This document shows positions 1-64,000 of a stretch of 64,000 nt of DNA, piece by piece. The notes under the pieces are model-generated. The model was given only the letters and a program-made list of their open reading frames with translations. It was not told the origin of the DNA and searched no databases. The stretch covers positions 930,001 through 994,000 of the forward strand of contig JARGXX010000025.1 in assembly GCA_030374765.1 (NCBI GenBank). Direction: 5' to 3'. Position numbers and translations under genes: made by a program. This DNA comes from Agarophyton chilense. Lineage: Eukaryota > Rhodophyta > Florideophyceae > Gracilariales > Gracilariaceae. The stretch's first letter is position 1. Every line of letters starts with the position of its first letter.

Positions 1-623
1 CGGTGTCCAAACTTGCCAAGTATGTTGAGAAACCTGGAGAGATTCACTGGAAGGCAGTCAAACGTGTGCTTCGCTATCTCAACGGTACTTGTACATTTGG
101 TCTCACCTACGGCTTAAACACCGATTTGGCACTTCAAGGCTACGTGGACTCTGACTGGGCAGGCGATGTTGCAAACCGCAAGTCTACCAGTGGGTACTTG
201 TTCATGATGGCTGGAGGTCCTGTGTCATGGTGTTCACGTCAGCAAGAAGTGGTTGCACTGTCTAGTGCTGACGCTGAGTATGTGAGTCTGTGCAGTGGTT
301 CCAAAGAGGCCATCTGGCTTAGGCGTTTGTGGAATGGCATCGGCATAGTCATTGGAGTAGAAGTGGACGATTCGGTAAAGTTGCTTGTTGAACCAACGCC
401 TGTATATGTTGACAACCAAGGGTGCATTGACCTTGCCCGAAATGGCGTTGTCAACAAGCGTACCAAGCATATCGACATTCGTTTTCACTTTACTCGAGAA
501 GCTCTACGTGACAAGTCGATTGTGTTGTTCTACTGCCCTACCGATTGCATGACTGCCGATATGCTCAACAAACCACTTTGCCGTGTGAAGCACGAGAGGT
601 TCCGTGAAGACAGTGGCGTCTGA
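1..623 (+). CDS. Ty1/copia Pol C-terminus (RNase H), cut by window start
   Basis: The reading frame is open from the window edge to a TGA at 621-623. It holds the RNase H domain of a copia polyprotein: 'YVDSDWAGD', 'RKSTSGYLF', 'LSSADAEY', 'YVDNQGCIDLARN' and 'KHIDIRFHF' are the standard blocks around the catalytic acidic residues, followed by the 'DMLNKPL' tail. RNase H removes the RNA strand during reverse transcription. No stop or frameshift is seen in the visible part. It differs clearly in sequence from the copia family II copies downstream, so it is a second copia family (family I). A polypurine tract and LTR follow directly. Confidence 0.95.
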   Translation, partial: VSKLAKYVEKPGEIHWKAVKRVLRYLNGTCTFGLTYGLNTDLALQGYVDSDWAGDVANRKSTSGYLFMMAGGPVSWCSRQQEVVALSSADAEYVSLCSGSKEAIWLRRLWNGIGIVIGVEVDDSVKLLVEPTPVYVDNQGCIDLARNGVVNKRTKHIDIRFHFTREALRDKSIVLFYCPTDCMTADMLNKPLCRVKHERFREDSGV

Positions 624-647
624 CACCTAGACCTTTGAAGTCAGTGA

Positions 648-658
648 CAGAGGGGGAG
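648..658 (+). promoter_or_regulatory. Polypurine tract of copia family I
   Basis: The purine run cagagggggag lies immediately 5' of the LTR start (TGTTGG at 659). In LTR retroelements this tract primes plus-strand synthesis. Confidence 0.8.
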
Positions 659-1347
659 TGTTGGCTGTTGACCCTGTGCTGTCACTGAAAAAAACAAAAG
701 TGCAGGGGAGCATGGGCTGTTTTGGAGGGTGCCCCTGGAAAAGCGCATATGCGTGTCAGTCGGATCTCAACGTGAACTCGGGATGTGATTGGCTACTGCA
801 AATGTGCACATGCAATGTGGTGTGTACAAGTGGTATGGCACTATTGGGTTTGTCTGTGGTACACGTGTGTACGTGGTCTACTTGTACTACTGTGCACGCT
901 GTTCAATATGTCCAGCTGGTGTACTATGAACACATCTCACAAGGTGTAACGAATGTACTTGGAGAAGAGACGTGACATGTGTATTACAGGAGACTTGGTG
1001 TACTGTGCTGGAACGTGAATGTGTATGGAGGCGGATTGCAAGTAGTGTGTGCTGGCATATTGAATTTGTGCACACGTCAGTGTAATTATGGGCTGTGCAC
1101 TGTATATTGCCTTGTTGTGCGCTGCAATGAACATTGACTAGGGTTAATGTCATGCTTGAATATGATTGGTAGTATTGAGTGTCCCTGCTTTGTAGTCTAG
1201 GGTTTACTTTGAGTTGGAGTCTAGACAGCTGACGTTTTGAAGTAGTATATAAGTGAAAGTTTGAGCGCCTCCAAGTAAATCCAAGCCAGAGCTGGCGAAC
1301 TTTTCTTTCATCCCTCAACCTTTCCTTCAGGATTTTCCTATCCAACA
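659..1347 (+). repeat. 3' LTR, copia family I
   Basis: The 689-bp repeat begins TGTTGG and ends CCAACA, a canonical TG..CA boundary with a 6-bp terminal inverted repeat. An almost identical inverted copy lies at 12467-13154, which fixes both ends. It contains the palindrome CGCATATGCG (744-753), an ATTGG (inverted CCAAT) box at 788-792 and a TATA-like tagtatataag near 1240. Its 3' end abuts the gag gene of a reverse-strand family II copia, so this element jumped into that one. The expected 5-bp target duplication (agtgg at 1348-1352) would have its partner outside the window. Confidence 0.92.
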
Positions 1348-1616
1348 AGTGGAGCATTGCAAAGAGCACAAATGATGATTCCATAAGCCTTTTCGCGCTT
1401 GGCCATGAGGCGAGCGGTGTCAACACCAGTGTCCGATGTTGCTTCGGTAGTTGCTGAATATCCACCATCGGATTCCACGACATTCCACACACTTTTAACA
1501 CGGCATGCAGCACGAAGGCGATGGCGCCATAGGGCATAATCATCACCACGCCTTCCATGAAAACGAGGGATTTTCATCCCGGTAGTACTTTCGGAATCCA
1601 TCTCCGTGTCCGACAT
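1348..1616 (-). pseudogene. Copia family II gag, N-terminal fragment
   Basis: Starts MSDTEMDSES... at 1616 and keeps the copia gag N-terminal signature 'FHGRRGDDYALWRHRL'. About 90 residues match the gag at 16739; homology stops after '...NAPL' where the family I LTR begins. The fragment cannot make a working capsid protein. Confidence 0.88.
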
Positions 1617-2512
1617 GTTTCAGTCTGTTATCCACGAAGCAGATACAACGGAACCAAACGAAATTAAGTAGTAGAGGAAAGCAGAGTGAGGGACTCAATG
1701 CCTTGGGAAGTTTAAGAAAAAGGGCCAAGAGCAGTGATGAATTCGTGGCCGAGCTTGCCCGAAGGGAGTATCCTAACTCCAACGTTCGACAGCGAGGACG
1801 ACAGCGGAGACTTTTGACGTAGCCTGCAACGCTCACCGAGACGCGTCTCGTACGCGATCACAAGCGGAGCTCGGGTGCTCCCATGCTTGGAGTATACTCA
1901 CGGGCAGTGGCAGAAGTCGTACCCGGAACAGACAAACTTCTCGACTTCGGGTTGAATCTTCTTGAGTGAACCTACCGAGACTTGCTCGAGGTAGGCGGGC
2001 GCACTGGCGGGAGAAACTACCTCCGCTACCCTAAAGGATGATCCCCTGGACCCTGGTTACTCTCTCCAGGTGAGGTACGCTTTGATTACCTACCGAACAC
2101 TGCGCACTTCAGAGTCTGGCGCTTTTAGTCCCTACGAGGCGTCCCAAGGAGGGGTGTCATCAAGATACACTTCCCCCAGTTGACCCAAGCTAGCCTCTTG
2201 CGGGAAAGTAGCGCGGTCGTGCGGTGTAGTACGGTTGCTTCTACACTTCCAAGCCCAATTCATCGACCTCCGTACTCTACGGACGGAGAGCAGGATTTGG
2301 AAGACTTCCCGGTCTCGTGCCAAGGGGGTACTAACAAACGAGATATGTTTTCGCCACCAGGAAGGAAGTCCGCAGGGTACATGCCTGTCGCAAAACAAAA
2401 TAACTAGTTGAATCCAGATGAGCGTTAGTCGTAGATCGCGGACCTGTGGCAGTAGGGAATCTTCTTGAATCCAAATGAGTGTTAGAAGAGCGTGACGTCT
2501 GCGAAGAGTCGA

Positions 2513-2530
2513 CGCTCTGGGCCCATAACC
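2513..2530 (-). promoter_or_regulatory. Primer-binding site, initiator tRNA-Met type
   Basis: On the minus strand GGTTATGGGCCCAGAGCG follows the LTR end directly. It is complementary to the anticodon arm of eukaryotic initiator tRNA-Met (CTGGGCCCATAACC), the half-tRNA priming site known from Drosophila copia. Identical to the site at 15826-15843. Confidence 0.82.
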
Positions 2531-3205
2531 TCACAACGTGAGCGCAGGTTAGGTAAAGGAAAAGGAAGAAGAGGGGGAAAAGACGAGAAGAAGAGAAAAT
2601 TAAAAGAAGAGAAACAAAGGAAGGTAGTCAGCCTTGACGATTTATTTCGATCGTTGGCGACCGTCATTGAAATCTATATCTACCTCGCACGCACTTCCAC
2701 CGCCGGTGCTGACCGTCGGCGGGTCACCCACGTCTCACAGCTTGCCACCGTTCGACGAGGAGTTGCGCGCCAAAACAATTTCAAACATGAAGCATATCAA
2801 ATAAAAACTCCAAAAAACATCCAAAGTGGTGCGCCAATGCCAACCGCCCCGCGCAGCCCAGATTTGGCTGTTACGGCCAAACCCAATATCCAGCCCCCAT
2901 TTGCACATTCTCTCCAACTGCATAGCCCGTGCTCATTCAGCGCTCTCATCCAACCAGATCGCTCCACTTGGGCCGAAGCCCCAACACGCCCCATTAGAAC
3001 CAGAACACCCGTCCATACCACGTTGCATGACGGCATTTGCAGTAGCCAATCAGATGGCCGTTTCACGTTGAGATTGAGATGAGGCGCATATGCGTTTTTC
3101 CACTAAGGGTGTCCAAAAGTGCCCATGCTTAAATCTACTTTTGGTTTTCCACTATTTCCAAGCTTCCCAGGACGTCGGAGTGGCTGTCGACCTAAATACT
3201 CAACA
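2531..3205 (-). repeat. 5' LTR, copia family II (reverse)
   Basis: 675-bp LTR; on the minus strand it starts TGTTGAG (3205) and ends ..TTGTGA (2531). It carries the CGCATATGCG palindrome (3085-3094) and a CCAAT box. Its first 50 bases are of the same subtype as the LTR at 15147. The right flank (ggaga, 3206-3210) is gypsy leader sequence, so the copia sat in the leader of Gypsy-1. Confidence 0.9.
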
Positions 3206-3229
3206 GGAGAGCGGCTTTATCGTCAAGCG

Positions 3230-5187
3230 ATGTCGCGCTCACACTCGGTGAATGATGAACGAGATCTCTCGGATGTACCGGCCCCTGTTGCAGCGGCAGT
3301 TATGCCCCTCACAGAAGCCGTAATTGACCCTGAAGTCGTTGGACCTCAAGAAGAGGATGATTTGCGAAGGGAAATGCGTCGTCTCAAGTCTGACTCAAGC
3401 GCTTCGCGTGTGCGCATGGTTGCGTTGGAATCGCTGATCGCTGCTCTTATCGCTGTTGTCGAACAATTACGCAGTGCGCATCAAGCACTGGTTCGTGAAG
3501 ATGATGGAAAGCAGGTCTCTGCATCAGTGAAAACACTACGTGAGGATTTGAACCATCTATTTGAGAGGTACAGGAGTACGCCCGATGCGCTACCCGGCTT
3601 AACCGTGGATGTAGAGGATGTCCTAACTCGAGTTAACTCTCGTTTAGAACGCCTGGAGGCGACAGTTCATGCGCAGACTACTGCTAAACCAGTCGTGCTG
3701 GAAGAGGAAGGAGCTCCTTTGAAGGAAGCTCATTCGAAGAAGTCGAAGCCACGACGTAAGAAGCGGAAGTCCGCACGTGATTCAAGTGATGAATCTTCAA
3801 GTACGGAGGGCTTCAGTTCCAGTAATGATGATTCTGATGATTCAGATACGTCAGATGAAGGATGGCCATCGAAGGTCCCGATCTCGGAAGAAGTACACGT
3901 CTTCGTGGTTAATGAGAAAAAAAGGCTCACCTTACAGAGGATTGAAGGTGCTCGCGTGCACGAATCCGCTTTATCGGAAGGTCCTGAATTACAGGTACTA
4001 CCGTCTGAAGGTGAAGAGCAAGAAGCGCTCAGGACGCGAAACCGCGAAGGTGAAGGATCACATCAAACGATTGAAGATCGGCCTTAATGATTTAACATTT
4101 GATTGGAAAACCCCCATTCTCGTTATCGAGTTTCTCACTCGATTCGTTGCCGATGCAGACACTCTAGAGATGAGTGAACCACAGGCATTTGTGTCTTTAC
4201 CACACTTCCTGAAGGGTTTTGCTTTAGAGCAATATCGTTCCGTATGCGGTTCATTGACCGCCGATGAAGGCGGCGTTACCTCATGGCCAGAGGCGGTGCA
4301 GTATTTGCTGCGCAGTTACGCGACTTCAAACGCGATACGTCAGGCGATCCTGGACCTAAGGGATGTGACCAAAAAGCCTGAGGAGGGCAAAGCTGAGTAC
4401 AGCTCAAGGCTTACCAAAGCTTCAGTCCGCTGTGGAAACGTCCACTCGACGGAGGACAAGATTACCTTGTACATCGACGGGCTGGACCCGAGCATCAAGT
4501 CGTTGGTAGCTCGATATCGAGAGAAACATTGGAAGAGTCTTTTTTTTGGAGTTAGTTCAGTTTGCGAAAGCTGAAGGAGACGGGGCCAGAGCGCGTGGTA
4601 GCCCCCGTCGTTCAGTGGCTTTTGGAACCTCAATGGGTAAGGAGAAGGTCTCCGCCAGAGTTAATCAGCGCAGCTAACTGCTACTTCTGTAATCTCCAGT
4701 TGACTCGCGAGATTCGTCATTGGCACCCAAAGGGAGTGACTCGCATGAGGAGGCGGTCCATTTAATGCAATATACGGACTCTTCGGTACCTACAGTGGAT
4801 CTCCCACACTCGGAGTCTCAGGAAGAGGAAGCCCTAATGGCTATGGAGGGCCGTCGCCATATATACCGTCCCTACACGGTGCCACCAGAAGGAGGTTTTA
4901 ACAACGGGAAACCCGGATGGGTGGATACTCGCACGGCGTACCGTTCACAACCTATGTTGGCCAACCGTCCTGACGGTTTGATATGTTATTCATGTTATGG
5001 AAAACACCATTTGAGTGCAGAATGCACGCTTCCTGCAAAGGATCTGAGTCGTATCATGACCAATTATGAAGCACTCTCAGAAGAGGAAAAGGGCCTCGTA
5101 CGGGCGGGCATGTATTGGAAAGCCAAAAGTTGGTTTTCTCAGACACCAATGCGCCGGACGAACAAGCCGGTTGCTCAAAATGCTTAA
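3230..5187 (+). pseudogene. Gypsy-1 gag, frameshifted
   Basis: The ATG at 3230 opens a frame to 4087 (Glu/Ser-rich, coiled-coil-like N-terminus). The capsid part continues in another frame (3777-4574; 'YRYYRL', 'WPEAVQYLLRSYAT', 'IDGLDPSIKSLVA') and the nucleocapsid in a third (4720-5187). Frame changes lie near 3930-3960 and at a run of eight T near 4540. The zinc knuckle is an intact CX2CX4HX4C at 'CYSCYGKHHLSAEC'. The order and motifs match Gypsy-2 gag (31309-33369), which is a single frame. Gag forms the particle that packages element RNA. Confidence 0.88.
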
Positions 5188-5300
5188 TTGTTACAACCCA
5201 GAACCCCGATAGGAAGAGGCGCCTTTGAGGCGAATAAGCCGGTGCAACCGGAAAACTAAGTGAGGGAGCCCCTAGGGGGTCGGCACTAGTCGATCCCGTA

Positions 5301-5953
5301 GTGCTGACCAGGGAGAGCTCGCCTCCCTGCTCCCGCGCTTGGAAGCCCAAGATTCTCTTCGGGCCTCAGAAATTTCCGCCGTACGGAATCAATCCGCCGG
5401 ACGGAAAGCGAGTAGAGGTTGACTGTGGGTTACATCGTCCTTGGAGACGTTATACTGGTCCGTCAAAACGGGAAAGGTACCTCATGGTAGTGTCTAAAAG
5501 AAACTATAAGGTCTATGCCGACATCGGCTCTGACAGGAATCTGTTATCTCGTCGATTGACTATCCTGGACACAGGTGCTGGTCCGAACTTTATACAGGAA
5601 TCGGAGCTCGCTCCTGCTGACTTAGAACGTATTCGATACGGTCCTTTACCGGACCTCCGGGATGCCAACAAACATGCTGTGAAGACACTGGGAACAGTTC
5701 GACTCGTGGTGCGTTTGGGACGCTTTGTAGTCCTAGTCGACTTCATAGTCTGTAAGACGTTAGCTGCACCAGTGGTACTGGGATGTGATTATTGTGACAA
5801 GTTTGTCGAAGCCATTCTCCCGCGAAGAAAACTAGTGGAACTAGATGATGGATCAATGGTACCAATTGTTCGCAAGCCAATGCGTCGTTGCCTCGAAGCA
5901 CCTCCACTTCCACCATCTATGGAATACGGGAAATCCCGAGGACGTGTCTCGCC
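5301..5953 (+). pseudogene. Gypsy-1 pol: protease segment
   Basis: Encodes a retropepsin-like aspartic protease with the catalytic 'LDTGAGPNF' motif and the later 'PVVLGCDYCDKFVEAI' block, matching Gypsy-2 pol. It would cut Gag and Pol into mature proteins. The segment stops at a family II copia solo LTR inserted at 5954. Confidence 0.85.
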
Positions 5954-6624
5954 TCACAAAGTGAGCGCAGGTTATGAAAAGGAAAAGGAAAAGAAAGAAA
6001 AACACGAGAAGGAAACGAAAGTAAAAGAAGAAAAACAAATGAAGGTAGTCAGCCTTGACAATTTACTATGGTCGTCGGCGACCGTCATTGACAACTATAA
6101 CTACCTTGCACGCACTTCCACCGCCGGTGCTGACCGTCGACGGGTCACCCACGTCTCACAGATTGCCACCGTGCGACGAGGAGTTGCGCGCCAAAACAAT
6201 TTCAAACATAAATCATAACTAATAAAACCTCAAAAAATCATCCAAAGTGGTGCGCCAATCCAACTGCCCCGCGCAGCCCAGATTTGGCTGTTACGGCCAA
6301 ACCCAATATCCAGCCCCCATTCGCACATTCTCTCCAACTGCATAGCCCGTGCTCATTCAGCGCTCTCGTCCAACCAGATCGCTCCACTTGGGCCGAAGCC
6401 CCAACACGCCCCATTAGAACCAGAACACTTGTCCATACCACGTTGCATGAGGGCATTTGCAGTAGCCAATCAGATGGCCGTTTCACGTTGTGATTGAGAT
6501 GAGGCGCATATGCGTTTTTCCACGGAGGGTGTCCAAAAGTGCCCATGCTTAAATCTACTTTTGGTTTCTACTATTTCCAAGCTTCCCAGGACGTCGGAGT
6601 GGCTGTCGACCTAAATACTCAACA
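5954..6624 (-). repeat. Solo LTR, copia family II, in Gypsy-1 pol
   Basis: 671-bp LTR in reverse orientation (TCACAAAG .. CTCAACA on the plus strand). It is flanked by a perfect 5-bp target duplication TCGCC at 5949-5953 and 6625-6629. No internal element sequence is present, so it is a solo LTR left by LTR-LTR recombination. It is the same subtype as the LTR at 24863-25536. Confidence 0.94.
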
Positions 6625-6629
6625 TCGCC

Positions 6630-9094
6630 GAGGATTCGAGTAGCGAATAGTGCCATGTTGAAGGCGCAAACCCAAACTTGGGTTCAAGTAAGAACAGAAC
6701 GAGACGGGCTCGTAGCAATTTAACCGAATACTCGGATGTACGAATCCCGTTGATTGCTAGTCGCTAACGGCATTGTTCAGGCTGATCCTGGTAGCCCCTT
6801 CTGGATACTAGTGAGTAACTTCACCGATAACGATTATCAGATACCGAAGAATCAGGTTTTTGCAACAGCTTTGCCTCATCCCACAGTGGTGGTCCCTACT
6901 CATATTTCTACTGCAGAAGAATTGAGACTAACCCATGTCGGTGACACAGACGAAGAACTGCAAACTCCGTCTGGAGATCAATTGCAAACGGCAAAGGATC
7001 CAGAAAGCCTGGTCAATGAGGTAGACTTAGCACATGTGTCGGAACACTATAGAACGACAATCAGGTCTATTCTGAAGAAGTATACATCCATTTTGAGTGG
7101 AAAACTAGGAGAGATCTCCGCTACGGAACACCACCTTGATTTGGTCCCAGGGTCACGACCCATCTCCCAACCACCCTACAGAGCGGGACCGCGAACTCGC
7201 CAAATCGAGGAGGAGAATGTCAGCAAAATGCTGGAAGAAGGAGTAGTCGAAACAGCTCAATCTGCTTGGGCCTCACCAGTGGTGCTGGTTCCGATACTTG
7301 ATGGTTCTTTACGATTCTGTATCGATTATCGAAAACTGAACGCAGTTACAGTTCGAGATACATACCCCTTGCCTCGAATGAACGAATGTATTGACAGCTT
7401 AGAAGAAGCGAACGTGTTCACCACGTTGGACGCCAACTCTGGCTATTGAAAGGTGCCTGTAGCGGGAGAAGACCAAGATAAAACCGCATTTGCGTGTCAC
7501 GTCGGTCTTTATCGTTTCAAGAGGATGCCCTTTGGCTTGACGAATGCACCGGCTACTTTCCAGCGTACTCTGGACATCTTGCTCTCAAGAGACAAGTGGA
7601 AGATTTGTTTAGTCTATTTGGACGATGTGATCATCTTTTCCCAGGATGTGGAAAGCCATTTATGGCATGTCGAGGAGATCCTCAAAGCACTACAGAGCGC
7701 AGGTATCACCTTAAAGTTCAAGAAATGCGAATGGCTCGCTGCCAGCGTCCGGTACTTAGGACATGTGATCAAACCGGGACAGCTAGCCATTCAAGAGGCA
7801 CCAACTGCGGCTCTCCGCGAAGTACAACCTCCGTCGACACAGAAGCAATTGCGTTCTTTCCTCTGCTTTTTCAACGTCTACCGACGATTCGTGCCGCGAT
7901 ACTAGCATATAGCGGCACCGCTCAACGCAAAGCTGCGTAAAGGACAACCAGTACAGCTGGAACAATTCAGACAAGCTGAAGTGGAAGCGTTCGACACGCT
8001 GAAGACAAAGATTATTACAGCCCCATTCTTGGCGCTACCCATCCCCAACCTGCCATAATCAGTGGATACCGACTATAGTGAGTACCAAGTAGGGTGTGCC
8101 CTTTTTCAAACACACCCTGATGGTGAACTCAAACCCATTGGTTACCGTTCAAGATCGCTGAACGCAGCTGAGAAGAAATATTCAGTTTCAGAAAAGGAAT
8201 GCCTTCCAGTCGTTTGGGCTCTAACCACAACTCGACCGTATCTCCAAGGAGAACGTTTTACAGTCAACACGGATCATTCGTCTCTACGATGGTTACTGTC
8301 CATTACAGACCCGTCTGGTCGTCTCACATGATGGCGCTTACGCCTCTCTGAATTCGATTTCGTAGTGAAGTATAAGAAGGGATTGGCCGATGTCCAAGCT
8401 GACGCGCTATCGCGACTCAAAACACTAAGCGAAACCCAAGGCGAAATCGATGAAGAGATATCTTGCTTCTACATGGAGACCCATTCACCACCTTTTGAAG
8501 AAGAGGAACAAGAGACCCTTGATGATTATTCGGATGCAGACCCGTTACTTGCATTAGCAGACACTGACCCTTCAGTTCAACTCGAGCGAATCTCGTGCAC
8601 TGAGCTTCTCAATGAGCAACACGACGATACGTATTGTGCGTCGATACGCTCTCGTCTTAACGGGGGGGATGAGCTCCCCTTTTCACTCAATTCACGAGGA
8701 ATACTGTTAAGACATGTCAAAAAGCATGATCAAATCGTGATTCCACACGTCTCGAAGAGTCGAGTACTCCATCTGGCACACTACACCAGGTTTTCTGGTC
8801 ATCCAGGAGGAACGAAGTTGTTCATGACTCTAAGAAGAGATTCTTACTGGCCTACTTTGGCAATGGACTGCCATGCTACAGTGAGGTTGTGTAAAACTTG
8901 AGCGAAGAATCGCGTGAAGCTTTACAGGAAGCGGAAACCGATGACGTTATTCCAGGCGAATCGACATCCTAGGGGACTTGATTCGCTCAAAGCGAGGTTA
9001 TCGCTTCCTATTGGTAGTCACCGACCGCTTCTCGAAGCTAGTGCGGACTGTGCCGCTGAAGCGGATAACCGCAGCCGTAATTGCACAGGCGTTT
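6630..9094 (+). pseudogene. Gypsy-1 pol: RT, RNase H, start of integrase
   Basis: Reverse transcriptase shows 'WASPVVLVP', 'FCIDYRKLN' and the catalytic 'VYLDD' (near 7613). RNase H shows 'VDTDYSEYQVGCALFQ' and 'SEKECLPVVWAL'. Integrase begins with the zinc-binding region ('YTRFSGHPGGTKL') and continues to 'VTDRFSKLVRTVPL'. In-frame stops occur at 7447 (TGA replacing a conserved Trp in 'GYW'), 7903 (TAG), 8057 (TAA), 8329 (TGA) and 8899 (TGA). The gene is dead. A solo LTR splits the integrase at 9095. Confidence 0.9.
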
Positions 9095-9766
9095 TCACAA
9101 CGTGAGCGCAGGTTAGGTAAAGGAAAAGGAAGAAGAGGGGGAAAAGACGAGAAGAAGAGAAAAATAAAAGAAGAGAAACAAAGGAAGGTAGTCAGCCTTG
9201 ACAATTTACTTCGATCGTTGGCGACCGTCATTGAAAACTATATCTACCTCGCACGCAGTTCCGCCGCCGGTGCTGACCGTCGGCGGGTCACCCACGTCTC
9301 ACACCTTGCCACTGTGCGACGAGGAGTTGCGCGCCAAAACAATTTCAAACATGAAGCATATCAAATAAAAACTCAAAAAATCATCCAAAGTGGTGCGCCA
9401 GTGCCAACCACCCCGCGCAGCCCAGATTCGGCTGTTACGGCCAAACCCGTATCCAGCCCCCATTCGCACATTCTCTCCAACTGCATAGCCCGTGCTCATT
9501 CAGCGCTCTCGCCCAATCAAATCGCTCCACTTGGGCCGAAGCCCCAACACGCCCCATTAGAACCCGACCACTTGTCCATACCCCGTTGCATGAGGGCATT
9601 TGCAGTAGCCAATCAGATGGCCGTTTCACGTTGAGATTGAGATGAGGCGCATATGCGTTTTTCCGCGGAGGGTGCCCAAAAGTGCCCATGCTTAAATCCA
9701 CTTTTTGTTTTCCACTATTTCCAACACTCCAAAGGGCTTGGGGGCACAGTCGACCAAACCTCAACA
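9095..9766 (-). repeat. Solo LTR, copia family II, in Gypsy-1 integrase
   Basis: 672-bp reverse-oriented LTR (TCACAACG .. CTCAACA on plus) with a perfect target duplication CGTTT at 9090-9094 and 9767-9771. Its terminal 50 bases are of the subtype found at 21036, different from the other family II LTRs. Confidence 0.94.
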
Positions 9767-11409
9767 CGTTTATCAAACACTGGGTATGTATTTACGGACC
9801 ACCAGAAGTTCTGCTATCAGATAATAGGAAGCAATTCGTTGCGAAGTTCTTTCAGAATGTTTGCCGCATTATGGGCATTGGAAACGTGTCTACCACGACC
9901 TATCATCTGCAATTCAACGGTCAGGTGGAGCGTTTCAACCGCACGCTGATAGCAGCATTACGACACTACATCGCGGACCACCCGAAAAAATGGGACATGT
10001 TTACAGATACTCTGTGCTACTTGTACAATACGCAAGTGCATACCTCTACAAAGACGACACCGTTCGACCTCGTGCTCTCACGTAACCCTCCAACTTTACC
10101 GGTTGCGCTCGACGACGAGCCCGAATTGGAAGCGCCGACCCCGGCTAAGTACCATCTGAAATGGAGGAATGACCTGAAGGCCAGAGTGGAAGAAGCCGCT
10201 AAAGAGTTATCGAAGACGCAAGGTCGCTGTAAGCGAAACTATGACGCCAGAAGGCGAAGAAGAAATCCGGCAAGCCGAGTAGGAGGTCATGTCTTCGTGC
10301 GACTCGAAAGACCTGACAAACAGGAAGAATGGCGTCATAAGTTGTTGCCGATAGCAGCTGGACCGTTCAAAGTGGTGGACCTTGATGCAGACACAGTGGT
10401 AATCAAGACAGGTGAGGAAGTTGAACGTGTATCGCGCGATCGCGTTGAAGTCGCGCCTGACCCACAAGTGGAAGTCCAGGTATCTGGTAGAACTAAGGAG
10501 GCAAGTGCGACGGAACGTCAAGGCAAAAGCCCAAGTGACTCTGGGGAGAGTGAACCGCCACCAATGGCTCGAGCGGAGGAGAAAGTTCCTGATCTCCCAC
10601 TGCCAGCGGTTGCGTACGCCAATCACGGACAGCTTCCGAAATATCGGGATACGCCCCGTGGCACGCGCACATCCGTAAGTACAGAAATGGAACCTGAAAG
10701 CCGGAAAGATGTTTTGGACTTTGGCCCCAAGGACTTGGAAACGAGTGCACGCGAAAACGCGCCTTTGCCGCTTCAGGCTGAACCGTCAGGTGAAGCGCCA
10801 CTCGCTGTTCCGCCGATATCGGCTCCCATCCCTTGTGGGCAGGAAGAAGAAGAGGTATCGCCTCCTGTCGTGGTGCAAGCACCATCGTCCACCAAACAGC
10901 GGTCAGAATCGGATAAACCGAAGTAAGTTCATCCACGAATGGAATTGACAAGTAGCAAGAAGTACGCTTCTATGGAACCTGGAAAACAGGATAGCTCTTT
11001 ATCTGAGAAAGGTTCTCGAGGAATGAGTACACTGCCCCTGCGGGCAGAACGACAGTTTGTCGACGAGCGAACGCTTAGCGAAGCTAAGACTGCTAACACA
11101 GAGACGAATCGGTCAGCCCTAAGGCATTTCAAACCTGGTAACAGGAGTCTCGCGCCAACAGCGAAAGCATTTGGAAACGCCCAGGAATATGTTATGGATC
11201 GCATATGTGAACATAGCGAGCATGAAGATACTAGGGAATTACTGTATCGAGTCCGTTGGTACGGTTTTCCTCCGGAAGCGGATACGTGGGAACCTATATC
11301 TCATATCCCCCGTTCGCAACTCGTGCGATATCATCGACGCATGCGATTACCACTTTCAAGGGAGATCGACTCCTCGATAGTCGGGCTCATGGGCACATCC
11401 AATTTCTGA
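9767..11409 (+). pseudogene. Gypsy-1 pol: integrase core, tail and chromodomain
   Basis: Continues the integrase after the solo LTR: 'YGPPEVLLSDNRKQF' holds the second catalytic Asp and 'NGQVERFNRTL' the catalytic Glu. A long Pro/Glu-rich tail ends at TAA 10924-10926; the same frame then stays open to 11407-11409 and encodes a chromodomain ('YRVRWYGFPPEADTWEP', 'LVRYHRRM'). Chromodomains steer chromovirus integration to particular chromatin marks. The stop may be decay or may separate two products; Gypsy-2 has a stop at the corresponding place. Confidence 0.88.
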
Positions 11410-11681
11410 TTATGGGCTACAAAGGTAGTAAAAACTTGAAAGGCGAGAAGAAAGCAAGAAATCATGAACAGGAAACGTGAAGACACGCAAGCAAAGGACA
11501 TTTACTGATTAGCACTTAGGACAAACTCGAGAAGCGAGAGGAAGGATTGAAGAACTCGAGAAGCGAGAAGAGATGAAGACTAGAAGATAAGAAAGGAACG
11601 TGAAGACACGAAGTCACCGGAGTTTTATTGATATCAAGATAACACCGCAAGGGTGTTGACTAGGAGTCTTTTCTAGGATCA
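11410..11681 (+). other. Purine-rich spacer between pol and antisense ORF
   Basis: A strongly A/G-rich stretch with a repeated actcgagaagcgaga unit (near 11526 and 11552). Gypsy-2 has an equally purine-rich spacer at the same place (38378-38505). No ORF is supported here. A second polypurine tract or a 3'-end signal is possible. Confidence 0.6.
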
Positions 11682-12466
11682 TCAAAGAGACGTGCAAGCA
11701 CGCAGGTTCGCATGAAGCTGTGCGCGATCACCCTCAACTTGGTCCAAGGGAAAGCCCGCGTCTAAGAGGAACTGCCTCAGCGGATCCAAGCCTGGATCTT
11801 CGACCGGCACTGCACTCGGTTGTTGGGTAAACCCATGGACGTACTCTTGAGCAACTCCCGCCGCTGCGGATTGATCGACGGAAGTCGCTACGCCTGCCAG
11901 CTCTGGCTCGTCCTCGTAACCGAGTTCAGCCTCAGCTCCCGGCGCTTCCTCATACGGTTCCTCTCCGTTCTCGGATGGAGTAGCATCGTACACGTATCCA
12001 GTAAGCTGGTTCGGTGACATGTCACGCAGGTTCTCCCGAAGAAAGCGAGCCTGCTCGGAGGTGAACAACTGGCGCGTCCAGGGGTCGTACCAAACGAAAT
12101 CTCCAGCACTTTCTGTTCGTCCAGGAGAATGGTCGTAGTGTCTTGCACGGGTTCCGCGAGCGGATTGATCAGGTGGCACTCCTGACCAATCGAAACTGTC
12201 GATCAAATCCACAAGATGTAGGAAGTCGGCATGGTTCGCACGGGATCCCAGTACAAGGGAAAGATCGAGTTCTCTCGCATACTTTCGCGCTGTGGGCGAC
12301 ATGTACCAAACTCTAAAGGTATCGTAAGCATCCCACAGGAGGAAGACGGCCATCTTGGCGATAAACTAGGTATAAATAACCGTCCAATATCCCGAGAACG
12401 GGTCGTTAACCAACGCGGACCCGATGTAGGAGATTGCCGGTGGGAGCTCCACAGGGCAACCACGAG
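11682..12466 (-). pseudogene. Gypsy-1 antisense ORF, C-terminal half
   Basis: Reads from 12466 down to a stop at 11682. It joins the N-terminal half across the solo LTR: 'GCPVELPPAISYIGSALV' continues directly from the other side. A TAG in 'VIYT*F' (Gypsy-2 has VVLTEW there) interrupts it; the open part from 12353 gives 223 codons. Aligned with the Gypsy-2 antisense protein, the blocks 'LWDAYDTFRVWYM', 'ARELDLSLVLG' and 'LIDSFDWSGVP' are conserved. I do not recognise a family. Confidence 0.8.
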
Positions 12467-13154
12467 TGTTGGATAGGGAAATGCTGAAGGAAAGGTTGAG
12501 GGATGAATGGAAAGTTCGCCAGCTCTGGCTTGGATTTACTTGGAGGCGCTCAAACTTTCACTTATATACTACTTCAAAACGTCAGCTGTCTAGACTCCAA
12601 CCCAAAGTAAACCCTAGACTACAAAGCAGGGACACTCAATACTACCAATCATATTCAAGCATGACATTAACTCTAGTCAATGTTCATTGCAGCGCACAAC
12701 AAGGCAATACAACAGTGCACAGCCCATAATTACACTGACGTGTGCACAAATTCAATATGCCAGCACACACTACTTGCAATCTGCCTCCATACACATTCAC
12801 GTTCCAGCACAGTACACCAAGTCTTCTGTAATACACATGTCACGTCTCTTCTCCAAGTACATTCGTTACACCTTGTGAGATGTGTTCATAGTACACCAGC
12901 TGGACATGTTGAACAGCGTGCACAGTAGTACAAGTAGACCACGTACACACGTGTGCCACGGACAAACCCAATAGTGCCATACCACTTGTACACACCACAT
13001 TGCCTGTGCAAATTTGCAGTAGCCAATCACAGCCCGAGTTCACGTTGAGATCCGAATGACACGCATATGCGCTTTTCCAGGGGCACCCTCCAAAACAGCC
13101 CATGTTCCCCTGCACTTTTGGTTTTTAGTGACAGCACAGGGTCAACAGCCAACA
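12467..13154 (-). repeat. Solo LTR, copia family I, in the antisense ORF
   Basis: 688-bp inverted copy of the LTR at 659-1347, TGTTGG..CCAACA, with a perfect 5-bp target duplication ACGAG at 12462-12466 and 13155-13159. It splits the Gypsy-1 antisense ORF. Confidence 0.95.
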
Positions 13155-14201
13155 ACGAGGACTCTCGGTCGCCGCCCAATGCTCCGGAATACCGATGTAG
13201 CGCCCGAACTGCGCGTTCGGCTGGATGCGGTCAATCTCGATCATTTGATACGGCACCAAATAGCCCAAACGTGATCGAGTACGACGTTCCCCACGGGGAT
13301 AATCCCAATAGGGAATGTCACGCTTTCGAAGGAAGCGGAACACCGCACGGAGAAGAGGTTGCTGAAAGCAGAGAGCTGCATCACGCACACCGCGCACACC
13401 GCACCAACCGCTAACATCGACTTCAACGAGTGTCTCGATATACGAGTAACTTTTGCCGTCAGTACGGGCTTTCCAGGTATCTAGTTCCCAGTCCTGCGGG
13501 AGGAGACCCGTATTGATGAATCGGTGAAGACGCTGGTAAATTAGCTTGGTGAGCCGCGTACGGGCTTCGGATAAGGTTTCCGTTGAATATCGCGCAATCG
13601 CGTTGTCTAGCAAAGCAATATGGCTCGCCCAGTCGTCGCTATAAATCGCATGTTCCGGAATACCGTCAGGGAAGTACCCATCGTGTACGTACTGTTGTAT
13701 CAACGCGTCATCGCGGATAACAACTGGATCAAACCAGGGCGCTTTCGCGAAAAGCTCAACGTTGTCGAGAGGATCTCGTCCATAGAAATCCGCAAGGTGC
13801 GTGTAGCTCCGCTGAGCACGACGAGAAGGAGCTCGAATCACACCCGCAGAGGCGACGTAAGCCGCGTTCGGCATCGGAGCCACGGTTGGCTGAGGTAACG
13901 GTACCGACCGGAATCCGGTGTACGGTGTGGGGAACGAACGGTATGGACCGAGTTGAGCAGTAGGCTGCAACGCAGAACCAGCAGTGTTGGACGGAGCCCC
14001 AGAAGGCACATCCTCAGAGGAGGGCTGAAACGGGTTGGACCCGGCGTTCGGATCCATCGCGAGAGATCGAGCTGAAGAGCAGTGAGGAACAGAATGCTGT
14101 TGAGAACTGTAAGAGTTGGTCGGGCGGCGAGGAATTCGTGATGACGATGAGTATCCGGAACACCGGTCCGACTGCGTATAAACGCTTCTTGTGTCCCCCA
14201 T
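13155..14201 (-). pseudogene. Gypsy-1 antisense ORF, N-terminal half
   Basis: ATG at 14201. The first ~130 residues are Ser/Pro/Gln-rich and likely disordered. A conserved core follows: 'APWFDPVVIRDDALIQQYV', a Trp/Tyr/Arg-rich middle, and 'RSRLGYLVPYQMIEIDRI' with 'QFGRYIG'. The last blocks are close to Gypsy-2 residues 'RSRFGFLVPYQNTEINRI' and 'QFGRYVP'. It is on the strand opposite gag-pol, just inside the polypurine tract. The frame is open for about 349 codons until the solo LTR. Function unknown. Confidence 0.85.
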
Positions 14202-14213
14202 GGTTTGCGCTTA

Positions 14214-14225
14214 ACGAGGGGGGTA
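14214..14225 (+). promoter_or_regulatory. Gypsy-1 polypurine tract
   Basis: acgagggggg followed by ta and then the LTR start TGTAG at 14226; Gypsy-2 has aaggaggggg-ata before its 3' LTR. The antisense ORF starts just downstream of it on the other strand. Confidence 0.75.
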
Positions 14226-14892
14226 TGTAGTATTCTACTATGTCGGGGAATCCGATATGTTGGTTTTTCGCAAAGTCGTGGTTGGAACTCATAAGTGGGT
14301 GATGTCATCAAACTTGTGATATGAAACGGCACACCGCGTAGGATGCCTAGAGGCAGAATGTCTTAGTGGGACACGTGGTATCACGAGTGGAGTGGCTTGC
14401 AACGGCGCATGTAGTGGCAATCCACGTGGCTGGTTTTACTACCCTTCGTAGCTAGACGTCCATTAAGGACCGTACCCATACAGTGGTTTGGCTAAGTGGC
14501 TGACCACTGGGTATTATTTATATATTTGATTGAGCACTCACCCTGGTACACAGTATATAGTGTACCAGAGGTGAGCGCCGACTCCAAGTAAAGGAGACAA
14601 CATGGGCATCATGACTATTCTGTTCCTCGCTTAGGATTCCTTAACCGGAGATCCGGACGAGCTATAATAGATAGTCAGCCCCCAACCACTTCACGAGCCG
14701 TCTCGTACCTACATTCCATCAACGTTTTACAGTTGCACTGTTCACACTCGCTGGCGAGTAGTGGCCTTACACCATACTTCCAGCTCGCTGGTGTTGTAGC
14801 TCTACCACCCCTTTTCCTTCGCCGCAAGCGACCCAACGGCAGTCCGAACGCTGTCGCAGGTGTCTGCTCTCTCCGTTAAAGCGGATACTACA
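14226..14892 (+). repeat. Gypsy-1 LTR
   Basis: Bounded by the polypurine tract on the left and by ACTACA plus a primer-binding site on the right, giving 667 bp with TG..CA ends. The last 436 bp recur at 25537-25972. It contains a 15-bp interrupted inverted repeat (CTCACC-CTGGTACAC / GTGTACCAG-a-GGTGAG, 14537-14575) whose loop is the TATA-like agtatata. It is both the 3' LTR of Gypsy-1 and, by position, a 5' LTR for the leader that follows. Confidence 0.85.
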
Positions 14893-15146
14893 AGTGGTCA
14901 CCCGACTTAGAACCACTGTGGTCAGCTGCACTGAACAATTCGTTCCTGGAACGTGGAATCGATATCGATACTTGGAAGAAGTGGAATCACTACAGTTATT
15001 GTTTATCGAACCATCACCGGCAATTGCGGAATTCATCGTGGTTGAACACGTGGTGTAGAAGTCGAAGACACCATTTGGTTCGCACCTGGACTCAGGTTTG
15101 GTCTACGATGCCGAAGACCCGAAGCCAGTCGAGTACTGGTCGCCCC
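14893..15146 (+). mobile_element. Gypsy leader with primer-binding site, second copy
   Basis: TGGTCACCCGACTTAG at 14895 is the primer-binding site; Gypsy-2 has TGGTCTCCGGACTTAG at 31147, so both use the same tRNA class (identity not determined). About 250 bp of leader follow, then a copia family II LTR cuts in. No gene is seen in it. Confidence 0.75.
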
Positions 15147-15825
15147 TGTTGAGTATTTAGGTCGACAGCCACTCCGACCTCCTGGGAAGCTTGGAAATAG
15201 TGGAAACCCAAATGTGGATTTAAGCATGGGCACTTTTGGACACCCTCCATGGAAAAACGCATATGCGCCACATCTCAATCTCAACGTGAAACGGCCATCT
15301 GATTGGCTACTGCAAATGCCCTCATGCAACGTGGTATGAACAAGTGGTCTGGTTCTAATGGGGCATGTTGGGGCTTCGGCCCAAGTGGAGCGATTTGATT
15401 GGGCGAGAGCGCTGAATGAGCACGGGCTATGCAGTTGGAGAGAATGTGCGAATGTGGGCTGGATACGGGGTTTGGCCGTAACAGCCGAATCTGGGCTGCG
15501 CGGGGTGGTTGGCACTGGCGCACCACTTTGGATGATTTTTTGAGTTTTTATTTGATATGCTTCATGTTTGAAATTGTTTTGGCGCGCAACTCCTCGTCGC
15601 ACAGTGGCAAGGTGTGAGACGTGGGTGACCCGCCGACGGTCAGCACCGGCGGCGGAACTGCGTGCGAGGTAGATATAGTTTTCAATGACGGTCGCCAACC
15701 ATCGAAGTAAATTGTCAAGGCTGACTGACTACCTTCTTTTGTTTCTCTTCTTTTATTTTTCTCTTCTTCTCGTCTTTTCCCCCTCTTCTTCCTTTTCCTT
15801 TACCTAACCTGCGCTCACGTTGTGA
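15147..15825 (+). repeat. 5' LTR of copia family II element
   Basis: 679 bp, TGTTGAG .. GTTGTGA. It carries the CGCATATGCG palindrome near 15259 and a GATTGGCTACTGCAAATG CCAAT-box block near 15300. Inverted twin of 2531-3205. Confidence 0.92.
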
Positions 15826-15843
15826 GGTTATGGGCCCAGAGCG
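15826..15843 (+). promoter_or_regulatory. Primer-binding site, initiator tRNA-Met type
   Basis: GGTTATGGGCCCAGAGCG immediately after the LTR, complementary to the anticodon arm of initiator tRNA-Met, as in Drosophila copia. Confidence 0.85.
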
Positions 15844-16738
15844 TCGACTCTTCGCAGACGTCACGCTCTACTAACATTTATTTGGATTCAAGAAGATTCC
15901 CTACTGCGACAGGTGCGCGATCTACGACTAACGCTCATCTGGATTCAAGGAGTTATTTTGTTTTGCGACAGGCGTGTACCCTGCGGACTTCCTCCTTGGT
16001 GGCGAAAACATATCTCGTTTGTTAGTACCCCCTTGGCACGAGACCGGGAAGTCTGCCAAATCCTGCTCTCCGTCCGAAGAGTACGGAGGTCGATGAATTG
16101 GGCTTGGAAGTGTAGGAGCAACCGTACTACACCGCACGACCGCGCTACTTTCCCGCAAGAGGCTAGCTTGGGTCAACTGGGGGAAGTGTATCTTGACGAC
16201 ACCCCTCCTTTGGACGCCTCGTAGGGACTAAAAGCGCCGGACTCTGAAGTGCGCAGAGTTCGGTAGGTAATCAAAGCGTAACTCACCTGGAGAGAGTAAC
16301 CAGGGTCCAGGGGATCATCCTTTAGGGTAGCGGAGGTAGTTTCTCCCGCCAGTGCGCCCGCCTACCTCGAGCAAGTCTCGGTAGGTTCAATCAAGAAGTT
16401 TCAACCCGAAGTCGAGAAGTTTGTCTGTTCCGGGTACACCTTCTGCCACTGCCCGTGAGTATACTCCAAGCGTGGGAGCACCCGAGCTCCGCTTGTGATC
16501 GCGTACGAGACGCGTCTCGGTGAGCGTTGCAGGCTACGTCAAAAGTCTCCGCTTTCGTCCTCGCTGTCGAACGTTTGAGTTGGGATACTCCGTTCGGGCA
16601 AGCTCGGCCACGAATTCATCACTGCTCGTGGCCCTTTTCTTAATCTTTCCAAAGCATTGAGTACCTCACTCTGCTTCCCTCTACTAATTAATTTCGTTTG
16701 GTTCCGTTCTATCTGCTTCGTGGATAACAGACTGAAAT
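15844..16738 (+). other. Copia family II untranslated leader
   Basis: About 0.9 kb between primer site and gag ATG with no credible ORF. Its inverted copy is 1617-2512. It may hold packaging signals; none can be named from sequence. Confidence 0.7.
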
Positions 16739-17485
16739 ATGTCGGACACGGAAATGGAATCCGAAAGTACTACCGGGATGAAAATCCCTCGTTTTCATGG
16801 AAGGCGTGGTGATGATTATGCCCTATGGCGCCATCGCCTTCGTGCTGCATGCCGTGTTAAAGGTGTGTGGAACGTTGTGGAATCCGATTCTGGATATTCA
16901 GCAACTACTGAAGCAACATCGGATACCGCTATTTATAGCGCTCGAGTTGTCGCCAAGCGCGAGAAGGCATGTGGAATCATAATAGGCGCCTTGGGTGATG
17001 CGCCACTTCGTGTGGTCATGGATCTCGACGACGACCCGGGGCGCATGCTCGCACTACTTGATGCACGGTATGCGTCCAATCGTACTGTATCCAGAATTGC
17101 TGTGCAGACTCAACTATTCCGTATGGGATACAATGGTCAGAATATGTCAGGCTATGTGGACCAGTACACGGCGTTATTTGCTCAGTTAGAGCGCATGGGG
17201 AAGGATGCGGCAGTACCGGAGACGCACAAAGCTCCCATGTTACTTGCTTCTATTGATCCCAATTGCACACTGGAGTCTACTGCTGCAGCTCTTCGAACCA
17301 AGGATATCGCTGAGCCTACATGGGACTAAGTGGCCACGACCTTCATAGATGAATACAACGCGAAACAGGTGTCTGCAAGGCCGTCTGGACGTAGTTCACG
17401 TCGCAAGAAGAAGGGCAGGAAAAATTCTGGTCGACATTTTGAATCGACTAATCGTACCCGCAATAGTGCAAAACAACGAAGGTGA
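16739..17485 (+). pseudogene. Copia family II gag
   Basis: ATG at 16739; copia gag N-terminus 'FHGRRGDDYALWRHRL' and capsid part 'LLDARYASNRTVSRIAVQ'. TAA at 17327-17329 interrupts, and the same frame continues ('FIDEYNAKQVSARPSGRSS') to about 17485. The CCHC knuckle 'CDFCDRDGHTQDRC' lies in the pol frame, so there is also a frame change near 17480. Gag builds the virus-like particle. Confidence 0.85.
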
Positions 17486-20400
17486 GGAGTCTGATGGTCA
17501 CTCCGACATTGAGTCTACTGCTCGTGCACTTGCTGCCGCCTTGAGATCGTCATCATCCGATCGTTCTGGGTCGAGCAATGGACATCATTGCGACTTCTGT
17601 GATCGCGATGGACATACACAAGATCGTTGCTTTATGAATCCGGACAACCCGGACAACCACTTGCCGCAGATTATCCTCGATAAACTGTCGCCACAACCCA
17701 AGCGAATGGGTGGCGGTAGTGGTAGAAGCGCCTCGAGCAAGTCTTCTAGAAAGTCTGGCAAAATCGAAATTGCTGGTGCAACTGTGGAAAGGACCACTAT
17801 TGTTCCGCTGAATAACCTGAGTACCTACGCAGACAGCGGTGCGACAGTACATTGCTTCCATTCTGTTTGTGCGTTCGTGCCCGGTTCACTTGAACCTTGC
17901 GACGAAAGGACAGTGATGCTTGCCGATAACACATCTGTTATATCTAAACAACGCGGAGAGGTGATCATTCCTTTGGACAATGCGAACATACGTCTGAGTG
18001 ATGCCCTACTGACCCCTGCTCTGGGATACAACTTGGTTTCAACCCGGTGTTTGGCCGACAAAGGTATTGAGTCGCTCTTCGGTCGTCACAGTGTACATTT
18101 GACGCTAGAGTCAAATGGTTTTGAGGTGGGCATTGGTGATCGTGACAAGGTATCTCGCATGTACACACTACCTCAACCTTTAGAGCATGCTGGTGTGGAA
18201 CTTGCGCTTTTGACTAAGTCTTCCGAGAGTCAACTGTGGCACCGACGACTGGCTCACATCAACCAACGTGATCTGCAACATGTACACAAGTACGCAGATG
18301 GAGTGCCGCACTTGTGTGACATGGAGGAGGTATGCCGAGCATGTCGACTTGGCAAGGCTCATAAGCTTCCGTTCCCAGGTCACTTTGAACATGTATCCGC
18401 GGTTGGTGACATTGTGCACTCGGATATTGTAGGTCCTCTGGAAAAGTCTTTTCCGGACAAGTTTCAATATGCATGTACATTCCTCGATGATCACTCACGG
18501 TATGTGTTCCTAGGTCTGGTGATCCATCGCAGTGCTCTTAGTGATGTGTTTGTGGGTATTGCGGCAAAGCTTAAGCAGCTTGGAGGAGTGCATATCAAAA
18601 GTTTGCACTCGGACGGTGCAGAAGAATATATTGCCCTGCAAGAGAACTTGGCAGCAGAACATGGCCTCACTTCTTTCTCTGCTCCATACACCCCCGAACA
18701 CAACGCTATAGCTGAGCGCATCAATCGTACCATGGTGGAAGCTGCTCGATCGTTGCTGATCCAAGCCGATCTACCAGAATGTTTGTGGCCATATGCGCTG
18801 AAACATGTTATCTTTGTGCGTAATCGAGTGCAACATTCTACTGTTAACAACAGTCCCTACTTTCTGGTAACTGGAAATAAACCTTTGTTGAAGCACGTGC
18901 GTGTGTTTGGATGAACTGCATTCGTGCTAAGGACTCCGCGTGGACCCAAGTTCGAGTCTCGGGCACTTGAGGGAGTGTACTTGGAGACTCTTGAGCATGG
19001 TGTGTACAAGGTACTCGTCGTTGATAATGACGGTACTCCGCGTATTATTGAGTCACGACATGTTACTTTTGATGAATCCAAGTTCCCTGGCGCATCATCT
19101 CTTGCCAACTACATGGAAGATGAAAGTGCGTCAGATGCTGACTATAGCTCTGATATGGGATTATGTGATAGCATTGATGACGAATCAGATACCTTCTCCG
19201 TCGATAATGTTGAGGAGGAGGTGGTTCATGACGGATCCTCGCACCTGATTCCAGCACTCAGGCAGTCGGAGTCAGACTCCGGCAGCAATGAAGACGATGC
19301 ACAGGATTCCGAAAGTGATCACGAAAGTGCTGCTGATGACCTTGATACATATGCCAACGCTGATACGGAACCACGCTACCCGCGGCGCACGCGCCGTCAA
19401 CCTCTGAGGTGGTTCATGGCAGGGTCTGCTCACTGTACATCGCAAGTCAAAGTCACTACTAGTGATGAGCCCTCACTCAAGGAGGCAATGTCCGCCAGTG
19501 CGCAGGAGCGTACCATGTGGCAAGCAGCCGTCGATGAAGAGTTTTCATCATTGGAGTCGAAGCAAACTTGGAAACCTGATGACTCTCCTGCTTCACAACC
19601 ACTACCAACTCACGTCATACTGAAGGTAAAGCGCAATGCTGATGGGTCAGTTGAACGTTTTAAGGCTCGTGTTGTAGCCGGTGGAAACCACCAAACATAT
19701 GGTCAGGACTACATGGAGACTTATGCACCAGTTGTTTCGTTCTCTTTGGTTCGCATATTCTTGTATCTGACGTTATGCTTGCGCATGTATGTGGTACAGG
19801 TGGATGTGAAGACTGCGTTTCTCAATGGCGAACTTGAGGAAGATGTGTGGATCATGTCACCTCGAGGTATACCTGGCGTGACTTCACGATGCTTCAAATT
19901 GCTCAAGGCTATCTATGGACTGAAGCAAGCGCACTTGGCATGGCACAACAAACTATGCGAGGATATGAAAAGCATATGTTTTGAAGAGTTACCGAGTGCA
20001 CCTTGCGTGTTTCGCCGCCAAAACGAGAGCAATGAGGATGCGTTCGTGCTAGTTTATGTGGATGACTTGCTAATATTCACAACTTCTGCCATGGAACGTG
20101 ATGCGATTTTGGAGGAGCTTAAGTCGTTTTACGAGCTGCGTGTGGCGGACGAAGTGAACTTGTACCTCGGCGTTGAATTCAAATGGACTTTAGATTCAGA
20201 TGGTCGACCTGTGTCGCTGTATCTTGGTCAGTCATGGTACACGGAAAGCGTGTTGCGCCGTTTCGGGTTTCAGCGATCCAAGCCGGCATGCACCCCTATG
20301 GTAGAATCTTTTTTTACAGGGTGGACATCTGAGAAAGACAAATCCATCCAGGATACTCATCTGTACCAGCAGATCATTGGATCGCTTTTGTATTTGGCAC

Positions 20401-21041
20401 TGAGAACTCGGTTGGATATATTAGCACCCGTCCTAATCTTGGCTCGTTTTCAGAAATCGCCCACGGCCTACTGTCACAAGGCGGCAAAGCGGGTTCTCCG
20501 TTACCTTCGCGGTACAACTGGACATGGTGTGCACTATCACTCTGGCATGGTGAAACTGGAGGCGTACGTTGACTCTGACTACGCTGCGGACACGTGTGAT
20601 CGCAAGTCAATGTCTGGTTTCTTAGTGAAGCTTGGCAAAGCGACATGTATGTGGGGCGCAAGAAAACAGGCTTCGGTGGCGTTGTCTACCGGCGAGGCCG
20701 AGTATTATGCTTTGACGCTTGCGTGTCAGGAGGTTATTTGGTTGAAGCGTGTGCTTAAGGAGATTGGATGGAAAGTGCAAGGTGCTGTGCCCATTCGTTC
20801 GGACAACCAGTGCGCCATTGACTGGGCAACTGGTGAACGCTGTCCGTCGGGTCGCGCTAAGCACATTGACGTTAAGTTGCACTTCGTTCGGGAACTAGTC
20901 AAGGATAGTCACATCAATGTGACGTACGTTCCAAGTGAAGACAATGATGCGGACTTCTTAACTAAACCACTTGGCCCAGGTCTTCACAACAATAACGTGG
21001 ACCGTGTTGGACTTGGCCGAGCAGTCGAGGAGGAGTGTTGA
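17349..21041 (+). pseudogene. Copia family II pol (PR-IN-RT-RH), one stop
   Basis: One frame from 17349 to 21041 broken only by TGA at 18912-18914 ('VFG*TAF'; the copy at 22741 has TGT, Cys). Order: CCHC knuckle, protease 'YADSGATVHC', pre-integrase 'LWHRRLAHI', integrase ('CRACRLGKAHK', 'HSDIVGP', 'HSDGAEEY', 'AERINRTMVEAA'), reverse transcriptase ('TYAPVVSFSLVR', 'FLNGELEEDVW', 'VYVDDLLIF') and RNase H ('YVDSDYAAD', 'LSTGEAEYYAL'). This PR-IN-RT order defines Ty1/copia. The terminal codons TGT TGA are the first six bases of the 3' LTR. Confidence 0.93.
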
Positions 21042-21692
21042 GGTTTGGTCGACTGTGCCCCCAAGCCCTTTGGAGTGTTGGAAATAGTGGAAAACAAAAA
21101 GTGGATTTAAGCATGGGCACTTTTGGGCACCCTCCGCGGAAAAACGCATATGCGCCTCATCTCAATCTCAACGTGAAACGGCCATCTGATTGGCTACTGC
21201 AAATGCCCTCATGCAACGTGGTATGGACAAGTGGTCTGGTTCTAATGGGGCGTGTTGGGGCTTCGGACCAAGTGGAGCGATTTGATTGGACGAGAGCGCT
21301 GAATGAGCACGGGCTATGCAGTTGGAAAGAATGGGCGAATGTGGGCTGGATACGGGGTTTGTCCGTAACAGCCGAATCTGGGCTGCGCGGGGTGGTTGGC
21401 ACTGGCGCACCACTTTGGATGATTTTTTGAGGTTTTATTTGATATGCTTCATGTTTGAAATTGTTTTGGCGCGCAACTCCTCGTCGCACAGTGGCAAGGT
21501 GTGAGACATGGGTGACCCGCCGACGGTCAGCACCGGCGGCGGAACTGCGTGCGAGGTAGATATAGTTTTCAATGACGGTCGCCAACGATCGAAGTAAATT
21601 GTCAATGCTGACTACCTTCCTTTGTTTCTCTTCTTCTCTTCTTTTCCCCCTCTTCTTCCTTCTCCTTAAGCTAACCTGCGCTCACGTTGTGA
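21036..21692 (+). repeat. 3' LTR of copia family II element
   Basis: 657 bp, starts TGTTGAGGTTTGG and ends GTTGTGA. The first ~50 bp belong to a different subtype from the 5' LTR but match the solo LTR at 9095-9766. Confidence 0.9.
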
Positions 21693-24600
21693 GAGATGGC
21701 GTTCATACCTGGTTCATTGCACTCTTGTGACCGAAGGACGGTTATGCTCGCTGACAACACTACAGTGGTAGGCACTCGATGCGGAGATGTGCTCCTTCCC
21801 TTCCGGAATGCAAATCTACGGCTCAAAACTGTGCTGCTTTGACCGAGTTTGGGATACAACTTAGTGTCCACTGGATGCTTGGCCGACAAAGGTATTGACT
21901 CTTACTTCTCTCGTCTCCATGTGAGTTTGATGCTTGAGTCCAATGGGTTTGAATTGGGTTGTGGTTCCCGTGATGCGCAGTCTGGCAAGTACATTCTTCC
22001 GCAACCTATGCTACATACCTCACCGGCGGTGGCATAAGTGGCTCGACACACGGACACTGAGCTTTGGCACCGACGGCTTGCGCATATGAACGTGCGAGAC
22101 CTACAGTTGGTGCACAAGTATGCCGATGGTGTCCCACAGCTGTCTGTAATGGAGGAGGTATGCAGGGCCGGTCGTCCTGGCAAGGCTCACAAGCTACCAT
22201 TTCCGGGTCACTTCCAACATGCCGCCGCTGTTGGTGACATAGCGCATTCGGATATTCTTGGACCTTTGGTGACCTCCTTCCCAGACAGGTTCCGGTATGC
22301 AAGTACGTTCTTGGATGACCATTCACGCTTTGTGTTTCTCGGTTTGATGATGCACCGCAGTGCGCTGATCGATGTGTTTATCGGTGTGGCAGCCAAGTTG
22401 AAATGACTTGGACGAGCTGAAATTTGTGGTGTCCACTCCGATGGAGCAGCGGAATATGTTGAACTGCAGCACAAACTGGGCGGAGAGCATGGGCACACTT
22501 CTTTCTCAGCTCCATATACTCCAGAATAAAACACCATTGCGGAGCGCATCAACCGAACCATGGTGGAAGCTGCTCGGTCGCTTCTCATCCAGGCCAACTT
22601 ACCTGATTGTTTGTGGCCATTTGAGTTGCAGCATGCCATATACGTACGCAACCGTGTGCAACATTCCACAGTTGATGATACTGCTTTCTTTTTGGTTACT
22701 GGAAACAGGCCGTCACTGAAGCACGTGCGTGTGTTTGGATGTACCGCATTTGTGCTCAGGACCCCTCGTGGACCCAAGTTCGAGTCGCGTGCACTTGAGG
22801 GAGTGTACTTGGAGACTCTTGAGCATGGTGTCTACAAGGTACTAGTCACTGGTGATGATGATACTCCGCGCATTGTGGAGACCCGGCATGTGACTTTTGA
22901 TGAGTTTAAATTCCCCGGCATACCAGCTCTATCCAACAATATGGATGACGAGAGTGCGTCGGATGATGATTATGTGTCACTGATGGGCTCTGAGGGGACT
23001 ACTGGTGATGTCTTGGAAGGATTCTCTGTCGACGTAGTGGACTTCGAAGACCAGACAAACGAGCAACAAGACCCCATACCTCTGTTGGTGGAGTCCGACT
23101 CCGACTCTGATGGTGACGAAGACGATGTGAACGGCGCCGATAGTGATGATGGAGGGTCCTCACACGATCCTGACACATTCTCCACACCCGATTAAGAACC
23201 TCGGAACCCGCGTGGCACTCGTCGTCAACCGGCCAAGTGGTTCATGGCTGGATCTGCGCAGTATACTACGAACATCAACGTCACTACCAGCGATGAACCA
23301 ACACTGAAGGAGGCCATGTCCGCCACTCCGGAGGAGCGTGATATGTGGCAAGGGGCCATTGACGCCGAGTTTGAATCATTGGAGTCCAAGGATACATGGA
23401 CACCAGACGACTCCCCTGCCTCGTAGCCATTGCCCACGCATGTCATTCTAAAGGTGAAGCGCAATGCCGATGCATCAGTTGAACGTTTCAAGGCTGGTGT
23501 GGTGGCTGGCGGAAACCACCAAACATATGGTGAGGACTACTTGGAAACATATGCCCCAGTGGTGTCGTTCACCCTGGTTCGCATTTTTCTGTATCTCTTT
23601 TTGTGCTTGCGCAGGTTTCTGGCTCAAGTAGACGTGAAGACGGCGTTCCTCAATGGGGAGCTCGAGGAACATGTGTGGGTCATGTCCCCTCGCGGCACAC
23701 CTGGGAATACTTCCGCTGCCTCAAACTGCTCAAGGGCATCTATGGGCTCAAGCAGGCACACTTGGCATGGCATAAGGAACTATGCGCAGACCTGAAAAGC
23801 ATGGGTTTCGAAGAATTACCCAGTGCCCCATGTGTGTTTCGCCGACACAATGACCGCAATGAGGATGCCTTCGTGTTGGTGTATGTTGATGACCTCCTGA
23901 TTTTTACCACCTGTGCCATCGAACGGAGTGCAATTGTGGAGGAGCTCAAGTCTTTCTACGAACTTCGCATGGCTGATGACGTGAGTCTGTTCTTCGGTGT
24001 GGAGTTGAAATGGACTTTAGATACCGATGGTCGCCCTCTCCAGCTGACGTTAGGCCAGTCTGTGTACACGGAAAGCGTGTTGCGACGATTTGGGTTTGTA
24101 CGATCGAAGCCGGCGTGCACACCAATTCTGGAGTCATTCTTTACCGGGTGGGTGCCTGAGAAAGATAAGTCCATCCAGGACCCCCAGTTGTACCAGCAAG
24201 TCATTGGATCGCTGTTGTACTTGGGGCTTCGCACTCGCCTGGACATACTTGCGCCAGTGCTTATCTTGGCTCGCTTCAAGAAATCACCAACGGCCTATTG
24301 TCACAGGGCTGCAAAGTGCGTGCTGCGCTACCTACGAGGCACTTCTGGGCACACTCTGCACTACCGCGCTGGCTCTTGCGACTTGGACGTGTATGTTGAC
24401 TCCGACTTCGCTGCAGACAAGGTGGATTGCAAGTCCATGTTGGTATTCGTGGTGGAGCTTGGATCGGCCACATGTGTTTGGGGTTCAAGGAAACAGGCAT
24501 CCGTTGCGTTGTCTACTGGTGATGCCGAGTACTACGCGTTGACCTTAGCCGCACAGGAGCTCATTTGGTTAGTGCGTGTGTTTGGTGAGATCGGATTGGA

Positions 24601-24868
24601 AGTGGATGCAGCAGTGCCTGGGCGTTCGGACAACCAGTGTGCAATTGATTGGGCAACTGGTGAGCGCTCTCCATCGGGTCGCGCGAAGCACATTGACGTG
24701 AAGCTGCACTTCATCCGAGAACTGGTTAAGAAATCTTTCTTAAACGTCATTTACGTTCCCAGTGAGGACAATGACGCAGACCTTCTTACGAAACCACTGA
24801 CGCCTGTCCTACATGGCAAAAATGTGAAGCGCATCGGACTTGGAGGAGCAGTCGAGAAAGAGTGTTGA
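21693..24868 (+). pseudogene. Copia family II pol, second copy, decayed
   Basis: Same domain order as 17349-21041 from protease to RNase H: 'MLADNTTVVGTR', 'LWHRRLAHMNVRDLQ', 'HSDILGP', 'ERINRTMVEAARSLL', 'VYVDDLLIF', 'YVDSDFAAD', 'LSTGDAEYYAL'. Broken by stops near 22035, 22404, 22527, 23193 and 23424 and by a frame change near 23700. The final stretch 23603-24868 is open (RT C-terminus and RNase H). Older than the upstream copy, judging by number of lesions. Confidence 0.9.
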
Positions 24869-25536
24869 GTATTTCGGTCGACAGCCACTCCGACCTCCTA
24901 GGAAGCTTGGAAATAGTGGAAAACCAAAAGTGGATTTAAGCATGGGCACTTTTGGACACCCTCCGTGGAAAAACGCATATGCGCCTCATCTCAATCTCAA
25001 CGTGAAACGGCCATCTGATTGGCTACTGCAAATGCCCTCATGCAACGTGGTATGGACAAGTGTTCTGGTTCTAATAGGGCGTGTTGGGGCTTCGGCCCAA
25101 GTGGAGCGATCTGATTGGACGAGAGCGCTGAATGAGCACGGGCTATGCAGTTGGAGAGAATGTGCAAATGGGGGCTGGATATTGGGTTCGGCTGTACCAG
25201 CCGAATCTGGGCTGCGCGGGGCGGTTGGCATTGGCGCACCACTTTGGATGATTTTTTGAGGTTTTATTAGTTATGATTTATGTTTGAAATTGTTTTGGCG
25301 CGCAACTCCTCGTCGCACGGTGGCAAGCTGTGAGACGTGGGGGACTCGCCGACGGTCAGCACTGGCGGTGGAAGTGCGTGCAAGGTAGTTATAGATGTCA
25401 ATGACGGTCGCCGACGACCATACTAAATTGTAAAGGCTGACTACCTTCATTTGTTTTTCTTCTTTTACTTTCGTTTCCTTCTCGTTTTTTTCTTTCTTTT
25501 CCTTTTCCTTTTCATAACCTGCGCTCTTTTTTGTGA
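24863..25536 (+). repeat. 3' LTR of second copia family II copy
   Basis: 674 bp, TGTTGAGTATTTCGG .. TTTTTTGTGA, with the CGCATATGCG and CCAAT blocks near 24975 and 25015. Same subtype as the solo LTR at 5954-6624. Its right flank is inside a gypsy LTR. Confidence 0.9.
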
Positions 25537-25972
25537 CTTCCATTAAGGACCGTACCCATACAGTGGTTTGGCTAAGTGGCTGACCACTGGGTATTAGTTA
25601 TATATTTATTTGAGCACTCACCCTGGTACACAGTATATAGTGTACTAGAGGTGAGCGCCGACTCCAAGTAAAGGAGACAACATGGGCATCATGACTATTC
25701 TGTTCCTTGCTTAGGATTCCTTAACCGGAGATCCGGACGAGCTATAATAGATAGTCAGCCCCCAACCACTTCACGAGCCGTCTCGTACCTACGTTCCATC
25801 AACGTTTTACAGTTGCACTGTTCACCCTCGCTGGCAAGTAGTGGCCTTACACCCCACTTCCAGCTCACTGGTGTTGTAGCTCTACCACCCCTTTTCCTTC
25901 GCCGCAAGCGACCCATCAGCAGTCCGAACGCTGTTGCAGGTGTCTGCTCTCTCTGTTTGAGCGGATACTACA
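25537..25972 (+). repeat. Gypsy-1-type LTR remnant
   Basis: About 436 bp matching 14457-14892, including the TATA-in-hairpin block (one arm mismatch, GTGTACTAG), and ending at the same ACTACA. The first ~230 bp of the LTR are missing where the copia LTR abuts. The flank afterwards (acactgtcgc) is not gypsy leader, so this is the outer edge of the gypsy cluster. Confidence 0.85.
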
Positions 25973-26224
25973 ACACTGTCGCAAAAGGTTGTGGTCGCAC
26001 GTTGGGTAATCCAACAGACAAGCGAGCACGGGGCTGAAACAATTTGTTCTCACACAGTGCAACATTTCCCGCAATTCTTTCGTGGCACAATAAAGGCCAA
26101 CTCACAACAAGCGAGCCATTAATATCAGGATCACGATGATCTTTGTCTTGGTCATAATTAAAACAACGGAAGCACAAATTCCTCTTTCATCCGGTCTTGT
26201 AAACCGGTTGTTAGGCGACACTAC
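25973..26224. other. Unassigned sequence before DDE transposase remnant
   Basis: About 250 bp with a small inverted repeat (ccggt..accgg near 26193-26210) and no supported gene. It may be the 5' end of the DDE transposon. Confidence 0.4.
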
Positions 26225-27250
26225 GTGATTTCAGAAACAGGACGAGTTCGTTCAGTTTCTGCATGCGTTTCAGTTTTGCACAAAGATTTGGTGGAAGAAT
26301 TCAACGGGTTGCGCGAACTGCGTGTCAAATGCAGTGGTAATTTGCTCTGTGGAGTGGCACTGCATCTTATTAAGAATAGTAATAGCAGTGATTATTCTGC
26401 CATCTCGAGTGATCCTAGAATCCAACACTATATTTAAGATCACGTCAGAACCAGATTAGTGATGTTTTTCCTGCAGAAAAACTGCATTGTTAGCCGGTAT
26501 CATTGGGGTAAATTGATGGTATTGCCTTCAAAACAAGAACAGATCGAACGAGAAGTCGAATGTAATTTAGGTGCTTTGTACCGTGAGTTTCGGAGTTGGG
26601 CACTCCAGGAAGAAAATGTTTACAATGCTGAGAAAACACAGTTTTTTGTAAATATAGACGACCACTATACATTGGCCTTAAGCTTGGACGTCAAATTTAA
26701 ATATGCAAATGTAGTATCAGGAGAGGATGCAATGATCATGATGGTATTGGTTGCGGGGGGTACTTGTGCAGTTATTGAAATGCCCATGTTACTCTTCCAG
26801 AACAAGGCCAGGAGCTATCCAATCCACAGTCTTCTGGAAAATGTGCCCGGTTTCACCTATTGCCGTGGACCACAAGGATAGATGGATCGAAATGTTTTCG
26901 TGAATGGTTAAAAGAAGAAAAGGTTTTTTGAATTCTGCCCAATAGTCGCATGCAAATATTGTTCTTGTACAACTGTTCAAGTCACGCAATTACAGACGAG
27001 ATGCAGCAGGCGCTTTTACAGGAAAACAAGGTTGTTAGGTTTTTTCCAAAGAACGCCACAAACCTTGTCCAACCCACTGAAAGCTTTGTGATACAGAAAT
27101 TAAAGCACATTGACGTGGTTCATGGGATGATAAAAAGTTAGACATTATTTTGAAGAACATGTTGTCAGATGGTCAAAACTCTTCTAGTTGGCTTGCTGAT
27201 CCGTGGACACGATTCTTTTGGGACCTAGCTCGCAACTCAGCGCATTAACT

Positions 27251-28485
27251 GAGTGTGAAAAGATACAATGCGTTTCAAAAACGTTTCCCTTTACAAAAAT
27301 TGCGCAAAACAGGCATTTCACGTACTGCAGAGCACATTTCACAGCAAAAAAAAACCACTAATTCAATAACACTGTTTCAAAAGTATATCCTTTATACAAT
27401 CATTAGGCCAATCATGTCTCGTGGCGCGCCTCTGAAACGTTTTGAACAGATGAAAATCATGAAATCAGTAGACCAGGGTACGAGTCCAGCAGATAAAGCC
27501 CGAAAAATCAAGCTCAGCCCAAAAAAAATCAGCAACGACATAAAAAACCCCGCTATATACAGAACAAAGCGTTCAAACGGCCGTCCTACATCACTATCCC
27601 CGGCCAACAAGCATGGAATAAAGCGAGAACTATGCCGTGATACTTCATCTTGCGAAAAAATTGTCAAAAATGTAAATTTGCCTCTTTCTAGATCTACTAT
27701 ATGGAGTGATGTTAACCCTCAAAATTTGTTCAAGTACACAAAAATGAGGAAATTGTTTTTTAAAAGATAATCACAAAATGAATCGTGGGAAGTAATATGT
27801 TCAAAAGGCTTCTTGGAAAACAGAATGAAATTATGTTATCTTTTTCGACGAAAAAAAGTTTAACCTTGATGGTCCAGATTGCTATATATTTATTGGCATG
27901 ATTTAAGAAACGAAAATAATGAATTTATGACCAAGCATCCAGGAGGGGCATCAGTAATGGTTTGGGCTGAAATTTCTACGAAAGTAGCAACCGATATGGC
28001 TTTTGGTGAAACTAATATGAATTTTTGGAAGTATGCTGACGTTCTAGAAAACTATCTTTTAGCTTTTCCATACTGTATGCACGGAGAAGAAGTCATTTTT
28101 CAGCAAGATAATGCACCTATGCATAAGTCTCAATCTATAAAACAGTGGTTTACTAGTCTAAATATGTCGGTTATGGAATAGCCTGCGCGCTCTCCTGACC
28201 TCAACCCTATCGAAAATATTTGGGGAATATTGACCCAAATGGTTCATGGACAAGGAAGGCAGTTTGATACAGTTTTTGATTTAAAAAATTGTATCAAAGA
28301 TTGCTGGGAAAACATTGACTGTTGTGCTATCAATCCTTTTATAGAATCAGTGCAAAAGCGTTGTATAAAGGTTTTACAGGCTAAACGAGCAAAAATAATC
28401 TACTGAATTCGCGTTAGAATAAAAAAGATGCATTAAAGGTTATGTTTTTAAAACAGTATTTTTACTTCAATATTTTTTCACACTG
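27251..28485 (+). mobile_element. Tc1-like DNA transposon nested in DDE remnant
   Basis: About 1.2 kb. Ends share an inverted AGTGTGAAAAxATA repeat (27252 on plus, 28484 on minus). It splits the surrounding transposase homology between 27240 and 28560. A clean TA duplication at the exact edges is not certain. Confidence 0.75.
27414..28406 (+). pseudogene. Tc1-like transposase (DD34E), broken
   Basis: N-terminal helix-turn-helix part 27414-27770 (starts MSRGAPLKRF); catalytic part from about 27845 in another frame: 'FFDEKKFNLDG' (first Asp), 'FQQDNAPMH' (second Asp), 'SPDLNPIENIWG' (Glu). The spacing of 34 residues between second Asp and Glu gives DD34E, the Tc1 signature. Stops: TAA 27768-27770 plus frame change, and TAG 28179-28181 where Trp is expected. 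It ends at TGA 28404-28406. Confidence 0.88.
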
Positions 28486-28797
28486 ATTTTGTTAGTTTTT
28501 CTGTAGCCAAAACATGATTTTGAAACAGACTTTGTTTTGAGGCTATTTTCTTTGGGAGCAAGGCCATGATACGTTGCGGTTTGGTTTTTGAATTTGAATG
28601 GAAATTGAGAGATCCAGGTTTCGCTCCAATTTCGACTGCAAAGGTACTGGCACAGCAGCGACGGCGCTGCAATCACAGATGCAAAGCCCGCTTTAAAGCC
28701 ACACTACATTTACATATTGAAAAAAAATGTGGCCCGCACTATTTTTTTTCATCCTCTAATAGTGTGGGTACTGCTTTTAGCTAGATTACAGCCAATA

Positions 28798-28823
28798 CAG
28801 AGTTCTTTCCCGATACAATGAAG
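28798..28823 (+). repeat. Left terminal inverted repeat of pogo-like element
   Basis: Starts CAG directly after the TA duplication. Pairs with 42434-42459. Confidence 0.88.
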
Positions 28824-29112
28824 AAATCGGGGGCATGTCAATAACGGTGCCAACTTCACTATAACGAACACTTTACTATAGCAGGTTGCTCCCTGTCCAC
28901 GTTGCACCTTTCCTAGAGCATAAAAAGTGATATGCCTCGCCGTTGTAGACAGAGTAGTCGTAACGTATAAAGTATATCAAGACTGTAACGGTCGGATGGA
29001 AACACCTGTTGCTTTATACCTAGACAAATGTTCAATCAAGTATATATAGGTACTAATAAACTGTCTCATACACATACCACTTTGTGACGATTTTGCACCA
29101 CGAACACTAGCC

Positions 29113-30257
29113 ATGACTAGAAACAACGTCACAATTGAGACAAAACAAGAAGCACTACGCTTACTTGGGGCCAATGATGACGGACAGCTTGGTGCTCCTC
29201 TGCTAAATGACCAAACACAAACGGCATGGAGTAAAAAAGAGGTAGCTGCACGGTACGGCGTTTCACAGCCAACAGTAACCACTTGGTGCAAATTAGCACC
29301 CAAATATATGGGTGTCGCCACAAAGAATCGAAAACTGAAGAAATCTTGTTGTCTTCGAGAAGGCCACTTCCAAGAATTAAAGAAAGCGTTAGCTCGCTAT
29401 ATGAGGAAGACGCTTTTTTACATGAAATCAGAGTCTATGTTCCGTGAAGACATAATACGAGCTGCCACATTAAGAATTATGTCTGAGATGATCACAAAGC
29501 TGAACGATATAATAGGATCACCAGATACTACAGAAGCTCAAAAAGCAAATCTCCGACACAAAATTGCAGCGTTGACATCATTTAAAGCCAGCTCCCATTG
29601 GTGTACTAATTACATGAAGAGAAACCGCTTGAGCAGTAAGACGGGAGTTGGCCAAAACGGACATTTCTCAACAGCCTGCATAGAAGAAGCAAGATTGGAT
29701 CTTAGAAAAAAACTGGCTGTGTACAGTGTGTCAAATATCTGTAGCACAGATGAGGTTGCTGTGCATTACAGATCATTCCCAAGCCGTGCGGTTCGCTTCA
29801 CAGGCATGCCGGCCTCCTACACCAGAGTGAAGGACTGTCTCACAGCAGTTCTAACCGTTTTTGCCGACGGCTTAAAAGCTCCACTTACCATGATTGGCCA
29901 TACGAGAAGGCCTCGCAGCTTTCCAAGGCATTTCGATGCATTGAGGGATCTCAGAGCGTTTTATTACCACCAGGCCAACGCCTGGAACACACAATGCTTA
30001 TGGGACAGGATGGCGAGAGGGCTCGAAAAAACAGCGTCTCTTCAAGGCCGCAAAACCATTGGCGTATTGTACAACTGTCCTGAACATTTAATTGATTACG
30101 ACATCTTCTCTAACTATTATGCCTTGTTTTTTACCCCCCAGCATGACCTCATGCTCGCAGCCTGTAGATGCTTCTAAAGGAAGGTCTTTCAAATGTGCAT
30201 TCAGGAGACTATTGGTTCGACATATTCTTCAGCATGTTGACACCGAAATGGGCAAAG
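29113..30257 (+). pseudogene. Pogo-like transposase, N-terminal part
   Basis: ATG at 29113. Residues 1-130 hold helix-turn-helix / CENP-B-like DNA-binding segments ('WSKKEVAARYGVSQPTV'); then the DDE_1 domain: 'CSTDEVAVHYRSFPS' (first Asp), 'PLTMIGHTRRPRSF', and 'VLYNCPEH' where the second Asp is Tyr. A frameshift between about 30120 and 30175 moves homology to the next frame ('PPSMTSCSQPVDASKGRSFK'). Gypsy-2 interrupts it after '..DTEMGK'. The enzyme would cut and rejoin the transposon ends. Confidence 0.85.
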
Positions 30258-31143
30258 TCAAGGACAATGCCCTTCAAGGGGGTTTCTTCCCAGGACTCAG
30301 AAGTTTCGCTCGCTTGAGGAATAGTTTGGGCTATGACAAGCTATACCGCTATTGCGTGCTGACGGCCGGTTAGGTCCGGAAGGGCACACTGGTGGAACAC
30401 GTGGACTGCACGGATGCCAACGCTCGAGTACGAGGCGTGCCACACGTGGCCCGGACTGTACCAAATGGTTAGTATTATTTAGTAATTTCTAGTATTTATT
30501 TAGCTAGGCTATCGCTATTTAGTGTCTATTTTTCGGGCGCGCGCCCAGTATCAGGGGCCGCGGGCCACACTACATAGGAGGTTGAGCACTGCTCCCCAGT
30601 AAACACCCTCTGGGGATCCCAAGGAGGGAGTCTTGGCTCTGAACTTTTCGCCTTCGGCGCGTCTTCACCGCATACTGCGTGAGCGCCCGTTGCCCGTTAG
30701 TGCATCCACCCGTCTGTCGACCAGAGTGCAACCACAACCGTGGGTTCATATTTAATCGCCCACACTTGTCGCAGTCTCGCTCCTGTATAGGGTTTCGACC
30801 CTGTGTTTCTCTCGTTCTCCTTTTAGGCTCTCGTGAGTGGCCGCACCACTCACCCCGCTCGTTCACCTCATACGAGTGTTTCCTCGCTCCTTTTCCGACT
30901 ATCGCCGTGGTACCGCTCCGCTTAGGACTGGTCACACCCCGGACTGTGCGGTGCTCACCTAAACACTCTAAGTATATCCCGCCGGATTGGACTCGGTCTT
31001 ACACCCGACTTCGTCGTGCCTTTCCAGAGTGGCTCTGTTTCTCTGCTCCGCTGGGACGCGCCTCCTCCGCCTGAGGCGTGTCTCTCAAGAGAGAAAGATC
31101 CCAAACATCTTCGCGGTATCTCCGCTACAAGCGTTGTCATACA
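30258..31143 (+). repeat. Gypsy-2 5' LTR
   Basis: 886 bp. Begins TCAAGGACAATG (TG in the partner LTR) and ends TTGTCATACA; AAGGACAA/TTGTCC form the terminal inverted repeat. It includes a GC palindrome block (gggcgcgcgccc, near 30536). Short ORFs in it are not supported as genes. Confidence 0.88.
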
Positions 31144-31146
31144 AAC

Positions 31147-31162
31147 TGGTCTCCGGACTTAG
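31147..31162 (+). promoter_or_regulatory. Gypsy-2 primer-binding site
   Basis: TGGTCTCCGGACTTAG starts three bases after the LTR; TGG is the complement of the tRNA CCA end. Near-identical to the site at 14895 in the other gypsy. Confidence 0.7.
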
Positions 31163-31308
31163 AAGTTTGAGTCGAGCACAGTCAGTCACGATTAATCGGA
31201 AAGAGGACTCACAAATTGAGGTTGATCTCAGTTGCCCTCTTTGAGGAAGTTTCCCGGCCCCACTAGCCGATCGGGTTTGGATACTCACGTGTAAAGGATT
31301 CTGATCTC

Positions 31309-33369
31309 GTGTCGTCCAAAGACCGTCCGAGGACGCGGAGTCAAACCGCTGCACCGGAACCATCGCAACCATCCCGTATCCCGGCTAGTTCACGGTCTCA
31401 TACCGGTGGATCGACTGGCGTGCCAGGTGGAAGGACCCCAAGACCTCCTGTCTGTGATTCGACACCCCTAGCAAGTGGAGCAGGACCGGCGTCTGCCGCC
31501 GCCCAGATGCTCTCCCGTGCTAGGGACGTCACCCCCCATCCCAGCCTTGCAGCTGTGGAAGAGCAACTCCGCTCTTTGCGGGAAGCTCAAGTCATCCTTG
31601 CAGAGGAGTTTGATTCCCTTCGCAAGAAGGTGAATGAAACTGCTACGCAGGAGTTTTCTGAGGACCTCCGTGTCCTCCGTGCGGATGTGAACTCGATTCT
31701 AGAGTGCCTTGGTGGACCCTCGGCCTTTGTCAAGGACGTCGCGGACAAGTTCTCGCGCGTCCGAAGCCATCTCAAGACGTTGGAACAAACCCTAGTGTCG
31801 GGGGATGATCTGGCCGAGCCGGTTGCAGTATCCCACAAGGGAAGTAAGGAAGAGAACCGCCAGGCTCGAGAGAAGCGAAAGAACACGGATCCCGAACCGT
31901 CAGACTCCTCATCCTTGGAGTCCGACTTTTCCGATTCATTGGTGGAAGTAGCTTGCGGTGAGCGTTCCTCACGCTCTAAGCGGTCAACAGCCACCCATGG
32001 TGTGATCGGCGCCCGCACGAAGGGAAGGAAGCACACAGGTTTGAAGGAGCTGAAACCGACCAATTCGCTCTTTAAGAAGCTCTTATCATTCCGGTACTAT
32101 CGTTTGGAGGACTCCTCTTTGGATCGTACACCCCGTGGTACGGGAAGAGTGAAGGACTGCATTAAGGGAATGCAGCTCTCACTTCGCAACCAGTTGTTTT
32201 CTGGAGAAAACCCAATAATGGTGTTTGATTTCTTGGCACGCTTTGTCGCAGAAGCTGACATCCTTGGAATGAACGAGGAACAGGCCTACATGGCCTTACC
32301 GTACTTCTTACGTGGGCTTGCAGAAGACCAGTATCACTCTGTCAGAGGTTCATCACGCGCCTCCGAAGGAGGGGTCACATGCTGGCCTGAAGCAGTTCAA
32401 TACCTCCTGAGGTCTTATGCTACTAACTCCGCCATTCAGCAGGCTGTAATAGCCCTGTGGGACACTCGCAAACGTCCAGGCGATTCGAAAACCGATTATT
32501 CGTCGCGCCCTAGCAAGGCCTTCCGCCGCTGTGGCAATTATTACCCTGCTGAAGAGCTTTGTACCATGTTTGTCGATGGTTTGGACCCGGCAATCCGGAC
32601 TCTTGTTGCTCGACGTCTACAAGATAGACCTAAAGCCACGTATTTGAAACTAGTGCAGTTCGCTCGCGCAGAAGGTAAAGCCCTGCGCGCACGCACTCCT
32701 GGATCCAGGGGTAGGTTCGCAGAAGCGTTGATGTTACAACCGGGTACCCCGTCAGCTTCGATGATCGACAAACAGGCCTCTCGAAGGGATTATGATAACG
32801 TCCAGCTAGCCCATAGCGACGTTCATTCCATCCCGACAACGGATTTACCCTCAACCTTGGACGAATCACAATTCGTGATTGAGGATGACACGCTACTCTA
32901 TGCGGATAATGGTCGCGTCCGTGCGCCACGCGTCCCGCACGAGAGTGGTAATGTCCGCTTTTCGCGTCCTGGTTGGAGAGATACCCGCCCAGCGGTGAAG
33001 TTCGCCGAGCCTCGCCACCCAACACCGGCTTCTGGTCTGATTTGTCATCTCTGCTACAAACCAGGCCATACTTCTCCACAATATGTGTTGTCTCTCCGGG
33101 AATGGGCACAAGTCGTAGCCAATTACGAGGCCCTATCCCCGGAGGACAAAGCAGCTGTCCCGATTCCATCGTATATCCGTGCTCGATCGGATGTTCCACG
33201 TCACGTGTCGCTTCCCCGAGCTCGGGTCGTACCTGCACCGGATTCCCGTGTCACCGACGTGGTTGGTCACCCCACCGCTTCTGCGGTACCTTCTGGACCT
33301 GATGCCCAGGCGTTGCCCGCTCAGCGCCCTGAGCAGCCGCCTCCGGAAGAGCAGGCCCAGAAAAACTAA
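31309..33369 (+). CDS. Gypsy-2 Gag
   Basis: Open for 686 codons to TAA 33367-33369. The frame start at 31309 is GTG; the first ATG in it is near 31507, so the true start is unsure. N-terminus Ser/Pro-rich, then a coiled-coil-like segment, then capsid ('FRYYRLEDSS', 'WPEAVQYLLRSYAT', 'FVDGLDPAIRTLVARRLQ') and a nucleocapsid knuckle 'CHLCYKPGHTSPQY' where the last Cys is Tyr (Gypsy-1 has Cys). Gag forms the particle and binds genomic RNA. Pol follows in another frame. Confidence 0.88.
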   Translation: MSSKDRPRTRSQTAAPEPSQPSRIPASSRSHTGGSTGVPGGRTPRPPVCDSTPLASGAGPASAAAQMLSRARDVTPHPSLAAVEEQLRSLREAQVILAEEFDSLRKKVNETATQEFSEDLRVLRADVNSILECLGGPSAFVKDVADKFSRVRSHLKTLEQTLVSGDDLAEPVAVSHKGSKEENRQAREKRKNTDPEPSDSSSLESDFSDSLVEVACGERSSRSKRSTATHGVIGARTKGRKHTGLKELKPTNSLFKKLLSFRYYRLEDSSLDRTPRGTGRVKDCIKGMQLSLRNQLFSGENPIMVFDFLARFVAEADILGMNEEQAYMALPYFLRGLAEDQYHSVRGSSRASEGGVTCWPEAVQYLLRSYATNSAIQQAVIALWDTRKRPGDSKTDYSSRPSKAFRRCGNYYPAEELCTMFVDGLDPAIRTLVARRLQDRPKATYLKLVQFARAEGKALRARTPGSRGRFAEALMLQPGTPSASMIDKQASRRDYDNVQLAHSDVHSIPTTDLPSTLDESQFVIEDDTLLYADNGRVRAPRVPHESGNVRFSRPGWRDTRPAVKFAEPRHPTPASGLICHLCYKPGHTSPQYVLSLREWAQVVANYEALSPEDKAAVPIPSYIRARSDVPRHVSLPRARVVPAPDSRVTDVVGHPTASAVPSGPDAQALPAQRPEQPPPEEQAQKN

Positions 33370-33371
33370 AT

Positions 33372-36300
33372 GTGGGAGTCTCCTCTCAAGGAGGGGCGCC
33401 CTCAGAGTCGAGGTCGACGGCGCCCGAGGCGTCCGAGTCTCGCTCCCCGGTCCAAATCCTTTCAAGGAAAGAGGCCATCAATGACGTGAACTGGGAACAC
33501 TTTCGTGCTCTGCGTCGTCCGTGGAAATGTGTTTCCCATAACCGGTTCCCGGATAGAGTTCTGGTGATGGCCAAGAGACACTACAAGGTCTATGCTGACC
33601 TTGGCCTTTCACCCCAGTTTATGGTGCGACACCTTACTGTCTTAGACACCGGTACCGGTCCGAACTTTGTCGTGGAGGAAGTCTTACCGTCTGAATTGCA
33701 GTCTAGAATCCGCTGCGACCACGTCCCGGAGGTCGCTGACGCTAACAACAAACCGTTGGATACGGTGGGGTTCATAGAACTGGTAGTCCGCGTTGGCGCT
33801 CGCGTGGTGAAACTCGACTTCGTCCTATGTTGGAAATTAGCCGCCCCAGTCATCTTGGGTTGCGACTTTTGCCACCGCTTCGTCGAAGCGATCTTCCCCC
33901 GCCAACGGCGTGTCGAGATGGAGGATGGATCGTCCACTCCGATCGTTCGTCGTCCGCTTAGGCGTGCCACGAAGAAGCATGTCCCACTACCGGTAGCACA
34001 GGAACCTGGACCGGATAAACGTGAATCTAATGAGCTCCGCGTCGCAGCGTCGTTGTGCGTCCCGCCTAAGTCCCAAATGATGGTGAAAGTAACCTCCCGT
34101 CAACACGGACTCCGGGTCTTGCAACCATTGTCGTCACTTTATGACAGGCACAGCCTCGCAATTGCGAATGGAATCGTCCATGTGGAGACAAACCAACCGT
34201 TTCACGTGCTGATTGCCAATCTAGGGACTGTACCCCAGTATCTGGTGAAGAACCAAGTGATAGGGTCCGTCATGCCGCACCCCATCGCTATGGTGCCGAC
34301 AAAGCTGACCGCAGCTGACGTTCTCGGACTTGTTCACTCTAAGGAGGGGGACAGCCCGGAACCCGTTTCATCACAGGTACCCGTGGTTCAACCTGTAACA
34401 TCAGAAACGCAGCCCGTTTCAACGAGTGGTGACCGCCCCGATCCAGTCCAAGAACTCGAGGACCTGGATCTCAGTCACGTCCCGGAGTCATACCGCCATC
34501 GATTGCGAGAACTGTTGACGGACTTCACCACTATGTGGGACGGCTCCCTTGGTGAGATTGCCACTAAGGAACACCGGATTGATTTGCTACCGGACACCCG
34601 ACCCATCTCTCAGAACCCATACCGTGCCGGACCCGCCGCACGCGGGGAGGAAAAGGCGCTAGTGGATAAAATGCTTCGAGCAGGAGTCATTGAACCGGAT
34701 CAGTCGCCGTGGGCTTCTCCAGTAGTACTGGCTCCAAAGCAGGATGGTTCCTGGAGGTTTTGCATCGACTACCGTCGGTTGAATGCCGTTACCGTCAAGG
34801 ACGTGTATCCAATCCCAAGAATGGAAGATTACATTGACGCGCTGGGCACCGCCACCGTCTTTACAACCCTGGACGCCAATTGGGGATACTGGCAAGTTCC
34901 GGTAAGGAAGCAAGACCAGATAAAACCGCTTTCGCGTGTCACTCCGGTCTCTACCGTTTCAAACGGATGCCTTTTGGTCTTACCAACGCCCCCGCTACTT
35001 TCCAGCGAGCCATCGACATCCTATTGGCCCACTTCAATTGGCGTACCTGCCTGGTCTACCTGGATGACATAATCGTCTTCTCAGATAATCTGGACAAACA
35101 TCTCACTCATGTGAGGGATATTGTGACCACGCTACGAGATGCGGGTGTCACTCTTAAGTTGAAGAAATGTGACTTCTTCACAAACACCGTGAAGTATCTC
35201 GGCCATGTTATCCGTCCAGGACGTGTTACAATCGAGGAGACTTGTGTTAAGTCACTCAAAGAGGCTAAAGAACCGCGGACGCAAACCGAGCTTCGTTCCT
35301 TTCTGGGACTCGCAAACGCCTACCGACGGTTCATCCCGCACTTTGCGGACAAGGCTGCACCGTTAAACGCGCTTTTGCGGAAAGGCCAACCACCAAAACT
35401 GGACCTCTTAACCCCCGTTCAAACGGAATCTTTCAACTCCCTTAAGGATTCTGTCGTCTCCGCCCAGATCCTCTCGTTTCCCAAGCCTGGAAGGCCCTTC
35501 ACCGTAGATGCGGACGCCAGCGACTACCCAGTAGGTTGTGCACTGTTTCAAACTGCACCCAATGGGGAAAGACGCCCCGTAGGGTACTGGTCCCGGTCGC
35601 TAAACGCCCACGAGAGAAATTACTCCGTCTCGGAGAAGGAATGCCTTGCAGTAGTGTGGGCATTACAAACGTTGCGCCCCTATCTCATGGGTAATCATTT
35701 CACCGTTTTTACGGACCACGCATCACTTCGATGGCTACTCTCCATCTCGCAGCCTTCAAACCGCTTGATGCGTTGGCGTCTCCGTCTAGCGGAATTCTAC
35801 TTTGACGTGCAGTACCGAAAAGGATCGTGCAACACCCAAGCCGATGCTCTCTCCTGTCTGGTCACTACTGGCGAAGCTCTACCCGTCAAAGACGATGAAA
35901 TAACCTGCTTTGCAGTGAATGGCGACTACGCTACCATCGAGGACGAGGAACGAGACACGGACTCCACGGAGTCCAGTTCCAAATTGAACGACTTTCTTCT
36001 CTCGGAAGAGTCCGAGAAACCCTTACCAGGGAACTTCGTGCCTATTACTCCAGAGTAGATGATACGGGAGCAATACGCTGACCCGTTCTGCGCGAAGGTC
36101 CGCGCTCAACTCAATGGAGGAGGTACTCTCCCCTTCCAGGTGAATGAAGCCGGATACCTTGTACGGACCGTTGGATCGCACCCACAAATCGTGGTACCAC
36201 ATAACCTCCAGTCGAGAGTCTTGCGGTTGTCGCACTACTCCAAACTGAGTGGCCACGTCGGGGGACGGAAGCTTTACCTCACCCTACGCCGTAACTTCTA

Positions 36301-38377
36301 CTGGCCTGCCATGGCAGTGGACTGCTACGCAACGGTGCGGTTTTGTACCGATTACGCTCGGAACTGTGTCAAACTCCGCCGTCATGCAACGAAGTTGAAG
36401 CTTTTTCCAGCTCGCGCTCCATTGGAGTTAGTGGCCATCGATATACTCGGTCCCTTCCTTACCATTAAGCGGAATTACAAGTTCTTACTCGTAATAACGG
36501 ATCGCTTCTCCAAGCTGGTCCGGACCGTACCGTTACGGAAGATCTCCGCTATGAGCGTGGCTCAAGCCTTCGTCCTACACTGGGTCTTCGTCTACGGCCC
36601 ACCGGTCAACCTCCTCTCCGATAACGGGAGACAATTCGCCTCTCGTTTCTTCGAGGATGTGCGTAGCATCTTGGACATTAAGAACCTGTTAACGACCACT
36701 TACCACCCCCAAACTAATGGGCAGGCCGAACGGTTCAACCGGACATTACTTGCGACACTCCGTTCATACGTTGCAGACCACCCCAAAGATTGGGACTTGT
36801 TCACTGATGCGCTCACCTTTGCGTACAATAAGCAGGTGCACAGGACAACCGGATTAACGCCCTTCGAGGTGGTTCTGTCCCGTACCCCACCACCCGTGGC
36901 GCTGGAACCACAGCCCACGCTGGATACCTTTCCGTCACCGACAGCTTACCGCGAAGCGTGGAAAACGTGGCTCACGAAGCTCGTTCCCGCCGCACGGCCT
37001 TCAATGGGCCGAGCCCAGGCCGCTTACAAGCGTGAATTTGATACCAAAGCCCCTCGCTCGCCGCCACGTCTCGCCCCCGACGGCTATGCATTCATCCGCA
37101 AGGAGTATTGGAACCAAGAGAAGGAGAAACGCCACAAGCTGTCACCAGTTGCCGACGGCCCCTTTCGGCTTATTTCGGTGGCTCCCGACACCGTCGTTGT
37201 TGACCTCGCTGGTAATCACGAACGCATCTCCCTCGATCGCGTGGTATCGGCTCCTCCGCCGTTAATATCCCAACCTACTGGTGTGACTGCTCAAGTTGAA
37301 ACGAATTCATCGACCCCCTTACCCCAGGTCCACCCTCGTCCCTACGCTTTACCACACCCATCTCGGGGTTTGTCTGACCTTCCGCTACCCGCGGCGCCCA
37401 ACCCGAAAGGAATCGTGTCGCGCATTCGTCGCTCCTCCCCAGTCCACCCGACGGACACCAACTCCGGTGCATCGTCTAAGGAGGGGGAGGCGCCCGACAG
37501 CCGTCGTAATCCTGTCGATACCGTCGCTGGAAACGCCACACCGTCGCGTGTCAATCTTCGCATATCAGGGGTGCCTGATACCGACGTCCCGCACGACTCG
37601 ACGCAGTCGCTATCCAAGCCTCAGAACGCAGCTGCGGATAGCACCACCAACACTCACCGAGGTGTCACCACACGTGCAACACGGAATGCAAATGCGCTTG
37701 ACGCACCGCAGCCTGATACAGTACAAGTGGACGACGCACCGCCAAGTACCCCGCACAGGGAGGCGGATACATCCACGGCGCCGACGCCTGACAGCAAGCC
37801 ATTGGAATGCTCACATGACTACACGGAATCTCTCCGTGGAACAGAGAGGTGCGAAAATGTGCCACCGCCCCAGCAAATCTCACCGCCGAAGCGAGCTTCA
37901 CCACGCCGATTAGCGGAACGACCACCCGGGTTACCCGCTGGTGTGGGCCCTCCAACCGGAGTGGGAAGCGCCGAAACAAGTCCGGCACTTGGAGAAAATG
38001 AACCGCCGAAGTCGGGTCGACATTCTACTCAGCCGAGGACTGCCTTGCGCGCTACACGGTCCGACCGGAGCGAAGCCGCCCAACGCGTGATCACTTCGGT
38101 ACCCCCTGGCTGAGGACGGGTACCACCCGGAAATAGCGACACCGTCATACGGGATGGCCGGGAAGTGTACCGACAAGAGTTCGTGGTCGGACGCATTCTG
38201 GAGCACTCCTACCACCCAAAGGGCTATCTCCAATACTTGGTCCGTTGGTACGGGTACGGCCCCGAATGGGATTCAGACTAACCGATAGAGCACCTACCTC
38301 GGTCAAAGGTGGTACAGTATCATCGTCGTACTGTCACGGCTTTGCCGGCTACCATAGACCGAGCCCAAGTGGGATAA
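33372..38377 (+). pseudogene. Gypsy-2 Pol (PR-RT-RH-IN-chromodomain), lesioned
   Basis: Protease 'LDTGTGPNF', RT 'FCIDYRRLN' and 'VYLDDIIVF', RNase H 'VDADASDYPVGCALFQ' and 'TDHASLRWLL', integrase zinc region ('YSKLSGHVGGRKL'), then 'VAIDILGPF', 'SDNGRQF', 'NGQAERFNRTL' for the DDE residues, a long Pro/Thr tail, and a chromodomain ('LVRWYGYGPEWDSD'). Lesions: one missing base near 34916 (Gypsy-1 has gaccaagat, here gaccagat), TAG 36056-36058, TGA 38111-38113, and a TAA at 38279 in the chromodomain. All other parts are in frame. Confidence 0.92.
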
Positions 38378-38505
38378 GAAGACACCCAATGGGAATAAAG
38401 GAACAGAAGATCTGGATAAGGACCCTTGGAAGAAGGAGAAGATGCACAGAAGACCTGGAGAAGGACACTCAGAAGAAGTGGAAGAGAAGAAAGAAAACAA
38501 ATACG
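38378..38505 (+). other. Purine-rich spacer between pol and antisense ORF
   Basis: Almost pure A/G on the plus strand, for example agaagaagtggaagagaaga. It matches the position and composition of 11410-11681 in Gypsy-1, but not its exact sequence. Confidence 0.6.
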
Positions 38506-40458
38506 TCATAGACGGAAGCAGTTTACTATTTTCGAAGTTGCTGCACACACTACCGCACAGCGGGACATACTAATCAAGATCACAAGGGATTCGTTGGAAG
38601 AACCCGGATTGCCGTGTGCGCCACCCGAATCGCTAGAAGGGTTACTCCCGCCGGCCAGGCGTGCCGCGAGGGCGTCTCTCATCGCACCGATGTCGCCGCT
38701 CGCCGCTTGCGCGTTCAGTCCAACACCCCGAAGGAACTGGGAGATCACGACTGCCTCTGGGCATATGGGAACCTCGATAACTTCCGGTTCGTCCGGCAAC
38801 GCCGCCGCCACTGGATCGACCACCGCACCTGCGTGAGTTGCTCCCTGCACCGGCCGCGCCGTAGTATCGGCACCATCGGGGTCTACCATGTCTTCCATGA
38901 CCTCGTCGCCACGGTATTCGCCCGCCTCCTCAGGGAGATCATCACAGCCATAGGCGTAGTAGAAGTCATCCGAGTTGACAAACCCTACGGGGTGCCTGTA
39001 TGGTATGCCTCGCGGAGCCATCCGGAGTGCCGACGCCTCAGCCTCAGAGATCTCTTGCTGCTCCCTTGGGTTAAAGAAGATGAAATCTCCTGCCAACGGC
39101 GTGCGACGCCCCGGAGACCGATCAGCCCCACCGGCTTCTTGACCACGGCCGCTCTGCCGGACAGGCACGACAGCCCAGTCGACATGCCCAATGATGTCGA
39201 TGAGCTCCTGAGCTTCATCAGCGTTATTGACACCTCCGAGAGGGAGTTGAAGGTCCAGCTGCCGGATGTAACCACGCAAACGCAGAGGAAGATACCACAG
39301 TCGATACTGGTCGTAGGCTTCCCACAAGATGTACGCCGCGGCGCGGACTGCCCATTCGGTTAGGACCACGGACCATAAGCCGGAGTGCGGATCCTCGATG
39401 AGATACGAGCCCAGATAGGAGACGACTGGAGGCAACTCCACGTAACATCCCCGGCCCACCTCGACGGAGGACCACCACCCAGGCAGGGGAACGTATCGCC
39501 CGAACTGGTAGAAGGGACTAATCCGGTTTATCTCCGTGTTCTGATAAGGGACAAGGAACCCAAAGCGGGATCTGCCCCGACGCTCCTCTCGGATGAAGTT
39601 CTGTAACCACCGATATCGGGACTCACGACGATGGTGACGAAACTCGGCACGAAGGATCGGACGGACCCAGCAGATCGCTTCTTGACGCGCTCGCGGTTGA
39701 CCGCGCCATGCGTAAGTTTCCAACGCCGCAAGGCGGTCACAATAGCCCATCTCACCCTGCGTCCGGTACATCCGTAGGTCGAAGCCGAATTCATCGGGGA
39801 TGGGGTATTGAAAGATTGCCCGGTTGATCCGTGAGTAGCCGATGCGGACGAAGGTACAATGCGCCTCTTCCGCCGACTCGCGCCTTCGCCGCAGAATCGC
39901 GTGAACGGGAACCGCCACACGGCGTCGCCAGTCCCACGAAGTGGTGATCAAAGCCGGCAGTTCGCCCGGGAGACGCGCATTGCCATCAGCATACGCGGCC
40001 AAGAGTTCTTCGTCGAAGACGGCTGTCGGGTGGAACCACGGAGCTCTCCGGAGAATCGCCGCATGTTGACGCGGGTTTAACCCGACGAGTTCGTCGTATC
40101 TGGGCCAGGTGCCCTCCGCAGGAGTGATGTGGCTTGAAGCTTCAACGGGACCCCGGGATCGGCTCGGTGCGGTTGAGGAGGCACTCCCCCGCGGAAGGGG
40201 AGCCGAATGGAAACCGGAGAAGTAACCCCGGCGGGGATTGTCACCACTGTTCATCGGGAGTGCTGGTCGCCAAGGTATCGGGATGTGGTCGCTGGAAGTA
40301 GGGGTACTATGCGGAAGAGCGCTCGAAGTTCGAGGAGTGGTTACCGCGTTGGTGCGTTTGTCGTTCGGTTGTGCAGCTCTGCCTTCGACAGTCGAGTGGT
40401 CGCTGGACGCGTTACGCGGCTCGCTCTTATGCCGGTTGGACCGTTGCCTCCCCGCCAT
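38506..40458 (-). CDS. Gypsy-2 antisense ORF, unknown conserved protein
   Basis: 650 codons, uninterrupted, on the strand opposite gag-pol. Start chosen at ATG 40458 (MAGRQRSNRH..); the frame stays open upstream into the LTR without an earlier ATG. Residues 1-120 are basic/Ser/Pro-rich; the core (about 130-420) is rich in Arg, Trp and Tyr ('APWFHPTAVFDEELLAAYA', 'RSRFGFLVPYQNTEINRI', 'GRGCYVELPPVVSYLG', 'LWEAYDQYRLWYL'); the C-terminal third is acidic. The same blocks occur in order in Gypsy-1. No TM segment, zinc finger or nuclease motif is recognised. Plant Tat-lineage gypsies have antisense ORFs at this place, but I cannot claim homology. Confidence 0.85.
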   Translation of the reverse strand: MAGRQRSNRHKSEPRNASSDHSTVEGRAAQPNDKRTNAVTTPRTSSALPHSTPTSSDHIPIPWRPALPMNSGDNPRRGYFSGFHSAPLPRGSASSTAPSRSRGPVEASSHITPAEGTWPRYDELVGLNPRQHAAILRRAPWFHPTAVFDEELLAAYADGNARLPGELPALITTSWDWRRRVAVPVHAILRRRRESAEEAHCTFVRIGYSRINRAIFQYPIPDEFGFDLRMYRTQGEMGYCDRLAALETYAWRGQPRARQEAICWVRPILRAEFRHHRRESRYRWLQNFIREERRGRSRFGFLVPYQNTEINRISPFYQFGRYVPLPGWWSSVEVGRGCYVELPPVVSYLGSYLIEDPHSGLWSVVLTEWAVRAAAYILWEAYDQYRLWYLPLRLRGYIRQLDLQLPLGGVNNADEAQELIDIIGHVDWAVVPVRQSGRGQEAGGADRSPGRRTPLAGDFIFFNPREQQEISEAEASALRMAPRGIPYRHPVGFVNSDDFYYAYGCDDLPEEAGEYRGDEVMEDMVDPDGADTTARPVQGATHAGAVVDPVAAALPDEPEVIEVPICPEAVVISQFLRGVGLNAQAASGDIGAMRDALAARLAGGSNPSSDSGGAHGNPGSSNESLVILISMSRCAVVCAATSKIVNCFRL

Positions 40459-40480
40459 TTCGACGGCGTGTTCGTCACCT

Positions 40481-40493
40481 AAGGAGGGGGATA
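40481..40493 (+). promoter_or_regulatory. Gypsy-2 polypurine tract
   Basis: aaggagggggata directly before the 3' LTR start TGAAGG at 40494. Confidence 0.78.
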
Positions 40494-41381
40494 TGAAGGA
40501 CAATGCCCTTCAAGGGGGTTTCTTCGCAGGACTTAGAAGTTTCGCTCGCTTGAGAAATAGTTTGGGCTATGACAAGCTATACCGCTATTGCGTGCTGACG
40601 GCCGGTTAGGACCGGAAGAGCACACTGGTGGAACACGTGGACTGCACGGATGCCAACGCTCGAGTACGAGGCGTGCCACACATGGCCCGGACTGTACCAA
40701 ATGGTTAGTATTATTTAGTAATTTCTAGTATTTATTTAGCTAGGCTATCGCTATTTAGTGTCTATTTTTCGGGCGCGCGCCCAATGTCAGGGGCCGCGGG
40801 CCACACTACATAGGAGGTTGAGCACTGCTCCCCAGTAAACACCCTCTGGGGATCCCAAGGAGGGAGTCTTGGCTCTGAACTTTTCGCCTTCGGCGCGTCT
40901 TCACCGCATACTGCGTGAGCGCCCGTTGCCCGTTAGTTCATCCACCCGTCTGTCGACCAGAGTGCTACCACCACCGTGGGTTCATATTTAATCGCCGACA
41001 CTTGTCGAAGTCTCGCCCCTGTATAGGGTTTCGCCCCCGTTTTCCTCTTGTTATCCTTTTTTTGGCTCTCGTGAGTGGCCACACCACTCACCCCGCTCGT
41101 CCACCTCATACAAGTGTTTCCTCGCCTCTTATCCGACATTCGTCATGGTACCGCTCCGCTTAAGACTGGTCACACCCCGGACTGTGCCGTGCTCACCTAA
41201 ACACTCTAGGTATATCCCGCCGGATTGGCCTCGGTCTTACACCCGACTTCGTCGTGCCTTTCCAGAGTGGCTCTGTTTCTGTGCTCCGCTGGGACGCGTC
41301 TCCTCCGCCTGAGGCGTGTCTCTCAAGAGAGGAAGATCCCGAACATCTCCGTGGTATCTCCGCTCCAAGCGTTGTCCTACA
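40494..41381 (+). repeat. Gypsy-2 3' LTR
   Basis: 888 bp, TGAAGGACAA .. TTGTCCTACA. It differs from the 5' LTR by scattered substitutions and small indels, so the insertion is not recent. Confidence 0.9.
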
Positions 41382-42198
41382 CAAACCAGCCTCAGGCGGT
41401 CGTGTTTCTAAGATTAATGAGGCGTTAACTACATATGATGCAGTCCTTATGATGTCTCAAGCATGAAACATGGTACCTACAAAGGTGGTAATGAACGGTT
41501 GGTTGAGCACATCTATATCGGCTCCACACCAAATTGAGGAGCTCAGAGTGCTGAAGGATGTCTTTTCGGAAAATACCATTCCTGCCCAGCGTCCTCCTCG
41601 TGGGAGTGCGACAATCACTGAGAAAGAGATTCAACAGAGGGTTGCATCTATTGCAATGCAGCCGGGTAAAGTGTGGCTACAAAGCACGGCTACAGACATA
41701 GTGAACGCTTTGGACGTGTTTGAAGAGGACATTTTAGACGGCCGGGGTACAGATGAACTAAAGGAAGAACTACAGGAACTGTCGGATTTGGACGTTATAC
41801 AGCCCTTCTCTTATACTGATTGGTAATGCTTTAACAGCATTGAGAAACCGGTAGATGTTTGTAATCCAGTTACAGAGCAGAATGCAGTCGCTGTTGTCGT
41901 TAAGGACGCATTAGGTATCGACGAAGACGCACAGGAAACAGAGCGCACAGAAAATGTCAAGAGCGAAATAGAAAGTGATATGGTGCTTCCCAAGCCATTG
42001 CTGGCCAGATACGAGAAGTCTATCGAGGACATGAAGAGAAAGCTAGGTTTGATAGTGGCAAATGCACACTCCTTTATGACAGAATTCGACATGGGAAGGC
42101 TGCAGTTCTGCATTGATTCAGAATTGGATAGGATTTCCGAGCATCGAAGGAGCAAGAAAAGACAGGCGAGAATTGATGACTTTTTCAGCAAAACGTGA
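41382..42198 (+). pseudogene. Pogo-like transposase, C-terminal part
   Basis: Continues the transposase after Gypsy-2: 'INEALTTYDAVLMMSQA', then TGA at 41464-41466 where Trp is expected, 'NMVPTKVVMNGWLST', to TGG-TAA near 41823. After a frame change the C-terminus 41980-42198 ends in 'QARIDDFFSKT'. QxxIxxFF is a PCNA-binding (PIP) box, which is known from Drosophila pogo transposase. The decay predates or accompanies the Gypsy-2 insertion. Confidence 0.8.
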
Positions 42199-42433
42199 AC
42201 ATTTCTTGTTTACACAGGCAATATGAAGAGGACAACCTTTCAATTTTAATACATAATTTGCATTTTATATAGTGAACTGGGCCATTTTTGACTTCACTTT
42301 ACCGATTTCTTCACTGTATTGGGTGCATTTCACTATACAAAATGAAAACGTCCAATACGGCCTGGAAATGCATATGTGGCGGAGCCCAAGGCTGGCATAC
42401 TTCAGTGCAGCGGTTAGATTCACTATATGAGGG

Positions 42434-42459
42434 GTTCACTCTATCGGGAAAGACCTCTG
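42434..42459 (-). repeat. Right terminal inverted repeat of pogo-like element
   Basis: Reverse complement starts CAGAGGTCTTTCCCGATA; followed by TA at 42460-42461. Confidence 0.88.
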
Positions 42460-42461
42460 TA

Positions 42462-43388
42462 GTGTCAGACATTGATTTTGTGTCGGATAGTTTTCAGTGT
42501 GGCTTACACTATTGGTAGTGTTTACCTGCAAATGATGAGCATATTCAGTCTCGGCTTCATATTTGTCAAGATTTGTGCTTCACTCTTTCTTATGCAATGA
42601 ATTTTTGATGTGTACTAACATTTTTATCCATCGCTATATACAGATATTTTGTTCTATTCAGAGCTTGAGTGGATTTATGGAAGGTGAAATGAACCGATCA
42701 AATGCTGTAATTTGGGCTGAGAAAGTTTCGAATTTGAATGATATGCTCGAATGCAAGGCAATATTGACTGGAGATGATGAACCAAATGGTGGTGCCTCTG
42801 AAAACGCTCACAAATGCAGCATACTTTGTGGTGTTAACGTGGAAAGCGTTTCAAGTGAGGAGCAAAAGAACATATTGAAGGAGATCAAGAAGAATTGGTT
42901 CTTTAAGTATAAAGTCTTTGTGACGGTTAGTCCGTCAGTCTCAACTTCACCGAAGCATTACTTAGTAGCGTAAAGTCACCGGTAGATTGGAAGTATCTGT
43001 GTAACATAGGAACTGGGTAATATATGGTCATGTGCAATCGTCAACAAGAAAGGATGTGACGACTGATGGTACGCCATGGTGCCATTATCATCGCATTGTC
43101 ACATGACGGTTGTTTGACAGTGGCACGTTGACGCAGTGACAACTAGCTAGCGTGCTACTCGTGGCTGATGATGTGAATTACAAACAAATACAAATACATA
43201 AATGCAAACTAGCACTTACTAAGACATATTCAAACTCACTGAGAGAATATGGTGGTGGAAGGAGACCCCGGGTTGCGACCGGTTGGTTCAGGATTGCTTG
43301 TCAAATTTGGCCTTTTGTGGAATTTAGCCCCTATGAGGGTTAGATACCAAAGGATTGCCATTCGTATCACCACATTCACACATCGATC
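42462..43388. other. Unassigned region between transposon block and gene island
   Basis: About 930 bp, AT-rich. One frame ending at 42973 (from ATG 42677 or earlier) gives about 99 residues, of no family I recognise. Nothing else is supported. It may be old transposon debris or a broken host gene. Confidence 0.4.
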
Positions 43389-44015
43389 ATGCCTTGTCCA
43401 CGAAGGGTTGTTACATCGCTTTCATTGCACACGGTAGATACGCCAATGCGCGCGCAAACATGGTGTTTCGTGCGCGGCTTGCCAGTTGTGCAGGGCACAC
43501 GCGCGGCAAAGCACGAGTCGCGCAGGCGGCCCGCGTTCATGAGCCACGCGGCGCACGTCCCGCGGCGCGTCTTCGTGCGACTGGCATCAATCGCGGCCGC
43601 AAGCTACGTGCTGCCCGACGCGACGCGCGCGGCGAGTTTGGCCGAGCGCGCAGTGAGAAGTAATCTCACACAAATACAGCTATCGCTTGAAAAGGCACAA
43701 AGCCTGCGCAAAACTGTGGCTTCACTCAAACAACCGCTGAGCGCGGATGATGCCCAATTTGTGCTGAGGTATGCCGCCGTGTGGCTGCAGCCAGGCCGCG
43801 AGGCTATGGCGCTTGTTTCGAGACAGACTGCCGTGGCGCAACGTGATGTTGGCGCCGTTGATACTATTGCTGCCGCCACGCTTGGCCACTTGCTGGAGTT
43901 GCAGATGGAGCTGCAGCGCGGCGATCGCGATCGCGTTGTTGCGGAGATTGATGAATACATTCAAAGTGCGCACGATTTGTTATCTTTACCGAGTATGCAA
44001 CCATTTATAAAATAG
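43389..44015 (+). CDS. Predicted thylakoid-lumen protein, PsbQ-like candidate
   Basis: 208 codons from 43389; ATG 43446 is an alternative start. The basic, Ser/Ala-rich N-terminus looks like a plastid transit peptide and is followed by 'PRRVFVRLASIAAASYVL' ending in an Ala-x-Ala-like site, a twin-arginine thylakoid signal layout. The mature part (about 120 residues) is mostly helical with amphipathic repeats ('NLTQIQLSLEKAQSLRKTV'), in size and pattern like the PsbQ four-helix bundle of photosystem II. The PsbQ assignment is by general resemblance only. Converges on the gene at 44082 with 66 bp between stops. Confidence 0.5.
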   Translation: MPCPRRVVTSLSLHTVDTPMRAQTWCFVRGLPVVQGTRAAKHESRRRPAFMSHAAHVPRRVFVRLASIAAASYVLPDATRAASLAERAVRSNLTQIQLSLEKAQSLRKTVASLKQPLSADDAQFVLRYAAVWLQPGREAMALVSRQTAVAQRDVGAVDTIAAATLGHLLELQMELQRGDRDRVVAEIDEYIQSAHDLLSLPSMQPFIK

Positions 44016-44081
44016 CACCATGATAACGTAAAGCACACAAAACAACACAGCAGCCCCGCAAAAGAGACAAGAAACACTTGC

Positions 44082-44378
44082 TTATGTGGTAAGAGATCGC
44101 GAACCAATGACGCGTCCAAGCAGGTAAAAGCCATACATCTCCAGCGCGCGAACGACGCCAACGCCAAGGTCATTAACAGTCAAATGCCTGGCGGCAACCT
44201 TGTGGCGGAGCTGCGCCCACTCTTGCTTGGCCTCTGCCACTCGCGCTGGCATGCAGTCCATGGTGGTGTATATGTACTGCGATCTCAGCTGGCTGGTAGT
44301 TTCCCATGCTTGCGGCGTCGATGACTTGACGATCAGCGAGCTGGAGCGTCTGGCGATCTCTCGCAGCACGGTGGCCAT
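44082..44378 (-). CDS. Mitochondrial ATP synthase subunit g-like protein
   Basis: 98 residues from ATG 44378 (the frame is open further upstream, but this start fits the family size of about 100). C-terminal half matches the subunit g pattern: 'AKQEWAQL', 'LTVNDLGVGVV', and the membrane helix 'ALEMYGFYLLGRVIGSRSL' with the GxxxG-like dimer segment. Subunit g sits in the membrane part of F1Fo-ATP synthase and supports dimers and cristae. Family members vary widely, so confidence is moderate. Confidence 0.6.
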   Translation of the reverse strand: MATVLREIARRSSSLIVKSSTPQAWETTSQLRSQYIYTTMDCMPARVAEAKQEWAQLRHKVAARHLTVNDLGVGVVRALEMYGFYLLGRVIGSRSLTT

Positions 44379-44601
44379 ATCGTTACGGCGGGGTGACTGC
44401 GCGATGTAGATAGTGTCGACGCGCTCCGGGCTACTGCGGAACGATCGCTTGATATCGATGCTTGTGCTGCTCCCATGTTTCGGCTCGAACGGCTGGTCGG
44501 CCGTCTGCATTTTTCAAAAAGTTTGCAAATATTTCTCTACCTTCCTTACCGCACCAACTGTGTGACCTTTGTACACTTTGTACCAAGGTACACCTTGTCC
44601 A

Positions 44602-47349
44602 CTACGCATACATCTCGTCGTGCACGCGTTCTTCCTCATCCCTCTCGCCATCACCCTCCTCGGGCATGCTCACTTCGCCCGACAGCCCATTGTTCAGTCG
44701 TATTCTCTTCTTCGCAACTCGCGCAGCCGTCTTCTCCTGCAGCTCTGCAAGCGACGAGTCCAACGCACCGCCCTCCTCAGCGTAGTCTACCACAACATGT
44801 CTGCCGTACAGATGCGACGATTGCAGAGCCTCGCACGCTGACTTCGCCTCGCTTTTTGATGCGAATTCCACAAACGCAAACCCCCGATGTGACCCGTCTG
44901 CCTTCTTGGGAAGTCTAACGGTCTTCAGTTGCCCAAATGATGAGAACAGCTGTCTCACATCCTTCCGAGTCGCTTCAAAAGCCAAGTTGCGAACGATCAG
45001 CTTTGGGCCCACTTTCATTTTCTTCCCCGACGATTTTCGCCGTTTGCCCGATGTTTCACTTGCATTCGCTCCACTTGCATTCGATATCCGCAAATTAAGT
45101 GTGTGGCCGTCGAGTGAGCTGTTTTGCGCCACCTTCACAGCCTCAAGTGCGTCCGCTCTGCATGCAAACTCAACGAATCCGAATCCCATTGAAAGCGTTT
45201 CACTCTCTTTCCCTACACCCCCTTTCTTCATGGCCACCTTCGCAGATCGTAAGCTCCGCGCCAAATGGGGGCGCTTCCTCAACGCATTCACCAAATGCGC
45301 TTTCAACTCATCTCCGCGCGTACTAAAGTTCAAGTTCTTCACATAAACAGTTGCAACGGAGCTCACATTATCATGAGCACCACCTTCTTCCTCGTTTCCA
45401 TTTCCATTTGTCTCAACTTCTTCAGTTGAGACATCCGAAACTGCTGCTTTTGTTGACTCATCTGCTGGAGCAGCTTCCAGTGCTTCTGACGGCAACCATT
45501 CCAAGTACAGAGGAGCGTCTCCAAATCTTGTGTACGCCAGCTTGTTGTATGCATGTTTGGCCATTGTCGCCGTTTTGAACTCCACAACAGAAAGCAACCC
45601 AGACGGCACGACGATGAGTCTTGCGAGTGAGCCATACTTTGAGAACACTTGCTTCAAATCGGCTTCTTTCGTTCTCGCTGGAAGGTTTTTTACAAGAAAC
45701 GCGGTGCGCGACAGACGTTTCCGCTTTGCCAACGCAGTGTTTGCCCCAGTTTCTTTCGTGATTCGAACCGCCTTCGCCAGGTTCACTCCTCTCTCAGCAA
45801 GGTATTTCTGAGTCTCATTCTGTACCGTTGCCTCCGCCACAGCAAGTCGCACGGCCGCCACTCCTGATTCGCCTCGCGTCGTCCCCAAAAGCTCCCCTTT
45901 GGAAACTCCATACCGCTCTGCAATCACATCTGCAACTGCGTTGGCCGACACATGCATAGCGTCTTGAGCGACAGAATCCAACCCCTTTCGCGCTGCCTCC
46001 TTTTGCTCCAAGGCACGCTTTTCTTTGAATGCGCTTGACCCCACCGTTTTTTCCCGCTTTGGAGTCGATGGAACCTCTCTTTTCGGCTTGGCTGGTAGTA
46101 CGTGCAGTATGCGTCCACTTTGAAATGTACCGTCAACGCTGGTGATTGCGCGCACAGCATCCTCATGGTTCATGAATTGAACAAAAGCCATTCCGCGAGA
46201 CTGCGACGTAGATCTATCACGAACAACATGAACCTCAGCGAGCACGCCGAACGGTTCAAAGATCTTTTCCAAATCCTCCTCTGACACTGAAAACGCAATG
46301 TTCCTAACAAGCAAGCGACCAGTCTCACTCACATCCACTTCGTCTGATTCGTGCGCCACATTAGGTCGCGTCTTGTTTCCTAGTGCACTCTCTCTTGCGG
46401 TGCTTTTCTTTTCGTCATTCGAATCTTCACCATTTTCACGCAGTACTTTTCCGGCTTCCTCGTCGGTTGCGTTGGTGCCCAATTCATCCTCTTTTTGTGA
46501 AGAATCTTCAGAACCTCTGCAAACATCACTTTTGTTGTCTTCAGCATGGTTTTTATCTCCCTCCTCTTTCCTTTCATCATCGCTTTCCTTGGCTACGATT
46601 TTGGATTTGAAGTAGTCCATGTCTGACACTTGCTGATCCAGTGCGATCTTGTCGCCAAAATCGTCAGGCGTCTCTTCAGCGTCAACTTTCGGAAGGTCCT
46701 CATACATCTCGTCATCGTCGTGGCCGTCGTCGTCGGAATCTCCAAACGTCATATGCGTTCTCTCCAACAACTTTCCGTGCCCTCCGTGCTTTCGAGACGG
46801 TACCAATGTCGTGGTTCCCGTTGCGCGTATATCCCCATCGGCCCAGATGGGATGGGCAGAGCGTGGCTTGGCAACTTCTTGGAACGCATTCCATGCTTCA
46901 TCATTAGTTTTAGACGTAGAACGCTTTTTAGTGGGATCTGTCTTTTGTTCCTCTGCTTCTTTTTGCACCGCCTTTACATGCTTCAATCGTTCTTTTTCTT
47001 GTTTCAGAAACGCCTTTCTCTCCTTTTCCTCATACTTGTCCTGATGTTCTTCGAAACGGCTGCTGCCTTTCGAGTACTTGGACCATGGTCTGGGCAAATC
47101 TTCCGCGCCTACAGCCCGCGCTTGCTCAACAGTAACACGAGACGTATCGACAAAGGACTTGTGCAGGCGGCCTCTCGCAAGTTTAGCAGATTGAGGAGTT
47201 CGAAAGCCAACAAAACCGAACTGTCGAGACTTTCCATCGCGTGTGTGAATGACCTTGGCATCCGTGACCTCTCCCGCGAAAGAACAAAGGTCGCGCAGAT
47301 TGCTGTCGTTGTATCTGGCTGGAAGGCCTTTGATAATGAGACGAGACAT
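44602..47349 (-). CDS. MRD1: MRD1/RBM19 multi-RRM ribosome-biogenesis protein
   Basis: 915 residues, intronless, ATG 47349 (MSRLIIKGLP..). Five RRMs visible: residues 1-80 ('LIIKGLPARYND'), about 340-420 ('LLVRNIAFSVSEEDL', 'RGMAFVQF'), about 540-610 ('AFLVKNLPART'), about 665-755 ('VYVKNLNFST', 'MGFGFVEF') and about 785-870 ('LIVRNLAFEAT', 'HRGFAFVEF'). Acidic linkers lie between RRM1 and RRM2. Yeast Mrd1 has five RRMs and is needed for early cuts in 35S pre-rRNA with U3 snoRNA, in the nucleolus. The order and spacing fit well. Divergent from TRM6 across about 490 bp. Confidence 0.92.
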   Translation of the reverse strand: MSRLIIKGLPARYNDSNLRDLCSFAGEVTDAKVIHTRDGKSRQFGFVGFRTPQSAKLARGRLHKSFVDTSRVTVEQARAVGAEDLPRPWSKYSKGSSRFEEHQDKYEEKERKAFLKQEKERLKHVKAVQKEAEEQKTDPTKKRSTSKTNDEAWNAFQEVAKPRSAHPIWADGDIRATGTTTLVPSRKHGGHGKLLERTHMTFGDSDDDGHDDDEMYEDLPKVDAEETPDDFGDKIALDQQVSDMDYFKSKIVAKESDDERKEEGDKNHAEDNKSDVCRGSEDSSQKEDELGTNATDEEAGKVLRENGEDSNDEKKSTARESALGNKTRPNVAHESDEVDVSETGRLLVRNIAFSVSEEDLEKIFEPFGVLAEVHVVRDRSTSQSRGMAFVQFMNHEDAVRAITSVDGTFQSGRILHVLPAKPKREVPSTPKREKTVGSSAFKEKRALEQKEAARKGLDSVAQDAMHVSANAVADVIAERYGVSKGELLGTTRGESGVAAVRLAVAEATVQNETQKYLAERGVNLAKAVRITKETGANTALAKRKRLSRTAFLVKNLPARTKEADLKQVFSKYGSLARLIVVPSGLLSVVEFKTATMAKHAYNKLAYTRFGDAPLYLEWLPSEALEAAPADESTKAAVSDVSTEEVETNGNGNEEEGGAHDNVSSVATVYVKNLNFSTRGDELKAHLVNALRKRPHLARSLRSAKVAMKKGGVGKESETLSMGFGFVEFACRADALEAVKVAQNSSLDGHTLNLRISNASGANASETSGKRRKSSGKKMKVGPKLIVRNLAFEATRKDVRQLFSSFGQLKTVRLPKKADGSHRGFAFVEFASKSEAKSACEALQSSHLYGRHVVVDYAEEGGALDSSLAELQEKTAARVAKKRIRLNNGLSGEVSMPEEGDGERDEEERVHDEMYA

Positions 47350-47842
47350 TGTCTACTTCTCCAGTACAGATGATGTACCGCCAAGTCGAGGAGCAGATGC
47401 TTTGTCGTTTGATTGTGACTTGACGAGAATGTGGAAAACTTAGCTCATGCGCTTCCTGTTGAACTGCAACGACGGGGAAGGTGCTATTTCCATCGTGACG
47501 AAGGTTCTACCGCCACCGCTGTCACTCGCATTAAAATAATATATTTAAAAAAATGGGACGGGCGATTCAAGATAACCTATCCCCGATCGTTCTCACCCGC
47601 TTGAACAACCGTTTCAAGTTGAAGTGTACTCATTAGAAATTTACTGCGCCACCCTGGGAGCCAACGTGAGTCGTATATCCACCGCTATCTAACCGTGCCG
47701 TGGAAAAAAGAAAAGGCGTGACACCACCTATGTTTTCTCCCGGTGACGAATGAATAGCTGAAGAACTCACGGTCTTGTCAGGATCCCGTCCATTTCTATC
47801 AACGACTGAGAGCTACGTTTCGGGTGTGTATTGTCGTGGACG
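47350..47842. promoter_or_regulatory. Divergent MRD1/TRM6 promoter region
   Basis: About 490 bp between two divergent ATGs, shared upstream region of two RNA-processing genes. No individual element can be named with confidence. Confidence 0.5.
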
Positions 47843-49099
47843 ATGAGCTCAGAATCAAGAGAGAATACCATATGCGAAAACGATTGGGCCGTCCTACATT
47901 CAACAGATGGAAGAAAGGTCTTGGGAAACGTGACAAGATCATCAATCGCGCGCATAGGGAAGCGCAAGAGAAAAATATCAGCCCTTCTCGGCAGGCAATG
48001 GGGCGACACTTTTGCAATCACCCCCGATGACACCCTCAAACCGGTACCGGACATGCCTGAGGAAACGCTCGACGAGGGCGATATGGATACCGACCGAACC
48101 AACCAATTCTTGCAAGATGACAACGCAAATCAAAAATTACGCCAAACTGCAATCCAGAAACTCAAAGAGGATGGTGTACACGGTGAGAAACTTGTGCAGA
48201 CGGTCGTGAAACACTCTTCTACTTTCGAGAGCAAAACACCGTTTTCTCAGCAGAAATACCTTCAACGCAAGCGCGCAAAGTTTGACATTCGTGTGAGAGT
48301 TCTAAAACCAACAGCTCTAACGCTGTGCGAGACTTACTTTGAAAAGTCGCCGGAAAAGACACTGCATCTCCGGCCAGACATGTTGGGAATCATACTGGGG
48401 TACTCCAGCGTTCGTGCCGGAGCTCGTGTTTTGCTTTACGAAAACTGCACCGGCCTGTTAACAGGCGCGGTAGCAGAACGTATGGGAGGGTTGGGACAGA
48501 TTATTAACATCTTCACGAGCGATACACCACCAGCGATAGAAATCGTACGTATGCTGAACCTGGGAGCAAGTCACATGCGAACCATAGTGCACACGCCAAT
48601 AGAGCTTTTCAATAAGCTTGACGTTAAAGAAAAGCTGGATGATCGACCCCTGAAGTATGGTGCGAAAGAAGATGACGGAGACGCTGAGCAATCTAAATCA
48701 ACGCATCAACCCAGCGCAAAGCGAGCGATGGCGATCGCGCAACGCCCCAAGCGTGGGACGCTTAAGAGCTGGATAAAGGGCGGGTGTGACTGTTTGATAG
48801 TAGCCACACGAGACGATGTTGTGGAAATGTTCGATTTGCTTCTTAAGCATGTCGCACCTTCAGGTTGTTTCGCGGCATACTGCACGCATTTGCAAGATGC
48901 AGCAGACCTTCAGTATGCGTTACAGCTATCAAAAATGGCCATCCGCATTGAGCTGATGGAGGTAAACTTGGTGAGGCATCAGATTTTGCCAGGAAGATCT
49001 CACCCAGCGATGACGGACAGTGCAACGGGCGGTTTCGCGGTGACGGGAATTCGAATAGTTTCGCCCACCGAGGAACAATCAGAAGACTATCCAGAATAG
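47843..49099 (+). CDS. TRM6: tRNA (m1A58) methyltransferase non-catalytic subunit TRM6
   Basis: 418 residues from ATG 47843. N-terminal 'GKRKRKISALLGRQWGDTF' fits the Gcd10 start ('gk..l..liG..yG..f'); 'SQQKYLQRKRAKFD' is the family hallmark; 'VRAGARVLLYENCTGLLTGAVAERMGG' is the degenerate methyltransferase fold. TRM6 pairs with TRM61 to methylate A58 of tRNAs, including initiator tRNA-Met, in the nucleus. The stop lies 80 bp from the stop of the convergent ARMT1-like gene. Confidence 0.88.
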   Translation: MSSESRENTICENDWAVLHSTDGRKVLGNVTRSSIARIGKRKRKISALLGRQWGDTFAITPDDTLKPVPDMPEETLDEGDMDTDRTNQFLQDDNANQKLRQTAIQKLKEDGVHGEKLVQTVVKHSSTFESKTPFSQQKYLQRKRAKFDIRVRVLKPTALTLCETYFEKSPEKTLHLRPDMLGIILGYSSVRAGARVLLYENCTGLLTGAVAERMGGLGQIINIFTSDTPPAIEIVRMLNLGASHMRTIVHTPIELFNKLDVKEKLDDRPLKYGAKEDDGDAEQSKSTHQPSAKRAMAIAQRPKRGTLKSWIKGGCDCLIVATRDDVVEMFDLLLKHVAPSGCFAAYCTHLQDAADLQYALQLSKMAIRIELMEVNLVRHQILPGRSHPAMTDSATGGFAVTGIRIVSPTEEQSEDYPE

Positions 49100-49179
49100 A
49101 AAACACATTAAAAAAAAAAAAGAGGACAAGATGTGATTACCTGAAGGAAAGAACATCACGAACACAAGAAATGTTCACT

Positions 49180-50608
49180 CTAGCCATTTCGTGTGTCACA
49201 AAACTGCACGACGCCGTATTTCCCAGCTACCAACCACTTTTCATCTTCGCTGGCCGCTCGATCAGTGTTCTCCTTTTTCATACCACAGCCGAGCTCAGCC
49301 TTGAGCGTGCGCAGTGCGCACACAGGAGACGGGAAGTAACACAAGACATCATCGAATGGAGTGTCAAGCGGCCAATCTCTGTCGCCGAGCAGGCGGCGAT
49401 AGTTTGCATCACCCTTTACAAAGGTAAGCGCTGAGCGTGAAAGGTGGTCACACAGATGAGATGGCATTTCCCACATGGGCTGAGGCTGCACCCAGAAGAA
49501 GTGCTGATTCAAAATCCAGCGGCCACTGGAGATATGGGCGGCCCAGCGATCGCCCAGAACACTGGTCGGGGTTGGTGCATCGTGCTGTGCGCGCATAGCC
49601 TGTAGAAAGCTTATGGTTGCATGCACATCCTTCGCCATGGCATCACTGACAAAAGTGGGGTGGGCCTTGAGCTGAATATGTACAACAGTGGCCATTTTGG
49701 TGTGCACAAGGAAGTCAGCCAGACAGAGATCGCAAAAGAGCTCGAATGCAGCGTTGTCGACAATGATATCAAAGCGGGCCGGGGCCAAGGTGGAGACATA
49801 GTTGACGAGATGGGGCATGTGATTGGATAGGATCATCTTCTGACCTGCCTGAAGCACGGAAGAGAAGGACTGGGCCGTATGGGTGTTGCCACCGGTTGCA
49901 TTTACAGTGTGCTGGTCAGCTCCTCCGACGGGCCAGAGACTGAGGTCGATTCGATTGCCCCACAAGGATGTAAGCACAAAGCTCTGAAAGTGGCTGAGAT
50001 GCACTGGGTCGGCAAGGTGGAGCGGAGGGACAGACAGGACGTTGTTGACACGCTCTGCCAGCATGGAAATGGAGTCGACGGCAGACGAGAGACCAAGATC
50101 CTTTTGCAGCTGAAAGGGGTCAGTCGGGGTACGAAAGTAATCTATAGCGGTCATGAGGCGACGATATCTACATGAGACGGTGGGAGCATACGACTGGTGT
50201 CAGCAAGCAGAAGCGGGCTATCACACGGGCAAAGCAAGCGCAGGGATGGGGGGGGGGCAAACAAAAGACTCACAGGTAAAACTCGGCAACGGCCCAGGGC
50301 GCAGAAAGCCAGGTTAGACGGGTGTCAACGACAGGCTTGAGAATGAGGCAATTCCACACATCGACGTCCGGGCCGCCGTCGTGCTGCACAAAGGTGAGCG
50401 GGGTGCGCGCGGCGTTTGCAAGCTCATGTTGCAACTGACGTAGACGGTGCAGCACGGCAGGCGGGAAGACGTTCTCGCGGAAGACGCGCGCCAAAATGTC
50501 AGTGCGCACGCGACGCGACATTGTGTCGTGCGCCCATGTGCCGGGCGTGTCGGACGTGAGCGCGGGCGGCAGCGCGATGCGCGGCGCGCGTGGCGATGGG
50601 GCGCGCAT
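49180..50608 (-). CDS. DUF89/ARMT1-family damage-control phosphatase, two exons
   Basis: Join of exon 1 (50608-50274) and exon 2 (50167-49180), 440 residues. The 106-nt intron has GTGAGT donor and TAG acceptor; the join restores 'AEFYLYRRLMTAIDYF', a family block. Other signatures: 'PGTWAHDTMSRRV', 'WLSAPWAVAEFY', 'IIVDNAAFELFCDLCLADFL' (metal-binding Asp/Asn) and 'FVKGDANYRRLLGDRDW'. Family members are metal-dependent phosphatases that remove damaged or overflow sugar phosphates; the human member ARMT1 was first described as a carboxyl methyltransferase. Cytosolic by default. ATG 50608 is chosen as the first one near the conserved start. Confidence 0.85.
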
Positions 50609-50726
50609 GGCGGCGTCGCGCGACGTGCGACGTGCGACGTGCGACGTGCGACGTGGGGGCTTTGCTGCGCAGGAGATGCGCGCGCTGGCGATGGCAACGA
50701 TTCGAAGCAAAAAGGGCGGCGCGCTG

Positions 50727-50850
50727 AACGAAAGACGGGCCAAGCGAAAGACGGGCCAAGCGAAAGACGGGCCAAGCGAAAGACGGGCCAAGCGAAAGAC
50801 GGACCAAGCGAAAGACGGGCCAAGCGAAAGACGGATGAAGCGAAAAGCGT
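50727..50850. repeat. 16-bp minisatellite
   Basis: Unit agcgaaagacgggcca, about 7.5 copies, first and last ones diverged. Not CRISPR: no spacers. Confidence 0.88.
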
Positions 50851-51002
50851 TTATACAGCAGTGAGAGCGAAGCGCAAGAAGGCGTGCCACGTGGCCACGA
50901 GGGGGTCGGGGGTGGGGGGGTGGGGGTGGTGAGGGTGGGGCAGTGACGCCACGAGTGGGTGGCGGCGCCGTGGTGTGCTCATCGGGCAACAGAAATGAAC
51001 AA

Positions 51003-51004
51003 CA

Positions 51005-51044
<40 letters not shown>

Positions 51045-51047
51045 CAG
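51003..51047. repeat. CAG trinucleotide array
   Basis: Nearly uninterrupted AGC/CAG repeat in the presumed 5' leader of the bHLH gene; continues into cggcggcgg. Confidence 0.88.
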
Positions 51048-51231
51048 CGGCGGCGGCAGAAAGCAGCACGTGAGCGAGCGCGCACGAGCGCACGCACGAG
51101 TGCGCACGAGATGCCGTCGCGCACTCACACTGCTCACTGTGCGCGCCGCCAGCACACGCGTCACGCCTCCTCCACGCCCGTCGCTCACCCGCCGCCGCCC
51201 CCCAACGCACCCCCTCCCCCGAGCCGCGCAC

Positions 51232-52068
51232 ATGGAGCGCTCCCGCGCGCAGCCGCCGTCCGCGCCGCTGCGCGGCGCCGTGTCTCGTCCCAAACGTCCG
51301 CACCGCGAGGTGGAACAGAAGCGTCGCATGCGCGTCGCCGAGCAGATTGCCTTGTTACGACACGCCTTATGCGATTCGCACGCCGAGAAGAGCGATACCG
51401 TGTCCGTGTTGCAGCGTGCCGTGCATTTCGTCAACGTCGCCCAGTCCACCATCGCCACATTGAAGACCGAGAATGACGCGCTTCGTCGCGAGCGTCTTCG
51501 CGTGCTTCCCGACTGGGGTGCTGCCGCTGCTGCTGCCGGCGCTGCTGCTGTTGCCGCCTCCGATGCGCTCCATCGCGATGCTGCTGCCGCTACCGTCGTC
51601 TCCTCCGCTCTCATGCAGCCGCCGCCTGCGCGCGATTGTTGCCTCCCGTCTGCTTCGCGCCCTTCATCCACCCCGTGGAACCATGCGCAGAACGGGCTCA
51701 CGTTCCCGCCTCCCGCCGATCGCCCCGCCCACTTCCCCCCCACCCCATCCTCCCTCCCCCACTTCGACATGCTTCGCCACTACCCCCAGCAGCCCTCCCA
51801 TCACCCTCAACAACAACAGCAGCAGCAGCAGCAGCAGCACCCCTTTATGTCGCCGCGCTCCCACCATACCTACACACCCTCTCCGCAGCTTGCCACCCAC
51901 GCCGCCCATGTGCCGCCCTCTGCCGCTCAGCACCCCATCGCGCCAGTGCATTCCCACCCGTCGCAGCCCCTGCCCCACTCGTCTTCATCCCCGTCGCGCC
52001 CCCCTTCCAAGCCATCGTATCAACCCAAACCCGCCGCATCCACGCCGCGAGACTCCCCCAACATGTAG
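51232..52068 (+). CDS. bHLH transcription factor
   Basis: 278 residues from ATG 51232; the frame is open upstream but only through repeat DNA. The basic region 'HREVEQKRRMRVAEQ' (residues 24-38, His-Glu-Arg layout suited to E-box DNA) is followed by helix 1, a short loop and helix 2 ('SDTVSVLQRAVHFVNVAQ'), then a leucine-zipper-like tail 'STIATLKTENDALRRERLR'. The rest is low complexity: Ala-rich, Pro/Ser-rich, and a poly-Gln run encoded by a CAG array near 51815-51838. Binds E-boxes as a dimer in the nucleus; target genes unknown. Confidence 0.82.
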   Translation: MERSRAQPPSAPLRGAVSRPKRPHREVEQKRRMRVAEQIALLRHALCDSHAEKSDTVSVLQRAVHFVNVAQSTIATLKTENDALRRERLRVLPDWGAAAAAAGAAAVAASDALHRDAAAATVVSSALMQPPPARDCCLPSASRPSSTPWNHAQNGLTFPPPADRPAHFPPTPSSLPHFDMLRHYPQQPSHHPQQQQQQQQQQHPFMSPRSHHTYTPSPQLATHAAHVPPSAAQHPIAPVHSHPSQPLPHSSSSPSRPPSKPSYQPKPAASTPRDSPNM

Positions 52069-53542
52069 CCGTTTTTTCTTCCTTCTGGCAACGTTTTTGT
52101 ACCATACCCCCCAATCTCTTCCCTATTCTCTCTCGTGTCGCCACGCTTTCAGTGCGCCGCATTAAACATGCTTTTCTCCACGCGAAATGGCGCAATGTAC
52201 GAGCCAGCCCATTTGTTGTAGCTTTATCCTCTTTGTTCTTGTTACCTTGTTGCAAAACCCCACTTGCCTCCCACCTGCTCACCGCTCTTCGCCCATCAGT
52301 TTTGGTCGCCGCCGCTATCAACATATGTTTGGAAAGCACTACCAATAATGCGCCCCGTAACGCCTAACTGCCCGCGCCCCGGCCGTCTGGGCCTTCTTCG
52401 CGGCCCGAAATCCGCATCTACCCCTTCGTGTGCTACAAATATGTCTGGTGACACGTCACACCGTAACCTAAGTCAAATCACCAAGCGCTTTGTAAATCGC
52501 TCATCGCTTCCATCAACTTGTGTTGCTGCACAATTACGTGCTACAGTATACATGCTCCTCATCGACGGCACCCGTGCTCATCTCAATCAAACACATCTGT
52601 TATCACCATGTATACAACACTTGGTACAGTACCGCTGTACATCATCATGATGATGCGTTACGCGAAGCGCTTCAATTGCTGCCCTCGGCTTTAGGCATGT
52701 ACCATTCGTACCCGTCCGATTCCACTCAAATTTTTTACGGCCGCACTCTCCAACGAGAGATTCATGCCATACTCGCAGAGAGGGGTGAAGGACCCGTTCA
52801 TTCCAGCCGGCCCAAATGTTTCCGTGGCACCACTACTGTTTTCTTTGAGAAACTACAATGCATATCATAATCCGACATGGTCTTGTGGACAGGTCTTGTG
52901 GGCAGGTCACGTGTTAACGGATCTGTGGCAATCATTTTGGCGACAGTTTAGACAACTGCTTCATCACCTGGCCATGATACTTTGCAGCTTTTTTTTAAAC
53001 AACAATCTGGCTGAGATCTCATCATTGTGGGAGCAGTCATCGTGAACATCATTCAGATCATACAAAGTGCCTCATGGACGTTGGACCTTAAACCACGTCA
53101 CCGCTCTTTGCGGGAGAAGACCTGAAAACGCCACACATTGCGCACGTGATCCCAGTCCCTCGCAGTTGGGAGCGTTTCGTTATTCTTTCACTTCCCTTTT
53201 AAGTATAAAATTAAAAAAAAACCTGCCATTACGCGTATTCCACGTTTCGCTGTTGTACACCTTGCACGTTTGACAAATAGACACGCATTCAGACTCCTGA
53301 GCTCCTGCACAGATCTGCACTGCGCCGACCGCCAACTCTACCATCATGATAGACAGCGCTGCTACCGTTCTTAAACGTTGAGGACTTTGACAATCTCCAC
53401 CAACCATTTCCACCAATTTCCTCACTTAATTCATCAATTTGAGAGTGATATCGAGACATTGTCGAGTTTTCTTTTTGACTTTAACTGCAGCTCATTCTGC
53501 ACCTCACTTCATCGTATTTTGCGATTCAAGCGCTTCTTGGAG
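52069..53542. other. Intergenic region, no gene recognised
   Basis: About 1.5 kb. Several ORFs of 60-130 codons exist on both strands but none shows a domain or a biased composition. It probably includes the bHLH 3' UTR and the promoter of the next gene. Confidence 0.55.
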
Positions 53543-54310
53543 ATGGAGATGAACGCTTTCATACCTTCACCAGCATCAAAACCGTTGCTCGTTCACAAGC
53601 GCACCCTTGTCAACCCATGTGCGAAACAAGGAACGACAAAACCCAAACCAAAGCCGCGCTACACAATGTCGCGCAGAGGCGCATCAAGAAAGCTCAACTG
53701 GATGCAAATCGGCGTTATTATGGCGGGTACCACAATGGGTTCCTCAACCGTACTGAGGCCAAGAACATTCACATTCAAGCCGAGCCGCCCCGTACATGCC
53801 GCTACAACCGATGCGGCTCAAACTCGCTCAAACCAACCCATCCCGCTTGAAGCTTTAGGCATCAAACGTGAAGAATTCGTAGGCGAACGAGAACTGCGAA
53901 GAAGGAAAACAACCCAACTGTCAGAGGCTGAGCAGGAAATCATGGAGCTAGAAGAATGGGAGCTTGCCACTCAATGGTTTCGTAATATGCAAGCGCTTTG
54001 GGCTGCCATTGCGAGTGTTGGTGGTATTTTTCTGCTCTACCGGGGAGGTGTTATGTGGGAGAATTGGATCAAGGAACAGGAGAGGAAGGATATGGAAGAA
54101 GAAATCAAGCTTACTGGTACTTTCATAGATCCACGAGCTGTGAGAAAGGATGATGAAAAGAAGAATGGGAACAAGCGGAACAAGCCGAAGAAAGACGATT
54201 CCTCCAGCGGGCCGTCTGCCGGGCCTTCAGCCCCTTCCAAGGACCCCTCAGATGGCGACGTTCCTCCTGGCGGAATTGATTCACTTGAAAAGCTGTTCGG
54301 CAACAGCTAA
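53543..54310 (+). CDS. Plastid-targeted membrane protein of unknown function
   Basis: 255 residues from ATG 53543 (second ATG at 53549). Basic Ser/Pro-rich leader 'MNAFIPSPASKPLLVHKR' typical of plastid transit peptides, then a hydrophobic stretch 'MQIGVIMAGTTMG' and an Ala-x-Ala-like site 'VHAATT'. The middle has charged helices ('LSEAEQEIMELEEWELATQW'), one clear membrane helix 'ALWAAIASVGGIFLLY', then an acidic/basic region 'KEQERKDMEEEIKLTGTF' and a disordered Lys/Ser/Pro tail. I do not recognise the family. Converges on RNR1 (204 bp between stops). Confidence 0.6.
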   Translation: MEMNAFIPSPASKPLLVHKRTLVNPCAKQGTTKPKPKPRYTMSRRGASRKLNWMQIGVIMAGTTMGSSTVLRPRTFTFKPSRPVHAATTDAAQTRSNQPIPLEALGIKREEFVGERELRRRKTTQLSEAEQEIMELEEWELATQWFRNMQALWAAIASVGGIFLLYRGGVMWENWIKEQERKDMEEEIKLTGTFIDPRAVRKDDEKKNGNKRNKPKKDDSSSGPSAGPSAPSKDPSDGDVPPGGIDSLEKLFGNS

Positions 54311-54514
54311 GCACTGATTCCACTATTTTTGCTCAAACGCAGCAAACAAGGATGTACTCATCCTTATCATTCTAAACGGCATTCAGGTTTTTACGCAGTG
54401 GAAAGGTGCAGTGAAGCGATTTATTTTTCCATTTAACTACTCGCGCCCAAGCACTAAAGATACAAAAGTTGCTTTTTGAAAGGTTAGGCATTAGCTTATC
54501 CTATAGGCGGCTCG

Positions 54515-56923
54515 TCAGCTGCCACAACTGATACATGCTTCAGGATTGTCAATCGAACAGGCTAGAACTTCCTCAATTTTCTTCGGAGGAATAATACGAC
54601 CGTTCGTCACGTTCGCTATCTTTGCAGCATCCACGTCAGCAGGAGAGAGTGTAAACTTGATTGCGTCTGTGGATGGTTTCGTTCGAAGATAGTACAGCCC
54701 AGTTTTCAGACCAGCCTTCCACCCGTAGAAATGCATAGAGCTGAGCTTTCCTATATTCGGGGCTGCTATGTGGATGTTCATGCTCTGCGACTGGTCAATG
54801 TATGCGCCGCGGTCTGCAGCAAGGTCAATAATACGTCGCTGACTGATTTCCCAAACAGTCTTGTACAGCTCCTTGATTTCGCGAGGTATTTCATGAATAT
54901 GCTGAACCGAGCCGTTCCCGGCGACAATTCGATTCTTCATTGACGCGTTCCATAAACCTAGCTTTTGAAGGTCCTTAACCAGGTGAGTGTTGACGATGCA
55001 AAATTCACCGGACAAAACTCGACGGGTGTACAGGTTTGATGTATAAGGCTCGAAGCACTCATTGTTACCGAGGATCTGAGAAGTGGAGGCAGTTGGCATC
55101 GGAGCCACAAGCAAAGAATTGCGGACACCATGCATCAATACTTTCTTTCGTAGCTCATTCCAATCCCATCTTCCAGACGTAGGTTGGACATCCCACATAT
55201 CGAATTGGAACGTACCCTTTGATATTGGAGATCCTTCATAGGTTTCATAAGTTCCCAATTCTGCAGCGATTTCACAGCTGGTTTCGACGGCACTGAAGTA
55301 CAGAGTTTCAAATATTTCCTTGTTTAGCTCACGGGCTTCTTCGCTCTCGAAAGGCATTCTCATCAAGATAAAAGCATCTGCCAGGCCCTGGACTCCAATA
55401 CCAATCGGTCGATGACGGAGATTAGACTTGCGTGCTTCTTTGATTGGATAGAAGTTGATGTCGATTATCTTATTCAAGTTTTTGGTGGCCATCTTTGTGA
55501 TCCGTCGAAGGGCATCATGGTCATAATGAGGTTTCGAACCGTTTTCTGGAACAATAACAAACTTGTTCAGGGCTATGGATGCCAGGTTGCAGACAGCGAC
55601 TTCATCAGGGTCGGTATACTCAATGATTTCAGTGCAAAGATTTGATGAACGAATAGTACCAAGGTTCTGTTGGTTACTCTTTCGGTTGCAAGCATCTTTG
55701 TACAACATGTACGGCGTGCCAGTTTCGATCTGAGCTTCTAGAACAGCAAACCAAACCTTTCGGGCCGGCAGAACCTCTCTGGCGCGGCCTTCCTTCTCAT
55801 ATCTCTCATAGAGGACATCAAATGACTCCCCGAAGACATCTGCTAGACCGGGGGATTCATTCGGACAGAAGAGGCTCCACATCTCATCTTTTTCCACTCT
55901 CCTCATGAACAGATCACTGACCCACAGGCCGTAGAACAGATCACGTGCCCTCTGTTCTTCCTTCCCGTGATTTTTCCGAAGATCTAAGAATTCCATAATG
56001 TCGGCGTGCCACGGTTCCAAGTATATAGCAAACGCTCCCTTTCGTTTTCCTCCTCCTTGATCTACATACCTTGCGGTATCATTGAAGACTCGAAGCATCG
56101 GCACGATTCCATTTGAAGTACCATTTGTACCTCTGATATAAGACCTGGTGGCTCGAATGTTGTGTACCGACAGACCAATACCCCCGGCGGACTTGGATAT
56201 CACGGCGCATCTTTTCAGAGTGTCATAAATACCTTCGATAGAATCCTCCGTCATAGTTAATAGAAAACAGGAGGACAACTGTGGACGACACGTTCCGGCA
56301 TTGAACAGAGTTGGAGAGGCATGAGTGAAGTACTTGTTAGACAAAGCATCGTACGTCTCCAAAACAGCATCCAAATCCCCAACATGGATTCCGACAGCAA
56401 CACGCATAAGCATGTGTTGTGGGCGCTCAACAATCTTACGGTCGATGCGAAGCAAATAGGATCTCTCTAAGGTCTTGAATGCAAAGTAATCATACGAGAA
56501 ATCTCTATCATAGATAATGACATCATCCAAAGTGTCACGGTTTTCCATAACGAATTCATACACTTTTTCATCGATTAGGGGAGCCGGAGTATCGGTTAGT
56601 GCCAATTTGTAAGTATACAATTTTTCAACAGTCTCCGAGAAGCTCTTCACAGTTTGCTTGTGTAAGTTAGACACGGCAATACGAGATGCCAACAGCGAAT
56701 AGTCGTGGTGCTTGGTGGACATATATGCAGCAGTCTCTGCTGCGAGGTCATCTAATTCGGAAGTTGTGACTCCGTCGTACACGCCTGTACAAACCTTTTG
56801 AGCGACTTCAGTTACGTCAACAATGGGGTCCAGTCCATATGCTAGCTTCTTGATTCGGGCAGTAATCTTGTCAAACTTCACAGGCTGACGTCTACCGTCG
56901 CGTTTAACAACCTGGCGTTCCAT
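54515..56923 (-). CDS. RNR1: Ribonucleoside-diphosphate reductase large subunit (class Ia)
   Basis: 802 residues from ATG 56923 ([18 protein letters not shown]); the frame is open 24 codons further upstream, but the family starts here. N-terminal ATP cone (about 1-90), then the catalytic barrel: '[15 protein letters not shown]', '[12 protein letters not shown]', '[11 protein letters not shown]', '[13 protein letters not shown]', '[18 protein letters not shown]'. The C-terminal pair in 'EACISCGS' reloads electrons from thioredoxin or glutaredoxin. It makes deoxyribonucleotides with a small subunit not in this window. Intronless. An E2F-like palindrome lies 230 bp upstream, fitting S-phase control. 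Confidence 0.97.
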
Positions 56924-57498
56924 TTCGCAAAAGATTGGATGAAAACTGCTACCGTACAAAAAGTCGGAAAGAAAGACGATTAGGGAGCTTGGCAATCGAC
57001 ACTTCTTCCACCGCTTGTTAATTGTTCTCGCTGTTACGTTTAAGGTAGTATGTCATCTGAAAGGAGTGATGTGAAACAGTTGGACCAGACCTTTTTAAAG
57101 GGGGAGGATAGAATTGACATGCACTTCGGGTTTTGGTTTGCATGCAAAGTTCGCGGGAAATCCCGCTGCCAAATTCGTGTACAGCACGCACGGGACGTTA
57201 CCCAAGCCTGCGCTTCTCGGCAACTAAATATCCACATATCTAATTAGCTTTGATGTATCTCATTTGTTCTTAGAATCTGCCTACATCGAGTTGTATCGAC
57301 GGCGGCGGTTAAACTCATATTCATATATACAATGCCGAAATCTCGTTGTTTTCGTAGGCGGAACAAAAGGTTCTAAACTTCTCTTCTGTAGTCGACAGCC
57401 GAGTTTCAGTATGTCGACGCGCAAGGCCTAATAAAAAACAAAACGATTGCGAACTGCACACACTGAACTTTTCGTGATACTCAACTCAATAGTGCACC
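56924..57498. promoter_or_regulatory. Divergent RNR1/TSR1 promoter region
   Basis: 575 bp between divergent ATGs. Besides the E2F-like site there is a TATA-like catatatac near 57322 on the TSR1 side. No ORF is supported. Confidence 0.55.
57153..57166. promoter_or_regulatory. E2F/DP-like palindrome upstream of RNR1
   Basis: GCGGGAAATCCCGC, a perfect inverted pair of the E2F core (TTCCCGC), preceded by TTC. E2F sites control ribonucleotide reductase genes in plants and animals; binding here is inferred. Confidence 0.6.
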
Positions 57499-59589
57499 AT
57501 GGGATCTCGTCGCACACGGCGTGCTCAGGGAAGAATGCAACCTGCACAAGCGCTGAAAAAGAAATATGCTGCCCCATCCACAATATCCAAACTTCAACGC
57601 AAAAAAGCGCGCAGGATTCAGGTTCGAACTGAGGTTATTACCTCGGCAAAAGCTGCGAGACGAGCAAAACTATCTCAACCACCGTTGCTGATCGGGGTTT
57701 TTTCTATTTGCGGCGCTCAAGATGATCAAATGCATGCTTTGAGTCGCAGCATTCATTCTACAGAGACGGATAAATCTGTTCAGCCGTTTGAAACCTACGT
57801 TCTCTCAAGAGACGGGAAAAGTCAAAGACAGGTGCTGATTGCTGCGCTTGACCTGGCCAAGGTTGCCGACATTATGCTGCTGGTTTTTTCTGGGCGTGAT
57901 GATATTGATATGGAAAGCATTGAACTGCTCAGAGCGATGAGATCTCAGGGTATGCCTTCGATGCATATCATTGCAATGGGTGATGGTGCAGATGATCCTG
58001 CTCTTCGTAAACTGCGTGGACGCCAGTTAGCAGCCGAGAGTTTAGGCGAAGACCACACCCTGAGACCAATTCCCTTCTCGCTTTTGACCACGGGCGACGA
58101 CGCAGCGAGAAATAAGACCGCATTGCGTCGTGTTTTCGCTAAAGCTCCGAGAGCTGTGAATTGGCGCTCGAGGTACGGATATATGAAAGTCGAGTCGACT
58201 CTTGCAGAAGAAAAAAATGGTAAGCTAACCTTGTGCGGCTGGATTCGCGGGCGTGGTATGTCAGCGGATGAGTTGATGCACCTTACTGGGTTCGGCTCAT
58301 ATGCAGTGACTAAAATCGTGGAGGTAAGCACTGGTGCAGTCCTTAGCGAACGGAACGAAATGGAAGCCGAGCCTGTCGAGAGTGTTGGTGATGTAGACGA
58401 GATGATGGGCGAGCAAACTTGGCCCCCGGAAGTTGACGGTGAACAAATAGAGGATGAGGACGAAACAGAGAAGCTTGCCAAAGACCATGACCAAATTTTA
58501 GAGGCCGAAGAGCGCGCCGCTGAGAAGACCCATGGACAAGAAGTGTCTATGCTCGATGAAGCTGAGGATGATCAACTCGACGATGTAGATGATGAAAAAA
58601 TGTCTGTTGACGAGGGCGAGGTCAGGCGGCTACGTGATGCCGCGAAGACGGACTGTGAGTTCCCAGATGAAGTAGATGTTCCCATAGACCAGGCAGCACG
58701 CACGCGTTTTGCTAGATATAGGGGTCTGAAGTCGTTGCGAACAGGCGAGTGGGACCCCAAGGAACAACTCCCACAAGAATACGCAAGTCTGTTTCAATTC
58801 CGCAATCTGGCCGCCACAAAGAAGCGAGTTCTGGCACGCGCTAAACAAGACTATCAGACAGCATCAGCCGGAAATGTGTGCAAAAACTTCGCATCATGCG
58901 GGAAGAAAGTGTTCATCGAGTTGAAGGCAGTACCGGAAGAAATTCGGAATAGTATTGATAGCATGTTCAAATCCAACCTGGGACCACTGGTGGCTTCCGG
59001 AATGCTACGACATGAAAATCGAAGAAGCGTTGTACACTTTGGTGTTCAGCGCGTTGATGATGAGGAAGACGCACAGCCTATAAAAGCAAAGACTCCTTTG
59101 GAAATGCACTGCGGGTTTGTGAGATTCGAAGGGCGCCCAATGTTTTCAGAGAACAATCCCAACTCTGACAAGCACAAGATGGAACGCTACTTGCGACATG
59201 GGCGATACACAGTGGTTTCATACTATGGGCCAGCTGTCTATGCACCGGCACCTGCGCTCCTCTGTCATCGAAACGGTTCCGTGATTGCGGCTGGGAGTAC
59301 GCTTGGGGCAGATGTAGATAGGATCATTTTGAAACGAATCATTCTGACCGGTTATCCTTTCAAGACCCAAAAGCGGAGATCAGTCGTGCGATTTATGTTC
59401 TTCAATGCAGAGGACGTGCGGTGGTTTAAGCCTGTAGAACTTTGGACAAAATTGGGAAGATCAGGCCACATTTTAGAGCCAATTGGAACTCATGGGCACA
59501 TGAAATGCGTATTTGATAACGTTGTGTTGCATCATGATACAATATGTATGACGTTATATAAACGAGTGTATCCGAAGCTCATAGAATAA
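57499..59589 (+). CDS. TSR1: Ribosome-biogenesis protein TSR1
   Basis: 696 residues, ATG 57499. Basic N-terminus ('RRTRRAQGRMQPAQALKKK'), GTPase-like domain without nucleotide-binding motifs, the AARP2CN block ('VNWRSRYGYMKVEST', 'LCGWIRGRGMSADELMHL'), an acidic central linker (about 290-390) and the conserved C-terminal domain ('SLFQFRNLAATKKRVLAR', 'MHCGFVRFEGRPMFSENN', 'IILTGYPFKTQKRRSVVRFM', 'LGRSGHILEPIGTHGHMKC'). Bms1/Tsr1 family; lack of a P-loop separates it from Bms1. It holds pre-40S subunits in an inactive state during cytoplasmic maturation. Ends 9 bp from the convergent gene. Confidence 0.95.
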   Translation: MGSRRTRRAQGRMQPAQALKKKYAAPSTISKLQRKKARRIQVRTEVITSAKAARRAKLSQPPLLIGVFSICGAQDDQMHALSRSIHSTETDKSVQPFETYVLSRDGKSQRQVLIAALDLAKVADIMLLVFSGRDDIDMESIELLRAMRSQGMPSMHIIAMGDGADDPALRKLRGRQLAAESLGEDHTLRPIPFSLLTTGDDAARNKTALRRVFAKAPRAVNWRSRYGYMKVESTLAEEKNGKLTLCGWIRGRGMSADELMHLTGFGSYAVTKIVEVSTGAVLSERNEMEAEPVESVGDVDEMMGEQTWPPEVDGEQIEDEDETEKLAKDHDQILEAEERAAEKTHGQEVSMLDEAEDDQLDDVDDEKMSVDEGEVRRLRDAAKTDCEFPDEVDVPIDQAARTRFARYRGLKSLRTGEWDPKEQLPQEYASLFQFRNLAATKKRVLARAKQDYQTASAGNVCKNFASCGKKVFIELKAVPEEIRNSIDSMFKSNLGPLVASGMLRHENRRSVVHFGVQRVDDEEDAQPIKAKTPLEMHCGFVRFEGRPMFSENNPNSDKHKMERYLRHGRYTVVSYYGPAVYAPAPALLCHRNGSVIAAGSTLGADVDRIILKRIILTGYPFKTQKRRSVVRFMFFNAEDVRWFKPVELWTKLGRSGHILEPIGTHGHMKCVFDNVVLHHDTICMTLYKRVYPKLIE

Positions 59590-59598
59590 CATATGTTT

Positions 59599-60312
59599 CT
59601 ATAAATAGATTTTAAAGGAAGGCTCCGTCACTTTGTACCTCTGAGATTTGCTTTTGAGTTGCCATCTGCCTTGTTGTTTGACAACCGAGATATTTCCGTC
59701 AACGTCGGGTGCGTATCCTGTTTGTAGATTGTTCAAATCTATAACAGCGTCTGCCATGTCCGACAAGTTGGCGATATGGTGATCTACTCCGCACAAAACC
59801 GGAGCTGATAGAATGACTGAGATTTCTCTATTGATAGATAATAGACTCTTGACGAACGGGACGACATCGACCGAAAACACTGTTTCTAATGCATGGATAC
59901 ACTCAACAACAAGTATCTGAGGATTCGCTTTGGTAACGGCTGCAGAGACGAATTTCAAGAATTTCCTCGTGGCATCAGACTTGGATTGCATTTCATGCAC
60001 ATCTTCAAAGACGGTATATGGGTCACAAGGTGTACAATGTGAAAAGGCAACTTGAGATGCGCGGGTTAAATATGGAAAGCAGCTTAGCTGGGAGGTTGGG
60101 CATATCTCTGCTCTGGAGTTTGTTGTGAGAAAGAGAATCTTGTTAAGCGGAAGATGCTTCGAGAGCGCCATAGCTCGCACGAGATGGTGAAGAAGTGGAA
60201 GTGCGTCGGCTGCATCGGTTGAGTCACGTATCAGTGTAAGATTGGAACCGCTCTGAATTGATGGCCAGTGAAGGAGGTTGGGGATACTTGTGGTCACGTT
60301 GTTGGGATACAT
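59599..60312 (-). CDS. Elongator subunit Elp6-like protein (tentative)
   Basis: 237 residues, ATG 60312. RecA-like fold without a P-loop is suggested by 'LTLIRDSTDAADALPLLHHLVRA', 'NKILFLTTNSRAE', 'PQILVVECIHAL' and 'NREISVILSAPVLCGVD'. The C-terminal 'MADAVIDLNNLQTGYAPDVDGNISV' (split by a few residues from 'QRYKVTEPSFKIYL') resembles Elp6 ('l.TG.a.DvhG.l.v'). Elp4-5-6 forms a ring in the Elongator complex that modifies wobble uridines in tRNA. Elp5 is the alternative. Confidence 0.5.
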   Translation of the reverse strand: MYPNNVTTSIPNLLHWPSIQSGSNLTLIRDSTDAADALPLLHHLVRAMALSKHLPLNKILFLTTNSRAEICPTSQLSCFPYLTRASQVAFSHCTPCDPYTVFEDVHEMQSKSDATRKFLKFVSAAVTKANPQILVVECIHALETVFSVDVVPFVKSLLSINREISVILSAPVLCGVDHHIANLSDMADAVIDLNNLQTGYAPDVDGNISVVKQQGRWQLKSKSQRYKVTEPSFKIYL

Positions 60313-60504
60313 TTCTACGTAATAAGGTCGGATCCGAAGTACCTGAGACCTTTACGGACTTAAGCCAGCGGCACTGTTTGTTCTGCCGAAGATATACACC
60401 ACTGAGAAAGAAATGACGCTCCCCAACCGATTCGTAGATCCGGCTATTAAAATTTTATTAAAATAAACATTTGATTCCTCCTCCCTTTCAATCACAACGT
60501 GAAG

Positions 60505-60578
60505 GCTCTCGTAGCTCAGTTGGTTAGAGCGCTAGCCTCACATGCTAGAGGTCCCGAGTTCGAACCTCGGCGAGAGTA
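60505..60578 (+). tRNA. tRNA-Val (anticodon CAC)
   Basis: 74 nt cloverleaf: acceptor GCTCTCG/CGAGAGT plus discriminator A, D-arm with GCTCAGTTGGTTAGAGC (box A), anticodon stem CTAGC/GCTAG with loop CTCACAT, T-arm with GTTCGAACC (box B). No intron and no encoded CCA. A run of five T (60593-60597) follows as a Pol III terminator. Confidence 0.97.
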
Positions 60579-60592
60579 CGATGCGCAGCTAC

Positions 60593-60597
60593 TTTTT
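60593..60597 (+). terminator. Pol III terminator of tRNA-Val
   Basis: TTTTT fifteen bases after the tRNA 3' end. Confidence 0.7.
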
Positions 60598-60757
60598 AGT
60601 ACTTGGAACCAAGACGAAAGGCCTGCCTACTCGGTCTCTCTCTTGTGGACATGCCGGTGATACCTCCCAGCGCCATCGAGTGAAAAATGAACGATTGGCC
60701 GGCAAGAGACCGTCCCATTCGCACTTCGTTGCCAAAGTTTTTCAGTCTTCGCGCAAG

Positions 60758-61281
60758 ATGTCACCGCAACCAACGCCCCAAGCTGCAGTTCCGCCAACGC
60801 GACCTAGTACAAACCTCTCAGCTATTCCGCCACGTTATCATTCACAAGTAACGATAATTGTCGGTCTTATAAGCGACCTTAAGAAAGCCATAGATGACTT
60901 TCTCGCCAAAATGTGAGCCCTTTCCCAACTTCAGCGCCAAAGATTGTTTTTCTTGTCTTTTTGCTAACAAGCTAACCATTGATCGCCTTTATCAGTGAAA
61001 ATGCTCTTCATGTTCCTTACGATGCTGCTCGAGCACGCAAGGATTTTGAAACCATAAGTTCGATGCTAGTAAATCTTGAAAAGGTTATGGAAGAAAGAGA
61101 TATTCTTCACATGCGCGATCGGGATTATATAGGACCTGGAAAGCCAAACGGTTCTACAATCGATGAACTTGTTGACAAAGCTATGACACAAAAAACTACT
61201 GTGGATGCCGAATTTCACAAACTCACATCCGCAGCTGCAGCTGCAGCCAACGCTGCAGTTGGTGCACGATGGGGCGTATAA
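60758..61281 (+). CDS. Small two-exon protein, unknown
   Basis: Join of 60758-60912 and 60996-61281, 146 residues. The 83-nt intron has GTGAGC donor, CAG acceptor and two CTAAC branch-site-like motifs (near 60964 and 60973). The join restores one frame across '..DDFLAK-IENALHVPYD'. Pro-rich N-terminus, then mainly helical with a charged segment 'VNLEKVMEERDILHMRDRD' and an Ala-rich end. The size and helical make-up are those of a small complex subunit (Mediator-like), but I cannot assign it. Start ATG 60758 is the last one before the conserved-looking part; the frame is open upstream into the tRNA. Confidence 0.6.
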
Positions 61282-61559
61282 CCGCTACAGGTCACATTTC
61301 TTACCGTTCGAATCTTTCCTTCCCCGGCCGTTGTCAAGATTTTTTATATATATACATGACCAGAGCTTGTTTCTTCAACCCATGTCCTCTTCAAATCTCA
61401 GTCCTTGACTTCTTTTTGGTGTTTGTAATAGCCCACCAGGCACTCGGAGTGGAGAAACACCCTCAACGCCGCATTGTTCTACGTCCAAAGCCCTTACGTT
61501 CTCCAACACTTACGAAGATAGCAGACAGGATATTCTGTTATCATCTGTTTAAGCGAAGC

Positions 61560-62306
61560 ATGTCTCCCAACTCCCCTAACAAGCATGCTGGGAAATCTGT
61601 ATATGGATACACGTGCCTATCGCCACAGCTCTCGGAAGTACTTCACGCAACTTGCCGGCTCGCTAATTCCAATTCCGATGCCATGGTGTTTCTGGCACGC
61701 TCAATTCGATCTACTTACGACAAGGTGTGTGAAATATGCAGAGAATCCGGGTTTATTTCTGCAGATGTGCAAGATGTTCTGGAAAACATTGACGGAATCT
61801 ATTCCGTAACTCCGCTGAACCCTAGTCCCAGACTGAAAGAGCGAATTGTCTTTCTTGAGAAGGCCTCTAGTGAGGATGTTACTGATCCACTACCGAAGTC
61901 AGTGTGGCCTCGAGAAGTTTACGATGAAAACGTGCGAATGGTTGATGCTATCGGATTAAATCCAAACATTGATGAAAGACGTACCCATGTGGACGCCATC
62001 GTTGATTTGAAGAGTGTGGATGAACATTGTACCAAGTTCAACGGTGACCATAAGAAGGATCTCGGAATAAAACTTGGTCTTCCGATTCGTGACGAACGAA
62101 CTCTGGTAAATCCTCATGCAATATTTTGTGAGCTGCCAGGAGACATAGTTGGCGATCAAATTGAGGTTTATTCTGTTGCTGATCAAGCATGGAGAAGTGC
62201 AGTCGTGTCATGCAGGCTTCCCGATAGCAAGCATGTACTTATTTTCTTTGATGGTGTTGTTGAGCGCGTGATGCTTCGTGAGAAGCTTTGGCGTCCCGTT
62301 GCCTGA
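61560..62306 (+). CDS. Protein with C-terminal Tudor-like domain
   Basis: 248 residues from ATG 61560 (MSPNSPNKHAG); the open frame upstream is 5' leader. The N-terminal half is helical and unassigned. The last ~60 residues ('GDIVGDQIEVYSV', 'AWRSAVVSCRLPDSKHVLIFFDG') have the five-strand barrel pattern of Tudor/Agenet domains, which bind methylated histones or arginine. No name can be given; distant chromatin-reader role is an inference. Confidence 0.55.
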   Translation: MSPNSPNKHAGKSVYGYTCLSPQLSEVLHATCRLANSNSDAMVFLARSIRSTYDKVCEICRESGFISADVQDVLENIDGIYSVTPLNPSPRLKERIVFLEKASSEDVTDPLPKSVWPREVYDENVRMVDAIGLNPNIDERRTHVDAIVDLKSVDEHCTKFNGDHKKDLGIKLGLPIRDERTLVNPHAIFCELPGDIVGDQIEVYSVADQAWRSAVVSCRLPDSKHVLIFFDGVVERVMLREKLWRPVA

Positions 62307-63571
62307 ATATTTCTGTTGCAGGATGCAACGGCATGTTCACATGAGTCGTAATTGTACTGCAGTTTACAGGCGGCTCACTGACCATGCCTATCTAGGACAC
62401 AGTGTATACTACATGAATTTCGATATAAAGAGAATCCGTTCGTATTGGTGTCCTGCTGTAGCAACATCAGAAGCCACCTCCTTCGAGATATTTGTCACAT
62501 GCAAATTCGTGCTCATGGATTTTATTAGAAGTCTCAGATCAGAGTTTGTGTCTGTGATGTAATGTGACAGAAGCCAACTTGTTTGACATTCGTGTTAAAA
62601 GAACGTGCATTTCCGGCGGTTCTTCAGCAACAAAGGGGGAAAGTAAATAGTTTGCCGTAGTGCTGTGATTTTCTAACGCTTTGAGTCTGAAATAGAATTT
62701 TGAAGGGTAGCGATCGATTGCTACGCAAAGTATCCTTTCGCGGACAAGGTCTCACATGAATGTCGTTCTTGAACCTCTGATAATCGATGGCCCATATGAA
62801 TCGCGACGTGTGCATCAGAATTACTTGGGAGTTTGAGTTCCTTCATCATCATGATCGTGGTTCATGGTCTCGTAGTAAACCATGTGCCCCAAATTGCGTA
62901 TCAGAACGCGAGAGAGAGGGACTTCCTTACGTTATTGTGATCATCTTCTCACATAACACAAATGGTTCATATCCCTAGACGCCATCAATAGTGGATATGT
63001 TCGTCCACCACCGGTTGATGTGGAAGATTATGGTCCTTACAAAAGTATCAGTAAGCATATTCGATTTCACGACAGTTCTTCTTCTTTTCTTTCTGGGCCT
63101 TTTGCAAAGATCAATTCCTCTAACGTGCTTCCAATTGGTCTCCAGAACGACATACATGGATTCACTCTGGTGGGCATCACGTTACTTTTGACTGGCTGCA
63201 CAGAACATTGGCCAGCGTTTTCGACATAATACTGCACCTAACTACGGACAAAAGCAGTTAGCACATCGTCAACGACATTTACTAGGAAGTGCATTGAATT
63301 ATGAAGTGATGCTGTCCCATCGTTGGTACCGACGGTGTGCCAGAAGCGTATGCGTTCTATCCTTCATGTAGCGAGGACCAGTACCGAAATCATATCTTGG
63401 CCCCAGTAAAATAGCTTCAGTCGCTTCCATCGAACTAGAGACAAATCAGCCGGTATTATTTAAAGCACGCTTCACAGGTGTGGTTTCCTGCCGATGATTC
63501 GAGACTAGCAGAGCCGCCCTCCCTTCTCAATCAGAAGACGTCAGCACTCCGACACGTCACGCTATTTAACC
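62307..63571. other. Intergenic region, no gene firmly supported
   Basis: About 1.26 kb. A frame from about 62956 to 63229 ('SGYVRPPPVDVEDYGPYK' ..) is open for some 90 codons after a TAA and has plausible protein composition; it has no clear ATG at its start and no known domain. Otherwise nothing is seen. Confidence 0.45.
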
Positions 63572-64000
63572 ATGTGTCAATCACATTCAGTTCACAAGAT
63601 AAGAAAGAAATTTTCCAAGGCAACCACCAGAGAAAGCACCATCGAATCGAACATTGCTGCGCCGTATGTCCTGGAGAAAAAAGGACTTCTAAGGGAGAAA
63701 GCTGGGCTTACGAAAGCCCTTCAGTTCCTACAAAGTGGAAAGGCAGCATGGGAGCAGGTGGCAAACATCCAAAAAGAATTCAGTGAACATATTCTTGGGG
63801 AGTGCGATGTTTCTTCTCCGGTTTACAGCGTTGTAAACAATACTGCGAACAATGTAAGAGGTCTCAACACTGAACTGAAAACCGAAAGTAGCCCTGATGA
63901 GTCATTCGTGATTCTCTCTCGCAACGTGAAGGCCTACATCGGCGAACTGAATGATATCGAGAAGGATTTCGTTGATGTTGAGACCAGCTTTACCGAAATG
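63572..64000 (+). CDS. Partial gene running off the window, helical protein
   Basis: ATG 63572 opens 143 codons without stop to the window end (MCQSHSVHKIRKKF..). It is rich in charged helix-formers: 'YVLEKKGLLREKAGL', 'AWEQVANIQKEFSEHI', and the last part 'NVKAYIGELNDIEKDFVDVE' suggests a coiled coil or BAR-like bundle. Family not identified. Its codon use and lack of stops support a real gene; the other frames here are shorter. Confidence 0.65.
   Translation, partial: MCQSHSVHKIRKKFSKATTRESTIESNIAAPYVLEKKGLLREKAGLTKALQFLQSGKAAWEQVANIQKEFSEHILGECDVSSPVYSVVNNTANNVRGLNTELKTESSPDESFVILSRNVKAYIGELNDIEKDFVDVETSFTEM

Follow-up and report, generated by a model that had tools for sequence, protein, structure and literature searches.

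The stretch of DNA analysed here (the window, 64,000 nucleotides from Agarophyton chilense) contains, in its Gypsy-2 retrotransposon, a long reading frame on the minus strand, which is very probably an accessory gene of a chromodomain-bearing Ty3/Gypsy lineage of gracilarialean red algae, coding for a protein and maintained by selection. We infer with moderate confidence the whole reading, in which this gene would be expressed in antisense and its product would be an accessory protein acting in trans, and any single specific role for that protein would be at most a tentative proposal.

The antisense frame and its element

The frame of 650 codons lies between the chromodomain and the 3' LTR of Gypsy-2, antisense to gag-pol (Table 1), and the coordinates together with the alignment of both LTRs (841 of 886 alignment columns identical) confirm the place given to it in the original prediction. 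Also as predicted, its start is found just inside a purine-rich tract, with the ATG at about 38 nt from the edge of the 3' LTR. The chromodomain of the element is recognised by the Pfam Chromo profile with 26.2 bits (cut-off of 25.1). In the encoded protein, a disordered-looking N-terminus rich in Ser and Pro is followed by an Arg-rich core, an acidic linker, and a short conserved C-terminal block. No target-site duplication is obvious by eye beside the LTRs as delimited (30200-30260 and 41382-41440), and a scan of 30200-41500 against Rfam gave no match.

An open frame arising by chance, from the GC content or from an overlapping sense gene, has to be considered, given that the region is 58% GC and that this composition favours long frames. 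However, in 3000 order-1 Markov simulations of the 2120 nt of the ORF region, read in six frames, the longest open run has a median of 174 codons, a 99th percentile of 310, and a maximum of 423, against the 650 codons of the ORF, and the longest plus-strand ORF listed across the interval has 249 aa. Moreover, homologues are present in four families, and the conservation of the protein already refutes a chance origin, whose probability is practically negligible.

Two further features of Gypsy-2 are worth describing. A 14-bp direct repeat (GGACTTAGAAGTTT) is observed at 31155-31168, just past the 5' LTR and at the expected primer-binding site, with its second copy (again GGACTTAGAAGTTT) inside the LTR at 40529-40542; this repeat may bear on the priming of reverse transcription. 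Also, a long plus-strand purine-rich tract at 38370-38505, between the chromodomain and the end of the antisense ORF, is possibly a second polypurine tract.

Table 1. Features of Gypsy-2 and Gypsy-1 in the window
Feature	Position	Strand	Remarks
Gypsy-2 5' LTR	30260..31143	+	ends from the LTR-LTR alignment
Gypsy-2 gag, presumed protease region, RT, RNase H, and integrase	31309..38113	+	several frames
Gypsy-2 chromodomain homology	38141..38374	+	in-frame stop at 38279-38281
Gypsy-2 antisense ORF, 650 aa from ATG	38506..40458	-	ATG at 40458, stop at 38506, frame open to 40503
Purine-rich tract adjoining the Gypsy-2 3' LTR	40477..40495	+	read by eye
Gypsy-2 3' LTR	40496..41381	+	ends from the LTR-LTR alignment
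TATA-like words in an AT-rich block, some 260-300 nt upstream of the Gypsy-2 antisense ATG	40717..40757	-	suggestive only
Gypsy-1 gag, protease region, RT, RNase H-integrase, and chromodomain homology	3870..11334	+	broken by LTR-like repeats
Gypsy-1 antisense ORF, second part	11961..12464	-	one in-frame stop
660-bp repeat splitting the Gypsy-1 antisense ORF	12467..13126		inverted copy of 689-1347
First part of the Gypsy-1 antisense ORF, homologous to that of Gypsy-2	13137..14201	-

The counterpart of this ORF that had been proposed in Gypsy-1 is real, its first and second parts, matched at 14204-13137 and 12479-11961 of the minus strand, being 29% and 41% identical to the Gypsy-2 ORF, with the sequence blocks that had been quoted for it occurring in order. 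The chromodomain of Gypsy-1 reaches 40.4 bits with the Pfam Chromo profile at 11182-11334 (same cut-off of 25.1), and an uninterrupted antisense frame of 611 codons is found in five of the 30 Gypsy-1 loci examined in the genome.

The surroundings of Gypsy-1, between 2531 and 25834 of the window, correspond to a nest of copia elements and LTR-like repeats that break up Gypsy-1 and one another, the repeats being present in both orientations (2531-3205, 5952-6570, 9095-9768, 15145-15740, 21035-21653, and 24863-25531). Elsewhere in the window, a GC-rich stretch at 50001-52000 (66% GC) shows long overlapping ORFs on both strands and an array of 16-bp tandem units at 50704-50880.

Families, layout, and relatives of the antisense protein

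The genome from which the window comes (79.8 Mb, 135 contigs) was searched, the counts that follow being of best matches and hence lower bounds. The Gypsy-2-type antisense ORF is present in at least 67 loci and the Gypsy-1-type in at least 113, and two other families are observed, a third one (C) with at least 77 loci and a fourth one (D) with at least 71 main loci, or at least 125 matches if second pieces are counted. These numbers are of loci and not of independent insertions, since tandem or duplicate copies seem to be among them. Of the matches listed, 54 of the 77 loci of family C and 52 of the 71 main loci of family D are free of stops in the main matched stretch. On one contig, three family-D antisense ORFs of equal score are 9.2 kb apart (L064, at G000:C68:3138000-3140050, and its neighbours), suggesting a tandem array of elements with common LTRs.

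A comparison of single members of the four families shows pairwise identities of 32-50% for the antisense protein, and 48 residues are invariant in the 345 columns common to nine antisense proteins. For the RNase H-integrase of the same families, identities are 53-70% (299 residues), and therefore the antisense protein diverges faster than pol. Gypsy-2 and D are the closest pair by both proteins. However, in pol the distance of family C to D is smaller than that to Gypsy-1, whereas in the antisense protein C is about equally distant from Gypsy-1, Gypsy-2, and D, so that the kinship of pol and that of the antisense protein agree only in part.

The position of the ORF with respect to pol is recurrent. 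For Gypsy-2, 37 pairings of an antisense ORF with an RT are found within 12 kb (from at least 67 ORFs and at least 105 RTs); in 36 of them the ORF is antisense to and downstream of the RT, mostly at 2.45 kb, and in the remaining one both are on the same strand, while ORFs for which no RT is among the matches listed are uninformative either way. On the plus strand of one family-D element, available as two separate pieces, a gag-like ORF is followed by RT, RNase H-integrase, and a chromodomain that scores 23.1 bits (short of the Pfam cut-off of 25.1); the antisense ORF comes next. A 3.2-kb piece of family C, close to the ORF, encodes RT and RNase H-integrase on the strand opposite to it. Moreover, a purine-tract motif precedes the antisense ATG in all four families, at a distance of about 25-80 nt by visual count; the alignment of LTR pairs covers Gypsy-2. 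The ORF has, then, the layout of an antisense accessory ORF (aORF-3R), that is, an antisense orientation, a position between pol and the 3' LTR, many copies, and a conserved protein. These data support the proposal of the original prediction that diverged Gypsy families with a chromodomain share a conserved antisense gene in the same position.

By protein search, 17 relatives were found, three of them hypothetical proteins of Gracilariopsis chorda and eight of them unnamed products of A. chilense, both genera being Gracilariales; such searches reach relatives that have short exact words in common with the query, and absence elsewhere is not implied. The A. chilense protein P0006 is 89% identical to the Gypsy-2 antisense protein over 38% of the latter. 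On the other hand, P0002 from G. chorda is 57-71% identical to the listed family-D loci and 49% identical to Gypsy-2. Because P0002 is nearer to D than to Gypsy-2, the antisense families seem to predate the split of Agarophyton and Gracilariopsis, unless they were moved horizontally.

The protein had been predicted to belong to no known family, and this holds for the databases consulted. The Gypsy-2 antisense protein gives no Pfam match at E up to 0.1, six homologues searched at E up to 5 give one stray match only (E = 0.26), and a sequence search of the PDB gives no match. The suggested family search succeeded in that it yielded the homologues of G. chorda and A. chilense; the structure prediction that had been suggested with it was less useful, the two AlphaFold models built from nine-row alignments being poor (mean pLDDT of 48.1 and 46.0), and Foldseek with the second model found no match in PDB and BFVD at E ≤ 0.001. 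Based on these comparisons, the antisense proteins appear to form a new family, without prior description.

One possibility is that the gene was captured, a host or viral gene having been taken up in reverse by an ancestor of these elements, perhaps with a host-like function. The reverse orientation of the ORF would fit this origin, as would the absence of any relation to the element's own proteins, since a profile comparison of the antisense protein with the gag and RNase H-integrase of family D revealed none. However, among the 17 relatives, reached through short exact words in common and judged from the protein sequences alone, none is recognised as lying outside such elements, and we consider capture rather unlikely. 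In any case, this is a claim on origin, which is compatible with the reading of the ORF as an accessory protein gene.

Selection on the reading frame

The original prediction had argued from the contrast between a clean antisense ORF and a pol with several stops. This contrast is true of the copy in the window but it proves nothing. The antisense ORF has a mean of 2.85 stops per copy among the 67 best-scoring Gypsy-2 copies listed, and the argument fails because two of these 67 copies are clean, when 3.9 would be expected by Poisson. A second proposal, to compute dN/dS across copies, turned out to be a poor test, as the changes are mostly private and look near-neutral, although constraint does show in the shared variants and in the younger-looking family D.

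In 30 Gypsy-2 copies, changes were classified as shared (in two or more copies) or private, stops being counted with the nonsynonymous changes. The antisense frame contains 1047 private and 334 shared changes, and its N/S ratio is 1.55 for the shared against 2.50 for the private ones (Fisher p = 0.00032). No such difference is seen in the shifted frames of the same strand (shared and private N/S of 2.52 and 2.41 in one, and of 2.71 and 2.76 in the other), and the plus-strand frames give p values of 0.57, 0.057, and 0.89, the middle one being the frame that shares wobble positions with the ORF. Identity to the window copy is 93.6-95.6% in 21 copies with a full-length match, a comparison from which eight of the 30 loci were left out as their matched stretch is not of 1995 nt, all 30 being in the shared/private test. 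Most differences between copies look private and near-neutral, arisen after insertion, and dN/dS over all pairs of Gypsy-2 copies was dropped as a test of selection for that reason.

The integrase end and the chromodomain of Gypsy-2 serve as a reference, with N/S of 1.96 shared against 2.56 private (p = 0.17) and 1.33 against 3.44 (p = 0.061), respectively; both counts include 24 copies, as in six of the 30 the pol side is diverged or broken. By these values, the antisense ORF looks about as constrained as the end of pol. For Gypsy-1, the antisense frame shows 1.84 shared against 2.62 private (p = 0.025) in 29 copies, the insertion-broken copy of the window being omitted from the 30. However, two control frames of Gypsy-1 deviate the other way (p = 0.0084 and 0.011) and the wobble-sharing frame deviates in the same direction (p = 0.032), and therefore this test is weak by itself.

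In family D, the N/S per site among six copies, chosen among open and high-scoring loci, is 0.54 in the ORF frame. The opposite frame that shares its wobble positions gives 0.62, and the four remaining frames give 0.88-1.10. Pairwise dN/dS is 0.46-0.66 among family-D copies and 0.52 for two family-C copies. A dN/dS of 0.23-0.28 between C and D was set aside as proof, dS being saturated (2.6-3.2). Taken as comparisons of genomic copies, these data clearly indicate purifying selection on the ORF frame in the replicating lineages of Gypsy-2 and D, and weakly in those of Gypsy-1.

This result bears on whether the relevant product is the RNA. In that case, a minus-strand transcript from the 3' LTR would regulate the element, for example through double-stranded RNA, the ORF being secondary, and non-coding antisense transcripts of LTR elements are indeed described (PMC7264820). 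Nonetheless, selection acts on this reading frame and not on the strand as such, and the protein is kept across the families at the identities given above, which makes an RNA-only explanation quite improbable. Roles of an antisense RNA and of a protein may coexist.

Low lysine, expression, and known systems

The antisense protein of Gypsy-2 has 70 R and 3 K, and its core (residues 116-480) has 48 R and no K. The ratio K/(K+R) is 0.01-0.12 in ten antisense proteins of the genome and 0.02-0.18 in the 17 relatives. Higher values are seen in eight pieces of gag-pol from Gypsy-2 and D (0.26-0.52) and in eight other ORFs of the window (0.37-0.55). Against the counts of AAA/AAG expected from position-specific base frequencies, Gypsy-2 has 3 when 12.1 are expected (Poisson p = 0.002), six D copies have 1-3 when 10.2-11.2 are expected (p of 0.0003 and 0.008 for two copies), Gypsy-1 has 4 when 11.3 are expected (p = 0.012), and two C copies have 6 when 11.1-11.7 are expected (p of 0.05-0.07). 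Codons AAT/AAC are at or above expectation in the antisense ORFs. Lysine is clearly depleted beyond composition in Gypsy-2 and D, the depletion in C being borderline.

A frame-specific loss of lysine was considered and dropped: the ORF frame has 1-6 AAA/AAG codons and the next one 10-16, but the third frame, with 3-8, is also low and in C lower (4) than the ORF frame (6). The depletion is therefore judged against codon-position composition and against gag-pol. Moreover, new lysines are not rarer among shared (14 of 359) than among private changes (58 of 1329; p = 0.77), so that selection against lysine is deduced from its recurrence across families only.

Long K-free stretches with R, as in the Gypsy-2 core, are known from lysine deserts, which are described as typical of ubiquitin-system components and of some viral proteins, mostly in human and yeast, and are read as an avoidance of ubiquitylation (PMC10169902). 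The role in the ubiquitin system belongs to those proteins, and the Gypsy-2 antisense protein is likened to them by composition alone. Following this likeness, the lysine-poor protein could be an adaptor or inhibitor of the ubiquitin system used against host silencing, that is, a counter-defence protein whose composition would let it adjoin or hijack the host ubiquitin machinery without being destroyed, for example as an adaptor sending silencing factors of the host to degradation. The low K/(K+R) of the ten genome proteins and the 17 relatives speaks for this role. However, no ubiquitin-system domain or fold was found in the searches described above, new lysines are no rarer in shared than in private changes, and the depletion is borderline in family C, making it an improbable role, although one that, if true, would give antisense ORFs of LTR retrotransposons a first function.

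The preferred reading is that of an accessory protein working within the cycle of the element. Minus-strand transcription of the ORF would begin at a promoter within the 3' LTR; because the ORF starts against this LTR, the promoter is expected there or beyond. On the minus strand, both Gypsy-1 and Gypsy-2 have TATA-like words within an AT-rich block, which lies some 260-410 nt upstream of the antisense ATG, and in family D one TATA-like word is found at the edge of the sequence read; these are only suggestive as candidates for the antisense promoter. A scan for bacterial-type promoters and terminators found about as many as in shuffled sequences, its model being of the wrong kind for an alga. 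The Arg-rich, lysine-poor product would then act in trans, most likely as a stable factor associated with nucleic acid or chromatin, its low lysine content limiting its ubiquitylation, and possible tasks would be to regulate the RNA of the element or to help its DNA into the nucleus. Particle assembly, silencing evasion, and regulation, as suggested in the original prediction, are likewise hypothetical roles.

A comparable layout is known from plants, where Retand, Grande (gene23), and RIRE2 carry an antisense ORF (aORF-3R) between pol and the 3' LTR (PMC7264820, PMC11963269). As in Gypsy-2, these ORFs are antisense to gag-pol, between pol and the 3' LTR, and present in many copies, but their hosts are non-chromovirus (Retand) or Tat-type elements, unlike the chromodomain-bearing Gypsy-2. 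A TRP28 domain (PF04195) is reported in 57 of 104 Retand antisense ORFs (PMC11963269), whereas in the red-algal antisense proteins it is absent among the matches of six homologues at E up to 5, in a search whose filters drop most matches above 0.1. In Grande, gene23 has a promoter of its own and its product is nuclear (PMC7264820). Also, brtn is an additional antisense gene of the Boty-like elements of the fungus Botrytis cinerea (PMC7264820, PMC8365987), an example of a Gypsy antisense gene outside plants, as here, in another host kingdom and likened by layout only. In the primate retrovirus HTLV, a minus-strand gene has its promoter inside the 3' LTR (PMC7264820); the likeness is again in the layout, minus-strand expression of Gypsy-2 being on our side what we infer.

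The original prediction had limited the precedents to Tat-lineage elements of plants, and they are wider than that, as brtn shows; its other part stands, in that no report of an antisense gene of this sort in red algae was found in the open-licence literature. The chromovirus trait of Gypsy-2 and Gypsy-1 is the chromodomain at the end of integrase and is known from that domain alone, and chromodomain-bearing Gypsy lineages of brown algae are described as not grouping with chromoviruses (PMC12477816). The layout is then already known from plants and a fungus, and it is the protein family and the host group that appear to be new.

Finally, in the sections of reviews that deal with them, the function of antisense ORFs between pol and the 3' LTR is given as unknown (PMC7264820, PMC11963269). 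An abundant red-algal case, whose protein matched no known family and shows signs of being itself under selection, points to antisense accessory genes as a solution reached repeatedly by Gypsy elements. Moreover, the scarcity of lysine in the protein offers a tangible biochemical clue, with which this unknown function becomes testable, in terms of the half-life of the protein and of the avoidance or hijacking of ubiquitin.
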